A DNA stretch of 64,000 bases, taken from NCBI RefSeq assembly GCF_000426465.1, contig NZ_KE384527.1, forward strand, positions 62,001 to 126,000, in the 5' to 3' direction. Shown here piece after piece: positions 1-64,000 of this stretch. The position numbers and the translations under genes were made by a program. The stretch's first letter is position 1, and each line of letters begins with the position of its first letter. A model generated the notes under the pieces. The model was not told the DNA's origin. It searched no databases and saw nothing but the letters and a program-made list of their open reading frames with translations. The stretch comes from Epilithonimonas caeni DSM 17710 (GTDB lineage Bacteria; Bacteroidota; Bacteroidia; Flavobacteriales; Weeksellaceae).

Positions 1-684
1 AGAGATCAGCATATCTAGTTTTTTATTTAAGGAGACTTCTTCATTATTGTCGCTGACCTTCTGAACCTCCTCCTTACTTTTTTCTAAATAGTATAAAACT
101 TTACCATTATCCCGGCCCTGATAAAACGGGGTCAAATTATAATATATCAAAGAAACCTCATAATACCTTGTATCGGCGTTAGGAATAAGCATTGCATATT
201 TTAAAGCCTTTTCATACTCCTTCAAACTTTCTTCATTTAGCCCAAGGTTTTCATATAAAGTGGCTCTGGTTCCATATAAAGTAGATAATATCTTATAATT
301 CTTCTGGTTGAGAGCCAAATCTCTAACCCTATCAGAAATTTCCAAAGCTTTTTTATAATCATATGTTTGAGAAAATACAAGCATCATATTCTTGGTGGCT
401 ACTAATTCGCCTTTCTCACAGCCTATCGATCTTGAAAGGTTAACAATCTTTTGAAGCACGTCAATCGCCTCTTTGCTTTTCCCATCACTATTAAGAGAAA
501 TAGCCTTATCCATCATTTTTGTGACCTTCTCATTCCCTGGACATAAAATGTTATTTGCGTTTATCATTATTGATAAAAAGAAAAACAGTAAAAATATACA
601 TATATAAGATAATCGTTGAAAGCTTGTACTACTGATTTTTCCCATTTTTGAATGAAACTTTGGAAAGGATAATTTTAGAATCAT
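1..684 (-). CDS. TPR-repeat protein, 3' end beyond window
   Basis: This reading frame is open for 228 codons from an ATG at 684 down to base 1, so the C-terminus is missing. An alternative ATG at 645 would place a hydrophobic stretch nearer the N-terminus. After that segment comes a helical region with TPR-like units (A-I-D-V-L-Q-K-I-V, K-A-L-E-I-S-D-R, S-L-K-E-Y-E-K-A-L-K-Y-A). Secreted or membrane TPR proteins of this kind in Flavobacteriia often end in a transmembrane helix and a LuxR-type helix-turn-helix. That part would lie outside the window, so a regulatory role is inference. It is divergent from the surface-protein locus that begins at 1091, a typical arrangement for a local regulator. 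Confidence 0.75.
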   Translation of the reverse strand, partial: MILKLSFPKFHSKMGKISSTSFQRLSYICIFLLFFFLSIMINANNILCPGNEKVTKMMDKAISLNSDGKSKEAIDVLQKIVNLSRSIGCEKGELVATKNMMLVFSQTYDYKKALEISDRVRDLALNQKNYKILSTLYGTRATLYENLGLNEESLKEYEKALKYAMLIPNADTRYYEVSLIYYNLTPFYQGRDNGKVLYYLEKSKEEVQKVSDNNEEVSLNKKLDMLIS

Positions 685-1090
685 AGATAATTATTAACAA
701 TTAATTTAAAATGATAAGAGATATTTTTATTTTAAATTACAAACACCAGCGTTGATATAAAGAACTTATTAAAGCGCCTTAAAAGTACAATATTCGGAAA
801 TATTAAAAACAAAAAAAGAGATAGAATAATTTCCGCATTTTACACACTCGAAAATACGCACAGAAATAAAAAAAACACTGATTATCAATATTACTAAATT
901 GTAAAATACACATTTAAGTAAATATAAGAAGATTGACTTACATTAATAATTTCACAAATTATGAATGGTGTGTTTTGCTTCGACCTACGAACCTTCTCTA
1001 TTATTGCACTCGATTCATAAACTTGATATCCATGAAAAAGCTCCGATATCAATTCTCTTATTATTAAAAACAAATAATATAAAAACACAA
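685..1090. other. AT-rich divergent intergenic region
   Basis: This gap separates the minus-strand TPR gene from the plus-strand small secreted protein and must hold both promoters. An in-frame ATG at 965 exists, but the peptide from 965 to 1090 has no signal character and looks like untranslated leader. I see no convincing consensus promoter or palindrome. Confidence 0.4.
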
Positions 1091-1675
1091 ATGATCAAAA
1101 AAAATTCGAAGGTACTTCCTTTTCTTACAAGAAGGATGCACCTTCTTTTTTTGGTCTTCTTTCTTTTGATTTCTGTGATGTCAAAGGCGATTTGCAAGCC
1201 GGAAGATGTATGTTACAATGACACCAACAAACAAGAAAAACAAGGAACGATCTATGTCTCAGAAGGTACTACATTGTTTGTCGCAGAGGGCACAATCACA
1301 TCCCTGCAAGTACGTGTACATAATGATAAGGTAAGCAAGGTCCAACTAAAGGCCATTAAAAGAAAGAATGCAGAAAAACCAAAAGCCATTAAAAGACGGA
1401 CAATAAAAGTTAAGCATCACCCTTCTTTACCATCTGTTGAGACTATTTCACCAACCATACCCAAACATAGCTGGGACCACTGGAGAATCATAAGCAAACA
1501 GGTGTCCACAACTTCCAATATCAGCTTCAAATACGTTGCTGCTGTACCAGATGCTACATTCATTAATGTGATATTAATATTCATAGCCATATTGACAGTG
1601 GTCTATCAGAGACATATTCTCAAAACATTACTTCTAGGAACTAATTTTCAGCGCCCTCCACCTTCAGTAGCGTAA
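1091..1675 (+). CDS. Small secreted protein with RPPP tail (cassette 1)
   Basis: The product is about 194 residues from the ATG at 1091. I chose this start because it gives a classical signal peptide (K-K, then a long hydrophobic run ending near S-K-A-I-C); the frame stays open upstream to an ATG at 965. The mature part has an I-Y-V-S-E-G-T-T motif, a Lys/Arg-rich stretch, a late hydrophobic segment (L-I-F-I-A-I-L-T-V-V) and ends R-P-P-P-S-V-A. The protein at 48609-49247 has the same order: signal, I-Y-V-x-D/E-G-T-T, basic stretch, A-V-A/A-A-V-P region, R-P-P-P near the C-terminus. Both genes stand directly upstream of a QVGIN surface protein. I know no function. The late hydrophobic segment might anchor the protein in a membrane. 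Confidence 0.7.
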   Translation: MIKKNSKVLPFLTRRMHLLFLVFFLLISVMSKAICKPEDVCYNDTNKQEKQGTIYVSEGTTLFVAEGTITSLQVRVHNDKVSKVQLKAIKRKNAEKPKAIKRRTIKVKHHPSLPSVETISPTIPKHSWDHWRIISKQVSTTSNISFKYVAAVPDATFINVILIFIAILTVVYQRHILKTLLLGTNFQRPPPSVA

Positions 1676-1826
1676 CTATGTATTGACAAGATTCTGCTCT
1701 GCCCTACTTATGATCTAATGACCAAGCCTCTGTCATATCATGTGACATAAGGCATTGCATGAATACCGTACAGAAAGAACTCCGCGACGGAGTAAAAAAC
1801 ACAATTACAAATATAAACGCTATAAA

Positions 1827-3794
1827 ATGATCAAACAAATATATACCGGAACAGCACTCATCATATGCGGTGCCGTTTTCGCCCAAGTAGGTATCAATAC
1901 CGATACACCTTCCGCTACCCTGGATGTAATGGGAAAACCTACGGAAGTCTCTACTATGGATGGAATTATTGCCCCAAGGATAGAAGGAGCACAGTTAAGG
2001 GCCAAGACCTATACCCCTGAGCAAACAGGAGCACTGGTATATGTCACAGTGGCAGACACAGCTCCCGATGGACAAACCATTGATGTTATCACTACTGGTT
2101 ATTACTATTTCAACGGGATCAAATGGGTCAGCATTGGGTCAGGAGCAGGAGGAGGAGGAGACACGAACATCTATAACTCGGATGGCTCACTGACCGGTCC
2201 GGGAGTTTCCCGCACACTTACATTGAACGGAAAATCATTGGATTTTGTAGGAGCAGAACGAACGACTTCTTGGGATTCCGAAGGAAGAATATATCAAAAA
2301 TCCAATGATCCTTCAGCCGATGCTGTGATGGGATTTCGTGCGGGAAATGCCAATCTATGGATACAACAATGGCACGATGCCGATGCTTGGATAACAGCAA
2401 CCGGATCCACTACCCAGCTTGGGTTGACCACTCACTATACCAACGACCCGGCGCCGATCACTCTATCGACAAGCCCGGGAGGCAATACTCCCGGAATAGA
2501 GAGAATACGGATTACAGGAGAAGGAAATATTGGTGTAGATACTCCCGATCCAACAGAAAGATTTGATAACGCCGGTATCACAAGACTGAGAAACCTTCCT
2601 ACAAACGGTGCAACCAATGCCATCAACACAACCACTGATGGCGATATTTCTGCTGCACAAGATCAGACTTTTACAGCAACCAGAACCGTAGTAGCAGATG
2701 CCAACGGGGTATTGGGGTCCGTGGCAGGTTTACCTGTAAACCCTGTGAACATCTACAATGCCAACGGTTTCCTTACAAGTGCACGTACATTGACGAATAG
2801 TGGTTTTGCTCTTACTTTTTTAGGGAGCAACCAGTCTACAACATTTTCAAGTGCAGGGGGTATTCGGCAATTTGGTACGGCAGGGATCAAAAGAGCTGAT
2901 ATAGTATTGACAGCAAATGACAATAATGGAGATGCGGCAAATTCTACCATGAGTATATATCAGGATGCCGAGAGCGCTGGACAAATCATTGTCGGAAGTG
3001 ATTCCCGTGGGTTAACCATAGGCTCGAGATTTACAACTCAATCAGCACCAATAAAATTTGAAACGAGCGCAGGAGGAGGTGCTAACAGCATCGAAAAAAT
3101 GCGGATAACAGGGGAAGGAAATATAGGCGTAGCAACAGGTACGCCAACGGAAAAACTTGATAACAACGGTATCACAAGACTGAGAAATCTTCCGCAGAAC
3201 GGGACAGCTAATGCCATCTATACCATGCCGGGAGGTGCGGCCTCTACTAACCAGGATCAGACCTTCACAGCTACCAGAACTGTGGTGGCAGACGCCAATG
3301 GGGTGCTGGGATATGTAAATGCCCTTCCCTCTGATGCAGGAACCACCAAAGTCATCGTAAATGTAAGTGTGCCAGGAACCCAAAATCTGATGAATGCATT
3401 TAGCCCTCCCGTTACCGGACAATTTACCAATGAAAGCATAGACACCTATAATGCCTGGACCAACAATGTCTTTACAGTTCCTGCCAATTTAACTGGTCTT
3501 TATAGTGTTGTAATGCAAAACTCAAGTTCACATACAAGTACCGGAACTGCAACTCCCACATGGTCCACAATCGCCTTTTACGAAAAAAGTACTGATGGCG
3601 GAACAAACTGGAGCGAGTTGATGAGGCATACCTATTCTAATCTTGCGGGTACAATAGTAGATAACGGTAATATCGTGTATTGGACAGGTTTTCTGAATGC
3701 AGGAGATCAGCTTAGGGTTCGCCTCAACTGCAATTCGACCACCGACAACATTATAAAGAATGGTGGTATTACCATCACAAAAATCGCTCAATAA
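1827..3794 (+). CDS. QVGIN-type surface protein with two long tandem repeats
   Basis: Translation is called from the ATG at 1827, which starts a signal peptide M-I-K-Q-I-Y...V-F-A followed by Q-V-G-I-N-T-D; the frame is open upstream to 1755, but that part is not signal-like. The product is about 655 residues. After an N-terminal module (G-A-L-V-Y...Y-Y-F-N-G-I-K-W) come two units of roughly 190 residues, at about 114-305 and 308-503. Each starts N-I-Y-N-x-x-G-x-L-T, contains R-I-T-G-E-G-N-I-G-V and I-T-R-L-R-N-L-P, and ends Q-D-Q-T-F-T-A-T-R-T-V-V-A-D-A-N-G-V-L-G. The last 150 residues look like a C1q/TNF-type jelly roll (F-T-V-P-A, then ...R-V-R-L near the end). This suggests a trimeric fibre-like extracellular protein. 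There is no T9SS sorting domain, so the export route beyond Sec is unclear. Confidence 0.8.
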   Translation: MIKQIYTGTALIICGAVFAQVGINTDTPSATLDVMGKPTEVSTMDGIIAPRIEGAQLRAKTYTPEQTGALVYVTVADTAPDGQTIDVITTGYYYFNGIKWVSIGSGAGGGGDTNIYNSDGSLTGPGVSRTLTLNGKSLDFVGAERTTSWDSEGRIYQKSNDPSADAVMGFRAGNANLWIQQWHDADAWITATGSTTQLGLTTHYTNDPAPITLSTSPGGNTPGIERIRITGEGNIGVDTPDPTERFDNAGITRLRNLPTNGATNAINTTTDGDISAAQDQTFTATRTVVADANGVLGSVAGLPVNPVNIYNANGFLTSARTLTNSGFALTFLGSNQSTTFSSAGGIRQFGTAGIKRADIVLTANDNNGDAANSTMSIYQDAESAGQIIVGSDSRGLTIGSRFTTQSAPIKFETSAGGGANSIEKMRITGEGNIGVATGTPTEKLDNNGITRLRNLPQNGTANAIYTMPGGAASTNQDQTFTATRTVVADANGVLGYVNALPSDAGTTKVIVNVSVPGTQNLMNAFSPPVTGQFTNESIDTYNAWTNNVFTVPANLTGLYSVVMQNSSSHTSTGTATPTWSTIAFYEKSTDGGTNWSELMRHTYSNLAGTIVDNGNIVYWTGFLNAGDQLRVRLNCNSTTDNIIKNGGITITKIAQ

Positions 3795-3826
3795 GTATAA
3801 AAAATACCAATTAATAAAAACACATT

Positions 3827-3985
3827 ATGCCAATTTTACACAAGATCAAAGCCTATCTCTATGATCCTTTATGACCAAAGATAACCCAACAACCAGCGTT
3901 TAGCATCAGTGAGCGCTCACTCTCTGTAAAGCAGATATGCGAAGCAGCGGTCAACCGTGGTGGTGCAGATGTAACGGCAGCAGCC
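3827..3985 (+). pseudogene. Disrupted N-terminal part of the DUF4469-type gene
   Basis: The ATG at 3827 opens M-P-I-L-H-K-I-K-A-Y-L-Y-D, which is how I recall HU-like/DUF4469 proteins starting. It meets TGA at 3872. A second frame then reads T-K-D-N-P from 3871, and the first frame resumes as S-E-R-S-L-S-V-K-Q-I-C-E-A-A-V before the ATG at 3986. This looks like two small deletions whose frame effects cancel. The family start is recalled, not searched. Confidence 0.5.
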
Positions 3986-4555
3986 ATGGAACATGCTACA
4001 GAACTCTTCCTGAAAGAGATGGCTTATCAGCTATGTGACGGCTATTCCATAAACACGGGTTACTTCACAGCCGGAACACAGATCCGTGGAGTGTTTGACA
4101 GCCCTACGGAGACCTTCAGCAATCCGAAACACAGCATCCTGTTCCAGTTCAACCAAGGCGAGAAGCTGAGAGCAGAAATCCCGAATATCGAAATCAGTAT
4201 CCTGGGTGTGGCCGATGCTACATCTGCCATATTGCAGGTAAAAGATGTGAAGAGCGGCACCATAAACGACCTTCTGACACCAGGGCGTAACCTGAAGATA
4301 TCAGGAAGCAAGATCAAAGTGGCAGGAGAAGACAAAGCCAACGGCATCTATTTCGTGAACACAGATACCGATGACCGTACGCAGGTAGAACTAAGCGATG
4401 TGGTAAACAACAATCCTTCTGAGCTCATTATCATCGTCCCTATCCTCTCTGCGGGTACATACAGGTTGGAAGTAGTGACGCAATTCACATCCAACAGTAT
4501 TTTGTTGAAAGAGCCCAGAACGGCTGCTTTTGACAAGATCCTTACAGTAGCATAG
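3986..4555 (+). CDS. DUF4469-like protein, HU-like N-terminus truncated
   Basis: The intact frame gives 189 residues. Residues 1-50 match the end of an HU/IHF-like DNA-binding fold as seen in Bacteroidota (M-A-Y-Q-L-C-D-G-Y-S-I-N-T-G-Y-F). Residues from about 75 to the end match the DUF4469 beta domain (L-T-P-G-R-N-L-K-I-S-G, N-N-P-S-E-L-I-I-I-V-P, A-G-T-Y-R-L-E-V-V-T-Q). The family normally has about 50 more N-terminal residues, and these are present upstream but out of frame or behind a stop. The protein lacks a signal peptide although its neighbours are secreted. Either a shortened protein starts here or the gene is decaying. It is probably co-transcribed with the gene ending at 3794. Confidence 0.6.
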   Translation: MEHATELFLKEMAYQLCDGYSINTGYFTAGTQIRGVFDSPTETFSNPKHSILFQFNQGEKLRAEIPNIEISILGVADATSAILQVKDVKSGTINDLLTPGRNLKISGSKIKVAGEDKANGIYFVNTDTDDRTQVELSDVVNNNPSELIIIVPILSAGTYRLEVVTQFTSNSILLKEPRTAAFDKILTVA

Positions 4556-4579
4556 ATATGAGCCTCCTTATTGGCTGCC

Positions 4580-4645
4580 ACAATACTAGGCTATTAGTGT
4601 ATTTCATACGCTCGTATTGGTGTATACAATACGAGGCTATTGTAC
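4580..4645. repeat. Imperfect direct repeat with a hairpin
   Basis: The string ACAATACTAGGCTATTAGTG at 4580-4599 is nearly repeated as ACAATACGAGGCTATTGTAC at 4626-4645. Between them CTCGTATTG (4611-4619) pairs perfectly with CAATACGAG (4627-4635). No T-tract follows, so it is not a standard terminator. Confidence 0.6.
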
Positions 4646-4673
4646 ATACCAATAGAGAACAGAAGAATAACTG

Positions 4674-4741
4674 AACGTAATCATATTCACTTGTGTTGAG
4701 CAGCCGGAAATTAAAGAAGACATTTCGGCTGTGATTACGTT
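4674..4741 (+). other. Predicted structured RNA leader element
   Basis: AACGTAATCA (4674-4683) pairs with TGATTACGTT (4732-4741), and inside it CAGCCG (4701-4706) pairs with CGGCTG (4726-4731), extended by AAA/TTT. The helices abut on the 3' side and leave a 17-base bulge on the 5' side. It lies about 300 bases upstream of the giant adhesin gene. The rest of the gap 4556-4922 shows no gene. Confidence 0.5.
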
Positions 4742-4922
4742 AATTATTAACAGACCCAGTCTAATAAAAGTATCTTTTAAGGATCAAACGGCTTACCCAG
4801 GTGAGATAATCAAAACATGATGAATAGTACCGGATTGCAGGCTCTTGTCGCAAAATCCTGCAAGTAAAAAAAATCAATTATTAGAACAATGAAAAAATAA
4901 ATAGTCCATTAAAACATGAATT

Positions 4923-5051
4923 ATGAAAAACGACCTCCCGCATAAGTTCCAACGGAGTTTCAAAAACAAAAAGCTATTCCTGCTAACTATAGACGGCAAG
5001 ACCATTGGTACATTACGTCTTATTAAAAATCTAAATAAACACAATATATGA
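4923..5051 (+). CDS. Possible 42-residue ORF coupled to the adhesin start
   Basis: An ATG at 4923 opens 42 codons (M-K-N-D-L-P-H-K-F-Q-R-S-F..., then L-F-L-L-T-I-D-G-K-T-I-G). Its TGA at 5049-5051 overlaps the ATG of the next gene at 5048 in an ATGA arrangement, which is the layout of translational coupling. The peptide is basic and has no signal sequence. It resembles nothing I recognise. It may be a real small protein, a leader peptide that sets translation of the adhesin, or chance. Confidence 0.35.
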   Translation: MKNDLPHKFQRSFKNKKLFLLTIDGKTIGTLRLIKNLNKHNI

Positions 5052-8000
5052 TGAACAATTTTTTTAAACTCAATCTATTTGGGCAATCCCATCGTAAACA
5101 TAGCGGGATTCCCAAATTACAATTATTGTTATTCTCGATGCTGCTATTCGCAGGTATATCATATGTCCGGGCACAGTGCAATACGGTATGCAACAGCAAT
5201 TATGGCCTCAATTCCAACAATGACGCCTCCACTATTGAGTATGATAATATAATATCAGCCTCGGTTACTAACGCAGTCAGAGAGTCTGATGGTACTTTTA
5301 AGATATGGGGATACGGTACGGCTGCTAATGGTTCGGCGAATTTACTCAGTCCCACTATTATAAACAGCACTAATTATCCGGGGTTGCAGGGTACTGTTCT
5401 GAAAGTCGCTTTAGGGGGAACATCCGGGCCTTCTAACCAATCCGTTTTACTAACAACGGAAGGTTTATATGCCTGGGGGACTGCTGGCAATTTTATACCA
5501 ACTGCTCTTCAACCTAATGCTGCTTTTGGCAGGGTGAACACATCAGGCAGTACTTATGGTCTGCCTCCAGGTGTAGAGCCACAGCAGGTTAAAAGCCTTA
5601 TGGGTACACAATCAGCTTTAGCATTATTGACCTGCAGCGGAGAGGCATGGGTATTGACAAAAAATGCTGCTTTAGCAGGCGCAGGGCTGACAACTGCAAA
5701 TAATAATTGGAATCGTGTTACTATCTCAGCTCCAGGTAACCCTACACTGGATAATGTGATTGCCTTTAGAGGTTCAATGTCTTCTTTGATGGCCTTACGC
5801 GCTGATGGTACGCTATGGACATGGGGAGTTAGCTTTTTAGGAGATGGTACAGCCTCTACAACCAGGAGCAGAGCAGAGCAAATGACTTTGCCAAATGCTT
5901 CCGGTACCATCAAAATGATTGGTATGGCAAATAGTGGTTCTTATTATGTATTATATACCGATGGCAATCTACATTCTATGGGAAATAACTCTTCCAGAGA
6001 ATTAGGTGATTGGACAACTACAACCAGATCAACCTGGATACAACCCAGATACACTTCGGCTTCGGGAGCGGCAATGAATAACATTAAATGGATCTCACCT
6101 ACTGAACATCATGACGGTTACCCATCAATCAATGCACTTACAACTACCGGACAAGTGTATAACTGGGGACATAACTATCAAAGTAAGCTTAGGTCTGGTG
6201 GAGGAACTTCTTCAACTATTGACCCGGGCAGTCCTACTACAGACCGGATGCTTGCAGTAGAATCTGGAGGTGCACAAACTATTGTTATTAAAGCCTGTAC
6301 ACAAAATTTTGGTTTCGCAGGAAATCAGTATTATGGCAGTATGGGTGATGGGTCTAATACTATCAATGTAACAAGAGTTCCCTATAACTACAGTACAGCA
6401 CCTGTCAATGTCTGTGGAGCAAATGCAATGACAACAGCAGGTGCTCCTGTATTCAATGCCGGCTTGCCTACAAGCAGGTGTAGTGGTGCCGGTACGGTAA
6501 CCTATACCGCAACGTCTTCCGGCGGTACTGTTTCTTACAGCCTCTCGCCAGCTGCTGCAGGTACTATCAATACTTCTACAGGGGCAGTTACCTATAACGC
6601 AGGCTGGTCGGGAACGGCTGTTATAACAGCAACCGCCAATGGTGGCTGTGGTACGCCGGAAACGGCAACGTTTACAGTAACTGTAGCCGCAACGCCTGCT
6701 ACTCCGGTATTTGATACTGCGTTGTCACCACAAAGATGTACTGGTGTCGGTATGGTAACTTATACAGCCACATCTGCCAATGCAGACAGCATCACGTACA
6801 GCATTGCCAATACAGGAACAGGAACACAGCCAACCATCAACCCTGCCACGGGTGAGGTAACCTATACCGCTAACTGGAACGGTACCTCAACGATCACTGC
6901 TACAGCAACCGGATGTAGCACAACTGCATCTTCCACTTTCACTGTAAGTACGGCAGCCATCCAGGCAGTAGCAGATGCTGCTTCGGGACAGTCTGCCACA
7001 CCACTGGCAATCAATCTTCTGGCCAATGACCTTTGTAGCCCAGACCCTACTACCTTAACCATTGTTACGCAACCAGTGAACGGTACTGTGCAGATTGGTA
7101 CAAATGGTAATGTGACCTACTTGCCAAATGGTGATTTTGCAGGAACAGATACATTTGTTTATCAGGCATGCACAGATCCTTTAGGCGCATGCAGTCAGGC
7201 TACGGTCACTATCACTATTGAGGCAAGCCTGACTGATGTATGTAGTACTGCTGGTTTGCCAAAAACATATTATCTGCCATTTCCGGAAAATGCAGAATTA
7301 AAAAAGGCGCTCTTAAGTGCAGGCAATGTGTCGACTAACACCGCCAACGCAAGAAAGATCATTGGTGTGAGAACCAATTACTCTAATACAGTTATCTACT
7401 ATGACCATTGGGAAGATGGGTATGAGCCTGTAGCAGGAAGCCGTACTCAACCTACCACAGAAGTCTGGGGAGATGGAGACACCTCCAATGGTGTAGCGCC
7501 TGGGTACCCGTCAGACATTTTTACGGAAGGAACCATCATTACAATAGATCAGACCTACGCATACAGAACGGGTAATGGCAGAACTCCTACTGATGTTGCA
7601 ATACAATATGACGGCAGGGACAAGATATATTCTAACAAATTACTGACTCTTACCAAAGTTACCGGTGGTGACGCAACTTTTTCAGTACAGAACACCAAAG
7701 GGAATGTGATCGATACAAACAAGTTCGGACGTTTATTCGTGGTTCCTTTTGGAGAAAATATTTCAACTTTACAGAATCCCGCCATTGCAACTACAGTATT
7801 CAACTATACCTCTCTGTTTGTAAGAGCTGCAGAAGACGGAACTGTAGTACAGCTGGATTATAATGGAGACGGTACAGTAGATATAACATCTCCTACACTT
7901 TCCGAAGGAATGGTATGGTTCTATGAAGGGACAGCTTCCTCGCCCGGCGTAGCAGCAGATGTAAACAAGGCCAATGACATCAAATCCGGTGCGGTGATCA

Positions 8001-10171
8001 CCAGCAACAAACCGGTAGGTGTAGACCTTGCTTTTGGAGGAATTGACAATTATGGAACCAGAAATATACCGTTGCTGCCAGGAGATTTCTACGGAAGTAC
8101 ATACTATTCTCCTGTTTATACAACTTTAGCTTCCGCTCCGGTATATGCCGTATTCACGAACAGTTTAAATGAAACTATAACAGTGAATTGGAAAAATGGA
8201 CTTGGAGGTAATGGCAGCATCATAATTCCTGCCAAGGGTTATACATCTTTGGAGATGAATCAAGCCACTGCTTATAAGTTTGAGAGTGTCAACGGGAAAA
8301 GCTATACAGCTGTCACAATAGTAGATGCTGATGCTAATGGTTTAGCTTATGACTGGGCATTTAATATGATCCCGGAAAATCAGCTAACCAACTTTACAAC
8401 AACAGCGTGGGCTCCCGGTATGGCCTCTGGCGGAGCAGCTAACCCGGTATGGATCACTCCAACAAAGAGTACCACAGTATATGTCAAGTATAGCGGAAGC
8501 GTCATTACCACAGCACCGGGATTGACAAGTCCTTGCGGGTTGAAGTATGATGTGGCCTATACGCTCTCTGAACTGCAAGCCCAGAAGGTTTTTACCAGCA
8601 CAGGAAACAGCGGTATGTCTTTTTTTACCTGTGACGGGACACCTATCTCCGCTGCGTATGGTCAGGATTCATCTGTTGCTGCAGTAAGCGGGACTACTAC
8701 ATTGGATGCAGGATTTACATTAGACCCTCAATGTATAGATTTTGTAATATTTGCAAACGATGACAGATCTCAAACCTATCCTAACATCCCTGTAACTATA
8801 GATATTCTGGGCAATGATATAGGAAGGGTATCAACTAATACCGTTACCATAACAACTCAACCATCAAACGGAACAGTGGTAACCAATCCGGACGGGACGG
8901 TCACCTATACTCCGAATGCTGGATTTTCAGGGACAGATACATTTAATTACCAGGTTTGTAACTCGGACAGATCATTATGCAGCACCGCTGTTGTAACCGT
9001 AACCGTAGGCTGTCTTGATGCTGAGATGAAGCATATCCTTACAGGGAAGATATTTGACGATGCTAACAGGAATGGTATCTATGAAAACGGAGAAGACGGA
9101 ATTGCACATACCGTTAATCTGTATCTTGATACTAATGGTAATGGCATCTTAGATCCTTCTGAAACCACTCCGGTACAATCGGTAACGACAGATAATACCG
9201 GTGCTTACATATTCGAGCGTGATACGCCTGCACCAACTACTCAGGCATTGCATGATTTTGCTACAGTCAGCTATAGTGCTGGAACAGGATGGTCCACAAA
9301 CTGGATAGAAGAAGGAGAAACAACATCTCCATCTGCAGGGAACATACAAATAGTGTCAGGTGAGCTTCGTATTACAGGTAATACCGCCGTAGCTGTCAGA
9401 AGATCTGTTAGTGCACCAACTACTAATGCCTTGTTGTCATTTGATTACAGAACTGCCAACCTGGATGGTCTCCCATATAAAACACTGTTAGTAGAGGTAG
9501 CTCCAGCTGCTACCGGCCCCTGGACAACTCTTGGCTACTTATATACTACTACAGGGTATACAAACGGGAAAAAGGTTTATAATATTCCGTCCTCGGTTGT
9601 AAGTGCAGGTATGACCATTCGTTTTAGAACAACAGGAGCTGGCAATCATTTCTTCTATATTGATAATGTAGCGGTACAGTCTATACCTACTGTTAATTAT
9701 ATTGTGCAGCTTGCAGAGCCTCTGCCTGCCAACCGCTATCAGACTTTGCCTGTATTGCCGCAGAAAGATTATGCAGTGGCATTTAGCGGTTATAAAACCA
9801 GCTGTTCAAATAACTTTGGATTAGCAATCATAGCAGCAACTGCTTGTTACAAGCCTGGTATGACATCAGGGACGGCATTAGATACTAAAGTAGGCATCTC
9901 TGCAATGGGAAGAGCCGGATCTACAGATGCCGACAACTGGCCAATGGTTAGAAAAGGAGGCTGGTTGGCTTTAGAATCTAAGACCAAAGCTTTTGTTCCG
10001 AACAGGGTAGCCTTCTCAAGAGGTAATCCTGTGGGAATTGCACCGGCCAACTTTGTAGAAGGAATGATGGTATATGACATCACAAACAAATGTCTTAAGG
10101 TATATACCCAGAAAGAAGGAGACCCTGCAATGGCTTGGCATTGTGTAACCACACAAGCGTGCCCAGACTAA
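5048..10171 (+). CDS. Giant multidomain surface adhesin (RCC1-like, Ig-like, SdrD-like)
   Basis: The product is 1707 residues with an extended signal peptide ending near R-A-Q (residue 43). Residues about 75-440 carry RCC1-like units (A-D-G-T-L-W-T-W-G, T-T-G-Q-V-Y-N-W-G). Two Ig/PKD-like repeats follow at about 466-640 (A-P-V-F-N...S-R-C-S-G, then T-P-V-F-D...Q-R-C-T-G). Cadherin-like Big_9 domains lie at about 640-727 and 1228-1321 (P-N-G-T-V-T-Y-T-P-N style, F-S-G-T-D-T-F). A large unassigned domain fills 730-1228. An SdrD-B-like segment starts near 1328 (F-D-D-A-N-R-N-G-I-Y-E-N-G-E-D-G), interrupted by a beta domain (1398-1548). The C-terminus (G-M-M-V-Y-D-I-T...C-L-K-V-Y) shares the Y-D-T...W module of the neighbouring proteins rather than a T9SS sorting domain. 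It is probably an exported adhesin. The substrate is unknown. Confidence 0.85.
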   Translation: MMNNFFKLNLFGQSHRKHSGIPKLQLLLFSMLLFAGISYVRAQCNTVCNSNYGLNSNNDASTIEYDNIISASVTNAVRESDGTFKIWGYGTAANGSANLLSPTIINSTNYPGLQGTVLKVALGGTSGPSNQSVLLTTEGLYAWGTAGNFIPTALQPNAAFGRVNTSGSTYGLPPGVEPQQVKSLMGTQSALALLTCSGEAWVLTKNAALAGAGLTTANNNWNRVTISAPGNPTLDNVIAFRGSMSSLMALRADGTLWTWGVSFLGDGTASTTRSRAEQMTLPNASGTIKMIGMANSGSYYVLYTDGNLHSMGNNSSRELGDWTTTTRSTWIQPRYTSASGAAMNNIKWISPTEHHDGYPSINALTTTGQVYNWGHNYQSKLRSGGGTSSTIDPGSPTTDRMLAVESGGAQTIVIKACTQNFGFAGNQYYGSMGDGSNTINVTRVPYNYSTAPVNVCGANAMTTAGAPVFNAGLPTSRCSGAGTVTYTATSSGGTVSYSLSPAAAGTINTSTGAVTYNAGWSGTAVITATANGGCGTPETATFTVTVAATPATPVFDTALSPQRCTGVGMVTYTATSANADSITYSIANTGTGTQPTINPATGEVTYTANWNGTSTITATATGCSTTASSTFTVSTAAIQAVADAASGQSATPLAINLLANDLCSPDPTTLTIVTQPVNGTVQIGTNGNVTYLPNGDFAGTDTFVYQACTDPLGACSQATVTITIEASLTDVCSTAGLPKTYYLPFPENAELKKALLSAGNVSTNTANARKIIGVRTNYSNTVIYYDHWEDGYEPVAGSRTQPTTEVWGDGDTSNGVAPGYPSDIFTEGTIITIDQTYAYRTGNGRTPTDVAIQYDGRDKIYSNKLLTLTKVTGGDATFSVQNTKGNVIDTNKFGRLFVVPFGENISTLQNPAIATTVFNYTSLFVRAAEDGTVVQLDYNGDGTVDITSPTLSEGMVWFYEGTASSPGVAADVNKANDIKSGAVITSNKPVGVDLAFGGIDNYGTRNIPLLPGDFYGSTYYSPVYTTLASAPVYAVFTNSLNETITVNWKNGLGGNGSIIIPAKGYTSLEMNQATAYKFESVNGKSYTAVTIVDADANGLAYDWAFNMIPENQLTNFTTTAWAPGMASGGAANPVWITPTKSTTVYVKYSGSVITTAPGLTSPCGLKYDVAYTLSELQAQKVFTSTGNSGMSFFTCDGTPISAAYGQDSSVAAVSGTTTLDAGFTLDPQCIDFVIFANDDRSQTYPNIPVTIDILGNDIGRVSTNTVTITTQPSNGTVVTNPDGTVTYTPNAGFSGTDTFNYQVCNSDRSLCSTAVVTVTVGCLDAEMKHILTGKIFDDANRNGIYENGEDGIAHTVNLYLDTNGNGILDPSETTPVQSVTTDNTGAYIFERDTPAPTTQALHDFATVSYSAGTGWSTNWIEEGETTSPSAGNIQIVSGELRITGNTAVAVRRSVSAPTTNALLSFDYRTANLDGLPYKTLLVEVAPAATGPWTTLGYLYTTTGYTNGKKVYNIPSSVVSAGMTIRFRTTGAGNHFFYIDNVAVQSIPTVNYIVQLAEPLPANRYQTLPVLPQKDYAVAFSGYKTSCSNNFGLAIIAATACYKPGMTSGTALDTKVGISAMGRAGSTDADNWPMVRKGGWLALESKTKAFVPNRVAFSRGNPVGIAPANFVEGMMVYDITNKCLKVYTQKEGDPAMAWHCVTTQACPD

Positions 10172-10184
10172 TAAATTATTTATC

Positions 10185-10213
10185 ATCCTGAGATTGTTAA
10201 ACAATCTCAGGAT
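10185..10213. repeat. 29-bp perfect palindrome after the adhesin gene
   Basis: ATCCTGAGATTGTT (10185-10198) and AACAATCTCAGGAT (10200-10213) are exact reverse complements around a single A. It starts 13 bases after the adhesin stop and ends 22 bases before the next start at 10236. No T-run follows on the plus strand, so it is more likely a processing or stability hairpin than a strong terminator. Confidence 0.8.
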
Positions 10214-10235
10214 ATTAAATCAAAAAACAAAAAAA

Positions 10236-10754
10236 ATGATAAAAAATATTATAACCACAACCTCTCTGTTGGTTGCAATTTCTACAAGTGCACAAGTCGC
10301 TATAGGCAAAACCGAGATCTCCAATCCTGATGTCTCTCTGGAATTTGCCAATACGGAAAACAAAGGAGTGATACTCCCCTATGTGGAAACCAAAACCGGT
10401 ATCACAGAGAACGGATCGATCATCTATGACATCACAGACCATAAGGTAAAATATCTAAAGGACGGAAGCTGGTTTGACCTTTCGGTAGATACGACAGGAC
10501 AAGCTGACCTGTCCATACAATCCACAAAAACCGAGCAGGCAACCGCAAAGACCGTGATCGGAGCAGACGGGGCAACCAATAATACATCTGGCATCCTTGT
10601 CCTTTCTGATACCAACAAGGCCATGATACTACCAAAAGTGGCGAGCCCACACCTGAACATCATCGATCCCGCACCGGGAATGATTGCCTATGATACGAAC
10701 AAAAGACAATTGGCCGTATACAATGGCAGTGTCTGGACATTCTGGAAACCATAA
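10236..10754 (+). CDS. Small QVAIG-type secreted surface protein
   Basis: The start at 10236 gives a signal peptide M-I-K-N-I...S-T-S-A before Q-V-A-I-G-K. The 172-residue product has two copies of a short beta module: G-S-I-I-Y-D-I-T...V-K-Y-L-K-D-G-S-W and G-M-I-A-Y-D-T-N...L-A-V-Y-N-G-S-V-W. The same module occurs in the other cassette proteins at 1827, 5048 (C-terminus) and 46743 (N-terminus). It is probably an extracellular partner or subunit of the larger proteins. Its gene ends just before a clear terminator, so the operon probably ends here. Confidence 0.75.
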   Translation: MIKNIITTTSLLVAISTSAQVAIGKTEISNPDVSLEFANTENKGVILPYVETKTGITENGSIIYDITDHKVKYLKDGSWFDLSVDTTGQADLSIQSTKTEQATAKTVIGADGATNNTSGILVLSDTNKAMILPKVASPHLNIIDPAPGMIAYDTNKRQLAVYNGSVWTFWKP

Positions 10755-10766
10755 GGTATCACAATG

Positions 10767-10811
10767 CCGTTTTACTATGATGCTAAAGCCCTATAGTAAA
10801 ACGGTATTTTT
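10767..10811 (+). terminator. Rho-independent terminator of surface-protein operon 1
   Basis: CCGTTTTACTAT (10767-10778) pairs with ATAGTAAAACGG (10793-10804) and is followed by a T-rich run. The 12-bp perfect stem closes the transcript of the QVAIG gene. Confidence 0.85.
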
Positions 10812-10836
10812 CTTACGCCTAAAAAGTATTAGAAAT

Positions 10837-11070
10837 ATGAAGATCACAAAGCAATTGATGGAAAATGCCTATCAACTAATAGGAAAGACCAAAGAAGAGA
10901 TATACACTCTTCTGGGCACTCCCGACTATTTGGAACTTGAAGGGACACAACTGATCTATATAATAAGGAACTGGTTCAGAAGAAATGCCCTGATACTGGA
11001 ATTGGATACAGACGATACCGTCGAAAGTGCAGAACCGGTCTATGATATCGAAATATCTAAAGCGGGATAA
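10837..11070 (+). CDS. Small BamE/SmpA-like-fold protein
   Basis: From the ATG at 10837 the product is 77 residues. The segment L-I-G-K-T-K-E-E-I-Y-T-L-L-G-T-P-D fits the helix-turn of BamE/SmpA-like folds (G-x-T-x-x-x-V-x-x-L-G-x-P), followed by beta strands with alternating hydrophobics. There is no signal peptide or lipobox, so it is probably cytoplasmic and not a true BamE. It sits after the terminator of the surface operon and ahead of the helical 69-residue protein. I infer that it belongs to the same locus but cannot assign a role. Confidence 0.6.
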   Translation: MKITKQLMENAYQLIGKTKEEIYTLLGTPDYLELEGTQLIYIIRNWFRRNALILELDTDDTVESAEPVYDIEISKAG

Positions 11071-11127
11071 TGTCTTAAAATCCCCACACTCTAAAAAACT
11101 TAAAATAAATAAACCACTGAAAAAATA

Positions 11128-11337
11128 ATGACAATAAGAGACCTTATCTCCGAATTGGAAAATGAATTGTCCAACATAGCGATCCCCGAGGAAAAAGCCA
11201 TAGAGATCAAAGCCTATCTTGACAAAGACAAGATGAACCATCACTCTAAGCAGACAATCATCAACATCTTGGTATCAATTCCCGCAATCAGTAGAAGTGA
11301 AAGACTCACAAGTATTCTTGGTCAGCTTTCCTTGTAA
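11128..11337 (+). CDS. Small helical protein (cassette 1), paralogue of 46365-46607
   Basis: This is a 69-residue, mostly helical soluble protein with no signal peptide. Its middle part aligns without gaps to the 80-residue protein at 46365-46607: L-D-K-D versus I-D-L-D, and KQTIINILVSIP versus IQSIVDIVISLP. Because the two genes lie in two loci that also share the RPPP and QVGIN proteins, it probably belongs to the same system. The function is unknown. Confidence 0.6.
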   Translation: MTIRDLISELENELSNIAIPEEKAIEIKAYLDKDKMNHHSKQTIINILVSIPAISRSERLTSILGQLSL

Positions 11338-11351
11338 ATCAGTCAATTGAT

Positions 11352-11714
11352 CTATTCTGGTTCTCTATTCACAAGCTCCATAGAAAAAGCGGGCAGGCAG
11401 ATGGCAATATACTCGCAAGGTGCATGAAACGGGTTGGAGTAACGGACCCTCGCTCCTTTCTCAATCAAGATACTTTGTCCTTTTTCCAGAATAATAGAAT
11501 CACCATCTATCTCAAAATGTTTCTTTCCCGAAAGAATGACCGTGAACTCATCAAATTCCGGTGTCTGATGCGGCTCTCCCCAATCTGGTGGTGCAATCAT
11601 ATGAGCAATGGAGATATCGGATGTTCTGGTGGAATTTCCCCAATGTTCTTCAATCAGCTTACCGTCTGTTGTCGGGACGACAAATGGTCTGGTCTGGACT
11701 CTGTATTTTTTCAT
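11352..11714 (-). CDS. Cupin domain protein
   Basis: The 120-residue product is a single small beta-barrel cupin. Visible features are the H-Q-T-P-E-F-D-E-F-T-V-I-L-S-G-K region of cupin motif 1 and the G-A-R-V-R-Y-S-N-P-F segment of motif 2. The metal-ligand pattern is degenerate (H and E present, the second His unclear), so binding of a small ligand without catalysis is possible. It lies 3 bases downstream of the GNAT gene at 11718 and is probably co-transcribed with it. Confidence 0.8.
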   Translation of the reverse strand: MKKYRVQTRPFVVPTTDGKLIEEHWGNSTRTSDISIAHMIAPPDWGEPHQTPEFDEFTVILSGKKHFEIDGDSIILEKGQSILIEKGARVRYSNPFHAPCEYIAICLPAFSMELVNREPE

Positions 11715-11717
11715 TTT

Positions 11718-12230
11718 TTATAGTTTATTGATTTCAAAAACAATATTCAGTTTTTCAGGTTCTCCGTAATAGGCAACATTGACCTCATCAACTCTCTTTG
11801 CACCCAGTTTTTCCATCGCTTTTTGAGAGCGGATGTTATCCTTCCCAACGTGAAAATTGACCTTATCCACAAACTGGAAAATATGATCCAGCATTAATTT
11901 TTTGACCTGAGGATTTAGTTTTGAGCCCCAGAATTTTCTGCCATAGAATGTATATCCAATGAAGATAGAATTTTCTTCCGGATTATAATCATAGAATCTT
12001 GTGCTTCCTGCAATTTCATTGGATTCTTTATCAATGATCTTAAAAGCTCCCCTACTTTCCATTGCGCCCCGAAAGAAAGTTTCGAAGACGTCTCTTTTGT
12101 AGCGGTCTTTGTTCGGATGTTGTTCCCATATCAAAGGGTCAGATGCAACTGCGAACAATTTCTCAAGATCACTTGTTTTCAAAGGAATGAGTTTTACGTT
12201 TTCGTTCTCTATAATGAGCTGGATGTTCAT
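11718..12230 (-). CDS. GNAT family N-acetyltransferase (RimJ/RimL-like)
   Basis: The 170-residue product has the GNAT layout of the RimJ/RimL type: L-I-P-L-K-T-S-D-L-E-K-L at the N-terminus, I-A-G-S-T-R-F-Y-D-Y-N in the central strands, I-F-I-G-Y-T-F-Y, and N-I-R-S-Q-K-A-M-E-K-L-G-A-K-R near the end. It would transfer an acetyl group from acetyl-CoA to an amine on a protein or small molecule; the substrate cannot be read. It is upstream of and very close to the cupin gene. Confidence 0.85.
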   Translation of the reverse strand: MNIQLIIENENVKLIPLKTSDLEKLFAVASDPLIWEQHPNKDRYKRDVFETFFRGAMESRGAFKIIDKESNEIAGSTRFYDYNPEENSIFIGYTFYGRKFWGSKLNPQVKKLMLDHIFQFVDKVNFHVGKDNIRSQKAMEKLGAKRVDEVNVAYYGEPEKLNIVFEINKL

Positions 12231-12313
12231 AATTTTTAGACTAATAGATGATGGACAGATAGAGAATAGACTGATGAATAATTTTTGTCTGTACGGTGTC
12301 AGGCTGAGGTGAA

Positions 12314-12337
12314 GTTTATCCTGAGCTTGACGAAGGG
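12314..12337. repeat. 24-bp dispersed repeat, copy 1
   Basis: This block (core CCTGAGCTTGACGAAGGG) matches, in reverse orientation, 27933-27956 with one mismatch in 24 bases. It lies between the GNAT and SnoaL-like genes. Elements of this kind are scattered in flavobacterial genomes (recalled). Confidence 0.7.
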
Positions 12338-12376
12338 AAGTCTTTCTTGATTCTTTGTTCTTTTATCTTGTTTCTT

Positions 12377-12739
12377 TCAACCGTGATAGACTCTTGAGAA
12401 AACAATCCTACCATCTTTGATCTCCAATACTTCTCCGATTTCCATATCCTCCTCTCCTTCTACTTTTCTGGTATATTCCATAAAAACCTGTTCAGAATCT
12501 GCTGTTAGTTTATTGACTTCATATTTGAGTGTTGGAAGTCTTTCGAAGCAGCCTTTCCACCAACGTCCCAGCGTCTCCTTACCTTTGATCAGGCCATTAG
12601 TTTCAGGCTCTCTGGCTTTTAGTTTCGGGCTATAATGTTGTGCGGACTCATCATATAGATCGAGCAGATCATACAAATTCTGTTCATTAAATGCTTTGAA
12701 CCAAAGGTTGGCTATATTTTTCAATTCTTCTGGTTTCAT
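12377..12739 (-). CDS. SnoaL/NTF2-like protein
   Basis: From the ATG at 12739 (the upstream extension would need a TTG) the product is 120 residues. It shows an NTF2-like cone fold: F-N-E-Q-N-L-Y-D-L-L-D-L-Y-D-E-S-A near the start, L-G-R-W-W-K-G-C-F-E-R-L-P, then strands ending R-I-V-F-S-R-V-Y-H-G. Such proteins bind small ligands or act as isomerases or cyclases. No specific catalytic set is evident, so the function is open. Confidence 0.8.
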   Translation of the reverse strand: MKPEELKNIANLWFKAFNEQNLYDLLDLYDESAQHYSPKLKAREPETNGLIKGKETLGRWWKGCFERLPTLKYEVNKLTADSEQVFMEYTRKVEGEEDMEIGEVLEIKDGRIVFSRVYHG

Positions 12740-12914
12740 AGTTTCTATTTTAAAGTCTCGCTGATTTGGCAAATTAAAGGAATCTTTAATAAATCTGCAA
12801 GATCAACTTAATCTGCGAGATATTATATTTCAGGCAAAGGTTCTCTACGCCTATTTTTTTAACTACCCCGTCTTTTGAAAAAGTTCGAAATCCACCTCTT
12901 CAGAGAAGGGGAAT

Positions 12915-13958
12915 TTAGAAAAGGATTGCTTTCTCCAGTTCCAATAGTTTCTGTTTTCGCCAGATCCCACCACCGTAACCTGTCAAAGTCCCATTGGTTC
13001 CAATGACCCTGTGACACGGGATGATGATTGATATTTTATTAAGCCCATTCGCATTGGCAACAGCTCTTACGGCTCTTGGATTTCCGAGAATATCGGCTTG
13101 TTGCTGGTAACTTCTCGTAGTTCCGTAAGGGATAGTTCTCAGGATCTCCCAAACGTTCTTTTGGAAGTCCGTACCAACAGGCGCAAGCGGAACGGTGAAA
13201 TCCAGTCTTTTGCCTTCGAAATATTCTTCCAATTCTTTCTCTAATATTTTAAAATGAGGATTCTCTCCCTGAATAATATTGGCTTTGAAGTATTTTGAAA
13301 TATCGTCCAACTCCTTTGAAAGTGATTTTCTGTCGGAAAATTCCAGCATACAGATTCCGTTTTCATTGGCGCAGGCAATCATAGTTCCGAGTGGTGTTTC
13401 AATTCTTTTAAGATCAATTATCTTTTCCGATTTCGATTTTTTTGGAGAAGCTCCGATTATCGATTTGAAACTGTCACTGAAACCACTCAAACTTTCATAA
13501 CCGTTTTCCAAAGCCACATTCAGCACATTCTCGCCTTGCTGAAGTTTCTTGAAAGCCGAATTGATCTTGAACGTTCTTTGAAAAGTGTGAAAGGTCATAC
13601 CGTGATGTTTCAGGAACCAACGTCTTACGGTTGCAGGCTCTATTCCTCGGTTTATCAAATCAACATCTTTGAATTTCAGACCTGGGTCAGCAGATAATTC
13701 GTCCAACAGTTTTTGAATTTCGACTGGTGTTTCATCCGGATTTTCCAATGGCTTACAAACTTTGCAAGGACGATATCCTTTCTGTATGGCATCTTTTATA
13801 TTATCAAAAAACTCCACATTTTCAGGTTTCGGTTTTCTTGCCGTACAAGTTGGACGACAGAAAATCCCTGTTGTTTTCACGCCCATCCAGAAAACCCCTT
13901 CGAATTCGGGATTCTTATCAAAAGATGCCTGATACATTATTTCGCTACTCAATTCCAT
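12915..13958 (-). CDS. ada: Ada: methylphosphotriester sensor, AraC activator and O6-alkylguanine transferase
   Basis: The product is 347 residues from the ATG at 13958. The N-terminal Ada zinc domain shows G-I-F-C-R-P-T-C-T-A-R and R-P-C-K-V-C, the four Cys that bind zinc and accept methyl from phosphotriesters. An AraC-type helix-turn-helix follows at about 100-170 (R-R-W-F-L-K-H-H-G-M-T-F-H-T-F-Q-R). The C-terminal methyltransferase has the active-site P-C-H-R-V-I-G. The protein repairs O6-methylguanine and, by family knowledge, activates its own regulon after methylation. It is divergent from a methyltransferase gene at 14092, which may share its promoter region. Confidence 0.95.
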   Translation of the reverse strand: MELSSEIMYQASFDKNPEFEGVFWMGVKTTGIFCRPTCTARKPKPENVEFFDNIKDAIQKGYRPCKVCKPLENPDETPVEIQKLLDELSADPGLKFKDVDLINRGIEPATVRRWFLKHHGMTFHTFQRTFKINSAFKKLQQGENVLNVALENGYESLSGFSDSFKSIIGASPKKSKSEKIIDLKRIETPLGTMIACANENGICMLEFSDRKSLSKELDDISKYFKANIIQGENPHFKILEKELEEYFEGKRLDFTVPLAPVGTDFQKNVWEILRTIPYGTTRSYQQQADILGNPRAVRAVANANGLNKISIIIPCHRVIGTNGTLTGYGGGIWRKQKLLELEKAILF

Positions 13959-14091
13959 AACCGATTGTCTTGAATGATACAAATTTAGATGTTTTCAGAT
14001 GCAATCAACAACCGAAAAATGAACAAGTATTTTTTCTTTGTCAAGATTAACGGAAAATATTTATCTTCCAAAGCACAAAATCAACCGTTTT

Positions 14092-15681
14092 ATGGACAAG
14101 AGAAAACTTCGTGAATCTATTTTCAGACATTTGGACGGCATCGTTACAGCGCCGGTAATCTCAGCTTTGTCAAGGAAAAAAGTTTTGGATTTCATCCTTA
14201 CTAATGATAATCTGGAACTTTCCGAGATCAATGAAAAATTTGAGGCTAACGAAGGTTATCTGAATGTTGCGTTGCGGGTTTTGGCCTCACAAGGTTTTCT
14301 GAATTATGAATTAGACAATCGATCTGATATTATCAAAATCTCTGTTAATTCTAATACTGAAGACGCTTTTTCTCATCAGAACATTTATGTTGATCTAGCT
14401 GAGTTCTTGGCAGATTTTGAAGTCATCAATTCTAAAGAACTGACGGAAAGCCTTTGTAAAAAATGGATCCAACTTTTTGAGAAATACAAGTCATTTCTGA
14501 ACGACAATACAGACGAATCTGCCTTGGATTATCAGATCCAAAAACATATCGAAGGTGCTTTGGTAGGACCAATCATCATCAAATTGGGAATGAGCGGAAT
14601 GTTCCACAAATATTTTATGGAAGCGAGTTTCAGCGCAGAAGAATTCCATAAATACCCTGAATATTTTGGAAAAATCCTTGATTACCTTTCAGAACTCGGT
14701 TGGTTTTCAAAGAAAGGAAAAAACTTCCAGTTCACAGAAACCGGATTATTCTTTGCAAGAAGGGCAACCGCTTATGGCGTAACAGTTTCTTATCTTCCGA
14801 TGTTTTCAAAGCTGAATCAATTGATCTTTGGGAAAGCTTCTGAAATCCGGGAAATTGAAGATGGTGAGGACGAGATCCACGTGAACCGGGAAATGAACGT
14901 CTGGGGAAGCGGTGGCGCCCATTTGACCTATTTCAAAGTGATCGATGAATTTATTATTGAGATTTTCAACCGTCCTTTGAATGAACAGCCAAAAGGAATT
15001 CTGGATATGGGCTGCGGAAACGGAGCGCTTCTGCAACATCTTTACGAAGTCATCGAAAGGCAGACTTTGCGAGGAAAACATCTTGAAGAAAATCCTTTGT
15101 TTTTGGTAGGTGCAGATTACAATCAAGCTGCGTTGAAAGTGACAAGAGCCAATCTCATCAAAAATGACATCTGGGCAAAAGTGATCTGGGGCGACATCGG
15201 TAATCCGAAACAGTTGGCGGAAGATTTATATTCCGATTACAACATCGAGCTCGGAGATCTGCTTAACATCCGAACTTTCCTTGACCACAACAGGATTTGG
15301 GAAGACACTTTGGAAATTAATTCTGATAGAATCAGCACGTCAACCGGCGCTTTTGCTTTCCGAGGAAAACGATTGTCCAACAGAGATGTGGAAGAAAACC
15401 TGCTGAATCATCTCCAAAAATGGACACCTTACGTAGAAAAATTCGGATTGTTATTGATCGAACTTCATACACTGTCGCCGGAAATCACTTCGAAAAATCT
15501 GGGATTGACTGCAGCGACAGCTTACGATGCTACACATGGATTTTCCGACCAATACATTGTAGAAGTGGACGTTTTCCACAGGATTTGTAAAGAATCCGGA
15601 TTGGAACCTGACACGAATCTCTTCAAGAAATTTCCGGATTCTGAATTGGCGACAGTGAGCATCAATCTTCTGAAGAAATAA
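14092..15681 (+). CDS. Class I SAM-dependent methyltransferase, large form
   Basis: I use the ATG at 14092; upstream only a TTG at 14038 extends the frame. The 529-residue product has N-terminal winged-helix-like repeats (A-L-S-R-K-K-V-L-D-F-I-L, G-Y-L-N-V-A-L-R-V-L-A-S-Q-G-F). The C-terminal Rossmann methyltransferase shows motif I I-L-D-M-G-C-G-N-G-A-L-L and an acidic loop V-G-A-D-Y-N. This resembles the O-methyltransferase or polyketide-synthase-associated type with a dimerisation domain. The substrate is unknown. It is divergent from ada. Confidence 0.8.
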   Translation: MDKRKLRESIFRHLDGIVTAPVISALSRKKVLDFILTNDNLELSEINEKFEANEGYLNVALRVLASQGFLNYELDNRSDIIKISVNSNTEDAFSHQNIYVDLAEFLADFEVINSKELTESLCKKWIQLFEKYKSFLNDNTDESALDYQIQKHIEGALVGPIIIKLGMSGMFHKYFMEASFSAEEFHKYPEYFGKILDYLSELGWFSKKGKNFQFTETGLFFARRATAYGVTVSYLPMFSKLNQLIFGKASEIREIEDGEDEIHVNREMNVWGSGGAHLTYFKVIDEFIIEIFNRPLNEQPKGILDMGCGNGALLQHLYEVIERQTLRGKHLEENPLFLVGADYNQAALKVTRANLIKNDIWAKVIWGDIGNPKQLAEDLYSDYNIELGDLLNIRTFLDHNRIWEDTLEINSDRISTSTGAFAFRGKRLSNRDVEENLLNHLQKWTPYVEKFGLLLIELHTLSPEITSKNLGLTAATAYDATHGFSDQYIVEVDVFHRICKESGLEPDTNLFKKFPDSELATVSINLLKK

Positions 15682-15694
15682 ATTTGTTCTAAAT

Positions 15695-15916
15695 TTGAGA
15701 CAACAATCATTGAACTTTAAGACATTGAAAACAATCTTTTTCTTTTTATGCGCTGTTTCGGCCGGATTTTTTAGTGGGGAAATTAAAAATCAATCCACAA
15801 GTTACTTTGGAGCTGATCTGATCAGAAGATTCAATTGGATCTTTGATGCGGAAACGGAACGCGTTTACATCAAGCCAAGTCAATATTTTAATGAACCTTA
15901 TTTCAAGATCCAATAA
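15695..15916 (+). pseudogene. Remnant of an aspartyl-protease-family protein
   Basis: The frame runs from a TTG at 15695 for 73 codons without an internal ATG. A hydrophobic N-terminal stretch is followed directly by F-G-A-D-L-I-R-R-F-N-W-I-F-D and Y-I-K-P-S-Q-Y-F-N-E-P-Y. As I recall, that is how retropepsin-like aspartyl protease proteins of Bacteroidota end (G-x-x-L-L-x-R-F-x-V-I-F-D...Y-L-K-P-N). The catalytic D-T/S-G units are absent. It looks like a gene that kept its two ends and lost the middle. A short functional protein cannot be excluded. Confidence 0.5.
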
Positions 15917-15917
15917 T

Positions 15918-16832
15918 TCAGTTGAAGGCCGCCCGAAATTCTAACGGACTTTGATTAGTTTTACTTTTAAATAATTTGCTGAAGCTCTGCGAATGCTCAA
16001 ACCCGAGTTCGTATGCAATCTCACTTACCGATAATCCGGTGGTCGACAGTTTTTCTTTGGCTTTTTCAATCAGTTTTTCGTGGATGTGCTGTTGTGTCGT
16101 CTGACCTGTCAGCTGCTTCAGAAGGCTTCCCAGATATTTTACCGAAATATGGAGTGAATCTGCTACAAGCTGAACGCTCGGTAAACCTTTCGATACTAAA
16201 TCTTCATCATTAAAATAATTCTGCAGCAGCTCTTCCATCTGCTCCAGAATTTTATGATTGCTCTTTTTCCTGGTCAGGAATTGCCTCTGGTAAAACCTTT
16301 CCGAATAATTAAGCAAAGTTTCCAGATGCGAAATCATAATATCCTGGCTGAATTTATCAATATTCGACTGATATTCGTTTTGAATAATGGCTACTATTCC
16401 ATTCAGAATATTTTTTTCTTTTTCCGATAAGAATAAGGCCTCGTTCACAGAATAGCCAAAAAACTCATATTTCTTTATTGTTTTGGCTAAAGAAGTTCCC
16501 CAAAGGAAATCAGGATGAATGAGCAAAACCCAGCCGGAAAGGTCGTCATCCGGTTCCGGTCCGGCTCCTCTCAAAACCTGGTTAGGACCAACAAAATAGA
16601 GCATTCCTTCATCAAAATCGTATGTCTGCTGACCGTAAAAAAGCTTGTTGGTAAAGCCTTTTTTTAGCGAAATATAGTAGAAATCAAATGTTGCACTGAT
16701 TTCGCTGTTGTTATTCGGAACGTTCAAATCGGCATAATTCAAAACACTTATCAACGGATGTTCGGGACTTGGCAAACCGAATGCACGATGCGCTTCTGTA
16801 ATGGTTTTAAAACGAACGGGTTTCGAATTCAT
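15918..16832 (-). CDS. AraC family transcriptional regulator
   Basis: The 304-residue product has an N-terminal cupin-like sensor domain (F-D-F-Y-Y-I-S-L-K-K-G-F-T-N-K-L-F-Y-G) and a C-terminal double helix-turn-helix. The second recognition motif is V-S-E-I-A-Y-E-L-G-F-E-H-S-Q-S-F-S-K-L-F-K, followed by Q-S-P-L-E-F-R. It is the last gene of a tight minus-strand operon that starts with the SDR at 18639 (gaps of 5, 17, 7 and 5 bases), so it probably regulates that operon or responds to its product. Confidence 0.9.
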   Translation of the reverse strand: MNSKPVRFKTITEAHRAFGLPSPEHPLISVLNYADLNVPNNNSEISATFDFYYISLKKGFTNKLFYGQQTYDFDEGMLYFVGPNQVLRGAGPEPDDDLSGWVLLIHPDFLWGTSLAKTIKKYEFFGYSVNEALFLSEKEKNILNGIVAIIQNEYQSNIDKFSQDIMISHLETLLNYSERFYQRQFLTRKKSNHKILEQMEELLQNYFNDEDLVSKGLPSVQLVADSLHISVKYLGSLLKQLTGQTTQQHIHEKLIEKAKEKLSTTGLSVSEIAYELGFEHSQSFSKLFKSKTNQSPLEFRAAFN

Positions 16833-16837
16833 AACAA

Positions 16838-17191
16838 TCAGTTTTTAAAAGGATATTTCAGCCAGATCATGATCAGAGGAATCATCAGGAAAGGAATTTC
16901 CATCAGAACCATTTTAAAATTTCCCACTCTCATAGCCAAAGCCATAATCAAAACGATTGACATTGCGTTAAGGACATTTCCGAGGAAAAAAGTCCTAGGA
17001 ATAAGTAACAAAATGGTAATCAATATAATTGAAACCCCGAGAACGGGAATATACGTTTCGCTGATTCCCAACTCGTTCATCATCTTGAGAGATTGTGGAT
17101 TGCTTTTATAATTAAAACTATCCCAGCCGTGTTTCAGATTCAGAAAGACCGAAGTAATCAGTAATATCAAAGAAATTATACTTTTAATCAT
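16838..17191 (-). CDS. DoxX-like small membrane protein
   Basis: The 117-residue protein has four predicted transmembrane helices (M-I-K-S-I-I-S-L-I-L-L, Y-I-P-V-L-G-V-S-I-I-L-I-T, V-L-N-A-M-S-I-V-L-I-M-A, and I-P-L-I-M-I-W-L near the end). Size and helix layout fit DoxX-like proteins, which are often paired with AraC regulators and oxidoreductases. Activity is unknown. It is 5 bases upstream of the AraC gene. Confidence 0.7.
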   Translation of the reverse strand: MIKSIISLILLITSVFLNLKHGWDSFNYKSNPQSLKMMNELGISETYIPVLGVSIILITILLLIPRTFFLGNVLNAMSIVLIMALAMRVGNFKMVLMEIPFLMIPLIMIWLKYPFKN

Positions 17192-17198
17192 TGTATTT

Positions 17199-17393
17199 TT
17201 ATTTTAGGATAAATTTAAAAAATAAATAATTGACTGCGAATCCGACAGGAATTCCTATCAATGCTGACCTCAAGGCTTGTTTTGCTTTCTTGGGAAAAGA
17301 ATTTCTATGTCTGAAATATAAAATAATACCCAATGGAGGCAACATTTGAGATAATAAAGTCCAATGTGTTGCCAGTTTTTCGTTATTGCTCAT
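17199..17393 (-). CDS. Small membrane protein, unknown
   Basis: The 64-residue product has two hydrophobic segments separated by a basic turn (H-R-N-S-F-P-K-K-A-K-Q-A-L-R). It sits between the DUF2147 and DoxX-like genes with short gaps and must be co-transcribed. I do not recognise the family. Confidence 0.65.
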   Translation of the reverse strand: MSNNEKLATHWTLLSQMLPPLGIILYFRHRNSFPKKAKQALRSALIGIPVGFAVNYLFFKFILK

Positions 17394-17410
17394 TTTCTAA
17401 TTTTTAAATA

Positions 17411-17857
17411 TTACTGGATTCTTCTGAATTTCATCGTTTTTCCTAGAAGGGAAACTCCCATATATCCTCTGAACTGCAGATTATTGATGTCGGTAAGCTT
17501 TGCTTTCAGGCTATAAGAATTTCCGTCACTTGGATTATATAGTTTCCCTCCGGAATACTCACCATCATCAAATGTTAGATTGGTGATGTTAATAATATTT
17601 TGACGGGAACGGTTTCTTAACTTTGCGTCAGGATTTTTAAGATCTTTTTTCGGGGTTTTTCCGTCAGCTTCAAACATATTGGATGCCCAGAGAAGTTTCC
17701 CGAAATATTTTCCGTTCTGTGGGAAGATCTCAAATTTCAATTTCACATCGCCGTCAATGCTTTGCCAGTTTCCAATAATCTTATCTGCCGAGAGTTTTTG
17801 AGCAAATGATAGAGATGATATCAGAATCATCATCGATAAAAGAAATAACTTTTTCAT
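17411..17857 (-). CDS. DUF2147-type exported protein
   Basis: The 148-residue product has a signal peptide ending S-F-A and a lipocalin-like beta-rich body. Diagnostic for DUF2147 are the start I-I-G-N-W-Q-S-I-D-G, the central K-N-P-D-A-K-L-R-N-R and Y-S-G-G-K-L-Y-N-P-S-D-G-N-S-Y-S, and the end L-Q-F-R-G-Y-M-G-V-S-L-L-G-K-T. It is predicted to be periplasmic and may bind a hydrophobic ligand. It lies 5 bases after the SDR gene in the same operon. Confidence 0.85.
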   Translation of the reverse strand: MKKLFLLSMMILISSLSFAQKLSADKIIGNWQSIDGDVKLKFEIFPQNGKYFGKLLWASNMFEADGKTPKKDLKNPDAKLRNRSRQNIINITNLTFDDGEYSGGKLYNPSDGNSYSLKAKLTDINNLQFRGYMGVSLLGKTMKFRRIQ

Positions 17858-17862
17858 ATCAA

Positions 17863-18639
17863 TTAATTTTGGATATTTTTCATTTTTTTGAATTCGCTAT
17901 GTCCGAATTTCAGCAACATATTCGGAAAAAGCCTGGATGCAAGTTTGATGATACCCACCATCGGAGGTTTCAGTTCTTTTTTGTCTTTCAGTAATCCCTG
18001 GATCGCGACATTCACCATTTTATCAACATCCATCATCATTTTTGGGTTAGGTTTTACCGCCCAATCGTTTTGCAGATTCGTATTTACACCGGGAGGAATC
18101 ATCTCAAAAACTTTCACATTGGTATTTTCCAATTGCAATCGCAAAGCTTGCGTATAAGCATGAACACCTGCTTTTGTTGCGCTGTAGATCGGGGCAGAAG
18201 AATAGGACATGAAAGCAATCGCCGAAGATACATTGACGATCCCTGCCGATTTCTTTTTGAGCAAATGTGGCAGGAACTGGTGAACCATTTGGATAGTTCC
18301 GGAAAGATTGGTGGTAATCTCACGATTGATATTTTCGAGGTCGAGACTTCTGTCCTGCAAATCAATGAGACGCATCAAACCGGCATTGTTGATAATGATA
18401 TTCAGATCCGGGAACAGTGTAGTAACCGTATCATATAAATCTTTGATATCTTTGGGATTACTTACATCACTTTGGAAGGTATGAATGTTTGGGAATTTTG
18501 CCTTCGTATTCTCCAATGCTTTGATATTTCGACCGGTGACAATGATGTTTGCACCTTGTTCGGTCAATTGTTTTACGAGTTCCAACCCTATCCCACTGGT
18601 TCCGCCTGTGATGAGAACGGTGCTGTTTTTTAGTTGCAT
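17863..18639 (-). CDS. Short-chain dehydrogenase/reductase (DltE-like)
   Basis: The 258-residue product is a classical SDR: T-G-G-T-S-G-I-G near residue 10 for the nucleotide, N-N-A-G in the middle, and the S...Y-S-A-T-K catalytic triad (V-S-S-A...P-I-Y-S-A-T-K-A-G). The loop Q-D-R-S-L-D-L-E-N-I-N-R-E-I is typical of the DltE/YoxD type. The substrate is unknown. It is the first gene of the five-gene operon that runs down to the AraC regulator. Confidence 0.9.
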   Translation of the reverse strand: MQLKNSTVLITGGTSGIGLELVKQLTEQGANIIVTGRNIKALENTKAKFPNIHTFQSDVSNPKDIKDLYDTVTTLFPDLNIIINNAGLMRLIDLQDRSLDLENINREITTNLSGTIQMVHQFLPHLLKKKSAGIVNVSSAIAFMSYSSAPIYSATKAGVHAYTQALRLQLENTNVKVFEMIPPGVNTNLQNDWAVKPNPKMMMDVDKMVNVAIQGLLKDKKELKPPMVGIIKLASRLFPNMLLKFGHSEFKKMKNIQN

Positions 18640-18746
18640 TTGTTTTTCTTTTTGTTATTGCAAAGTTCCGCAAGCGCAAGAAAAACGATGTATCCAAAAG
18701 TCATGTTGTTGTAGCTGAAAGTCTGTGATCGATCTGTTTTCAACAA

Positions 18747-18779
18747 AAAAAACCTCATCAGATAGATGAGGTTTTTTAT
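18747..18779. terminator. Bidirectional terminator
   Basis: AACCTCATC (18751-18759) pairs with GATGAGGTT (18765-18773) around AGATA. There is an A-run before and a T-run after, so it can stop transcripts in both directions. It serves the minus-strand lipoprotein gene that ends at 18793. Confidence 0.85.
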
Positions 18780-18792
18780 TTAGTTTAAAAGT

Positions 18793-19095
18793 TTATTTTA
18801 GGCTTTTGACCCTGATCATTCCTTTGTTCTCATGATACATCATACACATAATTTTGCCGTCTCTTTCCGGACATTTATCCGTATTGTCATAGACCAAAGA
18901 TACTTTTTCGCCGTCTTTTTTAGATTCCAGAATTTCGGCATTACAAACCAAATAATCTTCATTCTCGGCTACTCTCAGGTATGTTCCTGTACAGTCTCGT
19001 ACAATAGTCCCTGTGTTCAGCCTGTCGTGAACAGTTGCGCAGGAGAATAATAACATTGAGAAAATCCCTAAAGATAAAATGTGTGATATTTTCAT
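18793..19095 (-). CDS. Small lipoprotein
   Basis: The 100-residue protein has a type II signal peptide with lipobox L-F-S-C, then Cys-rich beta-type sequence (V-R-D-C-T-G-T-Y, Y-L-V-C-N, K-C-P-E-R-D-G, M-C-M-M-Y). Four Cys in the mature part could form disulfides. It is a predicted membrane lipoprotein of unknown function, monocistronic and followed by its own terminator. Confidence 0.8.
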   Translation of the reverse strand: MKISHILSLGIFSMLLFSCATVHDRLNTGTIVRDCTGTYLRVAENEDYLVCNAEILESKKDGEKVSLVYDNTDKCPERDGKIMCMMYHENKGMIRVKSLK

Positions 19096-19169
19096 AGATT
19101 TTTATTTGATTTAAAAGTACAATAAATTATCATATTATAATGATTTTACTAACTTTGATAAAATTATAA

Positions 19170-19412
19170 ATGATGGATATTTCTAAACAAACGCTTTATC
19201 AAGAAATTACAGACAAATTAAAAAATGTTCCAAAAGAAGTCCTGGAAAGGATTTCGGCTTATTTATCTGAAATTGATGATAATAAAGAACATAATTTCGA
19301 ACTTTCTGAAGAACAAAAAAAAAGTCTTTCCAAAATAAAAGAACGTCCTTATTCTGAACATACAGAAATCAATATTTTTCTGAACGAAATGAGTGAAAAA
19401 TATGGCATTTAA
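19170..19412 (+). CDS. Antitoxin-like protein of a ParE/RelE-type pair
   Basis: The 80-residue acidic, helical protein directly precedes and overlaps a RelE/ParE-fold toxin gene by 11 bases, the normal antitoxin position. The C-terminal half (L-S-E-E-Q-K-K-S-L-S-K-I-K-E-R-P, then F-L-N-E-M-S-E-K-Y-G-I) looks like the toxin-neutralising tail of such antitoxins. No clear DNA-binding motif is visible. It starts at 19170 with a second ATG at 19173. Confidence 0.75.
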   Translation: MMDISKQTLYQEITDKLKNVPKEVLERISAYLSEIDDNKEHNFELSEEQKKSLSKIKERPYSEHTEINIFLNEMSEKYGI

Positions 19413-19695
19413 AGTCATTATTTCAGACGAAGCAAAATTAGACCTAGAAAATTCATATTTATATTATCAGGAAAACGCAAGCAAAAAAGTTGCAGATAAT
19501 TTTATTAAGGACTTAAGAAAATCAATAAAAATAATTTCTGACAATCCTTATTTTAAAATTTGGTTTGAAGAATTCCGAGCTAAACCATTAGGAAAATATC
19601 CGTTCTTAGTATTTTTCTCTGTTGACAAAAAAGAAAGTACAATTGTAATTGCAAGAGTTTTCCACACTTCACAAAACCCTGAAAAATATCCATAA
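19402..19695 (+). CDS. ParE/RelE-fold toxin
   Basis: From the ATG at 19402 the product is 97 residues. It has the RelE/ParE layout: F-K-V-I-I-S-D-E-A-K-L-D-L-E-N-S-Y-L-Y-Y at the N-terminus, A-D-N-F-I-K-D-L-R-K-S-I-K-I-I in helix 2, R-A-K-P-L-G-K-Y-P-F-L-V-F-F in the strands, and I-V-I-A-R-V-F-H-T-S-Q-N-P at the end. The F-H-T-S-Q-N-P ending is common in the plasmid-stabilisation (ParE-like) branch. Whether it hits gyrase or mRNA is not readable. Confidence 0.85.
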   Translation: MAFKVIISDEAKLDLENSYLYYQENASKKVADNFIKDLRKSIKIISDNPYFKIWFEEFRAKPLGKYPFLVFFSVDKKESTIVIARVFHTSQNPEKYP

Positions 19696-19700
19696 AAAAA

Positions 19701-19725
19701 CCGAAAGACTCATCTTTCGGTTTTT
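19701..19725. terminator. Shared terminator between toxin gene and carB
   Basis: CCGAAAGA (19701-19708) pairs with TCTTTCGG (19713-19720), with T-runs on either strand. It ends the plus-strand toxin-antitoxin transcript and the minus-strand carB transcript. Confidence 0.85.
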
Positions 19726-19746
19726 CATTTTTATAAAGTTAGGAAA

Positions 19747-22700
19747 CTACATCGTTTCCATCTTGAAACTCATACTTTCGATCACTTTCAGAATCGCTTC
19801 CACCGTATCCATTGATGTCAGACAAGGAACGCCGTTTTCTACGGACATTCTTCGGATCTGGAAACCGTCTCTTTCGGATTGTTTTCCTTTTGTCGTCGTA
19901 TTCACAACATATTGAACTTTACCTTTCTGAATCAAATCAATAAGATTCACATCTTCTTCTCCTATTTTGTAACCGATTTTCGTCTGAATCCCTTTTTCTT
20001 CGAAGTATTTCGCCGTTCCTTCCGTTGCCCAGATCCTGAAACCGATTGTATGAAATCTTCTGGCAATTTCAGAAGCTTCTTCCTTATCTGCATCCGCAAC
20101 TGTGAACAAAATAGAACCATGTGTTGGAACTTTTCTTCCTGCTCCGATTAGTCCTTTATACAAAGCTTTTTCGAAGGTAGAATCTTTCCCCATTACTTCT
20201 CCTGTGGATTTCATTTCAGGTCCTAATTGGATATCAACTTTCGTCAATTTGCTGAAAGAGAAGACCGGAACTTTCACGAAGATCCCTTCTTTATTTGGAA
20301 TCAATCCTGATTGGTAACCAAGGTCTTTCAGTTTTGTTCCAAGAATTGCTTTTGTTGCCAAATTTGCCATTGGAACATCTGTGATTTTCGATAAGAAAGG
20401 AACGGTTCTGGACGAACGCGGATTCACTTCGATGACGAAAACTTCCCCGCCAGAAATCACGTACTGAATATTCATTAATCCAATGACATTCAATCCTTTT
20501 GCTAATCTTTGGGTATAATCTTCAAGAGTTTTGATTTGAGTTTCCGTCAAAGTCTGAGGCGGATAAACCGCAATAGAATCTCCGGAGTGAACACCTGCCC
20601 TCTCGATATGTTCCATAATTCCTGGAATCACAACGGTTTCACCGTCGGAAATCGCATCTACTTCCACTTCTTTTCCTGTCAGATAACGGTCAATCAAAAC
20701 CGGATGTTCCGGACTTGCATCCACCGCATTTTCCATATAGTGAGCGAGTTCTTTTTCTGAATAAACGATTTCCATCGCTCTTCCTCCCAAAACATAACTC
20801 GGACGAACCAAAACCGGATAACCGATTTCGTTGGCAATCACAATCGCTTCTTCTTTGGAAGTCGAAGTTTTCCCTAACGGTTGTGGAATTCCTAAATCCT
20901 GAAGTGCTTTTTCAAATTTATCTCTATTCTCAGCCCTGTCCAAATCTTCCAAAGAAGTTCCCAAAATCTGAACGCCGTGAGCAGCTAATTTATCAGCCAA
21001 ATTAATTGCTGTTTGTCCTCCGAACTGAACCACAACACCTTTTGGTTTTTCGAGTTCAATGATGTTCATTACATCTTCTTCCGCCAAAGGTTCGAAGTAT
21101 AATTTATCCGAAATCGAAAAGTCTGTGGAAACAGTTTCAGGATTTGAGTTGATGATAATCGCCTCGTAACCCATCTGCTGAATTGCCCAAACCGAATGTA
21201 CCGTTGCATAGTCAAACTCAACTCCTTGTCCAATTCTGATTGGTCCTGAACCCAAAACGATGATTTTCTCTTTGTCAGAAACCACGCTTTCGTTTTCTTC
21301 TTCATAAGTTCCGTAGAAATAAGGCGTTTCCGATTCAAATTCAGCAGCGCAAGTGTCCACCATTTTGTAAACCGGCATTATTCCATTATCTTTTCTGAAC
21401 TGGAACACTTCTTTCTGGGTTGTTTCCCAAAGATGTGCGATATTCAAATCTGCGAAACCTAACTTCTTAGCCTCAAGAAGAATTTCTTTATCAAATTTAT
21501 TTTCTTTGATTGTCGTTTCGAAGTCAATCAGTTTCTTGATTTTCCAGATGAAGAATTTATCGATTTTGCTCCATTCCACAATCTGTTCCCAATCGTAACC
21601 TCTTCGTAAGGCATCACCGATAATGAACAATCTTTCGTCATCACAAACCCGGATTCTTCTTTCGATTTCTTCTGCTGTTAAAGCTTCGGCTTGTTTTTTC
21701 TTTAATCCTAAATGACGGATTCCTGTTTCCAAAGAACGAATGGCTTTTTGCAATGATTCTTCGAAGTTTCTACCGATAGCCATTACTTCCCCAGTCGCTT
21801 TCATCTGCGTTGATAACCTTCTATCAGCTGTTTCGAATTTATCGAATGGGAATCTCGGGAATTTAGTCACCACATAATCCAACGCTGGTTCGAAACAAGC
21901 ATAAGAAGTTCCTGTTACCGGATTTTTGATTTCGTCCAAGGTTAAACCGACCGCGATTTTCGCTGCGATTTTGGCAATCGGATAACCTGTTGCTTTACTT
22001 GCCAAAGCAGATGAGCGCGACACTCTCGGATTTACTTCGATGATATAATAATTAAAAGAATGCGGGTCTAATGCCAGCTGAACATTACATCCACCTTCGA
22101 TTCCTAAAGCTCTGATGATTTTCAGAGAAGCATTTCTCAACAACTGATATTCTCTGTCAGAAAGCGTCTGCGAAGGCGCGACCACAATAGAATCTCCTGT
22201 ATGAACTCCAACAGGGTCGATGTTTTCCATATTACAAACCACGATAGCGTTGTCGTTGGAATCACGCATTACCTCATATTCAATTTCTTTGAATCCGGCG
22301 ATTGACCTTTCAATCAGACATTGTGTTACCGGTGAATATTTCAAGCCCAATTCAGCAATTTCTTTCAGTTCCGTTTCGTTGGAAGCTATTCCCCCGCCTG
22401 TTCCGCCCATTGTAAAGGCAGGACGGACAATCACAGGATAACCGATTCTATCTGCAAAATCCAAAGCCCCCTGAACTGTGTTTACGATGTCGGATTCCGG
22501 AACCGGTTCGTTCAGTTCTCGCATCAGTTCACGGAACAGATCTCTGTCTTCCGCCTGATTGATGGCTGAAAGTTTGGTTCCTAAAACTTCCACTTTACAT
22601 TCTTCAAGAATTCCGGATTTCTGTAATTCAACCGCCATATTGAGTCCGGTTTGTCCTCCCAAAGTCGGAAGAAGCGCATCCGGACGTTCTTTGCGAATGA

Positions 22701-22926
22701 TTCTGGAAACGAATTCCAAAGAAATCGGTTCAATATAAACTTTGTCGGCAATCTCCACATCCGTCATTATGGTTGCAGGATTGGAATTGATCAAAATCAC
22801 TTTATAGCCTTCTTCCTTCAAAGAAAGGCAAGCCTGTGTTCCCGAATAATCAAATTCCGCAGCCTGACCAATAATGATTGGGCCTGAGCCTATTACTAAA
22901 ATTGTTTTTATGTCTGTTCTTTTCAT
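19747..22926 (-). CDS. carB: Carbamoyl-phosphate synthase large subunit
   Basis: The 1059-residue length is normal. It makes carbamoyl phosphate from bicarbonate, ammonia delivered by CarA, and two ATP. Both ATP-grasp halves are visible: [17 protein letters not shown] at the start, G-G-T-G-G-G-I-A in the first half, then [17 protein letters not shown] and [11 protein letters not shown] in the second. The C-terminal MGS-like allosteric domain is at about 930-1059. carA lies upstream on the same strand but is separated by a foreign-looking four-helix gene. The product feeds both pyrB and argF' in this window. Confidence 0.97.
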
Positions 22927-23036
22927 TTTTTTATTAGATTTCAGATGTGAGACATCAGATTTTAGACGCTCTCTTTGAAAATATTTTTATTATTGTATTT
23001 CAAATGCGAGATATTTAAATTTCTCACTTAGAAAAT

Positions 23037-23390
23037 TTATTTTTTTAGATTGTTTTTGAATGTATAAATCATTCTTTGAATTTCATTTAGATTTAATATT
23101 AGAATATTTATTTTTTCCGAGTCAAGCAAACCTAATTCTCTTGTGAGAATTAATTGCGTTTGCAGTTCAAATGAGGAAGCATTAGCAATTCCAAGAAAAT
23201 GATAAAATTCTTTATCATTATTTCTACCTGCTCCTTCCGCAATATTTGATGGAATTGAAACTACAGACCTTTTGATTTGAGAAATCAAACCAAATTTTTC
23301 ATCTTTTGGTAAATCAGCACAAATGATGTAAACTTCTTTTGCAAGTCCTATTGATTTTTGCCAGAAAAGTAATTTTTCAAAATTATGCAT
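23037..23390 (-). CDS. Four-helix bundle protein (S23 / 23S rRNA-IVP family)
   Basis: The 117-residue product matches the S23/IVP family: F-E-K-L-L-F-W-Q-K-S-I-G-L-A-K-E-V-Y at the start, L-I-S-Q-I-K-R-S-V-V-S-I-P-S-N-I-A-E-G-A-G-R in the middle, and F-Y-H-F-L-G-I-A-N-A-S-S-F-E-L-Q-T-Q near the end. These proteins often sit in rRNA intervening sequences or stand alone in Bacteroidota genomes, and the related Avd serves diversity-generating retroelements. No reverse transcriptase or template repeat is nearby. It is inserted between carA and carB, so it probably arrived later. Confidence 0.85.
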   Translation of the reverse strand: MHNFEKLLFWQKSIGLAKEVYIICADLPKDEKFGLISQIKRSVVSIPSNIAEGAGRNNDKEFYHFLGIANASSFELQTQLILTRELGLLDSEKINILILNLNEIQRMIYTFKNNLKK

Positions 23391-23432
23391 AATATAAAAG
23401 TCTGTTATCTGATGTCTAATATCTGCAATCTA

Positions 23433-24506
23433 TTATTTCTTAAAATCCTCCATCAAAGTGATGAAATCATCAAAAAGATAATTCGCATCTTCCGGGCCCG
23501 GACTTGCTTCCGGATGGTATTGAACTGAGAAACAAGGATGAATCTTGTGTTTTACACCTTCGTTTGTTCGGTCATTCAGAGCGATGTGAGTTTCTACTAA
23601 ATCTGTATTTTTCAAAGATTCCTGGTCAATCGCATAACCGTGATTCTGCGAAGTGATTGCGACTTTGTTTTTCTCCAAATCCAAAACAGGATGATTTCCA
23701 CCTCTGTGTCCGAATTTGAGTTTGTACGTTTTTGCACCACAAGCCAGACCAATCAACTGATGACCTAAACAAATCCCGAAAATCGGAACTTTCCCCAACA
23801 ATTTCTGAATCATGCCCAAAGCTTCCGCATTATCTTCCGGGTCACCGGGACCGTTGGAAAGCATTATTCCGTCCGGGTCCATTAGTAGAATTTCTTCTGC
23901 AGTTGTGTCGTGAGAAACCACGATGATGTCACAGTTTCTTTGAGACAATTCGCGGATGATTCCCAATTTGGAACCAAAATCCACCAAAACCACTTTGAAA
24001 CCTCTTCCCGGACTTGCATAAGATGTTTTTGTCGAAACCTGTTCTACTTGATTTGTAGGGAAATTGGTTGCTTTTAGTTCTTCGATTACGGCTTTTTCGT
24101 CTGCATCTGCATTTACGATTTTTCCTTTTTCAACGCCTTTGTTTCTAAGGATTCTTGTCAATCTTCTGGTATCGATTCCGGAGATTCCTGATAGATTTTT
24201 CTTTTGGAACAATTCGTCCAAAGTGATTTGAGTTCTGAAATTGGAAGGCAAATCACATAATTCTTTCACAATCAAACCTTTGATTGCAGGTTCTATACTT
24301 TCGTAATCATCACGATTAATTCCGTAATTTCCGATCAAAGGATAAGTCATACAAACGATTTGTCCGCAATAACTTGGGTCAGAAATCAGTTCCTGATAAC
24401 CCGTCATTCCCGTGTTGAACACCACTTCTCCCGCAGTGTCCTGCTCTGCTCCGAATCCCGTTCCGTAAAAAACTTCGCCGGATTCTAATATTAACTTCTT
24501 TTTCAT
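23433..24506 (-). CDS. carA: Carbamoyl-phosphate synthase small subunit
   Basis: From the ATG at 24506 (M-K-K-K-L-I-L-E-S-G) the product is 357 residues. The N-terminal domain has G-E-V-V-F-N-T-G-M-T-G-Y-Q-E. The class I glutaminase has the nucleophile in G-I-C-L-G-H-Q and the His/Glu in Y-H-P-E-A-S-P-G-P. It releases ammonia from glutamine for CarB. It lies downstream of pyrB but after a terminator-like hairpin, so it may have its own promoter or be controlled by read-through. Confidence 0.96.
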   Translation of the reverse strand: MKKKLILESGEVFYGTGFGAEQDTAGEVVFNTGMTGYQELISDPSYCGQIVCMTYPLIGNYGINRDDYESIEPAIKGLIVKELCDLPSNFRTQITLDELFQKKNLSGISGIDTRRLTRILRNKGVEKGKIVNADADEKAVIEELKATNFPTNQVEQVSTKTSYASPGRGFKVVLVDFGSKLGIIRELSQRNCDIIVVSHDTTAEEILLMDPDGIMLSNGPGDPEDNAEALGMIQKLLGKVPIFGICLGHQLIGLACGAKTYKLKFGHRGGNHPVLDLEKNKVAITSQNHGYAIDQESLKNTDLVETHIALNDRTNEGVKHKIHPCFSVQYHPEASPGPEDANYLFDDFITLMEDFKK

Positions 24507-24602
24507 TTTTACTTTTTTAGATTCAAGAACCAAGATCTCAGATTTTAGACTTTCCCTTGGCTCTTGTTTCTTCTATCTTTTTTCTTTATTTCAATTTTTA
24601 CT

Positions 24603-24627
24603 CAAAAAAAACACGCCCGAAAGCGTG
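24603..24627 (-). terminator. Terminator between pyrB and carA
   Basis: On the minus strand CACGC (24627-24623) pairs with GCGTG (24616-24612) around TTTCGG and is followed by a run of eight T. It lies 11 bases after the pyrB stop. Confidence 0.8.
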
Positions 24628-24637
24628 AATCAATATT

Positions 24638-25540
24638 TTAATTTTTGGAGTCGATGAATTCGAATCCTTTGTTTTCCAAATCATATTTAAGGATTGCCAT
24701 TCTCGCAAAAACGCCGTTCTGCATTTGCTTGAAGATTCTCGACCTTTCACATTCAACTAATTCTGAATCGATTTCCACACCTCTGTTGATTGGCGCCGGA
24801 TGCATAATGATTGATGTCGGTTTCATTTTCGCTTCACGCTCTTTTGTCAAACCGAATTTCTTCAAATAATCTTCCGGTTTGAAATTGAAACTTCTCTCGT
24901 GACGCTCATGCTGGATCCTCAACAGAATCAAAACATCAACTTCTTTCACAAGATCATCGAACTGCATATAAGTTCCGTTGACCAGCATTCCTTCGTCAAA
25001 CCAGAATTCTGGTCCTGAGAAATATACTTTCGCACCCAATCTTCTGAATAAACCTGCATCCGAATTTGCAACGCGGCTATGTTTCACGTCTCCTACGATC
25101 CCGATTTTAAGCCCTTCGATCTTTCCGAATTCCTGAATGATGGTCAGTGCATCCAGAATCGCTTGCGAAGGATGACTTCCAACGCCGTCACCCGCATTTA
25201 TGATACTTAGTTTAGCATCTTTCAATGCATCGTAATACCGTTTTTCAGAATGTCTGATAACTGCAACTTCCACACCAATGGCTTCCAGCGTTTTGATAGT
25301 ATCCAAAAGCGTCTCTCCTTTTGCAATCGAACTTTTATCCGCTTCGAAATCAATAACTTTAAGTCCAAGTCTCTTTTCAGCAACTTCGAAGCTCGTTTTT
25401 GTTCTTGTACTATTCTCAAAAAACAGGTTCGCTGCGAAAACGTCACCTTTGACCTTACTTATCTTACCATCGGCAAAATGTTGTGCTTCTTGTAAAATTT
25501 TCTCAATACTATCAGTAGAAATGCGTGAAAGCTTAATCAT
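24638..25540 (-). CDS. pyrB: Aspartate carbamoyltransferase catalytic subunit
   Basis: The 300-residue product joins carbamoyl phosphate and aspartate, the first committed step of pyrimidine synthesis. The carbamoyl-phosphate signature is [13 protein letters not shown], the central H-P-S-Q-A-I-L-D is present, and the end has [10 protein letters not shown]. No pyrI regulatory subunit follows. A terminator hairpin stands directly upstream of the start codon and may attenuate expression. Confidence 0.97.
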
Positions 25541-25555
25541 AATTCAAATTTTTAA

Positions 25556-25586
25556 ATAAAAAAAACGAAGCCTAAAAGACTTCGTT
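25556..25586 (-). terminator. Terminator hairpin in the pyrB leader (possible attenuator)
   Basis: On the minus strand AACGAAG pairs with CTTCGTT (bases 25564-25570 and 25580-25586 of the plus strand), followed by a run of T. It lies 16 bases upstream of the pyrB ATG, inside any leader transcript, and there is no upstream co-directional gene it could serve. This is the expected place of an attenuator. Confidence 0.7.
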
Positions 25587-25793
25587 AAATATAAAAAATA
25601 TTGTTGTTGTCGGCAAACTTGCCAATTGTTTTTGTCGCTAAATTCTGTACCAGATTCATTGGGTGCAAAGATACCAATATTTTTGATATTATGAAATCCT
25701 ATTCAAAATATTTTATGTTAAATCAATGAACTTCTATTCTTGAATTGTTGCCTTCAATTTTTTTCTTTACTTTTGAAAGAATGATCACCCATT

Positions 25794-26255
25794 ATGAGTT
25801 TGGATAAAAAAGACAAATTAATTCTTTCGCTTCTACAAGAGGATTCTACATTATCTGTAAAAGAAATCTCCGAAAAAATCGGACTTACTTTCACACCCAC
25901 TTACGAACGCATCAAAAATCTTGAAAAACAAGGCGTTGTAGAGAAATACGTAGCTATTTTGAACCGTGAAAAACTCGGAATCAACATTGTTGTTTATTGT
26001 AATGTCCGCCTGAAAGAGCAATCTCAAAAAACTTTGAAAGAATTTGAAGATTACATTTCTAAATATGATGAGATTCAGGAAATTACAAGTCTTTCCGGCG
26101 AATATGATTATCAATTAAAAATTCTTGCCAACGACATTAATTCTTACAATGATTTTACTGTGAATATCATTTCAAATAGTCCTCACATTGGGCAATATCA
26201 CAGTTCTATTGTTCTTGCAGAAGTTAAAAAAACGACTAAGTTTAAGTTGGATTAA
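25794..26255 (+). CDS. Lrp/AsnC family transcriptional regulator
   Basis: The 153-residue product has the N-terminal winged helix (L-D-K-K-D-K-L-I-L-S-L-L-Q-E-D-S, V-K-E-I-S-E-K-I-G-L, Y-E-R-I-K-N-L-E-K-Q-G-V-V) and a C-terminal RAM/AsnC ligand domain (I-T-S-L-S-G-E-Y-D-Y-Q-L-K-I). It is divergent from pyrB and convergent with argH. An amino-acid-responsive role for the arginine and pyrimidine genes is plausible but is inference. Confidence 0.9.
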   Translation: MSLDKKDKLILSLLQEDSTLSVKEISEKIGLTFTPTYERIKNLEKQGVVEKYVAILNREKLGINIVVYCNVRLKEQSQKTLKEFEDYISKYDEIQEITSLSGEYDYQLKILANDINSYNDFTVNIISNSPHIGQYHSSIVLAEVKKTTKFKLD

Positions 26256-26404
26256 TGCTTTAAATGCAAAGTCGCAAGCTTTTACTTATAATATGCTCAA
26301 AGTCTCAAACGATAAATCTTCGATTTATCTCAATTTTAACGAAGTTAAACTTTGTGTCTTAAAAAGCGGTTCAATAGTCTAATTCTTCGTGCCTTTGTGA
26401 TAAA

Positions 26405-27709
26405 CTACCCCAACAATTTATCCCGAACTTTATTGAACTGATATTCGATTTCATCGAGGCAAAGGTTTCCTAAACTGCCCTGATGAGAATGATTTAATAC
26501 TTTGTAATCATACTCGAACAAACCATTTTCTATTTCTTGGCCAATTTGGATATATGCGTCTCGGAATGATTTCCCGTTCTTAACTTCTTCGTTGATTTTT
26601 TCTACGCTGAAGACATATTTATACTTTTCGTCGTCCAGAATATTATCTTTCACTTCGATATTCGGAAGTGTGTAAATCAAGATTTCGAGGCATTCTTTCA
26701 AAGAGTCAATCGCAGGGAAAAGAATTTCTTTTGTCAGTTGCAGATCTCTGTGATAGCCTGACGGCAGATTATTTGTCAGCAAAATCAATTCATTTGGCAA
26801 TGCCTGAATTCTGTTGCATCTTGCTCTTACCAACTCGAAAATATCCGGGTTTTTTTTGTGAGGCATGATACTGCTCCCAGTTGTAAATTCTTTCGGAAAG
26901 CTGATAAAATCAAAATTTTGACTCAGGTAAAAACAAACATCATAAGAAAATTTTGACAAAGTCCCAGCTAGAACAGACAACGAATTAGCTAATAACTTTT
27001 CCGACTTTCCTCGAGTCATTTGTGCATAAACCACATTGTAATTCAATGTTCTGAAATCTAATTTATAGGTTGTGCTTTCTCTGTCAATCGGGAAAGATGA
27101 GCCATAGCCAGCGGCCGAACCGAGTGGATTTTTATTAATGATATTCTTCGTTGCAAAAAGCAATTCCAAATCATCCACCAAAGATTCCGCATACGCTCCA
27201 AACCACAAACCGAAAGATGACGGCATGGCAACCTGCAAATGTGTGTAGCCAGGCAACAAAACATTCTTGTACTGATTGGCTTTGTCTTTCAAGATTTGAA
27301 AAAAAGAATCTGTCAGTTCTGTAATCTCTCTGATTTCATCTAATAAATATAGTTTAATATCTGTCAGAACCTGGTCGTTTCTTGACCTTGCGGTGTGGAT
27401 TTTCTTTCCTGTTTCGCCAAGTTTTTCGATGAGAATCGATTCGATTTGTGAATGGATGTCTTCTGCCGATTTATCAATTTCGAAGCTTCCTTTTTCGATG
27501 TCGATAAGAACTTCTTCCAAAACTGCAACAATCGCCTGCTCTTCATCTAAACGAATCAAACCAACTTCTGCCAGCATTTTGGCGTGGGCAATAGAACCCA
27601 ACACATCGTATTTTGCTAATCTGTCGTCAAAATCCAGGTCTTTGCCGACTGTGAATTTGTTGACCAAATCATTGGTTTTTGTGTTGTCTTTTTGCCAGAT
27701 TTTTTTCAT
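26405..27709 (-). CDS. argH: Argininosuccinate lyase
   Basis: The start at 27709 (M-K-K-I-W-Q-K-D) gives 434 residues. The fumarase-superfamily signature G-S-S-I-M-P-H-K-K-N-P is present, as are H-S-Q-I-E near residue 90 and T-A-R-S-R-N-D-Q-V. It splits argininosuccinate into arginine and fumarate, the last step of the pathway. It is the most distal gene of the arg cluster, separated from argE by 366 bases of repeat-rich DNA. Confidence 0.96.
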   Translation of the reverse strand: MKKIWQKDNTKTNDLVNKFTVGKDLDFDDRLAKYDVLGSIAHAKMLAEVGLIRLDEEQAIVAVLEEVLIDIEKGSFEIDKSAEDIHSQIESILIEKLGETGKKIHTARSRNDQVLTDIKLYLLDEIREITELTDSFFQILKDKANQYKNVLLPGYTHLQVAMPSSFGLWFGAYAESLVDDLELLFATKNIINKNPLGSAAGYGSSFPIDRESTTYKLDFRTLNYNVVYAQMTRGKSEKLLANSLSVLAGTLSKFSYDVCFYLSQNFDFISFPKEFTTGSSIMPHKKNPDIFELVRARCNRIQALPNELILLTNNLPSGYHRDLQLTKEILFPAIDSLKECLEILIYTLPNIEVKDNILDDEKYKYVFSVEKINEEVKNGKSFRDAYIQIGQEIENGLFEYDYKVLNHSHQGSLGNLCLDEIEYQFNKVRDKLLG

Positions 27710-27725
27710 TTTCTTAATTTTTTTG

Positions 27726-27803
27726 AACACTAAGTCCACAAAGTTTATTTTAAAATTCAAACTGCTTTTAAGTTTCACAAAGGCGCCGATGCTTAGCGAA
27801 GAC
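27726..27803. repeat. CACAAAG/GGCGC dispersed element upstream of argH
   Basis: This copy carries GAACACTAAGTCCACAAAG and, about 45 bases later, CACAAAGGCGCC followed by GCTTAGCGAAG. Similar blocks lie at 29938-30010 (before argB), 32327-32401 (before argD) and, as a shorter version, 30997-31007 (before argF'). The copy ends 16 bases upstream of the argH start. Confidence 0.7.
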
Positions 27804-27823
27804 TTAAACTTTAAAGCTTTTTT

Positions 27824-28062
27824 GTCATTCCGGTAGGAATCTCAATAATCTGGTTTCCTACGGAATGACAAACTTATTGCTTATAACCTTCTTTTGTTTT
27901 TATGCTGAATCTGCAGCCCGACTTTAGCGGAACCCTTCGACAAGCTCAGGATAAACTACAGACGGGAAAGCTGCCCAAATTATTTTTATTTTCTTGACTT
28001 TATAACTATAAATTTGGCTAAAGCCAATTCCTACCTTTCTTTCTAAGACGGGCTAAAGCCCG
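27824..28062. repeat. Palindrome cluster between argH and argE
   Basis: In this stretch GTCATTCCGGTAGGAA (27824-27839) pairs with TTCCTACGGAATGAC (27855-27869) apart from one bulged base. The 24-bp dispersed repeat, copy 2, is at 27933-27956. TTGGCTAAAGCCAA (28014-28027) and CGGGCTAAAGCCCG (28049-28062) are near-identical palindromes. There is no reading frame of interest in the 366-base gap. Confidence 0.75.
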
Positions 28063-28075
28063 CCGCTATTGATAT

Positions 28076-29158
28076 CTATAATATCTTTTCTAAAATCCTG
28101 ATGTAAATATCGATGCCTTCGCGGATTTCGTCGATATAAACAAACTCATCCGCAGTGTGAGAACGTAAACTGTCACCAACACCCAACTTGACCGACGTGC
28201 ATGGGATAATCGCCTGGTCGGAAGATGTCGGCGAACCGTAAGTTGTCCTTCCCAATGCCAATCCAGCCTGAACAAACGGATGATTGACCTCTATTTTTGA
28301 GGAATTGAGACGAAATGACCTCGGCGTGAGTTTCGATTTCATCTGAGACTGGATGATTTCGAAAACTTCCCGGTTCGTATATTCGTCTGTGACACGCACA
28401 TCCAGAGTGAAATTACATTTTTCCGGAACTACGTTATGCTGAGTTCCCGCATTGATAACCGACAAAGTCACTTTCACTTCACCCAGATAATCCGAAACTT
28501 TTGGAAATTTGAAGTTCAAAATATTCTGCAAATCCTGCATACATTTCACAATCGCATTGTCATTGTTAGGATGTGCTGCGTGAGAAGGTATTCCGGTCAT
28601 TTCCCCGTCAATCACCAATAAACCTTTTTCAGCGATAGCAAGATTCATTTTGGTTGGTTCGCCTACGATTGCTAATTCTACATTCGGAAGTTGAGGAAAT
28701 AAAGCTTCAATTCCGTCCAAACCAGAGATTTCTTCTTCAGCCGTTAAAGCAATTACCAGATTATGAGTCAAATCTTCAGCCTCATAAAAATAAAGAAATG
28801 TCTGTGCCATTGCCACCAAAGACGCACCTGCATCGTTGCTTCCCAAACCAAATAATTTCCCATCTTTCTCCACCGGAATAAACGGGTCCAAAGTGTAAGC
28901 TTTGTTCGGTTTTACCGTGTCGTGATGTGTATTGAGAAGAATCGAAGGTTTTCCTGCATCAAAATGTTTGTTGGTTGCCCAAATGTTATTTTTGAATCGG
29001 TTCACAGTCAATTGATGCTCATTGAAAAATCCTTCTATGATGAGCGAAACGTTATATTCGTCTCGGCTCATAGAGGGCGTTGCAATGAGTTTTTTCAGCA
29101 ATTTGACTGCATTTTCCGTTAATTCTTCTCTGCTAAAGACAGATTTCAGTTCCTTCAT
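28076..29158 (-). CDS. argE: M20 family acylornithine deacylase
   Basis: The 360-residue product is an M20 zinc peptidase: L-N-T-H-H-D-T-V-K-P for metal 1, G-S-N-D-A-G-A-S for the bridging Asp, T-A-E-E-E-I-S-G for the catalytic Glu and metal, and a His near the end (L-R-S-H-T-A-D-E). In this cluster it would release the acyl group after the carbamoyltransferase step, giving citrulline. Given the argF' active site the acyl group may be succinyl. It overlaps the end of argB by 26 bases. Confidence 0.9.
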   Translation of the reverse strand: MKELKSVFSREELTENAVKLLKKLIATPSMSRDEYNVSLIIEGFFNEHQLTVNRFKNNIWATNKHFDAGKPSILLNTHHDTVKPNKAYTLDPFIPVEKDGKLFGLGSNDAGASLVAMAQTFLYFYEAEDLTHNLVIALTAEEEISGLDGIEALFPQLPNVELAIVGEPTKMNLAIAEKGLLVIDGEMTGIPSHAAHPNNDNAIVKCMQDLQNILNFKFPKVSDYLGEVKVTLSVINAGTQHNVVPEKCNFTLDVRVTDEYTNREVFEIIQSQMKSKLTPRSFRLNSSKIEVNHPFVQAGLALGRTTYGSPTSSDQAIIPCTSVKLGVGDSLRSHTADEFVYIDEIREGIDIYIRILEKIL

Positions 29159-29924
29159 TTCGTAGTTTTATTTGGTCTGATAATTTTTCTTCTTTGATTA
29201 AAGCCACTTTCTGAACGCCATTTTCTTTGGCCTTGAAAGCATTCTCTAATTTTGGTAAAATCCCTTTGTGTAGCTTTCCTTGGGATTTTAATTCAGAAAA
29301 TTCTTGTTTGTTGATCGTTTTCAAATTCGAATTTTCGTCTTCGATATTTTCCAAAACCCCATTTTTATCGAAACAGAACAACAATTCTGTATCGAAATAT
29401 TTTGATAAAGCCTGAGCGATAGTTCCGGCAATCGTGTCTGCATTGGTGTTGAACAGATTTCCTTTTTTATCGTGAGTGATTGCAGAAAACACCGGAACCA
29501 GACCCAGATTTATTATATTAATAATCAATTCGTGATTGATACTTTTTTCATCGATATCGCCAACAAATCCAAAATCGATTTCTGGATGCTGTCTTTTTTC
29601 GGCTTTGATAACGTTGCCGTCCGCTCCGGAAAATCCAATCGCATTGCAATCGAAACTTTGAAGTTTTGCCACCAAATTCTTATTAATTCGTCCGGCATAA
29701 ACCATCGTTACGATTTTCAAAGTTTTCTTATTCGTGATTCTTCGTCCGTCAATCATTGTCTGCGTGATTTTCAGTTTTTCAGCAAGTGTTTCTGCTAATT
29801 TTCCTCCACCGTGAATCAGGATTTTCGCTCCTTCGATTTCAGAAAACTGCTCAAGAAAAGCTTTCAATGCTTTTTTGTCATCGATAAGAGTTCCGCCGAT
29901 TTTTATGATGTGTAGTTTTTGCAT
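29133..29924 (-). CDS. argB: N-acylglutamate kinase
   Basis: The 263-residue product belongs to the amino acid kinase fold: I-K-I-G-G-T-L-I-D-D at the N-terminus, I-L-I-H-G-G-G-K, N-A-I-G-F-S-G-A-D-G, and N-T-N-A-D-T-I-A-G near residue 175. It phosphorylates N-acetyl- or N-succinylglutamate. Its stop lies inside the start of argE, which implies translational coupling. Confidence 0.95.
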   Translation of the reverse strand: MQKLHIIKIGGTLIDDKKALKAFLEQFSEIEGAKILIHGGGKLAETLAEKLKITQTMIDGRRITNKKTLKIVTMVYAGRINKNLVAKLQSFDCNAIGFSGADGNVIKAEKRQHPEIDFGFVGDIDEKSINHELIINIINLGLVPVFSAITHDKKGNLFNTNADTIAGTIAQALSKYFDTELLFCFDKNGVLENIEDENSNLKTINKQEFSELKSQGKLHKGILPKLENAFKAKENGVQKVALIKEEKLSDQIKLRNEGTEICL

Positions 29925-29937
29925 TGATGATTTTTTA

Positions 29938-30010
29938 AACGCAAAGTCCGCAAAGGTTTTTATTAATTATTGAAAATATTTTAAGGTTCGCAAAGGCGCT
30001 TACGCTCAGC
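29938..30010. repeat. CACAAAG/GGCGC dispersed element upstream of argB
   Basis: The block starts AACGCAAAGTCCGCAAAGG and has GGTTCGCAAAGGCGCTTACG about 45 bases later. It is the same layout as the copies before argH and argD. It ends 14 bases upstream of the argB start codon. Confidence 0.7.
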
Positions 30011-30028
30011 AAATATTTATTCTAATTT

Positions 30029-30982
30029 TTATTTTAATTCATCTAAAATTTCACTAAAAACTACCTGAGCAGAAAAGATTCTGTTTTTTGCCTGCTGATA
30101 GATGATTGAGTTTTCGCCATCCATTACTTCATCACTCAGCTCAAGATTTCTACGAACTGGCAGACAATGCATAACCTTTGCTTGGTTGGTCAATTCTAAT
30201 TTTTCATTCGTCAGCATCCAATCCCCTTCAACTTTTGGCATATTCGCATAATCATCAAATGAAGACCAGTTTTTCACATACACGAAATCCGCATCTTTCA
30301 ACGCTTCATCCTGATTATGAATCACAGGCGTGTCTTTTGTGAAGCCTTTATCCAAATCATAACCTTCCGGATTGGTAATCACAAAGTCAACATCCATCTG
30401 CTGCATCCATTCTGTGAACGAATTTCCGACCGCCTGCGCAATCGGTTTGATGTGAGGCGCCCAGGTCAAAACGACTTTTGGTTTTCTATTTTCTGTCCAA
30501 TTTTCGGTGATTGTGATGCAATCTGCCAAACTTTGTAGCGGATGTCGAGTTGCCGATTCCAAAGAAACAACCGGAACTTTGGCGTGTTTCAGGAACTGGC
30601 TCAGAATACTCTCTTTCACATCATCTTCTTTGTTTTTCATTCCTGCAAAACATCTCACAGCAATGATGTCGCAATACTGATTCAGAACTTCTATCGCATC
30701 TTTGATGTGTTCGACTGTGTCGCCGTTCATTACGGTTACGTCAGCAAATTCGAGATTCCAAGCTTCCTGAGCAGCGTTGAGAACCAGGACATTCAGTCCC
30801 AAATTCTGAGCGGCGATTTGTGAACTTAATCTTGTTCTAAGGCTGGAATTAAGAAAAACCAAACCAATTGTCTTTCCCTTTCCTTTGGTCGGATTTCCTA
30901 ATGGATTTTCTTTTATTTTTAAAGCTTTTGCAATGGTATTTTGCAATTGAGCTATATCGTAAACGGAAGTGAAATTTTTCAT
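30029..30982 (-). CDS. argF': N-acylornithine carbamoyltransferase (probably succinyl type)
   Basis: The 317-residue product is a transcarbamylase of the acylornithine group: F-L-N-S-S-L-R-T-R-L-S-S for carbamoyl phosphate, E-S-A-T-R-H-P-L-Q-S-L-A-D in the middle and H-C-L-P-V-R-R-N near the end. It is not ornithine carbamoyltransferase: the S-T-R-T motif is replaced and the H-C-L-P-V-R-R ending is specific. In the loop M-N-G-D-T-V-E-H the residue at 90 is Val. By recalled structural work this position is Glu (92) in the Xanthomonas acetylornithine enzyme and Pro (90) in the Bacteroides fragilis succinylornithine enzyme. Replacing that Glu by Pro, Ser or Val was reported to give succinyl specificity. 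I infer N-succinylornithine as substrate. Confidence 0.93.
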   Translation of the reverse strand: MKNFTSVYDIAQLQNTIAKALKIKENPLGNPTKGKGKTIGLVFLNSSLRTRLSSQIAAQNLGLNVLVLNAAQEAWNLEFADVTVMNGDTVEHIKDAIEVLNQYCDIIAVRCFAGMKNKEDDVKESILSQFLKHAKVPVVSLESATRHPLQSLADCITITENWTENRKPKVVLTWAPHIKPIAQAVGNSFTEWMQQMDVDFVITNPEGYDLDKGFTKDTPVIHNQDEALKDADFVYVKNWSSFDDYANMPKVEGDWMLTNEKLELTNQAKVMHCLPVRRNLELSDEVMDGENSIIYQQAKNRIFSAQVVFSEILDELK

Positions 30983-30996
30983 CTTATTTTTTTTAT

Positions 30997-31107
30997 CGCA
31001 AAGGCGCTAAATTATTTTATGTAATTCGACTTTTATAAGTCGCAAATTTTAATGCACGATTTTTGCGACTTTTCAACATTATAATTATTGATTCTTGCGC
31101 CTTTGCG
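30997..31107. repeat. Foldback element between argF' and argD
   Basis: CGCAAAGGCGC (30997-31007) is an exact inverted repeat of GCGCCTTTGCG (31097-31107). Inside, AAGTCGCAAA (31037-31046) pairs with TTTGCGACTT (31062-31071), and CGACTT..AAGTCG forms a further small hairpin. The 111-bp unit fills the gap: its right end touches the argD stop codon and its left end is 15 bases from the argF' start. Confidence 0.75.
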
Positions 31108-32277
31108 TTATTTAAATTCTATAATTTCTTTTTTCGCATCAATAGATTTCAAGATTTTTTCTAAAGCATTGATGAACAAATCGGATTCTTTTTCCGAAAT
31201 GTTAAGCGCCGGCAAAATCCGCAGAACATTCTTGTCATTGGCATTGCCCGTGAAAATAAAATGCTCAAACAGCAATGCTTTCCTGACATCTGCACAAGCT
31301 TGGTCGAGCTCAATTCCAATCATCAGACCTCGCCTTTTGATGTTTTTGATGTGAGGAAAATATTTGATTTTTTCTTCAATATAAGCACCTGTTTTTTCTG
31401 AATTTTCGATTAATTTTTCATTTTCAATGACTTCCAGAACAGCTAATCCTGCAATGCAGGCGAGATGATTGCCGCCAAACGTGGTTCCCAATAATCCGTA
31501 ACTCGCTTCGAATTTTGGACTAATCAAAACGCCACCCATCGGAAAACCATTCCCCATTCCTTTAGCAACCGTAATCAAATCCGGTTTGATTTTGAATTCC
31601 TGATGCGCAAAGAATTTCCCGGAACGTCCGTAACCTGACTGAACCTCGTCCAAAATTAAAATCGAATTGTTTTCCTTGCACAATTTTTCAATCTTTAAAA
31701 TGAAATCTTTCGTCAATAAATTGATTCCACCAACACCTTGAATTCCTTCTACAATCACAGCAGAAATTTCGTTTTGATTTTCTGCAAAAATCTTCTCCAA
31801 TTCTTCTGAATTATTGAATTCACATTTGATGAAATTCTCAGATTCATTAACTGGCGCAACAATTTTTGGATTGTCTGTTACGGCAACTGCGGCGGAAGTT
31901 CGTCCGTGAAAAGCTTCTGAGAAATAAGCCACTTTCTTTTTCCCGTTATGAAATGAAGCCAGCTTCAAAGCGTTTTCATTAGCTTCCGCTCCGGAATTGC
32001 ATAAGAACAACGAGTAATCTTCGTAACCTGACAATTTTCCCAATTTCTCAGCCAGTTCTTCCTGAATCTTGTTCTCCACAGAATTGGAATAAAAGCTGAT
32101 TTTCTCCAATTGATCTTTCAACCTTTCAACATAATGCGGATGATTATGACCAATGGAAATCACAGCGTGACCACCATAAAAATCAAGGTATTGCTGACCG
32201 TTTTCGTCCCAGAGAAAAGAACCCTGTGCTTTTACAGGATTGATGTTGAAGAGTGCATATACGTTGAATAAATTCAT
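31108..32277 (-). CDS. argD: Acylornithine aminotransferase
   Basis: The 389-residue class III aminotransferase has C-N-S-G-A-E-A-N-E-N-A for cofactor phosphate, L-D-E-V-Q-S-G-Y-G-R-S-G, and the PLP lysine in V-A-K-G-M-G-N-G. It converts acylglutamate semialdehyde to acylornithine with glutamate as donor. It is co-directional with the rest of the arg set. Confidence 0.95.
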   Translation of the reverse strand: MNLFNVYALFNINPVKAQGSFLWDENGQQYLDFYGGHAVISIGHNHPHYVERLKDQLEKISFYSNSVENKIQEELAEKLGKLSGYEDYSLFLCNSGAEANENALKLASFHNGKKKVAYFSEAFHGRTSAAVAVTDNPKIVAPVNESENFIKCEFNNSEELEKIFAENQNEISAVIVEGIQGVGGINLLTKDFILKIEKLCKENNSILILDEVQSGYGRSGKFFAHQEFKIKPDLITVAKGMGNGFPMGGVLISPKFEASYGLLGTTFGGNHLACIAGLAVLEVIENEKLIENSEKTGAYIEEKIKYFPHIKNIKRRGLMIGIELDQACADVRKALLFEHFIFTGNANDKNVLRILPALNISEKESDLFINALEKILKSIDAKKEIIEFK

Positions 32278-32326
32278 AATTTTTATAATTGATAATCGAT
32301 AAATGATTATTGATTAATTTTTATTT

Positions 32327-32401
32327 TGAACACAAAGGTCACAAAGTTTTTTATTCTACTAAATGTTTTTAAGTTCGCAAAACCGCTTCGCTTAGAGAAG
32401 C
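32327..32401. repeat. CACAAAG/GGCGC dispersed element upstream of argD
   Basis: The block has GAACACAAAGGTCACAAAG and then AAGTTCGCAAAACCGCTTCG with CTTAGAGAAG, the same order and spacing as the copies before argH and argB. It lies about 50 bases from the argD start. Confidence 0.65.
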
Positions 32402-32517
32402 CTAAATTTAATTTTTATTAATAATTTTGTCCTAAACTCTTATTTTTAACACGAGCTCACAATATTTTTTCTATTCTAATCATTATTGTCGATGAAAATA
32501 AATACAATTAACCGGTC

Positions 32518-32645
32518 GCTCCTCTGGAGCTTTAATTTTTTAAAACAATCTTAGCTATTAACAGGGTTGCTCCTACCGGAGCTTTATTTGGTCTCAGAGA
32601 GACCTTCTGTTACTAAACATTGTCAGTCTGAGGCTCTCGAAGACT
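32518..32645. repeat. Four palindromes in the argD-argC gap
   Basis: The gap of 375 bases has no gene. It holds GCTCCTCTGGAGC (32519-32531), a sister GCTCCTACCGGAGC near 32569-32582, GGTCTCAGAGAGACC (32590-32604, a 6-bp stem with an AGA loop) and AGTCT...AGACT enclosing GAGGCTCTC (32625-32645). The last is one of three copies of this motif in the window (also 43518 and 45534). Confidence 0.7.
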
Positions 32646-32652
32646 ATTAATT

Positions 32653-33618
32653 TTAAAATGCTAAAGGTTTTAAATTCAAACCTAAATTTTGTTCCCAGCC
32701 ATTGGCAATATTCATATTTTGGACAGCTTGTCCGGATGCACCTTTCAGAAGGTTGTCAATTGCGGAATGAACTGCTATTTTATTTCCTTGTTTTTCGATT
32801 TGTATAACGCAGAAATTGGTATTAACAACCTGTTTCATATCAATCGGTTTTTCTGAAACTTTCACAAAAAATGAATCCTTATAAAAGTCTTTATATAAAG
32901 AGTAAATCTTCTCCAACTCCCAATCACATTCGATAATAGAGCTTGTGAAAATCCCTCTTGCGAAATCACCTCGCCACGGAACAAAATTGAGTTCAACTTC
33001 TTGATTATTCAGCGTATTGACTTGTTTTAAAATCTCATCAACGTGCTGATGATTCAAAGTTTTGTAAGCAGAAATATTATCATTTCTCCAAGTGAAATGC
33101 GTGGTTGGTTGCAAAGATTGTCCAGCTCCGGTAGAACCAGTGATTCCCGTTGTGTAAACATCTTTCAGCAGATTTTCTTTCGCTAAAGGCAATAACGCCA
33201 ACTGAATCGCAGTTGCAAAACATCCAGGATTGGCTATACTTTTAGAATTTTGGATTTCACCAAGATAAATTTCCGTTAAACCGTAGATGAAATTTCTGTT
33301 TTTAAAATCTCCTTCCAATCGGAAATCATTACCTAAATCAATAATCAAAGTTTCATCTGACACCAGATTTTCATTCAGCCAATTCTGACTTTCTTTGTGT
33401 GGAAGGCAAAGAAAAAGAATGTCGGTTTGTGAAATTTCATTCGTCAAAACCAAATCGCAAATTGAATCCAAATCCGGATATAATTCTGAAATCTTCACGC
33501 CGGAATTGGAACGACTGAACAAAAACTTTAATTCTATATTCGGATGAAAAGCCAGCAATCGAACAAGTTCGCTTCCTGTGTAACCGTTGGCTCCGATAAT
33601 TCCGACTGATTTTTTCAT
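32653..33618 (-). CDS. argC: N-acyl-gamma-glutamyl-phosphate reductase
   Basis: The start at 33618 (M-K-K-S-V-G-I-I-G-A-N-G-Y-T-G) gives 321 residues; the in-frame extension upstream is made of REP sequence and is not part of the protein. The NADP-binding G-A-N-G-Y-T-G-S-E is followed by the catalytic Cys in N-P-G-C-F-A-T-A. It reduces the acylglutamyl phosphate made by ArgB. Confidence 0.95.
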   Translation of the reverse strand: MKKSVGIIGANGYTGSELVRLLAFHPNIELKFLFSRSNSGVKISELYPDLDSICDLVLTNEISQTDILFLCLPHKESQNWLNENLVSDETLIIDLGNDFRLEGDFKNRNFIYGLTEIYLGEIQNSKSIANPGCFATAIQLALLPLAKENLLKDVYTTGITGSTGAGQSLQPTTHFTWRNDNISAYKTLNHQHVDEILKQVNTLNNQEVELNFVPWRGDFARGIFTSSIIECDWELEKIYSLYKDFYKDSFFVKVSEKPIDMKQVVNTNFCVIQIEKQGNKIAVHSAIDNLLKGASGQAVQNMNIANGWEQNLGLNLKPLAF

Positions 33619-33629
33619 ATTATTTTGTT

Positions 33630-33713
33630 GAACCCTTCGGGTTCTGGTAAATTTTGATTTATTTTTCTCCATAGGTTTCACCTACGGCTATTCATATTGA
33701 ACTCTTCGAGTTC
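33630..33713. repeat. REP element copy A, between argC and argG
   Basis: Three GAA-triloop hairpins: GAACCCTTCGGGTTC (33630-33644), CCATAGGTTTCACCTACGG (33669-33687) and GAACTCTTCGAGTTC (33699-33713). The middle one and the following CTATTCA are identical to copy C at 43050-43068 beside the transposase. It fills the space between argC and argG. Confidence 0.85.
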
Positions 33714-33718
33714 TCTGG

Positions 33719-34912
33719 TTAATTCAATTTATTAACCTGATGATATATATTGAGTGAGTTGCTGAGGATTTTGGTAAATCCCTTCACATCTTCACCACTC
33801 CAGGCGAGATTTTCTTCGCCGTAACTTCCAAATTTTGAAGACATCAAATCATTGTCAGACTCGATTCCGTTCAGAATGAAACGATACGGATGAAGCGTGA
33901 TGAATACCTTTCCATTAACGGTTTTCTGAGAATCCTGCAAAAATGATTCGATATTTCTCATCACCGGGTCAAGGAAAAGTGCTTCGTGAAGCCAGTTCCC
34001 ATACCAATCTGACAACTGCGATTTTATCGTCTGCTGGTATTTTGACAACGTGTGTTTTTCCAGCAAATGATGCGCTTTGATGATGATTGACGCTGCAGCA
34101 GCCTCGAAACCGACACGTCCTTTGATGCCGACAATTGTGTCCCCAACGTGAATATCACGACCAATTCCGTAAGGTGAAGCCAATTGCTCAATCTTCTGAA
34201 TTGCTAAAACGGGATGAGAAAACACTTCATCATTCACGGAAAACAGTTCTCCGTTTTTGAACTCGATTTCCAGATTTGTAGGTTCTGTTTTTTCAACTTG
34301 TGACGGAAACGCTTCTTCCGGAAGGTAATTCTGAGATGTCAAAGTTTCTTTTCCGCCAACCGAAGTTCCCCAAAGTCCTTTGTTAATGGAATATTTTGCC
34401 TTGTCAAAATCCATTTCGTAATTGTGATTTTTCAGGAATTGGATTTCATCTTCACGCGACAAACTCAAATCACGAATTGGTGTGATGATTTCGATTTTTG
34501 GACACATGACCTGGAACATCAAATCAAAACGAACCTGGTCATTTCCTGCTCCTGTACTCCCGTGCGCAATGGCAGCTGCTCCGATTTCCAAAGCAACTTC
34601 CGCAATCGTCTGCGCCTGAATCGTTCTTTCCGCACTTACAGACAACGGGTAAGTATTGTTTTTCAGAACGTTACCAAAAATCAAATACTTAACACAATCA
34701 TTATAATATTTTTCCGAAGCATCAACAAACCTGTAAGAAGCCACACCTAATTTTTCCGCTTTTGCCTTAAGCGAAACCTCATCTTCCTTATCAAAACCTC
34801 CTGTATTAATCGTAACTGCGTGAACTTCGTAACCCAAAGTTTCACTCAGATATTTTGCGCAATAAGAAGTGTCCAAACCTCCGCTAAATGCCAAAACTAC
34901 TTTCTTACTCAT
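33719..34912 (-). CDS. argG: Argininosuccinate synthase
   Basis: The 397-residue product carries the ATP-pyrophosphatase motif A-F-S-G-G-L-D-T-S-Y-C near the N-terminus, A-H-G-S-T-G-A-G-N-D-Q-V-R-F for citrulline/aspartate, and D-I-H-V-G-D-T-I-V-G. It joins citrulline and aspartate using ATP. It overlaps the GNAT gene by 8 bases and so is translated with it. Confidence 0.96.
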   Translation of the reverse strand: MSKKVVLAFSGGLDTSYCAKYLSETLGYEVHAVTINTGGFDKEDEVSLKAKAEKLGVASYRFVDASEKYYNDCVKYLIFGNVLKNNTYPLSVSAERTIQAQTIAEVALEIGAAAIAHGSTGAGNDQVRFDLMFQVMCPKIEIITPIRDLSLSREDEIQFLKNHNYEMDFDKAKYSINKGLWGTSVGGKETLTSQNYLPEEAFPSQVEKTEPTNLEIEFKNGELFSVNDEVFSHPVLAIQKIEQLASPYGIGRDIHVGDTIVGIKGRVGFEAAAASIIIKAHHLLEKHTLSKYQQTIKSQLSDWYGNWLHEALFLDPVMRNIESFLQDSQKTVNGKVFITLHPYRFILNGIESDNDLMSSKFGSYGEENLAWSGEDVKGFTKILSNSLNIYHQVNKLN

Positions 34913-35483
34913 TGTTATTATTTATGGATTCAAAATTTTTCTTTTTCTCTTTATTCAGATTTTCGGGAACGAAAAGCATTGCCGTACAAAGACAGTTTTT
35001 ACGTTCTTTCATCATCAAGATATCGTAGTTCACACAATTTTTACAGCCATTCCAGAATTGTTCGTCCTGAGTCAGTTCAGAATAAATAACCGGTTTGTAA
35101 CCTAAACTGCTGTTGATTTTCATCACCGCCATTCCTGTTGTCAATCCAAAAATTTTCGCATTCGGATATTTTTCACGGGATAATTGGAAAATCCTTTCCT
35201 TAATCTGAGTTGCCAGACCGGCATTCCTAAATTGAGGCGAAACTATCAATCCGGAATTGGCTACATACTCACCGTTTGTCCATGTTTCTATATAGCAGAA
35301 GCCTGCCCAGATACCATTTTCGTCAATGGCGATAATAGAATTGCCTTCTGAGATTTTTTTGCCCAGATATTCGGAAGAACGTTTTGCGATACCAGTTCCG
35401 CGTTTTTTAGCGGAATCCTCCATTTCGTTTCTGATTTCTTCTACATAAACCAAATGTTTCTCTGAAGAAACTTCTAATTTCAT
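34905..35483 (-). CDS. GNAT acyltransferase heading the arg cluster (ArgA-like role)
   Basis: The 192-residue product has GNAT motifs: G-F-C-Y-I-E-T-W in the strands, V-A-N-S-G-L-I-V-S-P-Q-F-R-N-A-G-L-A-T for acetyl-CoA binding, and S-S-L-G-Y-K-P-V near the end. A Cys-rich stretch follows (N-G-C-K-N-C-V-N-Y, K-N-C-L-C-T). It is the first gene of the arg set. No classical argA or argJ is seen, so it is the likely source of the N-acyl group on glutamate. The acyl donor (acetyl or succinyl) is not readable. Confidence 0.85.
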   Translation of the reverse strand: MKLEVSSEKHLVYVEEIRNEMEDSAKKRGTGIAKRSSEYLGKKISEGNSIIAIDENGIWAGFCYIETWTNGEYVANSGLIVSPQFRNAGLATQIKERIFQLSREKYPNAKIFGLTTGMAVMKINSSLGYKPVIYSELTQDEQFWNGCKNCVNYDILMMKERKNCLCTAMLFVPENLNKEKKKNFESINNNNE

Positions 35484-35620
35484 TGATATTATCTAAATTA
35501 AGATGCAAAAATAAAATTATTTTACTTTATAAAACAAATAATTCAGATAATTTTATCTGTTAAATTTATTTTAACAATAATATTATCTTTAAGTAAAATT
35601 CAAATATTGCTAATTTATTA

Positions 35621-35628
35621 TATATTTG
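35621..35628 (+). promoter_or_regulatory. Bacteroidota-type -7 box
   Basis: TATATTTG is a full match to TAnnTTTG and lies 16 bases before the ATG at 35645. I see no matching -33 TTG at proper spacing, so the promoter call is tentative. Confidence 0.5.
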
Positions 35629-35644
35629 CTAAAAAGGTATAGTT

Positions 35645-36061
35645 ATGGAAAACCAATGTCCTAAATGCAATAACAAAAACGTTTCAAAAAGTGGAATTAT
35701 CAAAGGAAAACAAAGATTCTACTGCAGGAATTGCAACTATAATTTTACGGTTAAAAAATTAGGGAAACAAATTGACGACTATTATGTCACCAAAGCCTTA
35801 CAACTCTATCTTGAAGGATTAAGTTTCCGGGAAATTGAAAGAATCATAGGCGTTTCTCACGTCAGCATCAGTTCCTGGATTAAGAAATACAATATCACAA
35901 GACCCCCACATTCAGGATTCCATCCGGTTTATAAAGTATTGAAACAAAACGAATTGATAGAATACATTTCTCAGGAAAACAATCTTGAAAACTCGGGATT
36001 GATCATCACTCAATTTGCCGATAAGTATATGCTGATCAAGTGGGAGCGGTTCAAAAAATAA
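35645..36061 (+). CDS. InsA-like zinc-ribbon/HTH protein (domesticated transposase part)
   Basis: The 138-residue product has an IS1 InsA-type zinc ribbon (C5-x2-C8 ... C27-x2-C30, with F-Y-C-R-N-C-N-Y-N-F) and a helix-turn-helix (L-S-F-R-E-I-E-R-I-I-G-V-S-H-V-S-I-S-S-W-I-K-K). In IS1 this part binds DNA. No InsB/DDE domain follows; instead the protein ends with about 45 residues of unique sequence. No terminal inverted repeats are visible. It has its own promoter-like box. A domesticated DNA-binding protein is more likely than an active IS. Confidence 0.8.
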   Translation: MENQCPKCNNKNVSKSGIIKGKQRFYCRNCNYNFTVKKLGKQIDDYYVTKALQLYLEGLSFREIERIIGVSHVSISSWIKKYNITRPPHSGFHPVYKVLKQNELIEYISQENNLENSGLIITQFADKYMLIKWERFKK

Positions 36062-36113
36062 ATGATAGTTGATAAATTATAAATAATCAAGACAGTCGTT
36101 TATCAGCTATCAT
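36062..36113. repeat. 15-bp hairpin after the InsA-like gene
   Basis: ATGATAGTTGATAAA (36062-36076) pairs with TTTATCAGCTATCAT (36099-36113) with one mismatch. It begins at the last base of the stop codon. The weak T content after it makes it a possible terminator only. Confidence 0.6.
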
Positions 36114-36228
36114 TCATCAATTATAAATAAAACTATATACTTTCCATTAATATATATTAAATTTTTGTAAACAAAATATTAATAACAATTTGGCAATGAT
36201 AAAATAAACACCAAATTATTATTAATTT

Positions 36229-37608
36229 ATGAAGAAATTTCTCACTTTTATAGGATTGGCGTTTTTAAGCTCCAGCCTATATTCGCAAGGTTCGCCTGAT
36301 TACGGGAATGGATTAAAATTAAATCTGAATCCTGAAGGCGATAAGTATGTAAGATTTATTCTTTGGAACCAGATATGGTTAAGAAATACAGAAATGAATC
36401 CCGGAACAATGGTTTCTGATGAAGCCACCAAAAATTCATGGAACATCGGAAACCGACGACTGAGAGCACTCGCTTATGCACAAATCACGAAGCGATATAT
36501 GATTTTGATGCATTTCGGAATTAACAATCAGACTTTTATCAATGGCGGGGGCTCCGGAACGACAGGAACAGGCGGTTATGGAAACGGTAAAAAACCGCAA
36601 ATGTTTTTTCACGATGCCTGGAACGAGTATGCCGTGGTTTTACCAGGAGAAGCCGGAAAATTCAGTTTGAGTCTGGGAGCCGGTCTTCATTATTATATGG
36701 GACTTTCCAGAATGACAATGGCCTCAACACTCAATTTCCTGACTGTTGATTCCCCGATTTTTACTTGGCCATTGATTGACAACTCTGACCAATTCGCCAG
36801 ACAAATGGGAATGTTTGCCAAAGGAAAATACGGCAAATTCGAATATCGTTTTAGTTTAAACAAACCTTTTGCAACTAACCTTACACCAGTTGATGTTACA
36901 AATCCGGCAGCGAGAGTGGCAGTTGACAACAACGGAAACCCGGAATTCTCAAAGGCCGGTTATGTGGAATATCAATTCCTTGACTCGGAATCCAATCTTT
37001 TGCCTTTCAAAGTGGGCTCGTATTTGGGAACTAAAAAAGTTTTCAATGTAGGCGCCGGTTTTTACCATCAGAAAGACGGAACCAGAACTTCAGTCAATTC
37101 TCAAATCGAGAAACACGACATTGCTCTGTATGCGATTGATGCATTTGCAGATTTGCCATTAGGAAATGCGAAAAACAAAATGGCACTTTCCGCTTACGCA
37201 GGATTTTACAATTATAATTTCGGACCGAATTACCTGAGAAATCTTGGTATTATGAATATTGGCTCAACTGACCCCAATTTCGTTGGTGATAAAGCCATTG
37301 CAGGCGCAGGAAACCTCCAGCCAATGATCGGAACCGGAAATATCTATTATCTACAGGCAGGTTTACTTCTACCAAGCAATGCCGACAAACCGAAAATCAG
37401 AATTCAGCCTTTTGCAGCTTACACGAATAAAAACTTTAAAGCCCTAGAGAATTCGTCTTCGCAATTTGACATCGGTGCAAACTGGTTTATTGACGGCCAT
37501 CACGCAAAATTGACAACTCAATACTCCACAAGACCAACCTACACAAGCGCAACAGCTGAACCAAAATCTAAAGGAGAATTCATCCTTCAGTTCCAGATCT
37601 ATCTATAA
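36229..37608 (+). CDS. Outer-membrane porin-like protein
   Basis: The 459-residue product has a signal peptide ending S-L-Y-S-Q and beta-strand-rich sequence throughout, ending with the aromatic strand F-I-L-Q-F-Q-I-Y-L typical of outer-membrane barrels. Sections such as A-Y-A-Q-I-T-K-R-Y-M-I-L-M-H-F-G and L-S-L-G-A-G-L-H-Y-Y fit porin-type barrels of Flavobacteriia. Its position 28 bases before an MHS transporter suggests it brings the transporter's substrate across the outer membrane. Confidence 0.85.
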   Translation: MKKFLTFIGLAFLSSSLYSQGSPDYGNGLKLNLNPEGDKYVRFILWNQIWLRNTEMNPGTMVSDEATKNSWNIGNRRLRALAYAQITKRYMILMHFGINNQTFINGGGSGTTGTGGYGNGKKPQMFFHDAWNEYAVVLPGEAGKFSLSLGAGLHYYMGLSRMTMASTLNFLTVDSPIFTWPLIDNSDQFARQMGMFAKGKYGKFEYRFSLNKPFATNLTPVDVTNPAARVAVDNNGNPEFSKAGYVEYQFLDSESNLLPFKVGSYLGTKKVFNVGAGFYHQKDGTRTSVNSQIEKHDIALYAIDAFADLPLGNAKNKMALSAYAGFYNYNFGPNYLRNLGIMNIGSTDPNFVGDKAIAGAGNLQPMIGTGNIYYLQAGLLLPSNADKPKIRIQPFAAYTNKNFKALENSSSQFDIGANWFIDGHHAKLTTQYSTRPTYTSATAEPKSKGEFILQFQIYL

Positions 37609-37636
37609 AAATTTTTAACATCAAATCTTAAATACA

Positions 37637-39217
37637 ATGAGCGATTCACATCACGAACAGTACGAAAACCTGAGCGACAAGCAGAAAAACCGCACCATCT
37701 GGAGCGTGATCATGGCTTCGTCCCTCGGAACTCTTATAGAATGGTATGATTTCTACATCTTCGGAAGCCTGGCAGTCGTCTTAGCCACAAAATTCTTCCC
37801 TGCAGATAATCCAACAGCAGCGTTCTTGTCCACCTTGGCAACTTTTGCAGCAGGTTTTGTCGTAAGGCCTTTTGGAGCATTATTTTTCGGAAGATTGGGA
37901 GATCTGATCGGAAGAAAATACACTTTCCTTGTAACACTTCTGATCATGGGATTCTCGACATTCCTCATCGGATGCATACCGAGTTATGAAACCATTGGTT
38001 TTATGGCACCGGTTTTAGTTTTAATCCTGAGACTTTTACAAGGCTTGGCACTTGGCGGAGAATACGGTGGTGCTGCAACTTACGTAGCAGAATATGCACA
38101 GCCCGGAAGACGCGGCTACTGGACATCCTGGATTCAGACGACTGCAACGGCAGGATTATTCATTTCATTAATTGTAATTCTGATTACAAAAACTTCACTA
38201 TCTGCGGAGGAATTTGACAGTTGGGGATGGAGAATTCCGTTCTGGATTTCAATTTTGATGGTTATTGTTTCGTATTTCATCCGAAAGAATATGAAAGAAT
38301 CACCGCTTTTTGCAAAAGCCAAAAGCGAAGGAAAAACCTCTACAAATCCTTTGAAAGAGAGTTTTGGAAACAGATTCAATTTCAAGTTTGTGCTACTGGC
38401 TCTTTTCGGAGCAGCGATGGGACAAGGTGTCATCTGGTACACGGGACAATTTTACGCAATGAGCTTTATGCAAAAAGTAATGAACATCGACACCACTCAA
38501 GTCGATTCATTAATGGCATTGGCGTTATTTCTCGGAACACCATTCTTCGTTTTCTTCGGATGGCTGTCAGATAAAGTCGGGAGAAAAGCAGTGATGATGA
38601 CCGGAATGCTGGTTGCCATCTTAGCATACAGACCAATATACAGCGCAATGTTCAACTCTGTTGATACTGCTAAAAAAGAAGTTGCAGCAGGCGGAATCAC
38701 AGAAAAAAGAACCGTGAAAGTTCACGACAAAATCGCAACCGACAGCTTGATCACTTTTCATAAAGAAATTGCTTACACTGACGGAACATTAATGAAAGAA
38801 GACAGTATTGTGCATTGGTCAGCCGCAGGTCCCGTAATGAAGGATGGCAAAGCGGAAGAGCCGAAAGTGACCAAATCTATTCACATCAATGATAATACAA
38901 GATGGTATCTGGTATTTTTAGTATTCATCCAGGTGATTTTTGTAACCATGGTTTACGGTCCAATTGCAGCATTCCTGGTAGAAATGTTCCCTGTCAGAAT
39001 CCGTTACACGTCTATGTCTTTACCTTACCATATTGGAAATGGTGTATTTGGCGGACTATTGCCAGCAGTTGCAACATATCTTGTAACAACAGGAAAAGAC
39101 GCAGGACACGCAGGCTGGTATCTGGAAGGACTCTGGTATCCGATTGGTGTTGCTGCAGTCTGTCTGGTAATCGGTTTGGTTTACATCAAAAACAAAAATC
39201 AAAATATCCATGAGTAA
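37637..39217 (+). CDS. MHS-family MFS transporter (carboxylate/osmolyte type)
   Basis: The 526-residue product has 12 predicted membrane helices. Signatures of the metabolite:H+ symporter branch are I-E-W-Y-D-F-Y-I-F-G-S, G-R-L-G-D-L-I-G-R-K-Y, L-A-L-G-G-E-Y-G-G-A and F-P-V-R-I-R-Y-T-S-M-S. An unusual hydrophilic insert of about 60 residues (K-K-E-V-A-A-G-G ... K-S-I-H-I-N-D-N-T) lies between helices 8 and 9. The neighbours (porin, CrbS-like kinase, acs) point to acetate or another short carboxylate, but ProP-like substrates are possible. Confidence 0.88.
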   Translation: MSDSHHEQYENLSDKQKNRTIWSVIMASSLGTLIEWYDFYIFGSLAVVLATKFFPADNPTAAFLSTLATFAAGFVVRPFGALFFGRLGDLIGRKYTFLVTLLIMGFSTFLIGCIPSYETIGFMAPVLVLILRLLQGLALGGEYGGAATYVAEYAQPGRRGYWTSWIQTTATAGLFISLIVILITKTSLSAEEFDSWGWRIPFWISILMVIVSYFIRKNMKESPLFAKAKSEGKTSTNPLKESFGNRFNFKFVLLALFGAAMGQGVIWYTGQFYAMSFMQKVMNIDTTQVDSLMALALFLGTPFFVFFGWLSDKVGRKAVMMTGMLVAILAYRPIYSAMFNSVDTAKKEVAAGGITEKRTVKVHDKIATDSLITFHKEIAYTDGTLMKEDSIVHWSAAGPVMKDGKAEEPKVTKSIHINDNTRWYLVFLVFIQVIFVTMVYGPIAAFLVEMFPVRIRYTSMSLPYHIGNGVFGGLLPAVATYLVTTGKDAGHAGWYLEGLWYPIGVAAVCLVIGLVYIKNKNQNIHE

Positions 39218-39253
39218 TACTAGATTATTTATTAATTTTAAAACAAAGAAAAA

Positions 39254-39481
39254 ATGGACGGACTAAAAAAAATATTAGGTGTAGTTTGGATATTACTGGC
39301 ATTGGTAGTTCTCTACTTCGGACTGACAGTAATGGGAATCCCTAAACTAACATCAGGAAAACAGGAAGATTTGGTATTCGGGATTATTATTGTATTCATC
39401 CTCTTGCCTATTGTTTCCGGAGGATTGGGTGTATTCGGGTATTATGCCTTGAGCGGAGATTATTCCGAAGAAAAATTATAA
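39254..39481 (+). CDS. Small membrane protein of the MHS transporter operon (DUF6814-like)
   Basis: The 75-residue product has two transmembrane helices (I-L-G-V-V-W-I-L-L-A-L-V-V-L-Y-F-G and I-I-I-V-F-I-L-L-P-I-V-S-G-G-L-G). It starts 36 bases after the transporter. From memory it fits DUF6814, found beside MFS transporters in Bacteroidota. It may be a transporter accessory subunit. Confidence 0.75.
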   Translation: MDGLKKILGVVWILLALVVLYFGLTVMGIPKLTSGKQEDLVFGIIIVFILLPIVSGGLGVFGYYALSGDYSEEKL

Positions 39482-39503
39482 CACTAAATTATAATTCATA
39501 TTT

Positions 39504-39538
39504 GATAATTGATGAATGATACTCGTTCATCAATTATC
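39504..39538. repeat. 13-bp perfect hairpin
   Basis: GATAATTGATGAA (39504-39516) pairs exactly with TTCATCAATTATC (39526-39538), followed by TTTTATC. It separates the transporter genes from the kinase genes and may be a terminator or processing site. Confidence 0.7.
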
Positions 39539-39556
39539 TTTTATCAATGATCATTT

Positions 39557-39751
39557 ATGAAGAAACGACACGAACAAAAACTGATTCTCCTGAGCTTTGG
39601 ACTATTTATCTTATTCAGTGCTCCGATGATTCTTTTGTTCAACAGCGAGAAAGAATTGTTCGGGTTTCCGATGATTTATATCTATATCTTCGGCGTATGG
39701 ATGACCTCAATCATCATTTCGTTTGTCATTTTCAAAAAGTACGATGAATAG
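39557..39751 (+). CDS. Two-helix membrane protein before the SSS-kinase (DUF3311-like)
   Basis: The 64-residue product has two helices with F-G-F-P-M-I-Y-I-Y-I-F-G-V-W-M-T-S in the second, which resembles DUF3311 proteins that accompany sodium:solute symporters. It overlaps the start of the kinase gene by 8 bases. I infer that it assembles with the symporter domain of the kinase. Confidence 0.75.
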   Translation: MKKRHEQKLILLSFGLFILFSAPMILLFNSEKELFGFPMIYIYIFGVWMTSIIISFVIFKKYDE

Positions 39752-42449
39752 CTTTGCCTTATTTGCAGTTGTCATACTCTATCTCGCTCTTCTTTTCCTC
39801 GTGGCTCACAGTGCGGAAAAAAAGAAGAGCAAGATTTGGGTGAACAATCCTTACATCTATGCATTGTCACTGGCTGTTTATTGTACTGCATGGACTTATT
39901 ACGGAAGCATCGGCGTTGCTGTGAATGACGGTCTGGATTACCTTCCGATCTATGTTGGTCCTATTATCATTATTCCGGCATGGATTTATATCAACAGAAA
40001 AATCATCCGAATCGCCAGAATCAACAAAGTCAGCAGTATCGCGGATTTTATTTCTTTGCGTTACGGAAACAGTCGTTCGTTCGGAGCGATAATCACTTTG
40101 GTTTGTATTTTCGGGATTATTCCTTACATCGGGCTTCAGATCAAAGCGATATCAGAAACGTTTCATTTGGTTACACAAACACCAATTTCGAAAGATTTGT
40201 TTACAGACAACGCCACTTATGTTGTTATTTTACTGGCACTTTTTTCGTCTTATTATGGTACGCGTTACGTGGATGCATCAGAAAAAAGATTAGGAATAAT
40301 TTCTGCCGTAGCATTGGAAAGTTTTTTGAAATTAATTTTCCTAATTGTTCTCGGAATCTTCGTAACATTTTTTGTTTTTGACGGATTTTCCGACATCTAT
40401 GAAAAAGCAAGTCAGTTTCAAGACTTCAAAGCTAAAAATACATTTTCAGGATTGGAAGGAAGCATCAACTGGATAATTCTTTGTTTAATTTCAGCTTCGG
40501 CAATTTTCCTTTTGCCGAGACAATTTCACACAACAATCGTTGAAAACAGACAGGAAAAACATTTGAAAACAGCGATTTGGTTTTTCCCGCTTTATCTTTT
40601 GATTTTTAATGTTTTTGTATTTCCGATTGCTTGGGGCGGACGAATTATTTTTGATGGACATTCGGTGAATCCTGAGTTTTATTCAATTTTGATTCCACAG
40701 CATTTCGGTAATCAATTGATTACGGTTTTGGTTTTTCTTGGCGGATTGAGTTCATCCATTTCGATGGTTATTATTTCGAGTATTACTTTATCGATTATGC
40801 TTTCCAACAACCTCATCATTCCTTATGGTTGGCTGGATAAATTCAAATCTGATAATGATGTAAAAAACACCAAAAACATTACAAATATTAGGAAAGTCAG
40901 TATTTTCATCCTGATTGTAACTGCTTTTATTTTTTATAAATTTTTCATTTTACAGAACAGTTTATATTCTGTCGGATTGATTTCTTTCGTCGTAATTTCC
41001 CAGTTGGGACCTTCATTTTTCGGAGCAATTTTCTGGAGACGGGGAAGTTATAAAGGTGCAGTTTTCGGTTTGATTGGCGGTTTGATCATCTGCTATTTCG
41101 GTTTGATTATTCCGCAGTATTACTTTTCTTACAATCAGGAATTCAAAGGTTTTTTGAGGGAAATGTATAATTCGTTCAGCTTTTTCAACATTCCTTATCT
41201 GGATAGTATTTCACAAGTTTTCTTTTGGTCGATTTTGGTTAATATGATTTTGTTTACAGTGATTTCTGTAAGTCAAAAAGGAGATTATCGGGAACGGAAT
41301 TTTGCCGAAATCTATGTGGATGTTGACAGATACATTCAAAATCACGAAAATGCTTTTATCTGGAGAGGTAAAGCTTACGTTTCTGACATACGGAATATCC
41401 TGGTCAAATTCCTTGGCGAAAAGAAAACCGAACAGGCACTGCGGATTTTCAACCTCAAATACAACATCGATACCCGAACGGAAACTGCTGATGCGAGATT
41501 TATTAAGTTCTCTGAGAATCTTTTATCGGGAAGAATCGGAACGGCTTCTGCCAAAATCCTGATTGAAGGTGTGACTTATGAAGATAAAATATCTCTTAAG
41601 GAAGTTTTGGAAATCCTTGAAGAATCCAAAGAAAATATCAGCCTTAATAAAAAACTGACGGAACAAAGTCGGGAATTAAGACAACTTTCCGAAGAGCTTA
41701 GCTCTGCCAATGAAAACCTCATCTTCAAAGATAAGCAGAAAGATGATTTCCTGGATTCTGTTGCACACGAATTGAGAACTCCGATTACTGCAATCCGTTC
41801 TGCCGGCGAGATTTTGGCGGATGATGATGATATTCCGCAGGACATCAAGAAAGAATTCCTTAATAATATTATTACAGAATCTGATAGATTAAACGAAATC
41901 ATCAATGACATTCTTTATCTCGATAAGCTTGAACACGGCGAAATCGCTTTGAATATCGAAACAAATGATATTATTGAAACCTACCAAAAAGCGCTGAACC
42001 CAATCAGTCATCTTATACACCAAAAGAGTATCCATCTCAGTGAAGTCAATCTTTTGACAAAAACTCAATTTGAATATGATGAAGCAAGGCTGATTCAGGT
42101 TTTTCAGAATATTTTGGGTAATGCCCTTAAGTTTACGGATATACAGGGAACAATTCAGGCGAAATTTCAGGAGAAAGGTAATCAACTTGTAATTTCGATT
42201 TTCAATACAGGAAAACAAATTCCGGAAGATGATTTGAATCTGATATTTGATAAGTTTTATCAATCCAGAAATCAAAACATCAGAAAACCTTTGGGAAGTG
42301 GATTGGGATTGGCGATTTGCAGAAAAATAATGGAAGCGCACCAAGGAAGCATATCAGCAAAAAATATGGAAATCGGCGTGGAATTTCAGATGATATTAAA
42401 AAGTGACAGTGGAGAACCCGAAGGGTTCAACTTGAATAGCCATAGTTGA
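39744..42449 (+). CDS. CrbS/CbrA-like sensor kinase: SSS symporter, STAC, HisKA, HATPase
   Basis: From the ATG at 39744 the product is 901 residues. Residues 1 to about 520 are a sodium:solute symporter fold (A-W-T-Y-Y-G-S-I-G-V-A, S-S-I-A-D-F-I-S-L-R-Y-G, G-L-S-S-S-I-S-M-V). A STAC domain follows (A-F-I-W-R-G-K-A-Y-V-S-D-I and K-F-L-G-E-K). Then a coiled coil, HisKA with H675 in S-V-A-H-E-L-R-T-P, and HATPase (N-I-L-G-N-A-L-K-F-T, G-S-G-L-G-L-A-I). Proteins of this layout (CrbS, CbrA) control acetate or carbon use. The last 11 residues (E891-S901) are encoded by REP element B rather than by family sequence. The receiver gene lies beyond an inserted transposase. Confidence 0.93.
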   Translation: MNSFALFAVVILYLALLFLVAHSAEKKKSKIWVNNPYIYALSLAVYCTAWTYYGSIGVAVNDGLDYLPIYVGPIIIIPAWIYINRKIIRIARINKVSSIADFISLRYGNSRSFGAIITLVCIFGIIPYIGLQIKAISETFHLVTQTPISKDLFTDNATYVVILLALFSSYYGTRYVDASEKRLGIISAVALESFLKLIFLIVLGIFVTFFVFDGFSDIYEKASQFQDFKAKNTFSGLEGSINWIILCLISASAIFLLPRQFHTTIVENRQEKHLKTAIWFFPLYLLIFNVFVFPIAWGGRIIFDGHSVNPEFYSILIPQHFGNQLITVLVFLGGLSSSISMVIISSITLSIMLSNNLIIPYGWLDKFKSDNDVKNTKNITNIRKVSIFILIVTAFIFYKFFILQNSLYSVGLISFVVISQLGPSFFGAIFWRRGSYKGAVFGLIGGLIICYFGLIIPQYYFSYNQEFKGFLREMYNSFSFFNIPYLDSISQVFFWSILVNMILFTVISVSQKGDYRERNFAEIYVDVDRYIQNHENAFIWRGKAYVSDIRNILVKFLGEKKTEQALRIFNLKYNIDTRTETADARFIKFSENLLSGRIGTASAKILIEGVTYEDKISLKEVLEILEESKENISLNKKLTEQSRELRQLSEELSSANENLIFKDKQKDDFLDSVAHELRTPITAIRSAGEILADDDDIPQDIKKEFLNNIITESDRLNEIINDILYLDKLEHGEIALNIETNDIIETYQKALNPISHLIHQKSIHLSEVNLLTKTQFEYDEARLIQVFQNILGNALKFTDIQGTIQAKFQEKGNQLVISIFNTGKQIPEDDLNLIFDKFYQSRNQNIRKPLGSGLGLAICRKIMEAHQGSISAKNMEIGVEFQMILKSDSGEPEGFNLNSHS

Positions 42450-42527
42450 AACCTATGGAAAACAAATCAAAACAAAAATACCGAACCCGAAGGGTTCAAC
42501 AACAATAGCCTCGGGTAAAACCCGTGG
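42414..42527. repeat. REP element copy B, inside and after the kinase 3' end
   Basis: Four hairpins with 3-base loops: GAACCCGAAGGGTTC (42414-42428), CCATAGTTGAAACCTATGG (42440-42458), GAACCCGAAGGGTTC (42483-42497) and CCTCGGGTAAAACCCGTGG (42509-42527). The first lies inside the kinase reading frame. The order is the reverse of copy C, so the two enclose the transposase as inverted repeats. Confidence 0.88.
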
Positions 42528-42551
42528 TGCAATATTAAAAACAAAACACAA

Positions 42552-42998
42552 ATGGGAACTTTTAGACAAATCTATTATCATATTGTTTTCGCAACAAAAC
42601 ATCGGAAACCAACAATCAACGAGAAAAATGAATCAGAACTTTATAAATATATCTGGGGAATTATTAAAAATAAAAAATGTCAATTATACAGAATCAACGG
42701 GATGCCAGAACACGTTCATATCTTTTGTGACCTTCATCCAAGCATCAATCTAAGCGATTTGGTAAAAGATATAAAAGTCGCAACAAATATTTGGATAAAG
42801 CAATCAGGATTATTTCCTGAGTTTGTTGGTTGGCAAGATAGTTATGGTGCATTTACATATTCGGTTAGAGAAAAAGACATGGTAATTAATTATATTAAAA
42901 ATCAAAAAGAACATCATAGGAAACAAACATTCGAAGATGAATTTAGAAGATTATTAAATGAACACGGAATTGAATTTGATGAGAAATATTTGTTTTGA
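42552..42998 (+). CDS. REP-associated tyrosine transposase (Y1/HUH, IS200-like)
   Basis: The 148-residue product has the HUH motif H54-V55-H56 (N-G-M-P-E-H-V-H-I-F) and the catalytic Tyr114 in N-Y-I-K-N-Q-K-E-H-H. These belong to single-strand DNA transposases of the IS200/RAYT group. No tnpB is present. Flanking hairpins of one family on both sides (copies B and C), plus a third copy 9 kb away, favour a RAYT that mobilises REP elements. It seems intact and could be active. Confidence 0.9.
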   Translation: MGTFRQIYYHIVFATKHRKPTINEKNESELYKYIWGIIKNKKCQLYRINGMPEHVHIFCDLHPSINLSDLVKDIKVATNIWIKQSGLFPEFVGWQDSYGAFTYSVREKDMVINYIKNQKEHHRKQTFEDEFRRLLNEHGIEFDEKYLF

Positions 42999-43010
42999 AT
43001 TAATAGAATT

Positions 43011-43094
43011 CAACCCGTTTCACGGGTTGGCAAACGTTCCATTAATGAACCATAGGTTTCACCTACGGCTATTCAAATTGAACCCTTCGGGTTC
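43011..43094. repeat. REP element copy C, between transposase and response regulator
   Basis: Three triloop hairpins: CAACCCGTTTCACGGGTTG (43011-43029, 8-bp perfect stem), CCATAGGTTTCACCTACGG (43050-43068) and GAACCCTTCGGGTTC (43080-43094). It starts 12 bases after the transposase stop and ends 17 bases before the response-regulator ATG, so it forms that gene's leader. Confidence 0.88.
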
Positions 43095-43111
43095 TCCAAA
43101 AATAATTAAGA

Positions 43112-43474
43112 ATGAAAAAAATATTAATAGCAGACGACGAACACAAGATCCTGATGTCTTTGGAATACAGTTTCAGGAAACAAGGTTATGAAGTTTTTAT
43201 CGCACGAGACGGAACCGAAGTTTTAGAATTATTGAAAACCATAACCCCGGATGTGATCCTACTCGATATCATGATGCCAAATCTTGACGGTTACAGTACA
43301 TTGAATGAAATTAAGACTATGGAAAGCCTCAACCACACCAAAGTGATTTTCCTGAGTGCAAAAACCAACCCGAAAGACATCGAAAAAGGATTGGAATCGG
43401 GCGCCGATGCTTACGTGACAAAACCTTATTCAATTAAAAAGTTGATTCAACAGATCGAGGAAATGCTGGGTTAA
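43112..43474 (+). CDS. Receiver-only response regulator
   Basis: The 120-residue product is a single CheY-like receiver: D8, D9 for Mg, phospho-acceptor D52 in V-I-L-L-D-I-M-M-P, S82 and K104 in V-T-K-P. No output domain follows. By position it is the partner of the SSS-STAC kinase, from which it has been separated by the RAYT unit. In the CrbS/CrbR systems of Proteobacteria the regulator has a LuxR-type HTH and activates acs. Here the output must go through another protein. Confidence 0.92.
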   Translation: MKKILIADDEHKILMSLEYSFRKQGYEVFIARDGTEVLELLKTITPDVILLDIMMPNLDGYSTLNEIKTMESLNHTKVIFLSAKTNPKDIEKGLESGADAYVTKPYSIKKLIQQIEEMLG

Positions 43475-43517
43475 AGGCTCAAGAGACAAGGCAAAGTAAA
43501 AAGATAAAAATTCAAAA

Positions 43518-43536
43518 GGCTTCGAGAACCTCTGCC
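43518..43536. repeat. CTGAGGYTCTCGAAG motif, upstream of acs
   Basis: GGCTTCGAGAACCTCTGCC is the reverse-complement form of the motif at 45534-45552 (GGCTGAGGCTCTCGAAGCC) with two differences. The two copies bracket acs in opposite orientation. Confidence 0.6.
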
Positions 43537-43586
43537 CGACAAATTATAGTTAAGTAATAAAGATTTTAAAATTAAAAATCAATAAT

Positions 43587-45494
43587 ATGAGAAATTATCA
43601 CATCCAGAATTTACAGGATTATTTCAAGGAGTACAAAAAATCGATCAAAAATCCCAAGAAGTTTTGGGATAAAATTGCGGATGAGAATTTTGTGTGGTAC
43701 CAGCGCTGGTCCAAGGTCGTAGATTACAATATGGAGGAAGCCAATATCAAGTGGTTCAAAAATGCCAAACTTAACATTACCAAAAACTGCCTGGACAGAC
43801 ATCTATCTGTAAGGGGTGATAAAACCGCCATTATCTGGGAACCAAACGACCCGAAAGAAGAAGCACAGCACATCAGCTTCAACGAACTCTACGAAAGAGT
43901 CAATAAAACTGCGAATGTCCTTCTTGAAATGGGAATCCAGAAAGGCGACAGAGTCTGCATCTATCTTCCTATGATTCCGGAACTGGCCGTTACAATGTTG
44001 GCTTGTGCCAAATTAGGAGCGGTCCACTCCGTAATATTTGCAGGATTTTCCGCTTCGGCTGTGGCATCGAGGGTGAATGACTGTGGTGCAAAAATGGTCA
44101 TCACCTCAGACGGAAGTTACAGAGGGAACAAAGTTCTTGACCTAAAAAGCATCGTGGATGAAGCTTTGGAAAAAACGCCAACCGTAGAAAGTGTTTTGGT
44201 TGTCAAAAGAACGCACAACGATGTGAAGATGAAGGAAGGGCGAGACCACTGGATGTCGGAGTATTACGACAAGGCCTCTGCAGATTTCGTAACCGTTATT
44301 ATGGATGCAGAAGATCCATTGTTCATTCTTTATACATCCGGCTCCACGGGAAAACCGAAGGGAATGCTTCACACTTGTGCAGGGTATATGGTCTACACGG
44401 CCTATACTTTCAAAAACGTATTTAATTATAAGGAAAATGATATCTATTGGTGTACGGCAGATATCGGGTGGATCACAGGACACTCGTACATTCTTTACGG
44501 ACCATTATTGAACGGCGCGACAACCGTTATTTTTGAAGGAATCCCGACCTACCCTGATGCGGGAAGATTCTGGGAAGTGATTGAAAAGCATAAAGTAACC
44601 CAGTTCTACACGGCGCCGACTGCCATCCGCTCCTTAGCCAAAGAAAGTGTTGAATGGGTAGAAAAGCACGACCTTAGTTCTTTGAAAGTGATCGGTTCCG
44701 TTGGTGAGCCTATCAATGATGAAGCCTGGCATTGGTACAATGACCATGTCGGAAAGAAGAAATGCCCGATTGTAGATACCTGGTGGCAAACCGAAACCGG
44801 CGGGATCCTGATCTCTCCGATTCCTTTTGTAACGCCTACAAAACCAACCTACGCAACTTTACCTTTACCTGGGATACAGCCTGTTTTGATGGACGAAAAA
44901 CGAAATGAGATCACAGGAAATCAAGTAACGGGGAATCTTTGTATCCGTTTTCCCTGGCCGGGAATAGCCAGAACGATCTGGGGAGACCATCAGCGTTATA
45001 AGGAAACCTACTTCTCAGCTTTCCCTGGGAAATATTTCACTGGTGACGGCGCTTTGAGAGATGAAGTGGGCTATTACAGGATCACTGGACGTGTGGATGA
45101 TGTGATAATCGTGTCCGGGCACAATCTGGGGACAGCACCAATAGAAGACAGTATCAACGAGCACCCTGCAGTGGCAGAATCTGCAATTGTCGGTTACCCG
45201 CACGATATCAAAGGAAGCGCATTGTATGGTTTTGTGATCCTGAAAGAATCCGGTGAAGACCGAAACAAAGAGAACCTGGCAAAAGAGATCAACCAATTGA
45301 TATCCGAACAGATCGGACCAATTGCAAAGCTTGACAAGATCCAGTTTGTATCCGGGTTACCGAAGACGCGTTCCGGGAAGATCATGCGCAGAATCCTGAG
45401 AAAGATCGCAGAAGGCGATTTCAGTAATTTTGGAGATACCTCTACACTGCTGAACCCTGAGATCGTGGATGAGATCAAGGATGAGAGAATTTAG
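43587..45494 (+). CDS. acs: Acetyl-CoA synthetase
   Basis: The 635-residue length is normal for AMP-forming acetyl-CoA synthetase. Visible motifs: Y-T-S-G-S-T-G-K-P-K-G (P-loop A3), W-W-Q-T-E-T-G-G (A5), Y-F-T-G-D-G-A (A7) and the catalytic Lys in K-T-R-S-G-K-I-M-R-R-I-L-R-K (A10). It activates acetate with ATP and CoA. Acs is often switched off by acetylation of that Lys. It ends the transport/sensing/activation block that begins at the porin. Confidence 0.97.
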   Translation: MRNYHIQNLQDYFKEYKKSIKNPKKFWDKIADENFVWYQRWSKVVDYNMEEANIKWFKNAKLNITKNCLDRHLSVRGDKTAIIWEPNDPKEEAQHISFNELYERVNKTANVLLEMGIQKGDRVCIYLPMIPELAVTMLACAKLGAVHSVIFAGFSASAVASRVNDCGAKMVITSDGSYRGNKVLDLKSIVDEALEKTPTVESVLVVKRTHNDVKMKEGRDHWMSEYYDKASADFVTVIMDAEDPLFILYTSGSTGKPKGMLHTCAGYMVYTAYTFKNVFNYKENDIYWCTADIGWITGHSYILYGPLLNGATTVIFEGIPTYPDAGRFWEVIEKHKVTQFYTAPTAIRSLAKESVEWVEKHDLSSLKVIGSVGEPINDEAWHWYNDHVGKKKCPIVDTWWQTETGGILISPIPFVTPTKPTYATLPLPGIQPVLMDEKRNEITGNQVTGNLCIRFPWPGIARTIWGDHQRYKETYFSAFPGKYFTGDGALRDEVGYYRITGRVDDVIIVSGHNLGTAPIEDSINEHPAVAESAIVGYPHDIKGSALYGFVILKESGEDRNKENLAKEINQLISEQIGPIAKLDKIQFVSGLPKTRSGKIMRRILRKIAEGDFSNFGDTSTLLNPEIVDEIKDERI

Positions 45495-45533
45495 GTTAAT
45501 TATAAATCATTAATAATTAGTTGAGGGGTGTCT

Positions 45534-45552
45534 GGCTGAGGCTCTCGAAGCC
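45534..45552. repeat. CTGAGGYTCTCGAAG motif, downstream of acs
   Basis: GGCTGAGGCTCTCGAAGCC lies 40 bases after the acs stop. Related copies are at 43518-43536 and 32625-32645. Confidence 0.6.
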
Positions 45553-45593
45553 GTTATAAAAAGATCAATCCTTTAGACCTTAAACTATAAAGC

Positions 45594-45621
45594 AAAAGCC
45601 ACCTGAACTTGGGTGGCTTTT
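45594..45621 (+). terminator. acs terminator
   Basis: AAAAGCCACC (45594-45603) pairs with GGTGGCTTTT (45612-45621). It is a strong 10-bp stem with a T-run as part of the stem end, 100 bases after acs. Confidence 0.85.
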
Positions 45622-45651
45622 GTCATTTTGTCAGTTGATTTTGGGTGGCTA

Positions 45652-45684
45652 TCGGTATAGGGTCGGTATACGCATTCTATACGC
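45652..45684. repeat. Three tandem 11-bp units
   Basis: TCGGTATAGGG, TCGGTATACGC and ATTCTATACGC follow each other directly. TCGGTATA recurs at 11-bp spacing (45652, 45663) and so does TATACGC (45667, 45678). The units lie just after the stop of the minus-strand gene at 45702, facing the acs terminator. Confidence 0.55.
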
Positions 45685-45701
45685 TAAGCTTGTTTTAGTT
45701 T

Positions 45702-46265
45702 TTAAAGCGTTTGGGTCATTTCTGTCACATTGGCAGGGTTGTCGGTTGCCTTAATTGTGATCTTATCCCCTGCAAGATCTTTGTTACCTTCTGTTGCTGT
45801 ATAGATCCACTCGAAGCCGGAATCTACCGCTGAACCCTCTTCTACCAGACTGCCATCTTCATTTTCTATTGTTACAGTGACCGCTTTTACTGCAAAATCA
45901 TCCAGTACCTTTATTCTAATGACATCTCCTTTTTCACCTGTATAACCAGACAGGTCTATGCTTTCTATGTCCGGTGCCTTCAGGAGATCGGCAACCGCTA
46001 CATTATATATACTGATGCCTTTGGATGCGTCTGCTGCGGCAGAGTACATTTGGTTTTGATCCGGATCTTTCATAACCGATTTGGCGTAGAGGGTCGCTTT
46101 TTGGAATTTGCGCTGATGCTCTTTCTGATTCTCTGTATAATCTCCGACTCTTTCTCTTGGTGCTCTGGAGACAATGGTTTTGCCGTTTCTCTGGCTGAAG
46201 ACGATCAGGTCGCCTACTTTGCCACTAAGCCCATGTGTGATGATGTTATTTTTACTTTCTGCCAT
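45702..46265 (-). CDS. Uncharacterised protein with G-K-V-G-D N-terminus and Ig-like C-terminus
   Basis: From the ATG at 46265 (M-A-E-S-K-N-N-I) the product is 187 residues with no signal peptide. The N-terminus H-G-L-S-G-K-V-G-D-L-I-V-F-S-Q-R-N-G-K resembles DUF6266-like proteins (G-x-x-G-K-x-G-N-x-V). The last 85 residues look like an Ig-like beta domain (V-K-A-V-T-V-T-I-E-N-E-D-G-S-L). In locus 1 the DUF4469 protein occupies a comparable niche as a non-exported helical-plus-beta protein. The function is unknown. Confidence 0.65.
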   Translation of the reverse strand: MAESKNNIITHGLSGKVGDLIVFSQRNGKTIVSRAPRERVGDYTENQKEHQRKFQKATLYAKSVMKDPDQNQMYSAAADASKGISIYNVAVADLLKAPDIESIDLSGYTGEKGDVIRIKVLDDFAVKAVTVTIENEDGSLVEEGSAVDSGFEWIYTATEGNKDLAGDKITIKATDNPANVTEMTQTL

Positions 46266-46364
46266 CGTTTGTGATTTTAAAGGATTAATAAAATATTTGA
46301 AATCGTATCTAGTTAAATAATCAATTTTGATTATTAAATCGTAAATCCGCAATATCTTTCATGT

Positions 46365-46607
46365 TTAAGTAAGGATCAGTTCTTTCTTAATCTCTGTAAA
46401 TGGTGCAAAAACATCATTATCCGGTAATGATATTACAATATCAACTATGGATTGTATAGACTGGTAGTCCTTAGTATCTAAATCTATAAGGGACTGAAGT
46501 TCTTTCATTTTTAGACGTTGCCCTTTTAAGTTATTTAAAATCGCAGAAATTGAATCCAGAAAACCATCTAAGTTTTTTATCCGAACTGATTGTACTTGCT
46601 TATCCAT
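46365..46607 (-). CDS. Small helical protein (cassette 2), paralogue of 11128-11337
   Basis: This 80-residue soluble helical protein has a core of IQSIVDIVISLP preceded by L-I-D-L-D. These align without gaps to the 69-residue protein of locus 1. It lies after a terminator that closes the QVGIN gene. The function is unknown. Confidence 0.6.
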   Translation of the reverse strand: MDKQVQSVRIKNLDGFLDSISAILNNLKGQRLKMKELQSLIDLDTKDYQSIQSIVDIVISLPDNDVFAPFTEIKKELILT

Positions 46608-46640
46608 CTGTAAAGTGTTGCTTTAGGAAATTACTATTCC

Positions 46641-46684
46641 AAAAAAATTACAGATGCGGGATATTTCTACCCCGCGCTCTGTAA
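46641..46684 (-). terminator. Strong terminator after the QVGIN gene of locus 2
   Basis: Read on the minus strand, TTACAGA-GCG-CGGGG pairs with CCCGCA-TCTGTAA around a short loop and is followed by seven T. On the plus strand the arms are 46648-46660 and 46670-46684. Confidence 0.85.
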
Positions 46685-46742
46685 CGGCTTGCTTGATCAG
46701 GCTTCCGATATGGATGTTTTAAAATCCATTTATTAATTGAAA

Positions 46743-48533
46743 TTAATGTTTGTTAATACCATTATGCTCAGCTTTTTCAAGAGCCCAGGCAAAAGCATTG
46801 GCTGTGAATATTGAATTATATACATTCATCTCATATGCAGCGGCACCATTTCCGTAATTAGGTTTAAAAACCGGAAAATTGCTGGCGTTTAAAAAGAATG
46901 GACAAACGGTATCTGAAGTTCCACCATTATTTGAATTGAAACCACCGTCACCTACCCAGATAAAATTGAGAGTATTATGCCTGAATGCAGTAACACGACC
47001 AACAGTTCCAGAAGGTGATGCCGTTGAAATATTAGTATCTCCTGTATAAACAGTGATTTCGCTGGAAGGCAATCCCGTGGCATAAGCTGTTGAGGAAGCA
47101 TCTTCTCCCCATTGTAACCCTCTGATATCACCAAAAGGACCATTCAAAATAGAATCATTTGTCAATGGTAATTTGTATAATGCTCCTGCACTATTTACGA
47201 CCCCTGTAGATACTGAAGCATCAAAGACGGCTCTTAAAATATTCTGTGCACCGGAAGGACTTTCAACAAAAGCTAAAACGACACCTCCTTTTGCGAGATA
47301 GTTTGCTATTACCTGAGCTTCAGCAGCATTTGCTCCCCAAGCATATCCTATTACAATAATATCTACTGGATTACTACCTGTGGTCCAGCTGGTAAGCTGA
47401 GCTGCCGATGGTGAATCTGTTCCGTTTATAATCTGGTCCCATCCTTCATATTTAACTACACTATTTGCTAGAGTACCGTAATTTGTTGCAGTTGTAATTA
47501 GTCTATTTGAAGCTGCGGTACCTGACAAATTATAACCAAACCCATCGGCATCTGCCCCTATTGCTAATAATCTTTTTTTAGGGATAACAACGATCACATT
47601 GACATTACAGGTTGTAGAAACGCCACCCTGACTATCCGAAGTTATCGTTAATGTTTTGGCTGTGGTAGAAGAAGGGGCTCCTGTTCCGTTTAGAGTAATA
47701 TTCTGATTACCGGTTGCTGTAAAGGTTCCTGAACCACTAAATGAAATCCCATCTACTGTATTAGTAGTAACAGTATAGCTTCCCAATGCCGTCACATTTA
47801 CCGGTAAGGTAATGGTATTATTTGTTGTAAGTGCTGTGCCGACTTTATAAACTCCGTTCACTATTGCCGAACCACAACTCATTGTATAAGTCCCTGCCGC
47901 TGACAATACGGTTACCGTTCGCTCAGGTGTACAAATAACATCTATACCGTTTGCATTGATTGCCAAATTATCTGTTTGTACAGCTACCGGAGTTCCTTGT
48001 CCTGTGGCCTGTATGGTGTAAGAACCTGTGTTAAGAAAAGTGCCGGATGCAAAGAAACTATAACCATTGGTTGTAGTTGCCAGAAAAGTATATTCTCCTG
48101 CTTTGGTGACCGTCACAGGAATCGAAAGATAATTAGAGGCAGTAAGCTCTCTTCCTTCCACATAAGTTCCATTAACCTGCAGAGCTGTACAGTCGAATGT
48201 GAATTGAGATTTACCCAACTTACCACAAAGGCTTTTCCATTCCTGTTCAGCATTATTCCAATAATTATAGCAGTCTTCTGTTGTATTATAAATCAGCAGA
48301 CTGTTTTGTGAAGCCCCCATATTCGGAGTGAGCTGTGCATCCCGTTGCGCTTCGGTATAACGCTGAATGATGATACCGCTGTATTTATCAGGATCAGCAC
48401 TTGCGGGGTCCATTCTTTCAGAAATATGTAGTCCTGCATATGCATTAGGTTTATCTGTGTTGATGCCCACTTGTCCATATATATTGATGCTTGTCAAAAA
48501 CATCAATATGAACAAATTATATATATTTTTCAT
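46743..48533 (-). CDS. QVGIN-type surface protein with PKD-like repeats
   Basis: The 596-residue product has a signal peptide ending N-I-Y-G before Q-V-G-I-N-T-D-K-P. The N-terminal module contains S-L-L-I-Y-N-T-T-E-D-C-Y-N-Y-W and W-K-S-L-C. Two Ig/PKD-like repeats follow (F-D-C-T-A-L-Q-V-N-G-T-Y, then M-S-C-G-S-A-I-V-N-G-V-Y). The C-terminal half is a Rossmann-like domain resembling glutamine-amidotransferase or DUF4350-type folds (L-L-A-I-G-A-D-A-D-G-F-G-Y, I-I-V-I-G-Y-A-W-G, Y-L-A-K-G-G-V-V-L-A-F-V-E). It is preceded by the RPPP protein, as in locus 1. Confidence 0.8.
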   Translation of the reverse strand: MKNIYNLFILMFLTSINIYGQVGINTDKPNAYAGLHISERMDPASADPDKYSGIIIQRYTEAQRDAQLTPNMGASQNSLLIYNTTEDCYNYWNNAEQEWKSLCGKLGKSQFTFDCTALQVNGTYVEGRELTASNYLSIPVTVTKAGEYTFLATTTNGYSFFASGTFLNTGSYTIQATGQGTPVAVQTDNLAINANGIDVICTPERTVTVLSAAGTYTMSCGSAIVNGVYKVGTALTTNNTITLPVNVTALGSYTVTTNTVDGISFSGSGTFTATGNQNITLNGTGAPSSTTAKTLTITSDSQGGVSTTCNVNVIVVIPKKRLLAIGADADGFGYNLSGTAASNRLITTATNYGTLANSVVKYEGWDQIINGTDSPSAAQLTSWTTGSNPVDIIVIGYAWGANAAEAQVIANYLAKGGVVLAFVESPSGAQNILRAVFDASVSTGVVNSAGALYKLPLTNDSILNGPFGDIRGLQWGEDASSTAYATGLPSSEITVYTGDTNISTASPSGTVGRVTAFRHNTLNFIWVGDGGFNSNNGGTSDTVCPFFLNASNFPVFKPNYGNGAAAYEMNVYNSIFTANAFAWALEKAEHNGINKH

Positions 48534-48608
48534 CTTGTTGGTTTTTTAAATTAAGTTAAATTGGTTGTTGTCTAAGTGTTAATTACATTTTTTGAACTTA
48601 TAACACGG

Positions 48609-49247
48609 TTATGAGAATTTAGAAAATATGGGAGGCGGACGGATGCTGTGAAAATTTGGTATAGATCGAATCTGTGTTGAAGTACTATTTTGGTGAGCTA
48701 TGCTTTTGCCTCCAAAATCAGTAGCAAACTGAACTGTGTCACTTTTTAAAACGGCTAACAGTTTATCACAATTACTGTTGGCTGGTGCGACAGCTGTCAG
48801 AAAATGGTTCGTAAGAAGTGTAAATTTATCACTGTCATTATTGTTTTTAAAAGTAGATTTTAAACTAATTTCATTATCTTTAGATTTAACGATTGTTTTG
48901 CGCTTCTTAGATATTAAAGGTTTTGCACTTTTCTTCGGATGTTTATATCTTAAATCAGCAAAATGTATTTTTGACTTAGTATTTTCTCGTAATCCTGTGG
49001 TTGTAGTCCCGTCTAAAACATAGATGTTATCGGAATAGTCGGAATCATCTAGGTGATTTTCAGAGATTATTTTTGTCCCTTTTGTAATGTATATACTGTT
49101 ATTTTCCCTTTGATAAATCTGGGATTGACCTGGAAAGTAGATGAGAAAGAACAGAAAAATATATACAGCACAAGTTCTCTCAATTTTAAATGCATCAAAT
49201 AAGAGTAGCTGGTGTCTGTAATTTTTAAAATCGTCCTGATGTATCAA
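48609..49247 (-). CDS. Small secreted protein with RPPP tail (cassette 2)
   Basis: The frame has no internal ATG. Translation probably starts at the TTG at 49247, giving 212 residues, though a later start is possible. A hydrophobic segment (Y-I-F-L-F-F-L-I-Y-F) ends in G-Q-S-Q, then I-Y-V-L-D-G-T-T, a Lys-rich stretch K-K-S-A-K-P-L-I-S-K-K-R-K, and R-P-P-P near the C-terminus. It parallels the 194-residue protein at 1091 in every part. The gene lies 75 bases upstream of the QVGIN gene. Confidence 0.65.
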   Translation of the reverse strand: MIHQDDFKNYRHQLLLFDAFKIERTCAVYIFLFFLIYFPGQSQIYQRENNSIYITKGTKIISENHLDDSDYSDNIYVLDGTTTTGLRENTKSKIHFADLRYKHPKKSAKPLISKKRKTIVKSKDNEISLKSTFKNNNDSDKFTLLTNHFLTAVAPANSNCDKLLAVLKSDTVQFATDFGGKSIAHQNSTSTQIRSIPNFHSIRPPPIFSKFS

Positions 49248-49301
49248 TTCCTAAATCTTTTATTTTGATAAAGATTGATACAAAAGTATTTTAGGGCAGA
49301 A

Positions 49302-49325
49302 TAAAAAGAGGCTCTGGAACCCTCT
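49302..49325 (-). terminator. Candidate terminator of the LuxR-type gene
   Basis: On the minus strand AGAGG pairs with CCTCT (arms 49321-49325 and 49307-49311) and five T follow. It lies 42 bases after the regulator stop. The short stem makes the call moderate. Confidence 0.55.
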
Positions 49326-49366
49326 CGGTCACGCTTGCGAGTGAAAACGAGGGGATTATTTCATTT

Positions 49367-50356
49367 TTAAATATTTGAAAACCAATCCTTTGAATTTTCA
49401 TCAATTTGTATCGCCAATTTTTTCCTCAACCTGTACTTTTTACTTTCCACCGATTTTATAGATGAGTTTGTATAGATAGCAATCTGTTTTGTTGTGAAAC
49501 CAAGTTTTAGCATACCGCAGTATTTTAAATCGGAAAGAGTTAAGGGGACGGAAGAAGTATTGTTTATTTTATTATAAAAATCCGGAAAGAATTTATTGAA
49601 CTTTTCGACAAAAAGCGCATCATTTATTTGAGCCGATTCTACAAGATGCTTGAGACTTTCCTCAGTAATGTCATCCGCACTGATTAATTCTCTTACACGA
49701 ACCAATTCATTTTTTAAATTCTCAATTTGTTCCCGCTTGTAAAGATTCCTGTTTAATGTAAAATAATATTCTTCTCTTTTGACCTGAAAAAAATAGGAAT
49801 TCAGCATCAGGATAGACAGCATACAACTAATGTTGAGAAGTAATAAAGTATTTCTGAAACCAAAATATTTTTCACTGTTCCTTATCAATGTGAAGTTGCT
49901 TCCTGCAGAGAGATACAGGTTGGAAAGAATAAATAAAAGGATAAAGATAACAAACATTTTGTTTTCCTTTATGGAGAAAAAGATAAATACGGCAGACAGC
50001 ATAGGGAAATAGAAAAGGAAGATTCCGCTTTCCAGTCCGCATAAAGAAGAATAGTAGGTCGTAATACTGCACAACAATAAAAATATAAACGAGATTGCAT
50101 ATTTATTAGTTCTCAGTGATTTGAAAAAAGCAAAAGATGCATAAAACAGCGAAGATACAGCGAGAAGAATGTATGTAGTTGTGCCAAAACCTATGAACAA
50201 AAAGCTAAAAAAGCATTGGACCGAAAAAATAATGGCAAGCAGAAAGAGATACTGGTTCGTCAATATAATCGAATCCCTGTTTTTAAGAGATAATCCCGAT
50301 TCTTCTAGTCCCCAATATGAAACCCGCTCGTACAAACGAAGAAAAATTTTACTCAT
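49367..50356 (-). CDS. Membrane-anchored LuxR-type regulator
   Basis: The 329-residue product has about six hydrophobic helices in residues 25-205, then a helical linker and a C-terminal LuxR/GerE-like helix-turn-helix: L-T-L-S-D-L-K-Y-C-G-M-L-K-L-G-F-T-T-K-Q-I-A-I-Y-T-N-S-S-I-K-S-V-E-S-K-K-Y-R-L-R-K-K-L are its elements in order. No receiver domain is present, so it would sense through the membrane part. It is directly upstream of the RPPP/QVGIN pair on the same strand and is the likely regulator of locus 2. Confidence 0.82.
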   Translation of the reverse strand: MSKIFLRLYERVSYWGLEESGLSLKNRDSIILTNQYLFLLAIIFSVQCFFSFLFIGFGTTTYILLAVSSLFYASFAFFKSLRTNKYAISFIFLLLCSITTYYSSLCGLESGIFLFYFPMLSAVFIFFSIKENKMFVIFILLFILSNLYLSAGSNFTLIRNSEKYFGFRNTLLLLNISCMLSILMLNSYFFQVKREEYYFTLNRNLYKREQIENLKNELVRVRELISADDITEESLKHLVESAQINDALFVEKFNKFFPDFYNKINNTSSVPLTLSDLKYCGMLKLGFTTKQIAIYTNSSIKSVESKKYRLRKKLAIQIDENSKDWFSNI

Positions 50357-50396
50357 TGGTCAATTATTTAATTTATCTGAAAAGTCACAAAAAAAA

Positions 50397-50468
50397 CGTG
50401 GGCAAATTCCCTGCTTGTTACGGAAGCCCGACCAAAGGCAATAACACAAAGCAAAAGGAACGCCCACG
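50397..50468. other. Structured intergenic element upstream of the LuxR-type gene
   Basis: CGTGGGC (50397-50403) pairs with GCCCACG (50462-50468) around 58 bases that contain TTGTTACGGAAGCCCGACC. From memory, elements with GTGGGCGTTCC ... GGTCGGGCT are repeated in flavobacterial genomes. The rest of the gap 50469-50790 is AT-rich and shows no gene. Confidence 0.55.
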
Positions 50469-50790
50469 AATACCGCAGGCACTTCAACTTTTCTTCCCGT
50501 GTCACTTTGAAAAATTTGGTCGTATTTCCGCAACAGGATCAAAAGCGAAACGCTATATTTTAAATGATTTTATTTCAAATTACTATATAAATTTAAGTAT
50601 TGCAAAGATAACCATTTACATTATGAATCAAATTTTATTAAATATTAGTCAGAAATCTGGTTTTAAAACTTTTCAAAATATTTTAATTATTTACTGAATA
50701 TCCTGTTAAACAAAATCACTTGACATTGATCTGATAATAGACAGTCTATCAACTTAAGAATTTCCAGATAAGTTTCTTTTAAATCAATAA

Positions 50791-50811
50791 AACCGCTCTG
50801 CTAGAGCGGTT
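50791..50811. terminator. Terminator of the T9SS adhesin gene
   Basis: AACCGCTCT (50791-50799) pairs with AGAGCGGTT (50803-50811), with flanking A/T runs. It lies 25 bases beyond the end of the minus-strand gene at 50836. Confidence 0.85.
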
Positions 50812-50835
50812 TCGTTTACGTTGATAGTCAAAGAA

Positions 50836-51699
50836 TTATTCCACAATGAGCTTGGACGAGAATCCGCCATTAGTTTTCAGGATATAATTGCCTTTGGGTA
50901 TTTTTAGGCTAATACTATTGCTTCCTTTTATCAAATCAAAAGAGGTTACTTTTTTACCTGTTGCATCGTATAAGGTTGCACTGGCAGCTTCTAAGCTATG
51001 AACCATCAGAGTCTTGTTTTTTACAGGATTTTGTGATATAAAGAAATTATTCTTTCGTGGCACTTCCATATTATCCAACGTCGAATTTTCACCAATGACC
51101 ACATCATCAATCAATAACAGGAATTTGTCATTGGAATTATTCCTAAAAGCGATTCTAAAGGTACTTCCCAGATAGCTTGTAAGATCGATCTCGCGCGCTG
51201 TCCAGGCAGAGTTTTCTGCTGCAACACTGGTCAAAACCGTAGAATTTGTAATCTGGTTACCTATAGTTCCTGAACCTCCTGTGGGAACATTGGGGCTTAG
51301 CATGATTCTTACTTCATACCCATCCCTATATTCTGGATCATAGGCGATGGCATTCCATTTCATTTTAAAGTTTCCGGTTGATGGCAAGGTAACTTCCGGC
51401 GTCCACATCCAGTCATTAGCTGCGCCAAAAGGGTTATACCAAGAGGTACTTATTGCTACCGAATCTAATACGTTGTTGGAAAAATCCTCCCTCCTTTCCC
51501 AAGCATCGTTGACATATGCTACTGCCGAAGCCGGTGTTCTATTATCTACATTTCTAAGTAACCAGCCGGAAGGAAAAGTATATGTCCCCGCCCCTCCGGC
51601 TGTGGGACCGGCAATACCATCAAAATCTTCTTGAAAAATGATTTGTGAAGAAAACAAATTAGCGATTAACGCCAAGAGAACTAAGTAAATTTTTTTCAT
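50836..51699 (-). CDS. T9SS-secreted cleaved-adhesin domain protein
   Basis: From the ATG at 51699 the product is 287 residues with a signal peptide ending L-F-S-S-Q. The central domain (F-Q-E-D-F-D-G, W-M-W-T-P-E-V-T-L-P, R-I-A-F-R-N-N-S, L-L-I-D-D-V-V-I-G) is a cleaved-adhesin/choice-of-anchor J type beta sandwich. The last 70 residues form a type A T9SS sorting domain (N-P-V-K-N-K, L-Y-D-A-T-G-K-K-V, I-P-K-G-N-Y-I-L-K, K-L-I-V-E). It is secreted or surface-attached; the ligand is unknown. Confidence 0.88.
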   Translation of the reverse strand: MKKIYLVLLALIANLFSSQIIFQEDFDGIAGPTAGGAGTYTFPSGWLLRNVDNRTPASAVAYVNDAWERREDFSNNVLDSVAISTSWYNPFGAANDWMWTPEVTLPSTGNFKMKWNAIAYDPEYRDGYEVRIMLSPNVPTGGSGTIGNQITNSTVLTSVAAENSAWTAREIDLTSYLGSTFRIAFRNNSNDKFLLLIDDVVIGENSTLDNMEVPRKNNFFISQNPVKNKTLMVHSLEAASATLYDATGKKVTSFDLIKGSNSISLKIPKGNYILKTNGGFSSKLIVE

Positions 51700-52090
51700 A
51701 ATATAATTTTTTATTGATATCAAATTTACATTATTTTTAAATAGAAACATTTATAATCAAATTATTATTATAAAACAATTTGATTATTTGAATTTTATTT
51801 TAAATTTTAACTTTAATTAACAAATTATAAAATAAAGACATCACAAATAGAGAGCTAATCAGATCAAGGATTTCGTAGAAAAGTAGGATATCAAGAAATA
51901 ACTTAAAAGATCTCTGATCAATTGTGATATATATATAGCGAGAATCTGCAATCCATACCCGCAAAAGCAAAGCATACTTTAGGAAGTGTAATTTTTTAAG
52001 TATCAAAACCAAGATTTGCCAAACCGCATTATCTTCTATATAAAAGTATAAAAAAGCATCATAAAAAACTGAGGCCAACCTTCGACTATT
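51700..52090. other. AT-rich gap before the Crp/Fnr gene
   Basis: Nearly 400 bases between divergent genes. A 105-codon minus-strand frame exists but has no signal, motif or sensible start context, and I do not accept it as a gene. The plus-strand promoter must lie in the last 50 bases. Confidence 0.4.
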
Positions 52091-52106
52091 TTTACCAATT
52101 GGTAAA
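52091..52106. promoter_or_regulatory. Palindromic operator upstream of the Crp/Fnr gene
   Basis: TTTACCAATTGGTAAA is a perfect 16-bp palindrome 33 bases before the regulator ATG. A nearly identical site precedes the neighbouring SDR gene. Confidence 0.75.
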
Positions 52107-52139
52107 TCAATCTTCAATTAAGTTCTTTAATTTGGCAGC

Positions 52140-52700
52140 ATGAAAGAACTTATTAATTATCTTTTACAATTTGGGAACCTGAACCCGCAGCAGATCGACC
52201 TCATCGCTCAAAAAGCTGTTGAAAAGGAACTTCGGAAAGATGACTATTTTGTGGAGGCAGGAAGGATGTTCAATGATGTGATCTTCATTCTGGAAGGTAT
52301 TTTGCGTATCTGCTATTACAATAATGAAGGAGACGAGATCACAAAGTATTTCGTAGATGAAAACCATCTCCTCGCCAATCCATACCAAGGGGAACCGATG
52401 ACAGAATATATCCAAGCGACCACAGATTGCAGATTTCTGATCTTTTCGCAGAAAGACTGGCAGGAACTTTCCAACACCATTATCGGCTGGGATGTTATTG
52501 TCAACAAGATCTTCCAGAAAGCGATGATGGAAAAACTGGACAGAAGAAGTTCTCTGGTTTCCGAAGATGCCACTACGCGTTATCTGGAATTTCTGGAGAA
52601 ATTCCCGACCCTTGCCAACCGTGTTCCACTATCTTATATCGCATCATATCTGGGCATCACACAACAATCCCTGAGCAGGATCCGAAAAAACATCCGCTAA
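52140..52700 (+). CDS. Crp/Fnr family transcriptional regulator
   Basis: The 186-residue product has a cyclic-nucleotide-binding-type beta roll (Y-F-V-E-A-G-R-M-F-N-D-V-I-F-I-L-E-G-I-L-R, F-L-I-F-S-Q-K-D-W) and a C-terminal helix-turn-helix (V-P-L-S-Y-I-A-S-Y-L-G-I-T-Q-Q-S-L-S-R-I-R). The ligand is unknown; the R-x-A-x-x pattern for cAMP is not clear. The shared palindrome before this gene and the SDR suggests that it regulates both. Confidence 0.9.
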   Translation: MKELINYLLQFGNLNPQQIDLIAQKAVEKELRKDDYFVEAGRMFNDVIFILEGILRICYYNNEGDEITKYFVDENHLLANPYQGEPMTEYIQATTDCRFLIFSQKDWQELSNTIIGWDVIVNKIFQKAMMEKLDRRSSLVSEDATTRYLEFLEKFPTLANRVPLSYIASYLGITQQSLSRIRKNIR

Positions 52701-52711
52701 TAAAAGTGCTT

Positions 52712-52727
52712 TTTACCAAATGGTAAA
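52712..52727. promoter_or_regulatory. Palindromic operator upstream of the SDR gene
   Basis: TTTACCAAATGGTAAA differs from the site at 52091 in one base. It lies 57 bases before the SDR start codon. CAACTTTG near 52748 could be the -7 box. Confidence 0.7.
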
Positions 52728-52784
52728 TAAGGTCATCTCTGATTGTGACAACTTTGCAATATCAATTTTAAATCATCAGAAAAA

Positions 52785-53546
52785 ATGAAAAAAGCATTCA
52801 TAACAGGAGCCAACAAAAGTATCGGCTTCGAAACCGCAAGACAACTATTGCAACAAGGATATTATGTTTATCTCGGAAGCAGAAACCTGGAAAATGGACA
52901 GCAAGCCGTTGAGCAGCTAAAGTCAGAAGGTTTAGTTAATGTAGAAGTTATCCAAATCGATGTCACTGACGAAGAATCGGTGAAAAATGCCAGAAAAGAA
53001 ATCGGAAGCAAAACAGATGTTCTGGATGTTCTCATCAACAATTCGGGAATATCGGGAGCGCAGTTTGATGAAAATGGCGATTACATCCCGCAGACTGCCG
53101 AACATACAAGTATCGGAGTCTTTAAAGAAGTTTACGAGATCAATGTGTATGGTGTGATAAGGGTGACCCAGACATTCCTGGACCTGCTGAAAAAATCGGA
53201 CGCGCCGAGAATTGTGATGGTCAGCTCCAGCCAGGGATCTATTACGCTACACAGCGACCTAACCTACAAATATTACAACTTCAAAGGCGCGGTCTATCTT
53301 TCTTCCAAAGCCGCTCTTAATATGTACACTGTGAATCTGGCCTATGAATTCAGGGATACCGAGTTCAAGATCAATGCGGTGAGTCCTGGATTTACTAAAA
53401 CCGATTTCAATAATAATCGTGGAACCGGCACAGTAGAAGACGCAGGAAAACGAATCGTGAAATATGCTGTCATCGACCAAAATGGGCCTACGGGAAAATT
53501 CTTCTGTGAAGAAACCAATCCGGAAACGGGAGAAATCCCTTGGTAA
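52785..53546 (+). CDS. SDR family oxidoreductase
   Basis: The 253-residue product has I-T-G-A-N-K-S-I-G-F for the cofactor, L-I-N-N-S-G-I-S in the middle and the catalytic S-S-S-Q-G...Y-L-S-S-K-A-A-L set. The N-K-S-I-G and N-N-S-G variants are typical of the carbonyl-reductase branch. It is controlled, by inference, by the upstream Crp/Fnr protein. The substrate is unknown. Confidence 0.9.
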   Translation: MKKAFITGANKSIGFETARQLLQQGYYVYLGSRNLENGQQAVEQLKSEGLVNVEVIQIDVTDEESVKNARKEIGSKTDVLDVLINNSGISGAQFDENGDYIPQTAEHTSIGVFKEVYEINVYGVIRVTQTFLDLLKKSDAPRIVMVSSSQGSITLHSDLTYKYYNFKGAVYLSSKAALNMYTVNLAYEFRDTEFKINAVSPGFTKTDFNNNRGTGTVEDAGKRIVKYAVIDQNGPTGKFFCEETNPETGEIPW

Positions 53547-53557
53547 TTAGAATATAA

Positions 53558-53585
53558 AAAACCGCTCATTAAAGAGCGGTTTTTG
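53558..53585 (+). terminator. SDR terminator
   Basis: ACCGCTC (53561-53567) pairs with GAGCGGT (53574-53580), followed by TTTT. It also faces the end of the minus-strand HxlR gene. Confidence 0.85.
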
Positions 53586-53613
53586 CTTATAGCATTAAGG
53601 CCATTCATTTAAA

Positions 53614-53970
53614 TTATCCTTCCACAATTTTTTTTCTGTGCTCAACTCCCCATTCGTGAAGATTGTTGATGATGGTTTTCAACGTGTTCCCGTGATCGGT
53701 AAGCGTATATTCTATACTTACGGGTTGGGTGTCCAGTACGTTCCTGCGGATGAGTTTGTTAAATTCCAGTTCTTTCAGTTCCTTGCTGAGCATACGGTTG
53801 GATATACCATCGATGTCATTCAGAATATCTGAAAATCTACGTTTGTTATAATAGCATATAGAGGATAAGACCGCTATTTTCCATTTGCCATGGAGAACAT
53901 CCATAGAATCTTGTACTGCACGCATTTCTTTTTTATATTCCTGTTGAAAATCTTTTGTCTTGCACTCCAT
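53614..53970 (-). CDS. HxlR family transcriptional regulator
   Basis: The 118-residue product shows the HxlR winged helix: L-H-G-K-W-K-I-A-V-L-S-S-I, F-S-D-I-L-N-D-I-D-G-I-S-N-R-M-L-S-K-E-L-K-E-L, and Y-T-L-T-D-H-G. A Cys near residue 2-3 (M-E-C-K-T) could sense quinones or electrophiles, as in YodB-type members. It is divergent from an SDR gene, with operator-like repeats between them. Confidence 0.92.
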   Translation of the reverse strand: MECKTKDFQQEYKKEMRAVQDSMDVLHGKWKIAVLSSICYYNKRRFSDILNDIDGISNRMLSKELKELEFNKLIRRNVLDTQPVSIEYTLTDHGNTLKTIINNLHEWGVEHRKKIVEG

Positions 53971-53973
53971 ATT

Positions 53974-54031
53974 GTTACTTTGTTACACCGTTGTTACTGT
54001 TATTTTTCGGTACAAAGTTACTAAAAGTAAC
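53974..54031. promoter_or_regulatory. HxlR operator region with GTTAC repeats
   Basis: GTTAC stands at 53974, 53982 and 53993, and GTTACTAAAAGTAAC (54017-54031) is a perfect palindrome of the same unit. The repeats cover the whole space between the hxlR start and the SDR promoter. Confidence 0.7.
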
Positions 54032-54041
54032 TAAATAGCCA

Positions 54042-54049
54042 TACATTTG
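54042..54049 (+). promoter_or_regulatory. -7 box of the SDR gene
   Basis: TACATTTG is a full match to TAnnTTTG, 29 bases before the SDR start. The GTTAC palindrome ends 10 bases upstream of it, so a bound repressor would block the promoter. Confidence 0.65.
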
Positions 54050-54078
54050 CTCAGTAAAAAACAATAAAAATAATTACA

Positions 54079-54825
54079 ATGAGTTTTACAGACAAAAATG
54101 TAGTGATCACAGGCGGAAGCACAGGAATAGGGTTTGCAACAGCAAAAGCTTTTCTAGAAGCCGGAGCCAACGTTCTGATCACTGGCAGAAATGCCGACAA
54201 CCTTAAAAGTGCGGAAGAAAGGATCGACAATCCAAAACTGAAGACCCTGGTTTCAGACACTTCAAATTTATCGGGAATTGCCGTGTTGGAAAAATACGTA
54301 GCCGAAAGCGGAAATAAAGTAGATGTCCTGTTCCTAAATGCCGGAACAGCGGTTTTTACCCCTATTGAGCAAACTACAGAAGAAGATTTCGATTATCAAT
54401 TCAATACAAATGTCAAGGGTTATTATTTCACTTTACAAAAAATGATCCCTTATTTTACGGAAGGATCTTCGGTGGTATTCAATTCTTCAACCGTTGCTAC
54501 AACTGCACAGATGTACGGAAGCGTTTATTCTGCAACGAAAGGAGCCGTCAATAAAATTGCGCAAATCGCAGCCAATGAACTGGCAGAAAGGAAAATCCGA
54601 GTTAATATTGTAAGTCCCGGCCCCACAAAGACGGAAGGTTTTGACAAAGCGGTTCCAAGTCTTGAAATGCAGAATGAGTTTGCCAAATCTGTCGCACTGG
54701 GAAGAATGGGTGACCCTTCGGAAATCGCAAAGGCAGTTCTTTTCTTAGCTTCCGATCAGGCAAGTTTCATTACGGGTACAGAGTTATTGGTTGATGGTGG
54801 AGCAATCGGATATTTGTTGAAATAG
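54079..54825 (+). CDS. SDR family oxidoreductase, HxlR-controlled
   Basis: The 248-residue product has I-T-G-G-S-T-G-I-G, L-N-A-G-T-A in place of N-N-A-G, the catalytic S-S-T-V...Y-S-A-T-K and the ending L-V-D-G-G-A, all typical of classical SDRs. HxlR-linked SDRs of this type are often induced by electrophiles. The substrate is unknown. Confidence 0.92.
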   Translation: MSFTDKNVVITGGSTGIGFATAKAFLEAGANVLITGRNADNLKSAEERIDNPKLKTLVSDTSNLSGIAVLEKYVAESGNKVDVLFLNAGTAVFTPIEQTTEEDFDYQFNTNVKGYYFTLQKMIPYFTEGSSVVFNSSTVATTAQMYGSVYSATKGAVNKIAQIAANELAERKIRVNIVSPGPTKTEGFDKAVPSLEMQNEFAKSVALGRMGDPSEIAKAVLFLASDQASFITGTELLVDGGAIGYLLK

Positions 54826-54859
54826 TATCTTTTCTCAACATCCCTGTTCTCAATACAAC

Positions 54860-54887
54860 AAAACCGCCCTTAAGAGAGCGGTTTTAT
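54860..54887. terminator. Terminator after the second SDR
   Basis: AAAACCGC (54860-54867) pairs with GCGGTTTT (54878-54885). It separates this gene from the convergent metallophosphoesterase gene. Confidence 0.8.
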
Positions 54888-54915
54888 TGTCTAATTTTCA
54901 AAGTAAAAAAGAGAA

Positions 54916-57663
54916 CTACTTCACTATTATCTTCACTGTATACAATTTGTTTGAATGTACTTTCATAACGTAAGTCCCTGTCGGGAGACTTTGATTGATG
55001 ATAGAGTAATTCATACTGTTGATGTTTTTGGAAGTGTAGAACAAGCTTCCCGTCATATCATAGATATCGATCTGATCGATCGGATATTTGGATCTCAGGA
55101 ATGTTTTATCACCTTTGTTCACGGGATTCGGATATACCTGCAGCTCATTGTTGTGAGCATCCGGAGCCGTTGTCCCCAGTGTACTGTCCATCATCTGGAA
55201 TTGTACCCGGTTGGAAACCTCGTTGTAAGAATCATTGGTAAAGATCACTATAAAATAATCACCTACTTCCTTCGGCATATTTTCACTAGGGATCTGAAGG
55301 CTTCCACCTGGTTTACCATCGAAATAAGTATAACTTACAAGTGGGTCGATATTGGGATCATCGTTCTTGTGATAGATCCCGATCCAGTCTTTCACGATTC
55401 CCGGTGCATCTGTCCATGTTGCAATGATATTCTCGTTCAGGTTGAACATCGTTTTGTTTATCATCAATTGCGTGATACCATCGCCCACCTGGAAGAACAA
55501 TTTATTGCCCACAGCCTGGTAGCCATCCTCCAACATATATTGGATATAATAATAACCTTTTGCCAAACCACTGAAAGTGAATGTTCCGTTCGTTTTTCCG
55601 TCAATATATTTCCATTGTACAGAGTTAACTTCTCCCGGCGTTTGTCCCACTTTATAGATCCCAACCCAGTCTTTGGCCAAAGCAGGTGCATTTGCAAAAT
55701 TTACAGTAACGGCATTTCCTACCTCATAAACATTCTTATCCGACGACAACTCTACAAACGGACCAACGTAGAAGTATTTTCTATCAGCAAGTTCGGTATA
55801 AGAATCGTTGCTGAAAATAGCAGCATAGTACATCCCCGGCGTTGCAAGTCCAGTACCGAAAGTCATTGTGCCACTCACCTGTCCATTGGTATAACCCCAC
55901 TTCTGTGAAGGCGAAGAACCGGAAGGTGTCTGTGATTTTTTATAAAGCCCGATCCAGTCTTTTGCATTGCCCGGTGTATCCGTATAGATCACTTTTATCG
56001 GCGTATTAGGCTTATAGGCAATCGTATCGGTTTCGATCTTTGTATTGACCGCGGTACTGTTGATGATATTAAAAGATTTTACAGCACTCCAGTCCGACCA
56101 ACTCAAATTTCTGTCCCTATGTCTTACTTTTGTGTAATATGTTCCATTGGTAAGTGTTCCTGCCTCCAAAGTAGCTTTTGTAATATCGACACCTTCGTTC
56201 AGGTCTTTGGATTCATCCACACGGCTTCCTTTTTTTCCGTAAAGATTTTCATAATCCCTGTAAATGTCTTTTTCCAAAATACTGAAATCCGGTGTTTTCG
56301 AAAATACAAACTCTGTAGAGTTCATCAATTCATCCGAAGTTGTACTATAAGCACTACTTTCCACAGTTAAGGGCAGTTCCAGATTCTGACCTGTAAAGTT
56401 GTTAAGAATCGATGGTGTGTCAGGTTTAGTTTTGTTCTTGGCAGAATGGAAAGAATCCATCAAGACATTATCCTTCCATTCGTAGATACTTCCGATCGAG
56501 TAAGATTCTACATTGAATGTCCCTTTATTAATATCCACATCTATGATCTGATACATCCAGTTGGATATCGTTTTCTGGACATCATCAAAATCCTGCTCTG
56601 TAGCCATTCCCCAATACTGGTCCCAGGCGACGCCACCTGAAATGATCTGATAGGTAGGAAAATTTTTAAGCTGTCCCCTGTGATACAAATGATGATGAGC
56701 CCCGATATGCAATACGTGCTTACCAGATGTATTCAAAACAGGCATTACCGTATTACGAATCCAAGTAGAAATATCTCCAACGTATTGCTCTGCCTGATAT
56801 GGTCTGTGCCCTTGAGAGACGATCCAATCCACTGTAGAATCCTGATTCGCTAATGGCAAGATCTGATTGAGCCAATTTAACTGAGCCGCACTCGGGTGTT
56901 CCGTATCAAAGCAAATAAACAGGACATTCCCAACCTGTCTTGCATAATATGCCTCTGAACCGGAAGAAACACCTTTATAAGAAATATCATCCAGAACAAA
57001 ATGGTCGTAATAAGCCTGCATGCCAAGTGTTCCGTAGGTCTCATGATTTCCTACCAAAGTCTGTGTCGGTAACAATCCAGAAAGCTTTCTGTTCTTTTTG
57101 AAGTGGACATTCTCATAATGGTCCAGCGTACCAACATCTACCTGATCGCCCATCATCACTGTCATTGCGATATTATCGGAAGGATCTTTGCCATAACCCC
57201 AAAGCTTAGCGATCTTTCTCTTGGCTGCAGAAACCAACGAGTCAAATCTCGGCACATCCCGCATCTGATTGTCCCCCAAAACCAAAAATCTCAAATGTCC
57301 ATCTGCAGTTGCAGCCTGCCCGGGCAACGGCAATGTCCTGAACGAATGAACCTGAGAAACTCTGTTTCCTGTTTTAACCCTGTAATAATACTTGGTGTTA
57401 GCCGACAGACCACTGACCTTAACAGTATGGTAATAATAGTTGGCATTATAACCTGTGTCCGAGAACACTCTGGCAGTAGCGCTTGAAGTTTTGTCGAGTT
57501 GTGTTTCGGAGTTGCCGTACTCAACAACAGATTCATTGTTGCTTTCGGTTTTCCAGCTGACCGTCATGGAAGTCTGAGAAGGTGCCTGCAAGTAAGGAAA
57601 CAGTTCCTGTGCAAAGATGACCTTATAAAATAATAAGATCAAGAAGATAAATGTCTTTTTCAT
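54916..57663 (-). CDS. T9SS purple-acid-phosphatase-like metallophosphoesterase
   Basis: The 915-residue product has a signal peptide ending V-I-F-A-Q. Residues 20-105 form a PAP-type fibronectin domain (S-M-T-V-S-W-K-T-E). The catalytic domain spans about 120-350: V-L-G-D-N-Q, M-M-G-D-Q-V-D, L-V-G-N-H-E-T, S-Q-G-H-R-P and G-A-H-H-H-L supply the metal ligands. Three tandem units of about 90 residues follow (starting near 541, 633 and 728), each with a K-D-W-I/V-G-I/L-Y core. A type A T9SS sorting domain ends the protein (V-Y-P-N-P-V-N, Y-D-M-T-G, L-P-T-G-T-Y-V-M-K-V). It is probably a secreted phosphatase or nucleotidase. Confidence 0.92.
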   Translation of the reverse strand: MKKTFIFLILLFYKVIFAQELFPYLQAPSQTSMTVSWKTESNNESVVEYGNSETQLDKTSSATARVFSDTGYNANYYYHTVKVSGLSANTKYYYRVKTGNRVSQVHSFRTLPLPGQAATADGHLRFLVLGDNQMRDVPRFDSLVSAAKRKIAKLWGYGKDPSDNIAMTVMMGDQVDVGTLDHYENVHFKKNRKLSGLLPTQTLVGNHETYGTLGMQAYYDHFVLDDISYKGVSSGSEAYYARQVGNVLFICFDTEHPSAAQLNWLNQILPLANQDSTVDWIVSQGHRPYQAEQYVGDISTWIRNTVMPVLNTSGKHVLHIGAHHHLYHRGQLKNFPTYQIISGGVAWDQYWGMATEQDFDDVQKTISNWMYQIIDVDINKGTFNVESYSIGSIYEWKDNVLMDSFHSAKNKTKPDTPSILNNFTGQNLELPLTVESSAYSTTSDELMNSTEFVFSKTPDFSILEKDIYRDYENLYGKKGSRVDESKDLNEGVDITKATLEAGTLTNGTYYTKVRHRDRNLSWSDWSAVKSFNIINSTAVNTKIETDTIAYKPNTPIKVIYTDTPGNAKDWIGLYKKSQTPSGSSPSQKWGYTNGQVSGTMTFGTGLATPGMYYAAIFSNDSYTELADRKYFYVGPFVELSSDKNVYEVGNAVTVNFANAPALAKDWVGIYKVGQTPGEVNSVQWKYIDGKTNGTFTFSGLAKGYYYIQYMLEDGYQAVGNKLFFQVGDGITQLMINKTMFNLNENIIATWTDAPGIVKDWIGIYHKNDDPNIDPLVSYTYFDGKPGGSLQIPSENMPKEVGDYFIVIFTNDSYNEVSNRVQFQMMDSTLGTTAPDAHNNELQVYPNPVNKGDKTFLRSKYPIDQIDIYDMTGSLFYTSKNINSMNYSIINQSLPTGTYVMKVHSNKLYTVKIIVK

Positions 57664-58087
57664 TTAGATTACTTTTTATGCACCCAAAGTAATCTTGCCA
57701 TATGAATCTATAAAAAAACAATCTTTAATTTAGTCTTAAATAAATGATCCAGAAGTCAGAAAATAACATCTCTATTTTAAATTTATAAAGACCAATTATT
57801 ATCTCTATATTAAAAAGAAACTTGATTTCAACGGAACACCATCATTATCAAACGATTAATAAATTAAATAATAAAAACACCTTATCGGATGATACAAATT
57901 CTAAAAATCCTAATTTATAAATTCTTTTTATTGAAAAAAGATCTCGTTTCACAAGAATAAGAAGAAACCTTACATTCAGAAAATTCTCATCCATTAATTA
58001 TTAAAAAAAATAATGACTATTTTAGTGGCATAAACTAATTTGAAATTGGGTCGATAATCTTAAATTACCCATAAATTACTGAACCAT
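57664..58087. other. AT-rich gap between divergent genes
   Basis: The gap is 424 bases of very AT-rich sequence that carries the promoters of the phosphoesterase and of the TIGR04222-like gene. No small reading frame, repeat or clear promoter stands out. Confidence 0.4.
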
Positions 58088-59458
58088 ATGAATACTGAAC
58101 TTTGGGATAAAATACTTCAGTTCAATTTTGATGACCCGCCCAGCGAATATGGATTTACCATACGGCTTGCCAACGAGAACTTCTTGACAAATGTCTTTGC
58201 GGAACTTGCCATTCTGGAATACAAGAAGTTCATGTATCTGGCCGCAACTTCGGAAATGATGGTTTCTCCGTCAGAAATTGTCGATACTGTCTGGCATCAG
58301 CATTTGATCTTCACACAATCTTACCAAAGTTTCTGTACTTTACTCGGCAAACCCATCCAGCATATCCCATCCACGCATAACAGGGAAGAGTTTGAAAAAT
58401 TCAGTCAAGCCAAAGAAAGAACCCAGAAACTGTACTCAGCAATTTTTGGAAAACAACCGGAAAGTGTCTGGGGCTATCAAGGTATGTTTGAAAGCCTGAA
58501 CCTTGACAAAGCCAAATTCAAAATAAGAACTTTCCTTGTATTCGGGATTCTTGCTTTTGTTGCTCTTATAGCACCTTGTTATTTTTTGCTCAAACCGATT
58601 TATATGCAGATCAATAATCCTTATTTCATTATTGGATTTATTGTTTTATGCATTTTAGTATTTACAGGACTTGAATATTACAATCGAAAAAAACTTAAGA
58701 ATTTGGCAAAGGGATTTGATGAAGACTCGTTTATCTATCAGCTTGAACCTTATGAGCTTGTTTATCTAAAAACGCAGAGACTCGAAAACATCATTAATGG
58801 AGCCGTCAACGAGCTAATTGAAAAAAATGTGGTCTTCATAAATTCAGATCAAACAATTGATCTGCTAATATCAAAAAAGGTAAATTCCCCAAAAGAGTTA
58901 CAAATAATCTTAACCCTTGAGGAATCAGGAAGAACGTACTATTCTGAATTATTGAGACGACTGATGAACAAACCTATATTTTACAATACTGCCAAATGTA
59001 TGGAGGCGCTCAAAAAGTATATTAACAAATCCAAGAAATTCGGGAATCTATTTTACATCAATTTTGTTGTTTTGACCATTTTATTGATGTTTAGTTTCGT
59101 ACGAATGACGAGTGGCCTTTTAAGAGAGAAACCCATCTTTCAAATTCTGCTTACAACTGTCTTTTTGATTGTTTTCATCATCTATTACTTGCACAGGCTT
59201 ACAAAACTTTTCTGCACCCAAACTATCCCCGACCTTTATAAAAAAGATATTTTACCCGCAAGAAAAGTTGCGGATGATTGGCAATGGCAATATTTTCTGC
59301 TAGGTTCGGCGGTTTTGACAGCAGCTTTAGTCCCTGTAATCAGCCATATAGAAAAGAATAACCATTTGGGAAGTGACAATGGAAGCAGCGGATCGTCCTG
59401 TGGAAGTAGTTGCGGGAGTTCTTGCAGCAGTTGTGGTGGTTGTGGTGGTGGAGATTAG
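58088..59458 (+). CDS. TIGR04222-like membrane protein with Gly/Cys/Ser tail
   Basis: The 456-residue product starts with a soluble domain that includes I-V-D-T-V-W-H-Q-H-L-I-F-T-Q-S-Y, the motif of glycine-rich-domain-like (GRDP) proteins. Two helices follow at about 160-200, a cytoplasmic helical part, more helices at about 325-365 and 400-430, and a tail of Gly, Ser and Cys (S-S-C-G-S-S-C...C-G-G-C-G-G-G-D). This layout fits TIGR04222 proteins. The Cys-rich tail may bind metal or be modified. The function is unknown. Confidence 0.82.
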   Translation: MNTELWDKILQFNFDDPPSEYGFTIRLANENFLTNVFAELAILEYKKFMYLAATSEMMVSPSEIVDTVWHQHLIFTQSYQSFCTLLGKPIQHIPSTHNREEFEKFSQAKERTQKLYSAIFGKQPESVWGYQGMFESLNLDKAKFKIRTFLVFGILAFVALIAPCYFLLKPIYMQINNPYFIIGFIVLCILVFTGLEYYNRKKLKNLAKGFDEDSFIYQLEPYELVYLKTQRLENIINGAVNELIEKNVVFINSDQTIDLLISKKVNSPKELQIILTLEESGRTYYSELLRRLMNKPIFYNTAKCMEALKKYINKSKKFGNLFYINFVVLTILLMFSFVRMTSGLLREKPIFQILLTTVFLIVFIIYYLHRLTKLFCTQTIPDLYKKDILPARKVADDWQWQYFLLGSAVLTAALVPVISHIEKNNHLGSDNGSSGSSCGSSCGSSCSSCGGCGGGD

Positions 59459-59689
59459 GTGTTGGGCGTTCGCTATTATTCAGTTCTATCTATAGGATTG
59501 TGTGAGAATTCTTCCAATGAAGATGTGAGATCGAATGCAAGATCACTGTGGAAGTTGAGTAGTAATTCCTCCAAAAGTTACGATAAAGGACAATTTCTTT
59601 ATCAATTATAAAAAGAGAAATCATTAAACAGATATCCTATTGCATTGGTAATTTCTTTATTTTAGCCATATCAACAAAAAAACTATTCT

Positions 59690-59872
59690 ATGAAAAAAGA
59701 AGCACCTGTATTTACGATGTGGATTGTTGTTTTGATTGTCGGGGCGGCCTTATACAAACAAATCGACTTTAAAACCATGACTGTCGAAAAACAAGGATTA
59801 TCTGTAATCTATGCGGTGACCCTTATATTTGCTGCAGTTGTACTGATAAGACACTATACCAGAAAAAATTGA
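59690..59872 (+). CDS. Small two-helix membrane protein
   Basis: The 60-residue product has two hydrophobic helices (M-W-I-V-V-L-I-V-G-A-A-L-Y and V-I-Y-A-V-T-L-I-F-A-A-V-V-L-I). It starts at an ATG preceded by AT-rich leader. I do not recognise a family. The gap before it, 59459-59689, shows no other gene. Confidence 0.65.
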   Translation: MKKEAPVFTMWIVVLIVGAALYKQIDFKTMTVEKQGLSVIYAVTLIFAAVVLIRHYTRKN

Positions 59873-59929
59873 ATCGTAATTTTATATTAAATCGTGTTTT
59901 AGAAGATGCTTTTATAGAGAAATCAATTC

Positions 59930-61774
59930 TTATTCAGAGTATAATTTGAGTAATTGTCTATAGCCGATGAGTATTGCAGATTTTGATATAAAACCAATGA
60001 ATTTGTTATTCTCATCTACAACCGGCAGATTCCAATATCCCGTATCGTCAAAGATCTGAAGTATTTCCAAAGCCTTTTTATCCGGATATATTACTGCCGG
60101 TGGCGCTTTCATAATTTTAACAATCGACAGGGAGTCGGTTTCTTTGGAAAAAAGATAAGGCCGAATATCATCGAGGCTAAGAATACCTTTGAGCTTCCCG
60201 ATATCATCCACAACAGCAAAAGTATTTTTGTTCCCGTTCTTTATCATTTCGAACAACTCTGTGACAGATGCATTTACATTGATGGTTTGAGACTGGAAAT
60301 CGATATAATCTTTAGTATTCAAAGAAAATAAAAGATTCTTATCGTGCTTATTGGTAAAGATCTTTCCCTGGTCTGCAAGAGATTTCAGCTCCGGAGAAAT
60401 CGGGGAAAAACGCTTCGCCATCAGATAAGAGATCACCGAGACGATCATCAAAGGGATAAACAGGTCATACCCGAAACTGGATTCGGCGATCAGAAATATC
60501 GCTGTCAATGGCGCGTAGAGGATTCCGCTCATTGCCCCTGCCATTCCTACTAAAACAAGATTTGTCACAGGAACTTCTTTGAAACCTATCTGCTGACAAA
60601 CCACTGCAAACAGAAAACCCGCTGTTCCGCCCGCAAATAGTGACGGCGCGAAATTACCGCCATTTCCACCACTGAAAATTGTGAAAGGTGTAGCAAAAGC
60701 TTTCAGAATTAATACTAAAATCAAGAAGATAATAATCGTAAAATTTCTAAACTCAAAATATCGGAACAAGCTGTTCTCGATAATCACAAGAGTATCACCA
60801 TTAGTAAAAGCTTTGATCGTATCATAACCTTCTCCAAACAAAGGTGGAAACAACACGCAAAGCAATGACAAAACCGCCCCGCCGAACATCGCCCTTCTCA
60901 ATGGCGACATCTTGAGTTTCTTTATAAAGTGTTCTACTCTTTGTGAGATGATCACAAAATATCTGGCATACAAACCTGTTACTACTCCCAGGATAAGATA
61001 ATAAGGAACATTTTTATAATTAAAAGCTTCCCTGGTGTAAAATCTAAAAAGGACATCTTCCTGCAACAATATTCTGGACAACAAACTACCACAAACCGCT
61101 GCCACGACCAAAGGAATAAAATCTGTAAAAACAACCCCTGTCAGCAAAATCTCAAAGGCGAACATGATCCCGGCAATGGGTGCATTGAAAGCCGACGCGA
61201 TTCCCGCCGTTGCACCTGCCGCCAGCAACAAAGTACGTTCTTTGTAACTAAGTCTGTAAGTTTGTGCATAATTGGAACCAATCGCTGCACCCGTTACAGC
61301 AATAGGACTTTCCAGACCGGCCGAGCCTCCTAGTCCCACAGTAATTGCACTTTGTACGATCTGGGAATACATCTTGACAGAGGAAACAATACTTGAGTTT
61401 TGTGCAATTTCGTATAAAATGGCACCAATTCCTTTTCTATCCTGACCTTTAAATAAGGTTTGAACGGTAACGGTCGTCAAAACAATTCCTAAAAAAGGAA
61501 ATACGATATAGAACAGGATCTGGTATTCGAAATGAACTTTGTGGGTTATGAAGTAATGGATATTATGAACCAGGGTCTTTAAAATGACACCTGCCATTCC
61601 CGCTGTAAGACCCACCAAGATACCCGAAAGGAGAAGAAACTGATTTCTACTCAATCGGTTATTTAACCAATGAAGAATAAGTTCATAGCTCTTTACTTTC
61701 TCCAGTCCGAACTGCTGGAAATCTCTTTTGAATTTTAAAAAGCTGAGATATTTTTTTCTGTTATGGATCTTCAC
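59930..61774 (-). CDS. ClC-family chloride channel/antiporter with CBS pair
   Basis: The 614-residue product has the ClC core with its selectivity segments: G-G-S-A-G-L-E-S-P (gating Glu kept), G-G-N-G-G-N-F-A-P, and an N-terminal basic stretch before the first helices. After about residue 490 it has two CBS motifs (T-F-A-V-V-D-D-I-G-K-L-K-G-I-L-S-L-D-D-I and L-P-V-V-D-E-N-N-K-F-I-G-F-I-S-K). The gating Glu suggests an H+/Cl- antiporter or regulated channel. CBS domains usually bind adenine nucleotides. Confidence 0.93.
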   Translation of the reverse strand: MKIHNRKKYLSFLKFKRDFQQFGLEKVKSYELILHWLNNRLSRNQFLLLSGILVGLTAGMAGVILKTLVHNIHYFITHKVHFEYQILFYIVFPFLGIVLTTVTVQTLFKGQDRKGIGAILYEIAQNSSIVSSVKMYSQIVQSAITVGLGGSAGLESPIAVTGAAIGSNYAQTYRLSYKERTLLLAAGATAGIASAFNAPIAGIMFAFEILLTGVVFTDFIPLVVAAVCGSLLSRILLQEDVLFRFYTREAFNYKNVPYYLILGVVTGLYARYFVIISQRVEHFIKKLKMSPLRRAMFGGAVLSLLCVLFPPLFGEGYDTIKAFTNGDTLVIIENSLFRYFEFRNFTIIIFLILVLILKAFATPFTIFSGGNGGNFAPSLFAGGTAGFLFAVVCQQIGFKEVPVTNLVLVGMAGAMSGILYAPLTAIFLIAESSFGYDLFIPLMIVSVISYLMAKRFSPISPELKSLADQGKIFTNKHDKNLLFSLNTKDYIDFQSQTINVNASVTELFEMIKNGNKNTFAVVDDIGKLKGILSLDDIRPYLFSKETDSLSIVKIMKAPPAVIYPDKKALEILQIFDDTGYWNLPVVDENNKFIGFISKSAILIGYRQLLKLYSE

Positions 61775-61846
61775 GAGCGTGAGTTTGAATGCAAATATAC
61801 CAAATGAATAAGAGAATGTCGAACCTCTTTCGTTATCATCAATTTA

Positions 61847-62980
61847 TTATTTAAAAATCTTCTGAGCAAACTCATACAGGCAACGCCTCCAGGTAAGCCA
61901 TTCGTGGTAAGTTCCATCAGATTTGTATCGGATAAATGGATATTTGTTTTGAGTAAAATAATTGCTCAATAAATTATTATAATTGATGAAACGCTGGTCT
62001 TCTTTCTCTCCAATCCCCCTAAAAAAGAAAGGTTTTGATTTCGATTTCAAAAGATTATCAACAGGCAGTTCTTTGAAAGGCTGACTTTCCGTCCCTTCAT
62101 AAATTACCGGACTGAAAGAACCAATCGCTGAAAATAGTTCCGGATAATCTGCTCCAATGAACATCGCCTGGTAACTCCCACGCGAAAGTCCTGCAATGGC
62201 TTTTCTACTGTCTGTTTTATATTTTTTATCGATGTAAGGGATCAGCTCCTGAATCACAACCTTCTCCAGATTTTTGGTAGAAAGAACTGTTCTGGGATAA
62301 TCATCGGCCAATTTCTCTTGCTCAGGATCCAACGCAACACCATGATCCATTACAACAATCATTTCTTTTGCTTTTCCTTCTGCAAAAAGATTGTCGAGAA
62401 TATTTCTGACAAAGCCTTGTTTTTCCCAGCCGGTAATATTCTCGCCAGTCCCGTGATAGAGATATAAAACCGGAAGTTTCTTCGTTCCATAATTTGGAGG
62501 TAAATAAACTTTGAAGTTTCTTTTTCCTTTAGTTATTTCTGAATTTAAACTATCATCAACTATTTTGCCGTGCTTCACATTTTTTTCAAAAAAGAAATCT
62601 TCGCCGGAAGGAACTTCGATTCCGCTTGTTGGTTGTCCATATCCAAAATATAATTCCGTATTTGGGTCATTAGTCCGTTTTCCATCCACATTGAACCAAT
62701 AATAATGAAAACCTATTGCCAAAGGTGAAGTTGAGACATTCCAAAAGCCATCTTTATCTTTGGTTATGGTAGATTTTACAGTTTGCATTCCATCTCCACC
62801 TTCCAGAACCACAGATTTTGCTTCAGGAAAATAAACCCTGAACTTCGCTTTTCTATCATTGTCTATTTTTGGAAACTCTTTTCCGGCTTTTGCTGTTGAA
62901 GAGGTTTTATAGTTTTGTGAAAATAACATCGATGAACTACTTAAAGCGATAACAGCTGTTATGATTTTTAATGTCTGCAT
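61847..62980 (-). CDS. Secreted esterase with CBM48-like N-domain
   Basis: The 377-residue product has a signal peptide ending M-L-F-S-Q. Residues about 35-130 form an E-set/CBM48-like domain (F-R-V-Y-F-P-E-A-K-S-V-V-L-E-G-G-D-G, H-Y-Y-W-F-N-V-D-G). The esterase_D-type alpha/beta hydrolase follows (R-N-F-K-V-Y-L-P-P-N-Y, P-V-L-Y-L-Y-H-G-T-G), with the nucleophile Ser in A-G-L-S-R-G-S-Y and the His in G-T-Y-H-E-W. This is the layout of feruloyl or acetyl-xylan esterases and IroE-like enzymes. The substrate is open. Confidence 0.92.
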   Translation of the reverse strand: MQTLKIITAVIALSSSSMLFSQNYKTSSTAKAGKEFPKIDNDRKAKFRVYFPEAKSVVLEGGDGMQTVKSTITKDKDGFWNVSTSPLAIGFHYYWFNVDGKRTNDPNTELYFGYGQPTSGIEVPSGEDFFFEKNVKHGKIVDDSLNSEITKGKRNFKVYLPPNYGTKKLPVLYLYHGTGENITGWEKQGFVRNILDNLFAEGKAKEMIVVMDHGVALDPEQEKLADDYPRTVLSTKNLEKVVIQELIPYIDKKYKTDSRKAIAGLSRGSYQAMFIGADYPELFSAIGSFSPVIYEGTESQPFKELPVDNLLKSKSKPFFFRGIGEKEDQRFINYNNLLSNYFTQNKYPFIRYKSDGTYHEWLTWRRCLYEFAQKIFK

Positions 62981-63029
62981 TGATCGGAATATGAATTGTT
63001 GAATTTAAGGATCATTTATCTCATAAACA

Positions 63030-63062
63030 AGAAACCGCCTTGGAAATCCGAAGCGGTTTTGA
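63030..63062. terminator. Terminator downstream of the cyanophycin synthetase gene
   Basis: AAACCGCCTT and AAGCGGTTT (63032-63059) pair with one bulge, with GGA/TCC inside. It lies 20 bases after the minus-strand gene at 63079. Confidence 0.75.
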
Positions 63063-63078
63063 TGCAAAATTTTAACAA

Positions 63079-64000
63079 TTATTCGTCCTGGAGCTCTTTT
63101 GCTTGATATTCCTGAACCAATTCTATCGCATTGTGTATCACATCGCTGAGTGCCGTGATAAAAGTCCCTTCTTCGGCCAGGCTCATTGCGTGTTTCAATG
63201 CATCGATCTCTTTCGGGATACATTCGTAGCTGACACTTTTGTCCACACTTTGGATACCTTCCATTATTAATCCGTTGATCTCTTCTTCAGTTCTTCCCCG
63301 CAGATGCTTCTCATTTCTGATGATGATATGGTCAAACATTCTTGCTGCGATCTTCCCACATTCCCGGATGTCATTATCCCGTCTGTCTCCAACGCCCGAA
63401 ATGATCCCGATCTTCTTGTTGGATTCTATATTTCTGAGATAATCTTCTATGGCCTCATAACTTGCAGGATTGTGTGCAAAGTCGATCATCACTTTGAAGT
63501 TCTTAAACTTGAAGACATTCAGCCTGCCCGGAGTCAACTGCGCACTTGGGATAAATGTCGTCAAAGCCAAAGCAATATTAGGAATTTCGAAACCATATAC
63601 ATAAGCCGCCAAAGAAGCAGCAAGAACATTCGCGATCATAAATTTCGCCTTGCCCTCCATCGTGATCGGAATATTCTTGACACGCTCTATCCTGATCTTC
63701 CACTCGCCTTTCTTGATGGTCACAAAACCTTCCTCATAAACACAGGTAATTTTTCCTTCTTTCGCAAATTTTTTGATATGTAGATTATTTTCATCCAAAC
63801 TGAAAAGTGCCACTTTCGGGCGTAGATCATCAGCCAGTCTCATAGAATATTCGTCATCGGCATTCAGGATACACCAACCATCTTTTTTCACGCTGTCCAG
63901 TACCACACGTTTAACCCTGGTGAGATCTTTAAGATTATGAATATCGCTCAATCCCAAATGATCTTCTTTAATATTGGTTAAAACACCAATATCACAACTT
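63079..64000 (-). CDS. cphA: Cyanophycin synthetase, C-terminal part (start beyond window)
   Basis: The frame is open through the window edge and reads S-C-D-I-G-V-L-T-N-I-K-E-D-H-L-G-L at 64000. It is the Mur-ligase-like half: T-N-I-K-E-D-H-L-G, W-C-I-L-N-A-D-D-E-Y, L-T-P-G-R-L-N, I-D-F-A-H-N-P-A-S-Y, G-V-G-D-R-R-D-N-D. In CphA this half adds arginine to the poly-aspartate backbone and the missing N-terminal half adds aspartate. The window also carries the full arginine pathway, but no cyanophycinase is nearby in the visible part. Confidence 0.9.
   Translation of the reverse strand, partial: SCDIGVLTNIKEDHLGLSDIHNLKDLTRVKRVVLDSVKKDGWCILNADDEYSMRLADDLRPKVALFSLDENNLHIKKFAKEGKITCVYEEGFVTIKKGEWKIRIERVKNIPITMEGKAKFMIANVLAASLAAYVYGFEIPNIALALTTFIPSAQLTPGRLNVFKFKNFKVMIDFAHNPASYEAIEDYLRNIESNKKIGIISGVGDRRDNDIRECGKIAARMFDHIIIRNEKHLRGRTEEEINGLIMEGIQSVDKSVSYECIPKEIDALKHAMSLAEEGTFITALSDVIHNAIELVQEYQAKELQDE

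Follow-up and report, generated by a model that had tools for sequence, protein, structure and literature searches.

The window analysed here, a 64,000-nt stretch of the genome of Epilithonimonas caeni DSM 17710, contains two loci that, as the first-pass annotation had described, each encode a small secreted RPPP protein followed directly by a secreted QVGIN protein. We refer to the small proteins as leaders. In locus 1, on the forward strand, leader 1 (1091..1675; likely start at 1091 in an open reading frame that opens at 965) consists of a signal peptide, the sequence IYVSEGT, a basic middle and the RPPP codons at 1652..1663, a candidate arrest site on the basis of motif conservation, with three residues between RPPP and the stop codon. 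The QVGIN protein (1827..3794, ATG at 1827) starts 151 nt after that stop codon and matched no Pfam family above the cut-off. It is followed by a gene with HU-type and DUF4469 domain matches (3828..4555), which is broken in frame near its start and has open relatives at two other loci (L213 and L216); by a large exported protein containing domains of RCC1-like and bacterial Ig/cadherin-like type (5048..10171); by a QVAIG-type small exported protein (10194..10754); by a 77-residue protein (10837..11070) that is weakly BamE-like (E = 0.08, below the cut-off); and by an accessory helical protein of 69 residues (11128..11337). A TPR regulator (1..684, reverse strand, truncated at the window edge) is divergently encoded; the orthologue found in L213 combines TPR and AraC-type helix–turn–helix (HTH) domains.

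Locus 2 lies on the reverse strand. Leader 2 (open reading frame 48609..49247, with RPPP codons and putative arrest site at 48630..48641) is separated by 75 nt, counted from its stop codon, from the ATG (48533) of the second QVGIN protein (46743..48533), and the locus continues with an accessory helical protein of 80 residues (46365..46607) and a non-exported protein whose C-terminal part is of beta type (45702..46352). On the 5′ side of leader 2 is a membrane protein with a tentatively assigned, HTH-like C-terminal end (49367..50356). A regulator-like gene is present 5′ of each leader, as the first-pass annotation proposed; for that of locus 2, the only match, to sigma-70 region 4, is weak and falls short of the cut-off (E = 0.005). 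The proposal of one non-exported beta-domain protein per locus corresponds to the broken HU-type/DUF4469 gene in locus 1 and, in locus 2, to the beta-type protein, for which no family match was found above the cut-off.

The helical proteins had been proposed as the third part of a shared three-gene core. Their matching core is real: one comparison of the two by BLASTP gave E = 4e-6, with 12 of 39 residues identical, and a single third locus is matched by both (E = 2.1e-4 and 2.9e-3). Within the genus, each of them is matched in only 3 of 23 genomes, and the scan of leader regions placed a helical protein only in the two window loci and L115. We therefore rejected it as a core part and retained the pairing of the leader with an exported protein.

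Among the window open reading frames of at least 60 amino acids, only the two leaders have R-x-P-P within their last approximately 25 residues. A profile built from 10 other family members, without the window copies, retrieved these two alone among 185 window open reading frames (E = 5.8e-23 and 6e-7), whereas a single-sequence search with either leader did not retrieve the other. As single queries in a scan of the collection, leader 1 found one orthologue and leader 2 had no match. The leader family is multi-copy, with profile matches in 127 of 296 genomes. An order-wide sample gave matches in 26 of 395 genomes, 19 of them within the same family; because at most seven candidates per genome were scored in that sample, rare members could be missed. 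The seven matches outside the family cover the N-terminal part only (one reaching position 162 of 212), and the fetched loci of these genomes contain no open reading frame ending in R-x-P-P. Within the samples searched, the leaders are restricted to one family, which we take to be Weeksellaceae. The two loci are indeed copies of one arrangement, as had been suggested, in which a constant small exported protein precedes variable large ones, often with a regulator on the 5′ side, in many genomes; the helical protein is rarely part of it.

R[P/A/G]PP occurs near the stop codon in 129 of the 138 leaders evaluated (58 of 60 in set 1, 17 of 19 in set 2 and 54 of 59 in set 3), as RPPP (110), RAPP (10) or RGPP (9); deviant ends in sets 1 and 3 are RPPT (four) and KPPP, RSPP and RSPA (one each). 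Set 2 was found with a profile that lacked the last approximately 35 residues. It was hand-picked from a longer match list, with set 1 excluded and most short, N-terminal-only matches unfetched; one of its 20 regions was a 10-base filler, leaving 19 places, 4 of which (L184, L194, L196 and L197) also fall within the listing of 127 genomes. One further locus (L275) was dropped because no frame was found. The 58 motifs are written in 51 distinct codon strings; conservation is thus at the level of the amino acids and not of the bases. In set 1, a tail of 2 to 19 residues follows the motif; the span from signal peptide to motif is near-constant at about 167 residues. By a simple rule, 59 of 60 leaders have a hydrophobic N-terminal segment, a predicted signal. 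The loose pattern IYVxxGT is found in 60 of 77 leaders, about 134 residues ahead of the motif, and the middle is strongly basic (mean net charge of +8 per 80 residues). No conserved cysteine column stood out in an alignment of 12 leaders. Values of dN/dS between 0.21 and 0.63 (nine pairs) indicate purifying selection on the leader as a protein.

The gene that follows the leader encodes a protein exported by rule at 66 of 79 loci. These proteins are mostly large and very different from one another; four loci have a non-exported next gene, including L107, a leader without a surface gene. Putative −7 boxes (TANNTTTG) are enriched 5′ of leaders (41 versus 24.2 in shuffled sequence) and do not occur in the gap between leader and next gene (0 versus 7.1), with L096 and L103 additionally excluded from this count. 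Terminator-like sites were found in just 2 of 65 gaps, and a transcription attenuator was rejected on that basis. The support for co-transcription consists of these promoter-box and terminator statistics; the upstream position of the leader was seen in 79 loci.

The approximately 20 nt that follow the motif (R+10..30) show complementarity to the start region of that leader's own downstream gene (86 loci, permutation z = −4.58; z = −6.1 against shuffled letters). The pairing windows were tuned on 53 discovery loci (z = −3.25), and the fixed window was replicated in 33 others (P = 0.0057). These numbers were reached from 79 loci and from 54 motif-bearing members of set 3, respectively, after exclusion of L092, L107, L108, L144 and L185, of gaps outside 45–250 nt and of orthologue duplicates. 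The signal is collective, with only 14 of 86 single loci falling below 5% of their own shuffles. Also counting against it, the leaders gave z = −3.2 in the window R−80..−60, and 112 ordinary gene pairs used as a control gave one other window at z = −2.74. In locus 1, the predicted start-masking stem has a 5′ arm at 1666..1682, comprising the leader tail, the stop codon and a few bases past it, and a 3′ arm at 1810..1824, directly ahead of the QVGIN ATG (both on the forward strand); at −10.8 kcal/mol, it ranks first of 86 in the own-versus-foreign comparison. No masking stem was detected after leader 2 (rank 54 of 86), and coupling there would need another route. When the RNA was cut to mimic a stalled ribosome, start accessibility went from 0.56 to 0.63, an uncontrolled value that we do not count as evidence.

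R-x-P-P, with x being G, A, S or P, is described as a ribosome-arrest motif (PMC12992588), and the second residue of the leader motif varies between P, A and G, as it does in known arrest motifs. Two further papers report that, among X-PPP sequences, RPPP stalled most strongly in an Escherichia coli test, that EF-P relieves this stalling in vitro (PMC4176338) and that the RPPP pause in a wild-type E. coli reporter is comparable to that at a stop codon (PMC8129111). The motif alone is insufficient, because most RAPP-like sequences from E. coli and Bacillus subtilis proteins arrested poorly in vitro (PMC10987492).

We consider it likely that the RPPP protein regulates as an exported nascent chain in the manner of SecM and CutF, that is, as a putative arrest leader of surface-protein operons. 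The presence and location of the motif, the leader's signal peptide, the export of the next gene's product, promoter-box placement and complementarity were computed; that the ribosome arrests in Epilithonimonas caeni DSM 17710, how it is released and in which direction control runs are what we infer. The operon would be transcribed from a promoter ahead of the leader. With no ribosome present, the approximately 20 nt past the motif would base-pair with the surface gene's start region and hide the start. Near the end of the leader, by which point the Sec machinery may have taken hold of its signal peptide, the ribosome would stall while R-x-P occupies the P site and the final proline the A site, cover those bases and free the start, so that the surface protein could be made. 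Once the chain is pulled free, translation would terminate and the stem re-form; the likeliest input for release would be the leader's own export state. The analysis suggests that such surface proteins of this flavobacterium may be under their own built-in export sensors, the jamming being predicted from the motif.

A simpler account, which we regard as unlikely, is plain translational coupling, in which any ribosome that finishes the leader opens the stem, and R-x-P-P only slows it or sets its dwell time, with no sensing. It requires no regulated release, and the complementarity takes in the tail and stop codon, a stretch that any ribosome covers on termination; it nevertheless leaves unexplained why the signal peptide, the near-constant 167-residue span and R[PAG]PP in 129 of 138 leaders are kept. 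The purifying selection, the predicted export and IYVxxGT, a possible binding site in 60 of 77 leaders by the loose pattern, would also fit a working exported protein (a chaperone, adaptor or anchor of a surface partner) with RPPP as a C-terminal tag read after export. The variable tail past the motif argues against such a tag, as does the match of the accepted second residues to those of arrest motifs, and a tag predicts no base pairing of the post-motif codons with the next start; we judge this reading rather improbable. The first-pass annotation had instead favoured a displayed fibre or adhesin made up of the leader, the QVGIN protein and the helical protein. Large exported proteins with Ig/cadherin-like and RCC1-like domains do adjoin the leader, but nearly all scanned leader regions lack a helical protein and the leaders precede very different exported proteins. 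The motif, the diversity of the genes downstream and the complementarity at the RNA level lead us to set this reading aside as very improbable; the small RPPP protein looks instead like a cis-acting translation-arrest leader.

The first-pass annotation knew of no described system with this set of parts. Exported arrest leaders are nevertheless described as a general kind, although the literature searched gave no example among these genes or in this family. In the parts of the sources available to us, one of the closest is CutF, the exported cutFOG leader of Rhodobacter capsulatus (PMC9973294), which shares a Sec signal and a proline-rich C-terminal end with the leaders; a stem masks the start region of the next gene, as is predicted for locus 1. 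CutF senses copper through CxxxC, a motif not noted in the leaders, and controls a copper oxidase, whereas the leaders form a multi-copy family with surface proteins as targets. ApdA, ApdP and other RAPP/RGPP leaders (PMC12992588, PMC10951233 and PMC10987492) are likewise small, carry R-x-P-P close to the C-terminal end together with a localization signal, and are encoded upstream of the regulated gene; those described there lie ahead of sec, yidC, TonB-receptor, copper or thiol genes. RPPP is absent from the section of the 2025 RAPP/RGPP survey available to us. E. coli SecM, as covered in PMC10987492, has a signal sequence, a C-terminal RAGP-type arrest and a stem over the next start, but it controls secA and its stem hides the Shine–Dalgarno sequence, whereas the bases predicted to be masked here surround the start codon. 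The NAP-stop and NSP-stop upstream open reading frames of Bacteroidota, in the same source, are from the same phylum but have other motifs and other targets (secDF and secA).

More speculatively, and with considerable doubt, we propose that the family gives each such surface-protein operon a private nascent-chain sensor. The leader would act as a ruler (approximately 167 and 134 residues, with a basic middle), the arrest would read whether the chain can be pulled into the periplasm or captured there, and translation would be the level at which the surface coat is switched, gene by gene. If so, a large bacterial group would use translation arrest routinely to switch surface proteins, beyond its role at secretion and metal genes. 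The putative arrest leader exists in more than 100 natural variants, with proline, alanine or glycine as second residue and each with an apparent mRNA partner, which makes the idea directly testable. If it holds, further small, unannotated exported proteins encoded next to surface genes may also be regulators rather than structural parts.

The C-terminal parts of the downstream proteins were also compared with sorting-domain models. A T9SS type A or B sorting domain was rejected as a shared feature, as 0 of 61 matched the NCBIfam models at E = 0.001 in a scan that left out the 1707-residue protein of locus 1. Separately, 10 of the 61 gave a weak local match to a profile of BamM, the subject of PMC12611786.

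The RPPP proteins are best read as cis-acting exported arrest leaders that precede surface-protein operons; the end motif, export signal, placement of promoter boxes and complementarity with the next start are the computed features of this reading. The window contains both loci with an RPPP protein directly before a gene for an exported QVGIN protein, as the first-pass annotation had described: leader 1 (ORF 965-1675, + strand) in locus 1 (965-11337) and leader 2 (ORF 48609-49247, - strand) in locus 2 (45702-50356). No other window ORF of at least 60 aa has R-x-P-P so close to its end (about 25 residues). Against the family libraries used for each, neither leader found a match (leader 1 gave only chance-level rows), and single-sequence searches left the two unlinked. 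Such searches reach other members, including one more from the window's own genome (C1:597383); the nearest named relative of leader 1 is from Epilithonimonas hungarica DSM 19684 (81% identity; NCBI lineage Weeksellaceae). In an alignment of 12 members, including both window leaders (A1), the proteins have a signal peptide, the motif IYVxxGT and a middle part rich in Lys. One Lys and residues 1, 3 and 4 of R-P-P-P are the invariant columns, residue 2 being Ala in a single row. A profile made from the 10 non-window rows recovers both leaders, and no other ORF, among the window's 185; the RPPP proteins form a single family.

With an E cut-off of 0.01, the A1 profile matched in 127 of 296 family genomes (the family presumably being Weeksellaceae) and in 15 of 33 genera. 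A single genome gave as many as seven matches among the candidates scored in it, of which there were at most 10; the weakest matches are probably chance. An order-wide sample gave matches in 26 of 395 genomes, 19 of them inside the family. The seven outside it matched in N-terminal parts only, and no ORF at their loci ends in R-x-P-P.

What stays constant in the leader family is the end motif. Summed over three sets, R[PAG]PP occurs near the end of 129 of 138 evaluated members. In the 60 regions of set 1, eight of which are A1 rows, the motif was sought in the last ~25 residues and found in 58 (51 RPPP, 6 RAPP and 1 RGPP), written in 51 different codon strings and followed by 2-19 residues (3 residues in 28 of 58). 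Set 2 was hand-picked from the results of a profile lacking the last ~35 residues; 17 of the 19 evaluated have the motif (12 RPPP, 4 RGPP and 1 RAPP), and the two exceptions end early (L184; L-numbers denote regions fetched from other places searched) or lie near a contig end (L191). Set 3 (60 fetched, 59 evaluated) yielded 54 (47 RPPP, 4 RGPP and 3 RAPP). The remaining exceptions over the sets are RPPT (four), KPPP, RSPP and RSPA (one each). An RPPT ending instead of R-x-P-P marks a subgroup of leaders (L103, L228, L239 and L272). The surface gene after the KPPP leader (L096) is frame-shifted in its signal-peptide region, while in L105, a close relative, the leader has RPPP and the gene is open; leader and surface gene in L096 have possibly decayed jointly. 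Among other ORFs of at least 100 aa in set 1 regions, 3 of 388 have the same type of ending and look like further leaders. Second leader-like ORFs with RPPP or RAPP ends lie in the same regions at L110:5249-5818 (+), L140:757-1368 (-) and L145:2579-3301 (-), suggesting several leader operons close together.

In the leaders, the distance from signal core to Arg has a median of 167 residues (quartiles 162-172), and that from IYVxxGT, found as a loose pattern in 60 of 77 members, a median of 134 (quartiles 131-142). Mean net charge is +8.2 over residues -110 to -30 relative to Arg. Nine pairs of similar members gave dN/dS values of 0.21-0.63.

Elsewhere, arrest-inducing sequences include R-x-P-P in which x is G, A, S or P, and the Ala of RAPP is exchangeable for Gly and partly for Ser, Asp or Pro (PMC12992588). 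According to the same source, export signals are enriched among small proteins that have RAPP or RGPP close to the C terminus, and sec, TonB-receptor and copper genes lie downstream of them; RPPP, the main motif here, is absent from its section on these proteins. Of the X-PPP motifs, RPPP stalled most strongly in one E. coli context and was one of the strong stallers in a second, and its stalling was relieved by EF-P in vitro (PMC4176338); in a wild-type E. coli leader reporter, its pause strength was about that of a stop codon (PMC8129111). As a point against, most RAPP-like sequences taken from proteins of E. coli and B. subtilis gave no efficient arrest in vitro (PMC10987492), so that context matters. 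Arrest leaders of such a kind are already known (SecM, ApdA/P and CutF). Nearest among the worked-out cases is CutF, an exported leader that combines a proline-rich end with a stem masking the next start; even in CutF, the proline-rich end alone is no strong staller (PMC9973294). Ribosome arrest and its release, like the sign of control, are inferred for the present family. We found no description of the family, its targets, copy number or main motif in openly licensed journal papers.

The bases at R+10..30 (nucleotides counted from where the Arg codon begins) show more complementarity to the start region that follows their own leader than to the start regions of other loci. Given the size of a ribosome footprint, a ribosome stalled at RxP/P would partly cover these bases. 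The 53 discovery loci, which also served to explore pairing windows, gave -4.09 versus -3.38 kcal/mol (z = -3.25, p = 0.0017); with R+10..30 kept fixed, 33 new loci replicated the result (z = -2.75, p = 0.0057). Over all 86 loci, z was -4.58, and 0 of 10,000 permutations were as low; against shuffles of the same letters, z was -6.1, and 14 of the 86 loci each fall into the lowest 5% of their own shuffles. At the same place, 112 ordinary gene pairs showed nothing (z = +1.9). A z near -3 is not decisive alone, because other places reached -2.7 in the ordinary pairs and -3.2 in the leaders (R-80..-60). Locus 1 ranks first of 86 (-10.8 kcal/mol), pairing within 1666-1682 and 1810-1824, just 5' of the QVGIN-protein ATG at 1827; locus 2 ranks 54th (-2.9 kcal/mol).

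Promoter boxes are enriched ahead of the leaders. The sequence TANNTTTG, which we take to be the Bacteroidota -7 box consensus, occurs 41 times before leaders versus 24.2 in shuffles (above all 100) and 0 times between leader and next gene versus 7.1 (below all 100). Leader 2 has a -7 box 42 nt before its ORF; the upstream stretch searched for leader 1 has none.

By a simple rule, the next gene is exported in 66 of 79 loci. Inspected by eye, the 13 rule-negative genes divide into eight with an intact or broken signal peptide, four without export (L092, L107, L108 and L144) and one unclear case (L185). QVGIN-like starts occur in 18 of 62 complete exported downstream products, and a common C-terminal GM-YD...W-C pattern in 29; a scan of 61 C-terminal parts with NCBIfam at E 0.001 gave no T9SS sorting domain. 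Upstream neighbours (n = 77) include TPR_12 (17), HTH_18 of AraC type (13), GerE of LuxR type (6) and a phage-integrase SAM domain (7), the others being mixed.

The 69- and 80-residue helical proteins, proposed as part of a constant three-gene core, are related to each other, but only both window loci and L115 are leader regions with one. A profile seeded with these two, L115 and L210 found further members in L211, L212 and L214. Small families that recur among the 77 leader regions fetched (their downstream reach is mostly only about 5-6 kb) are an HTH protein of HIG type (13), an IYSDI-type protein (11) and a tyrosine recombinase (10: L098, with Phage_int_SAM_5/Phage_integrase, L102, L114, L122, L124, L125, L126, L131, L181 and L190). 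The recombinase gene stands directly 5' of the leader in several of these ten; such recombinases might allow surface genes to be switched or exchanged. HTH, IYSDI-type, BamE-like and helical proteins are encoded after surface proteins at L115:2311-3342, L210:8939-10421, L211:6217-7702 and L216:273-1663, and the end of the HTH protein is weakly resolvase/IS3-like. In the window, an HU-type plus DUF4469 gene (3828-4555) has a stop ~15 codons after its start, its relatives in L213 and L216 being open, and a small gene that by eye resembles an IS200/REP-type transposase (42552-42998) lies between sensor kinase and response-regulator genes.
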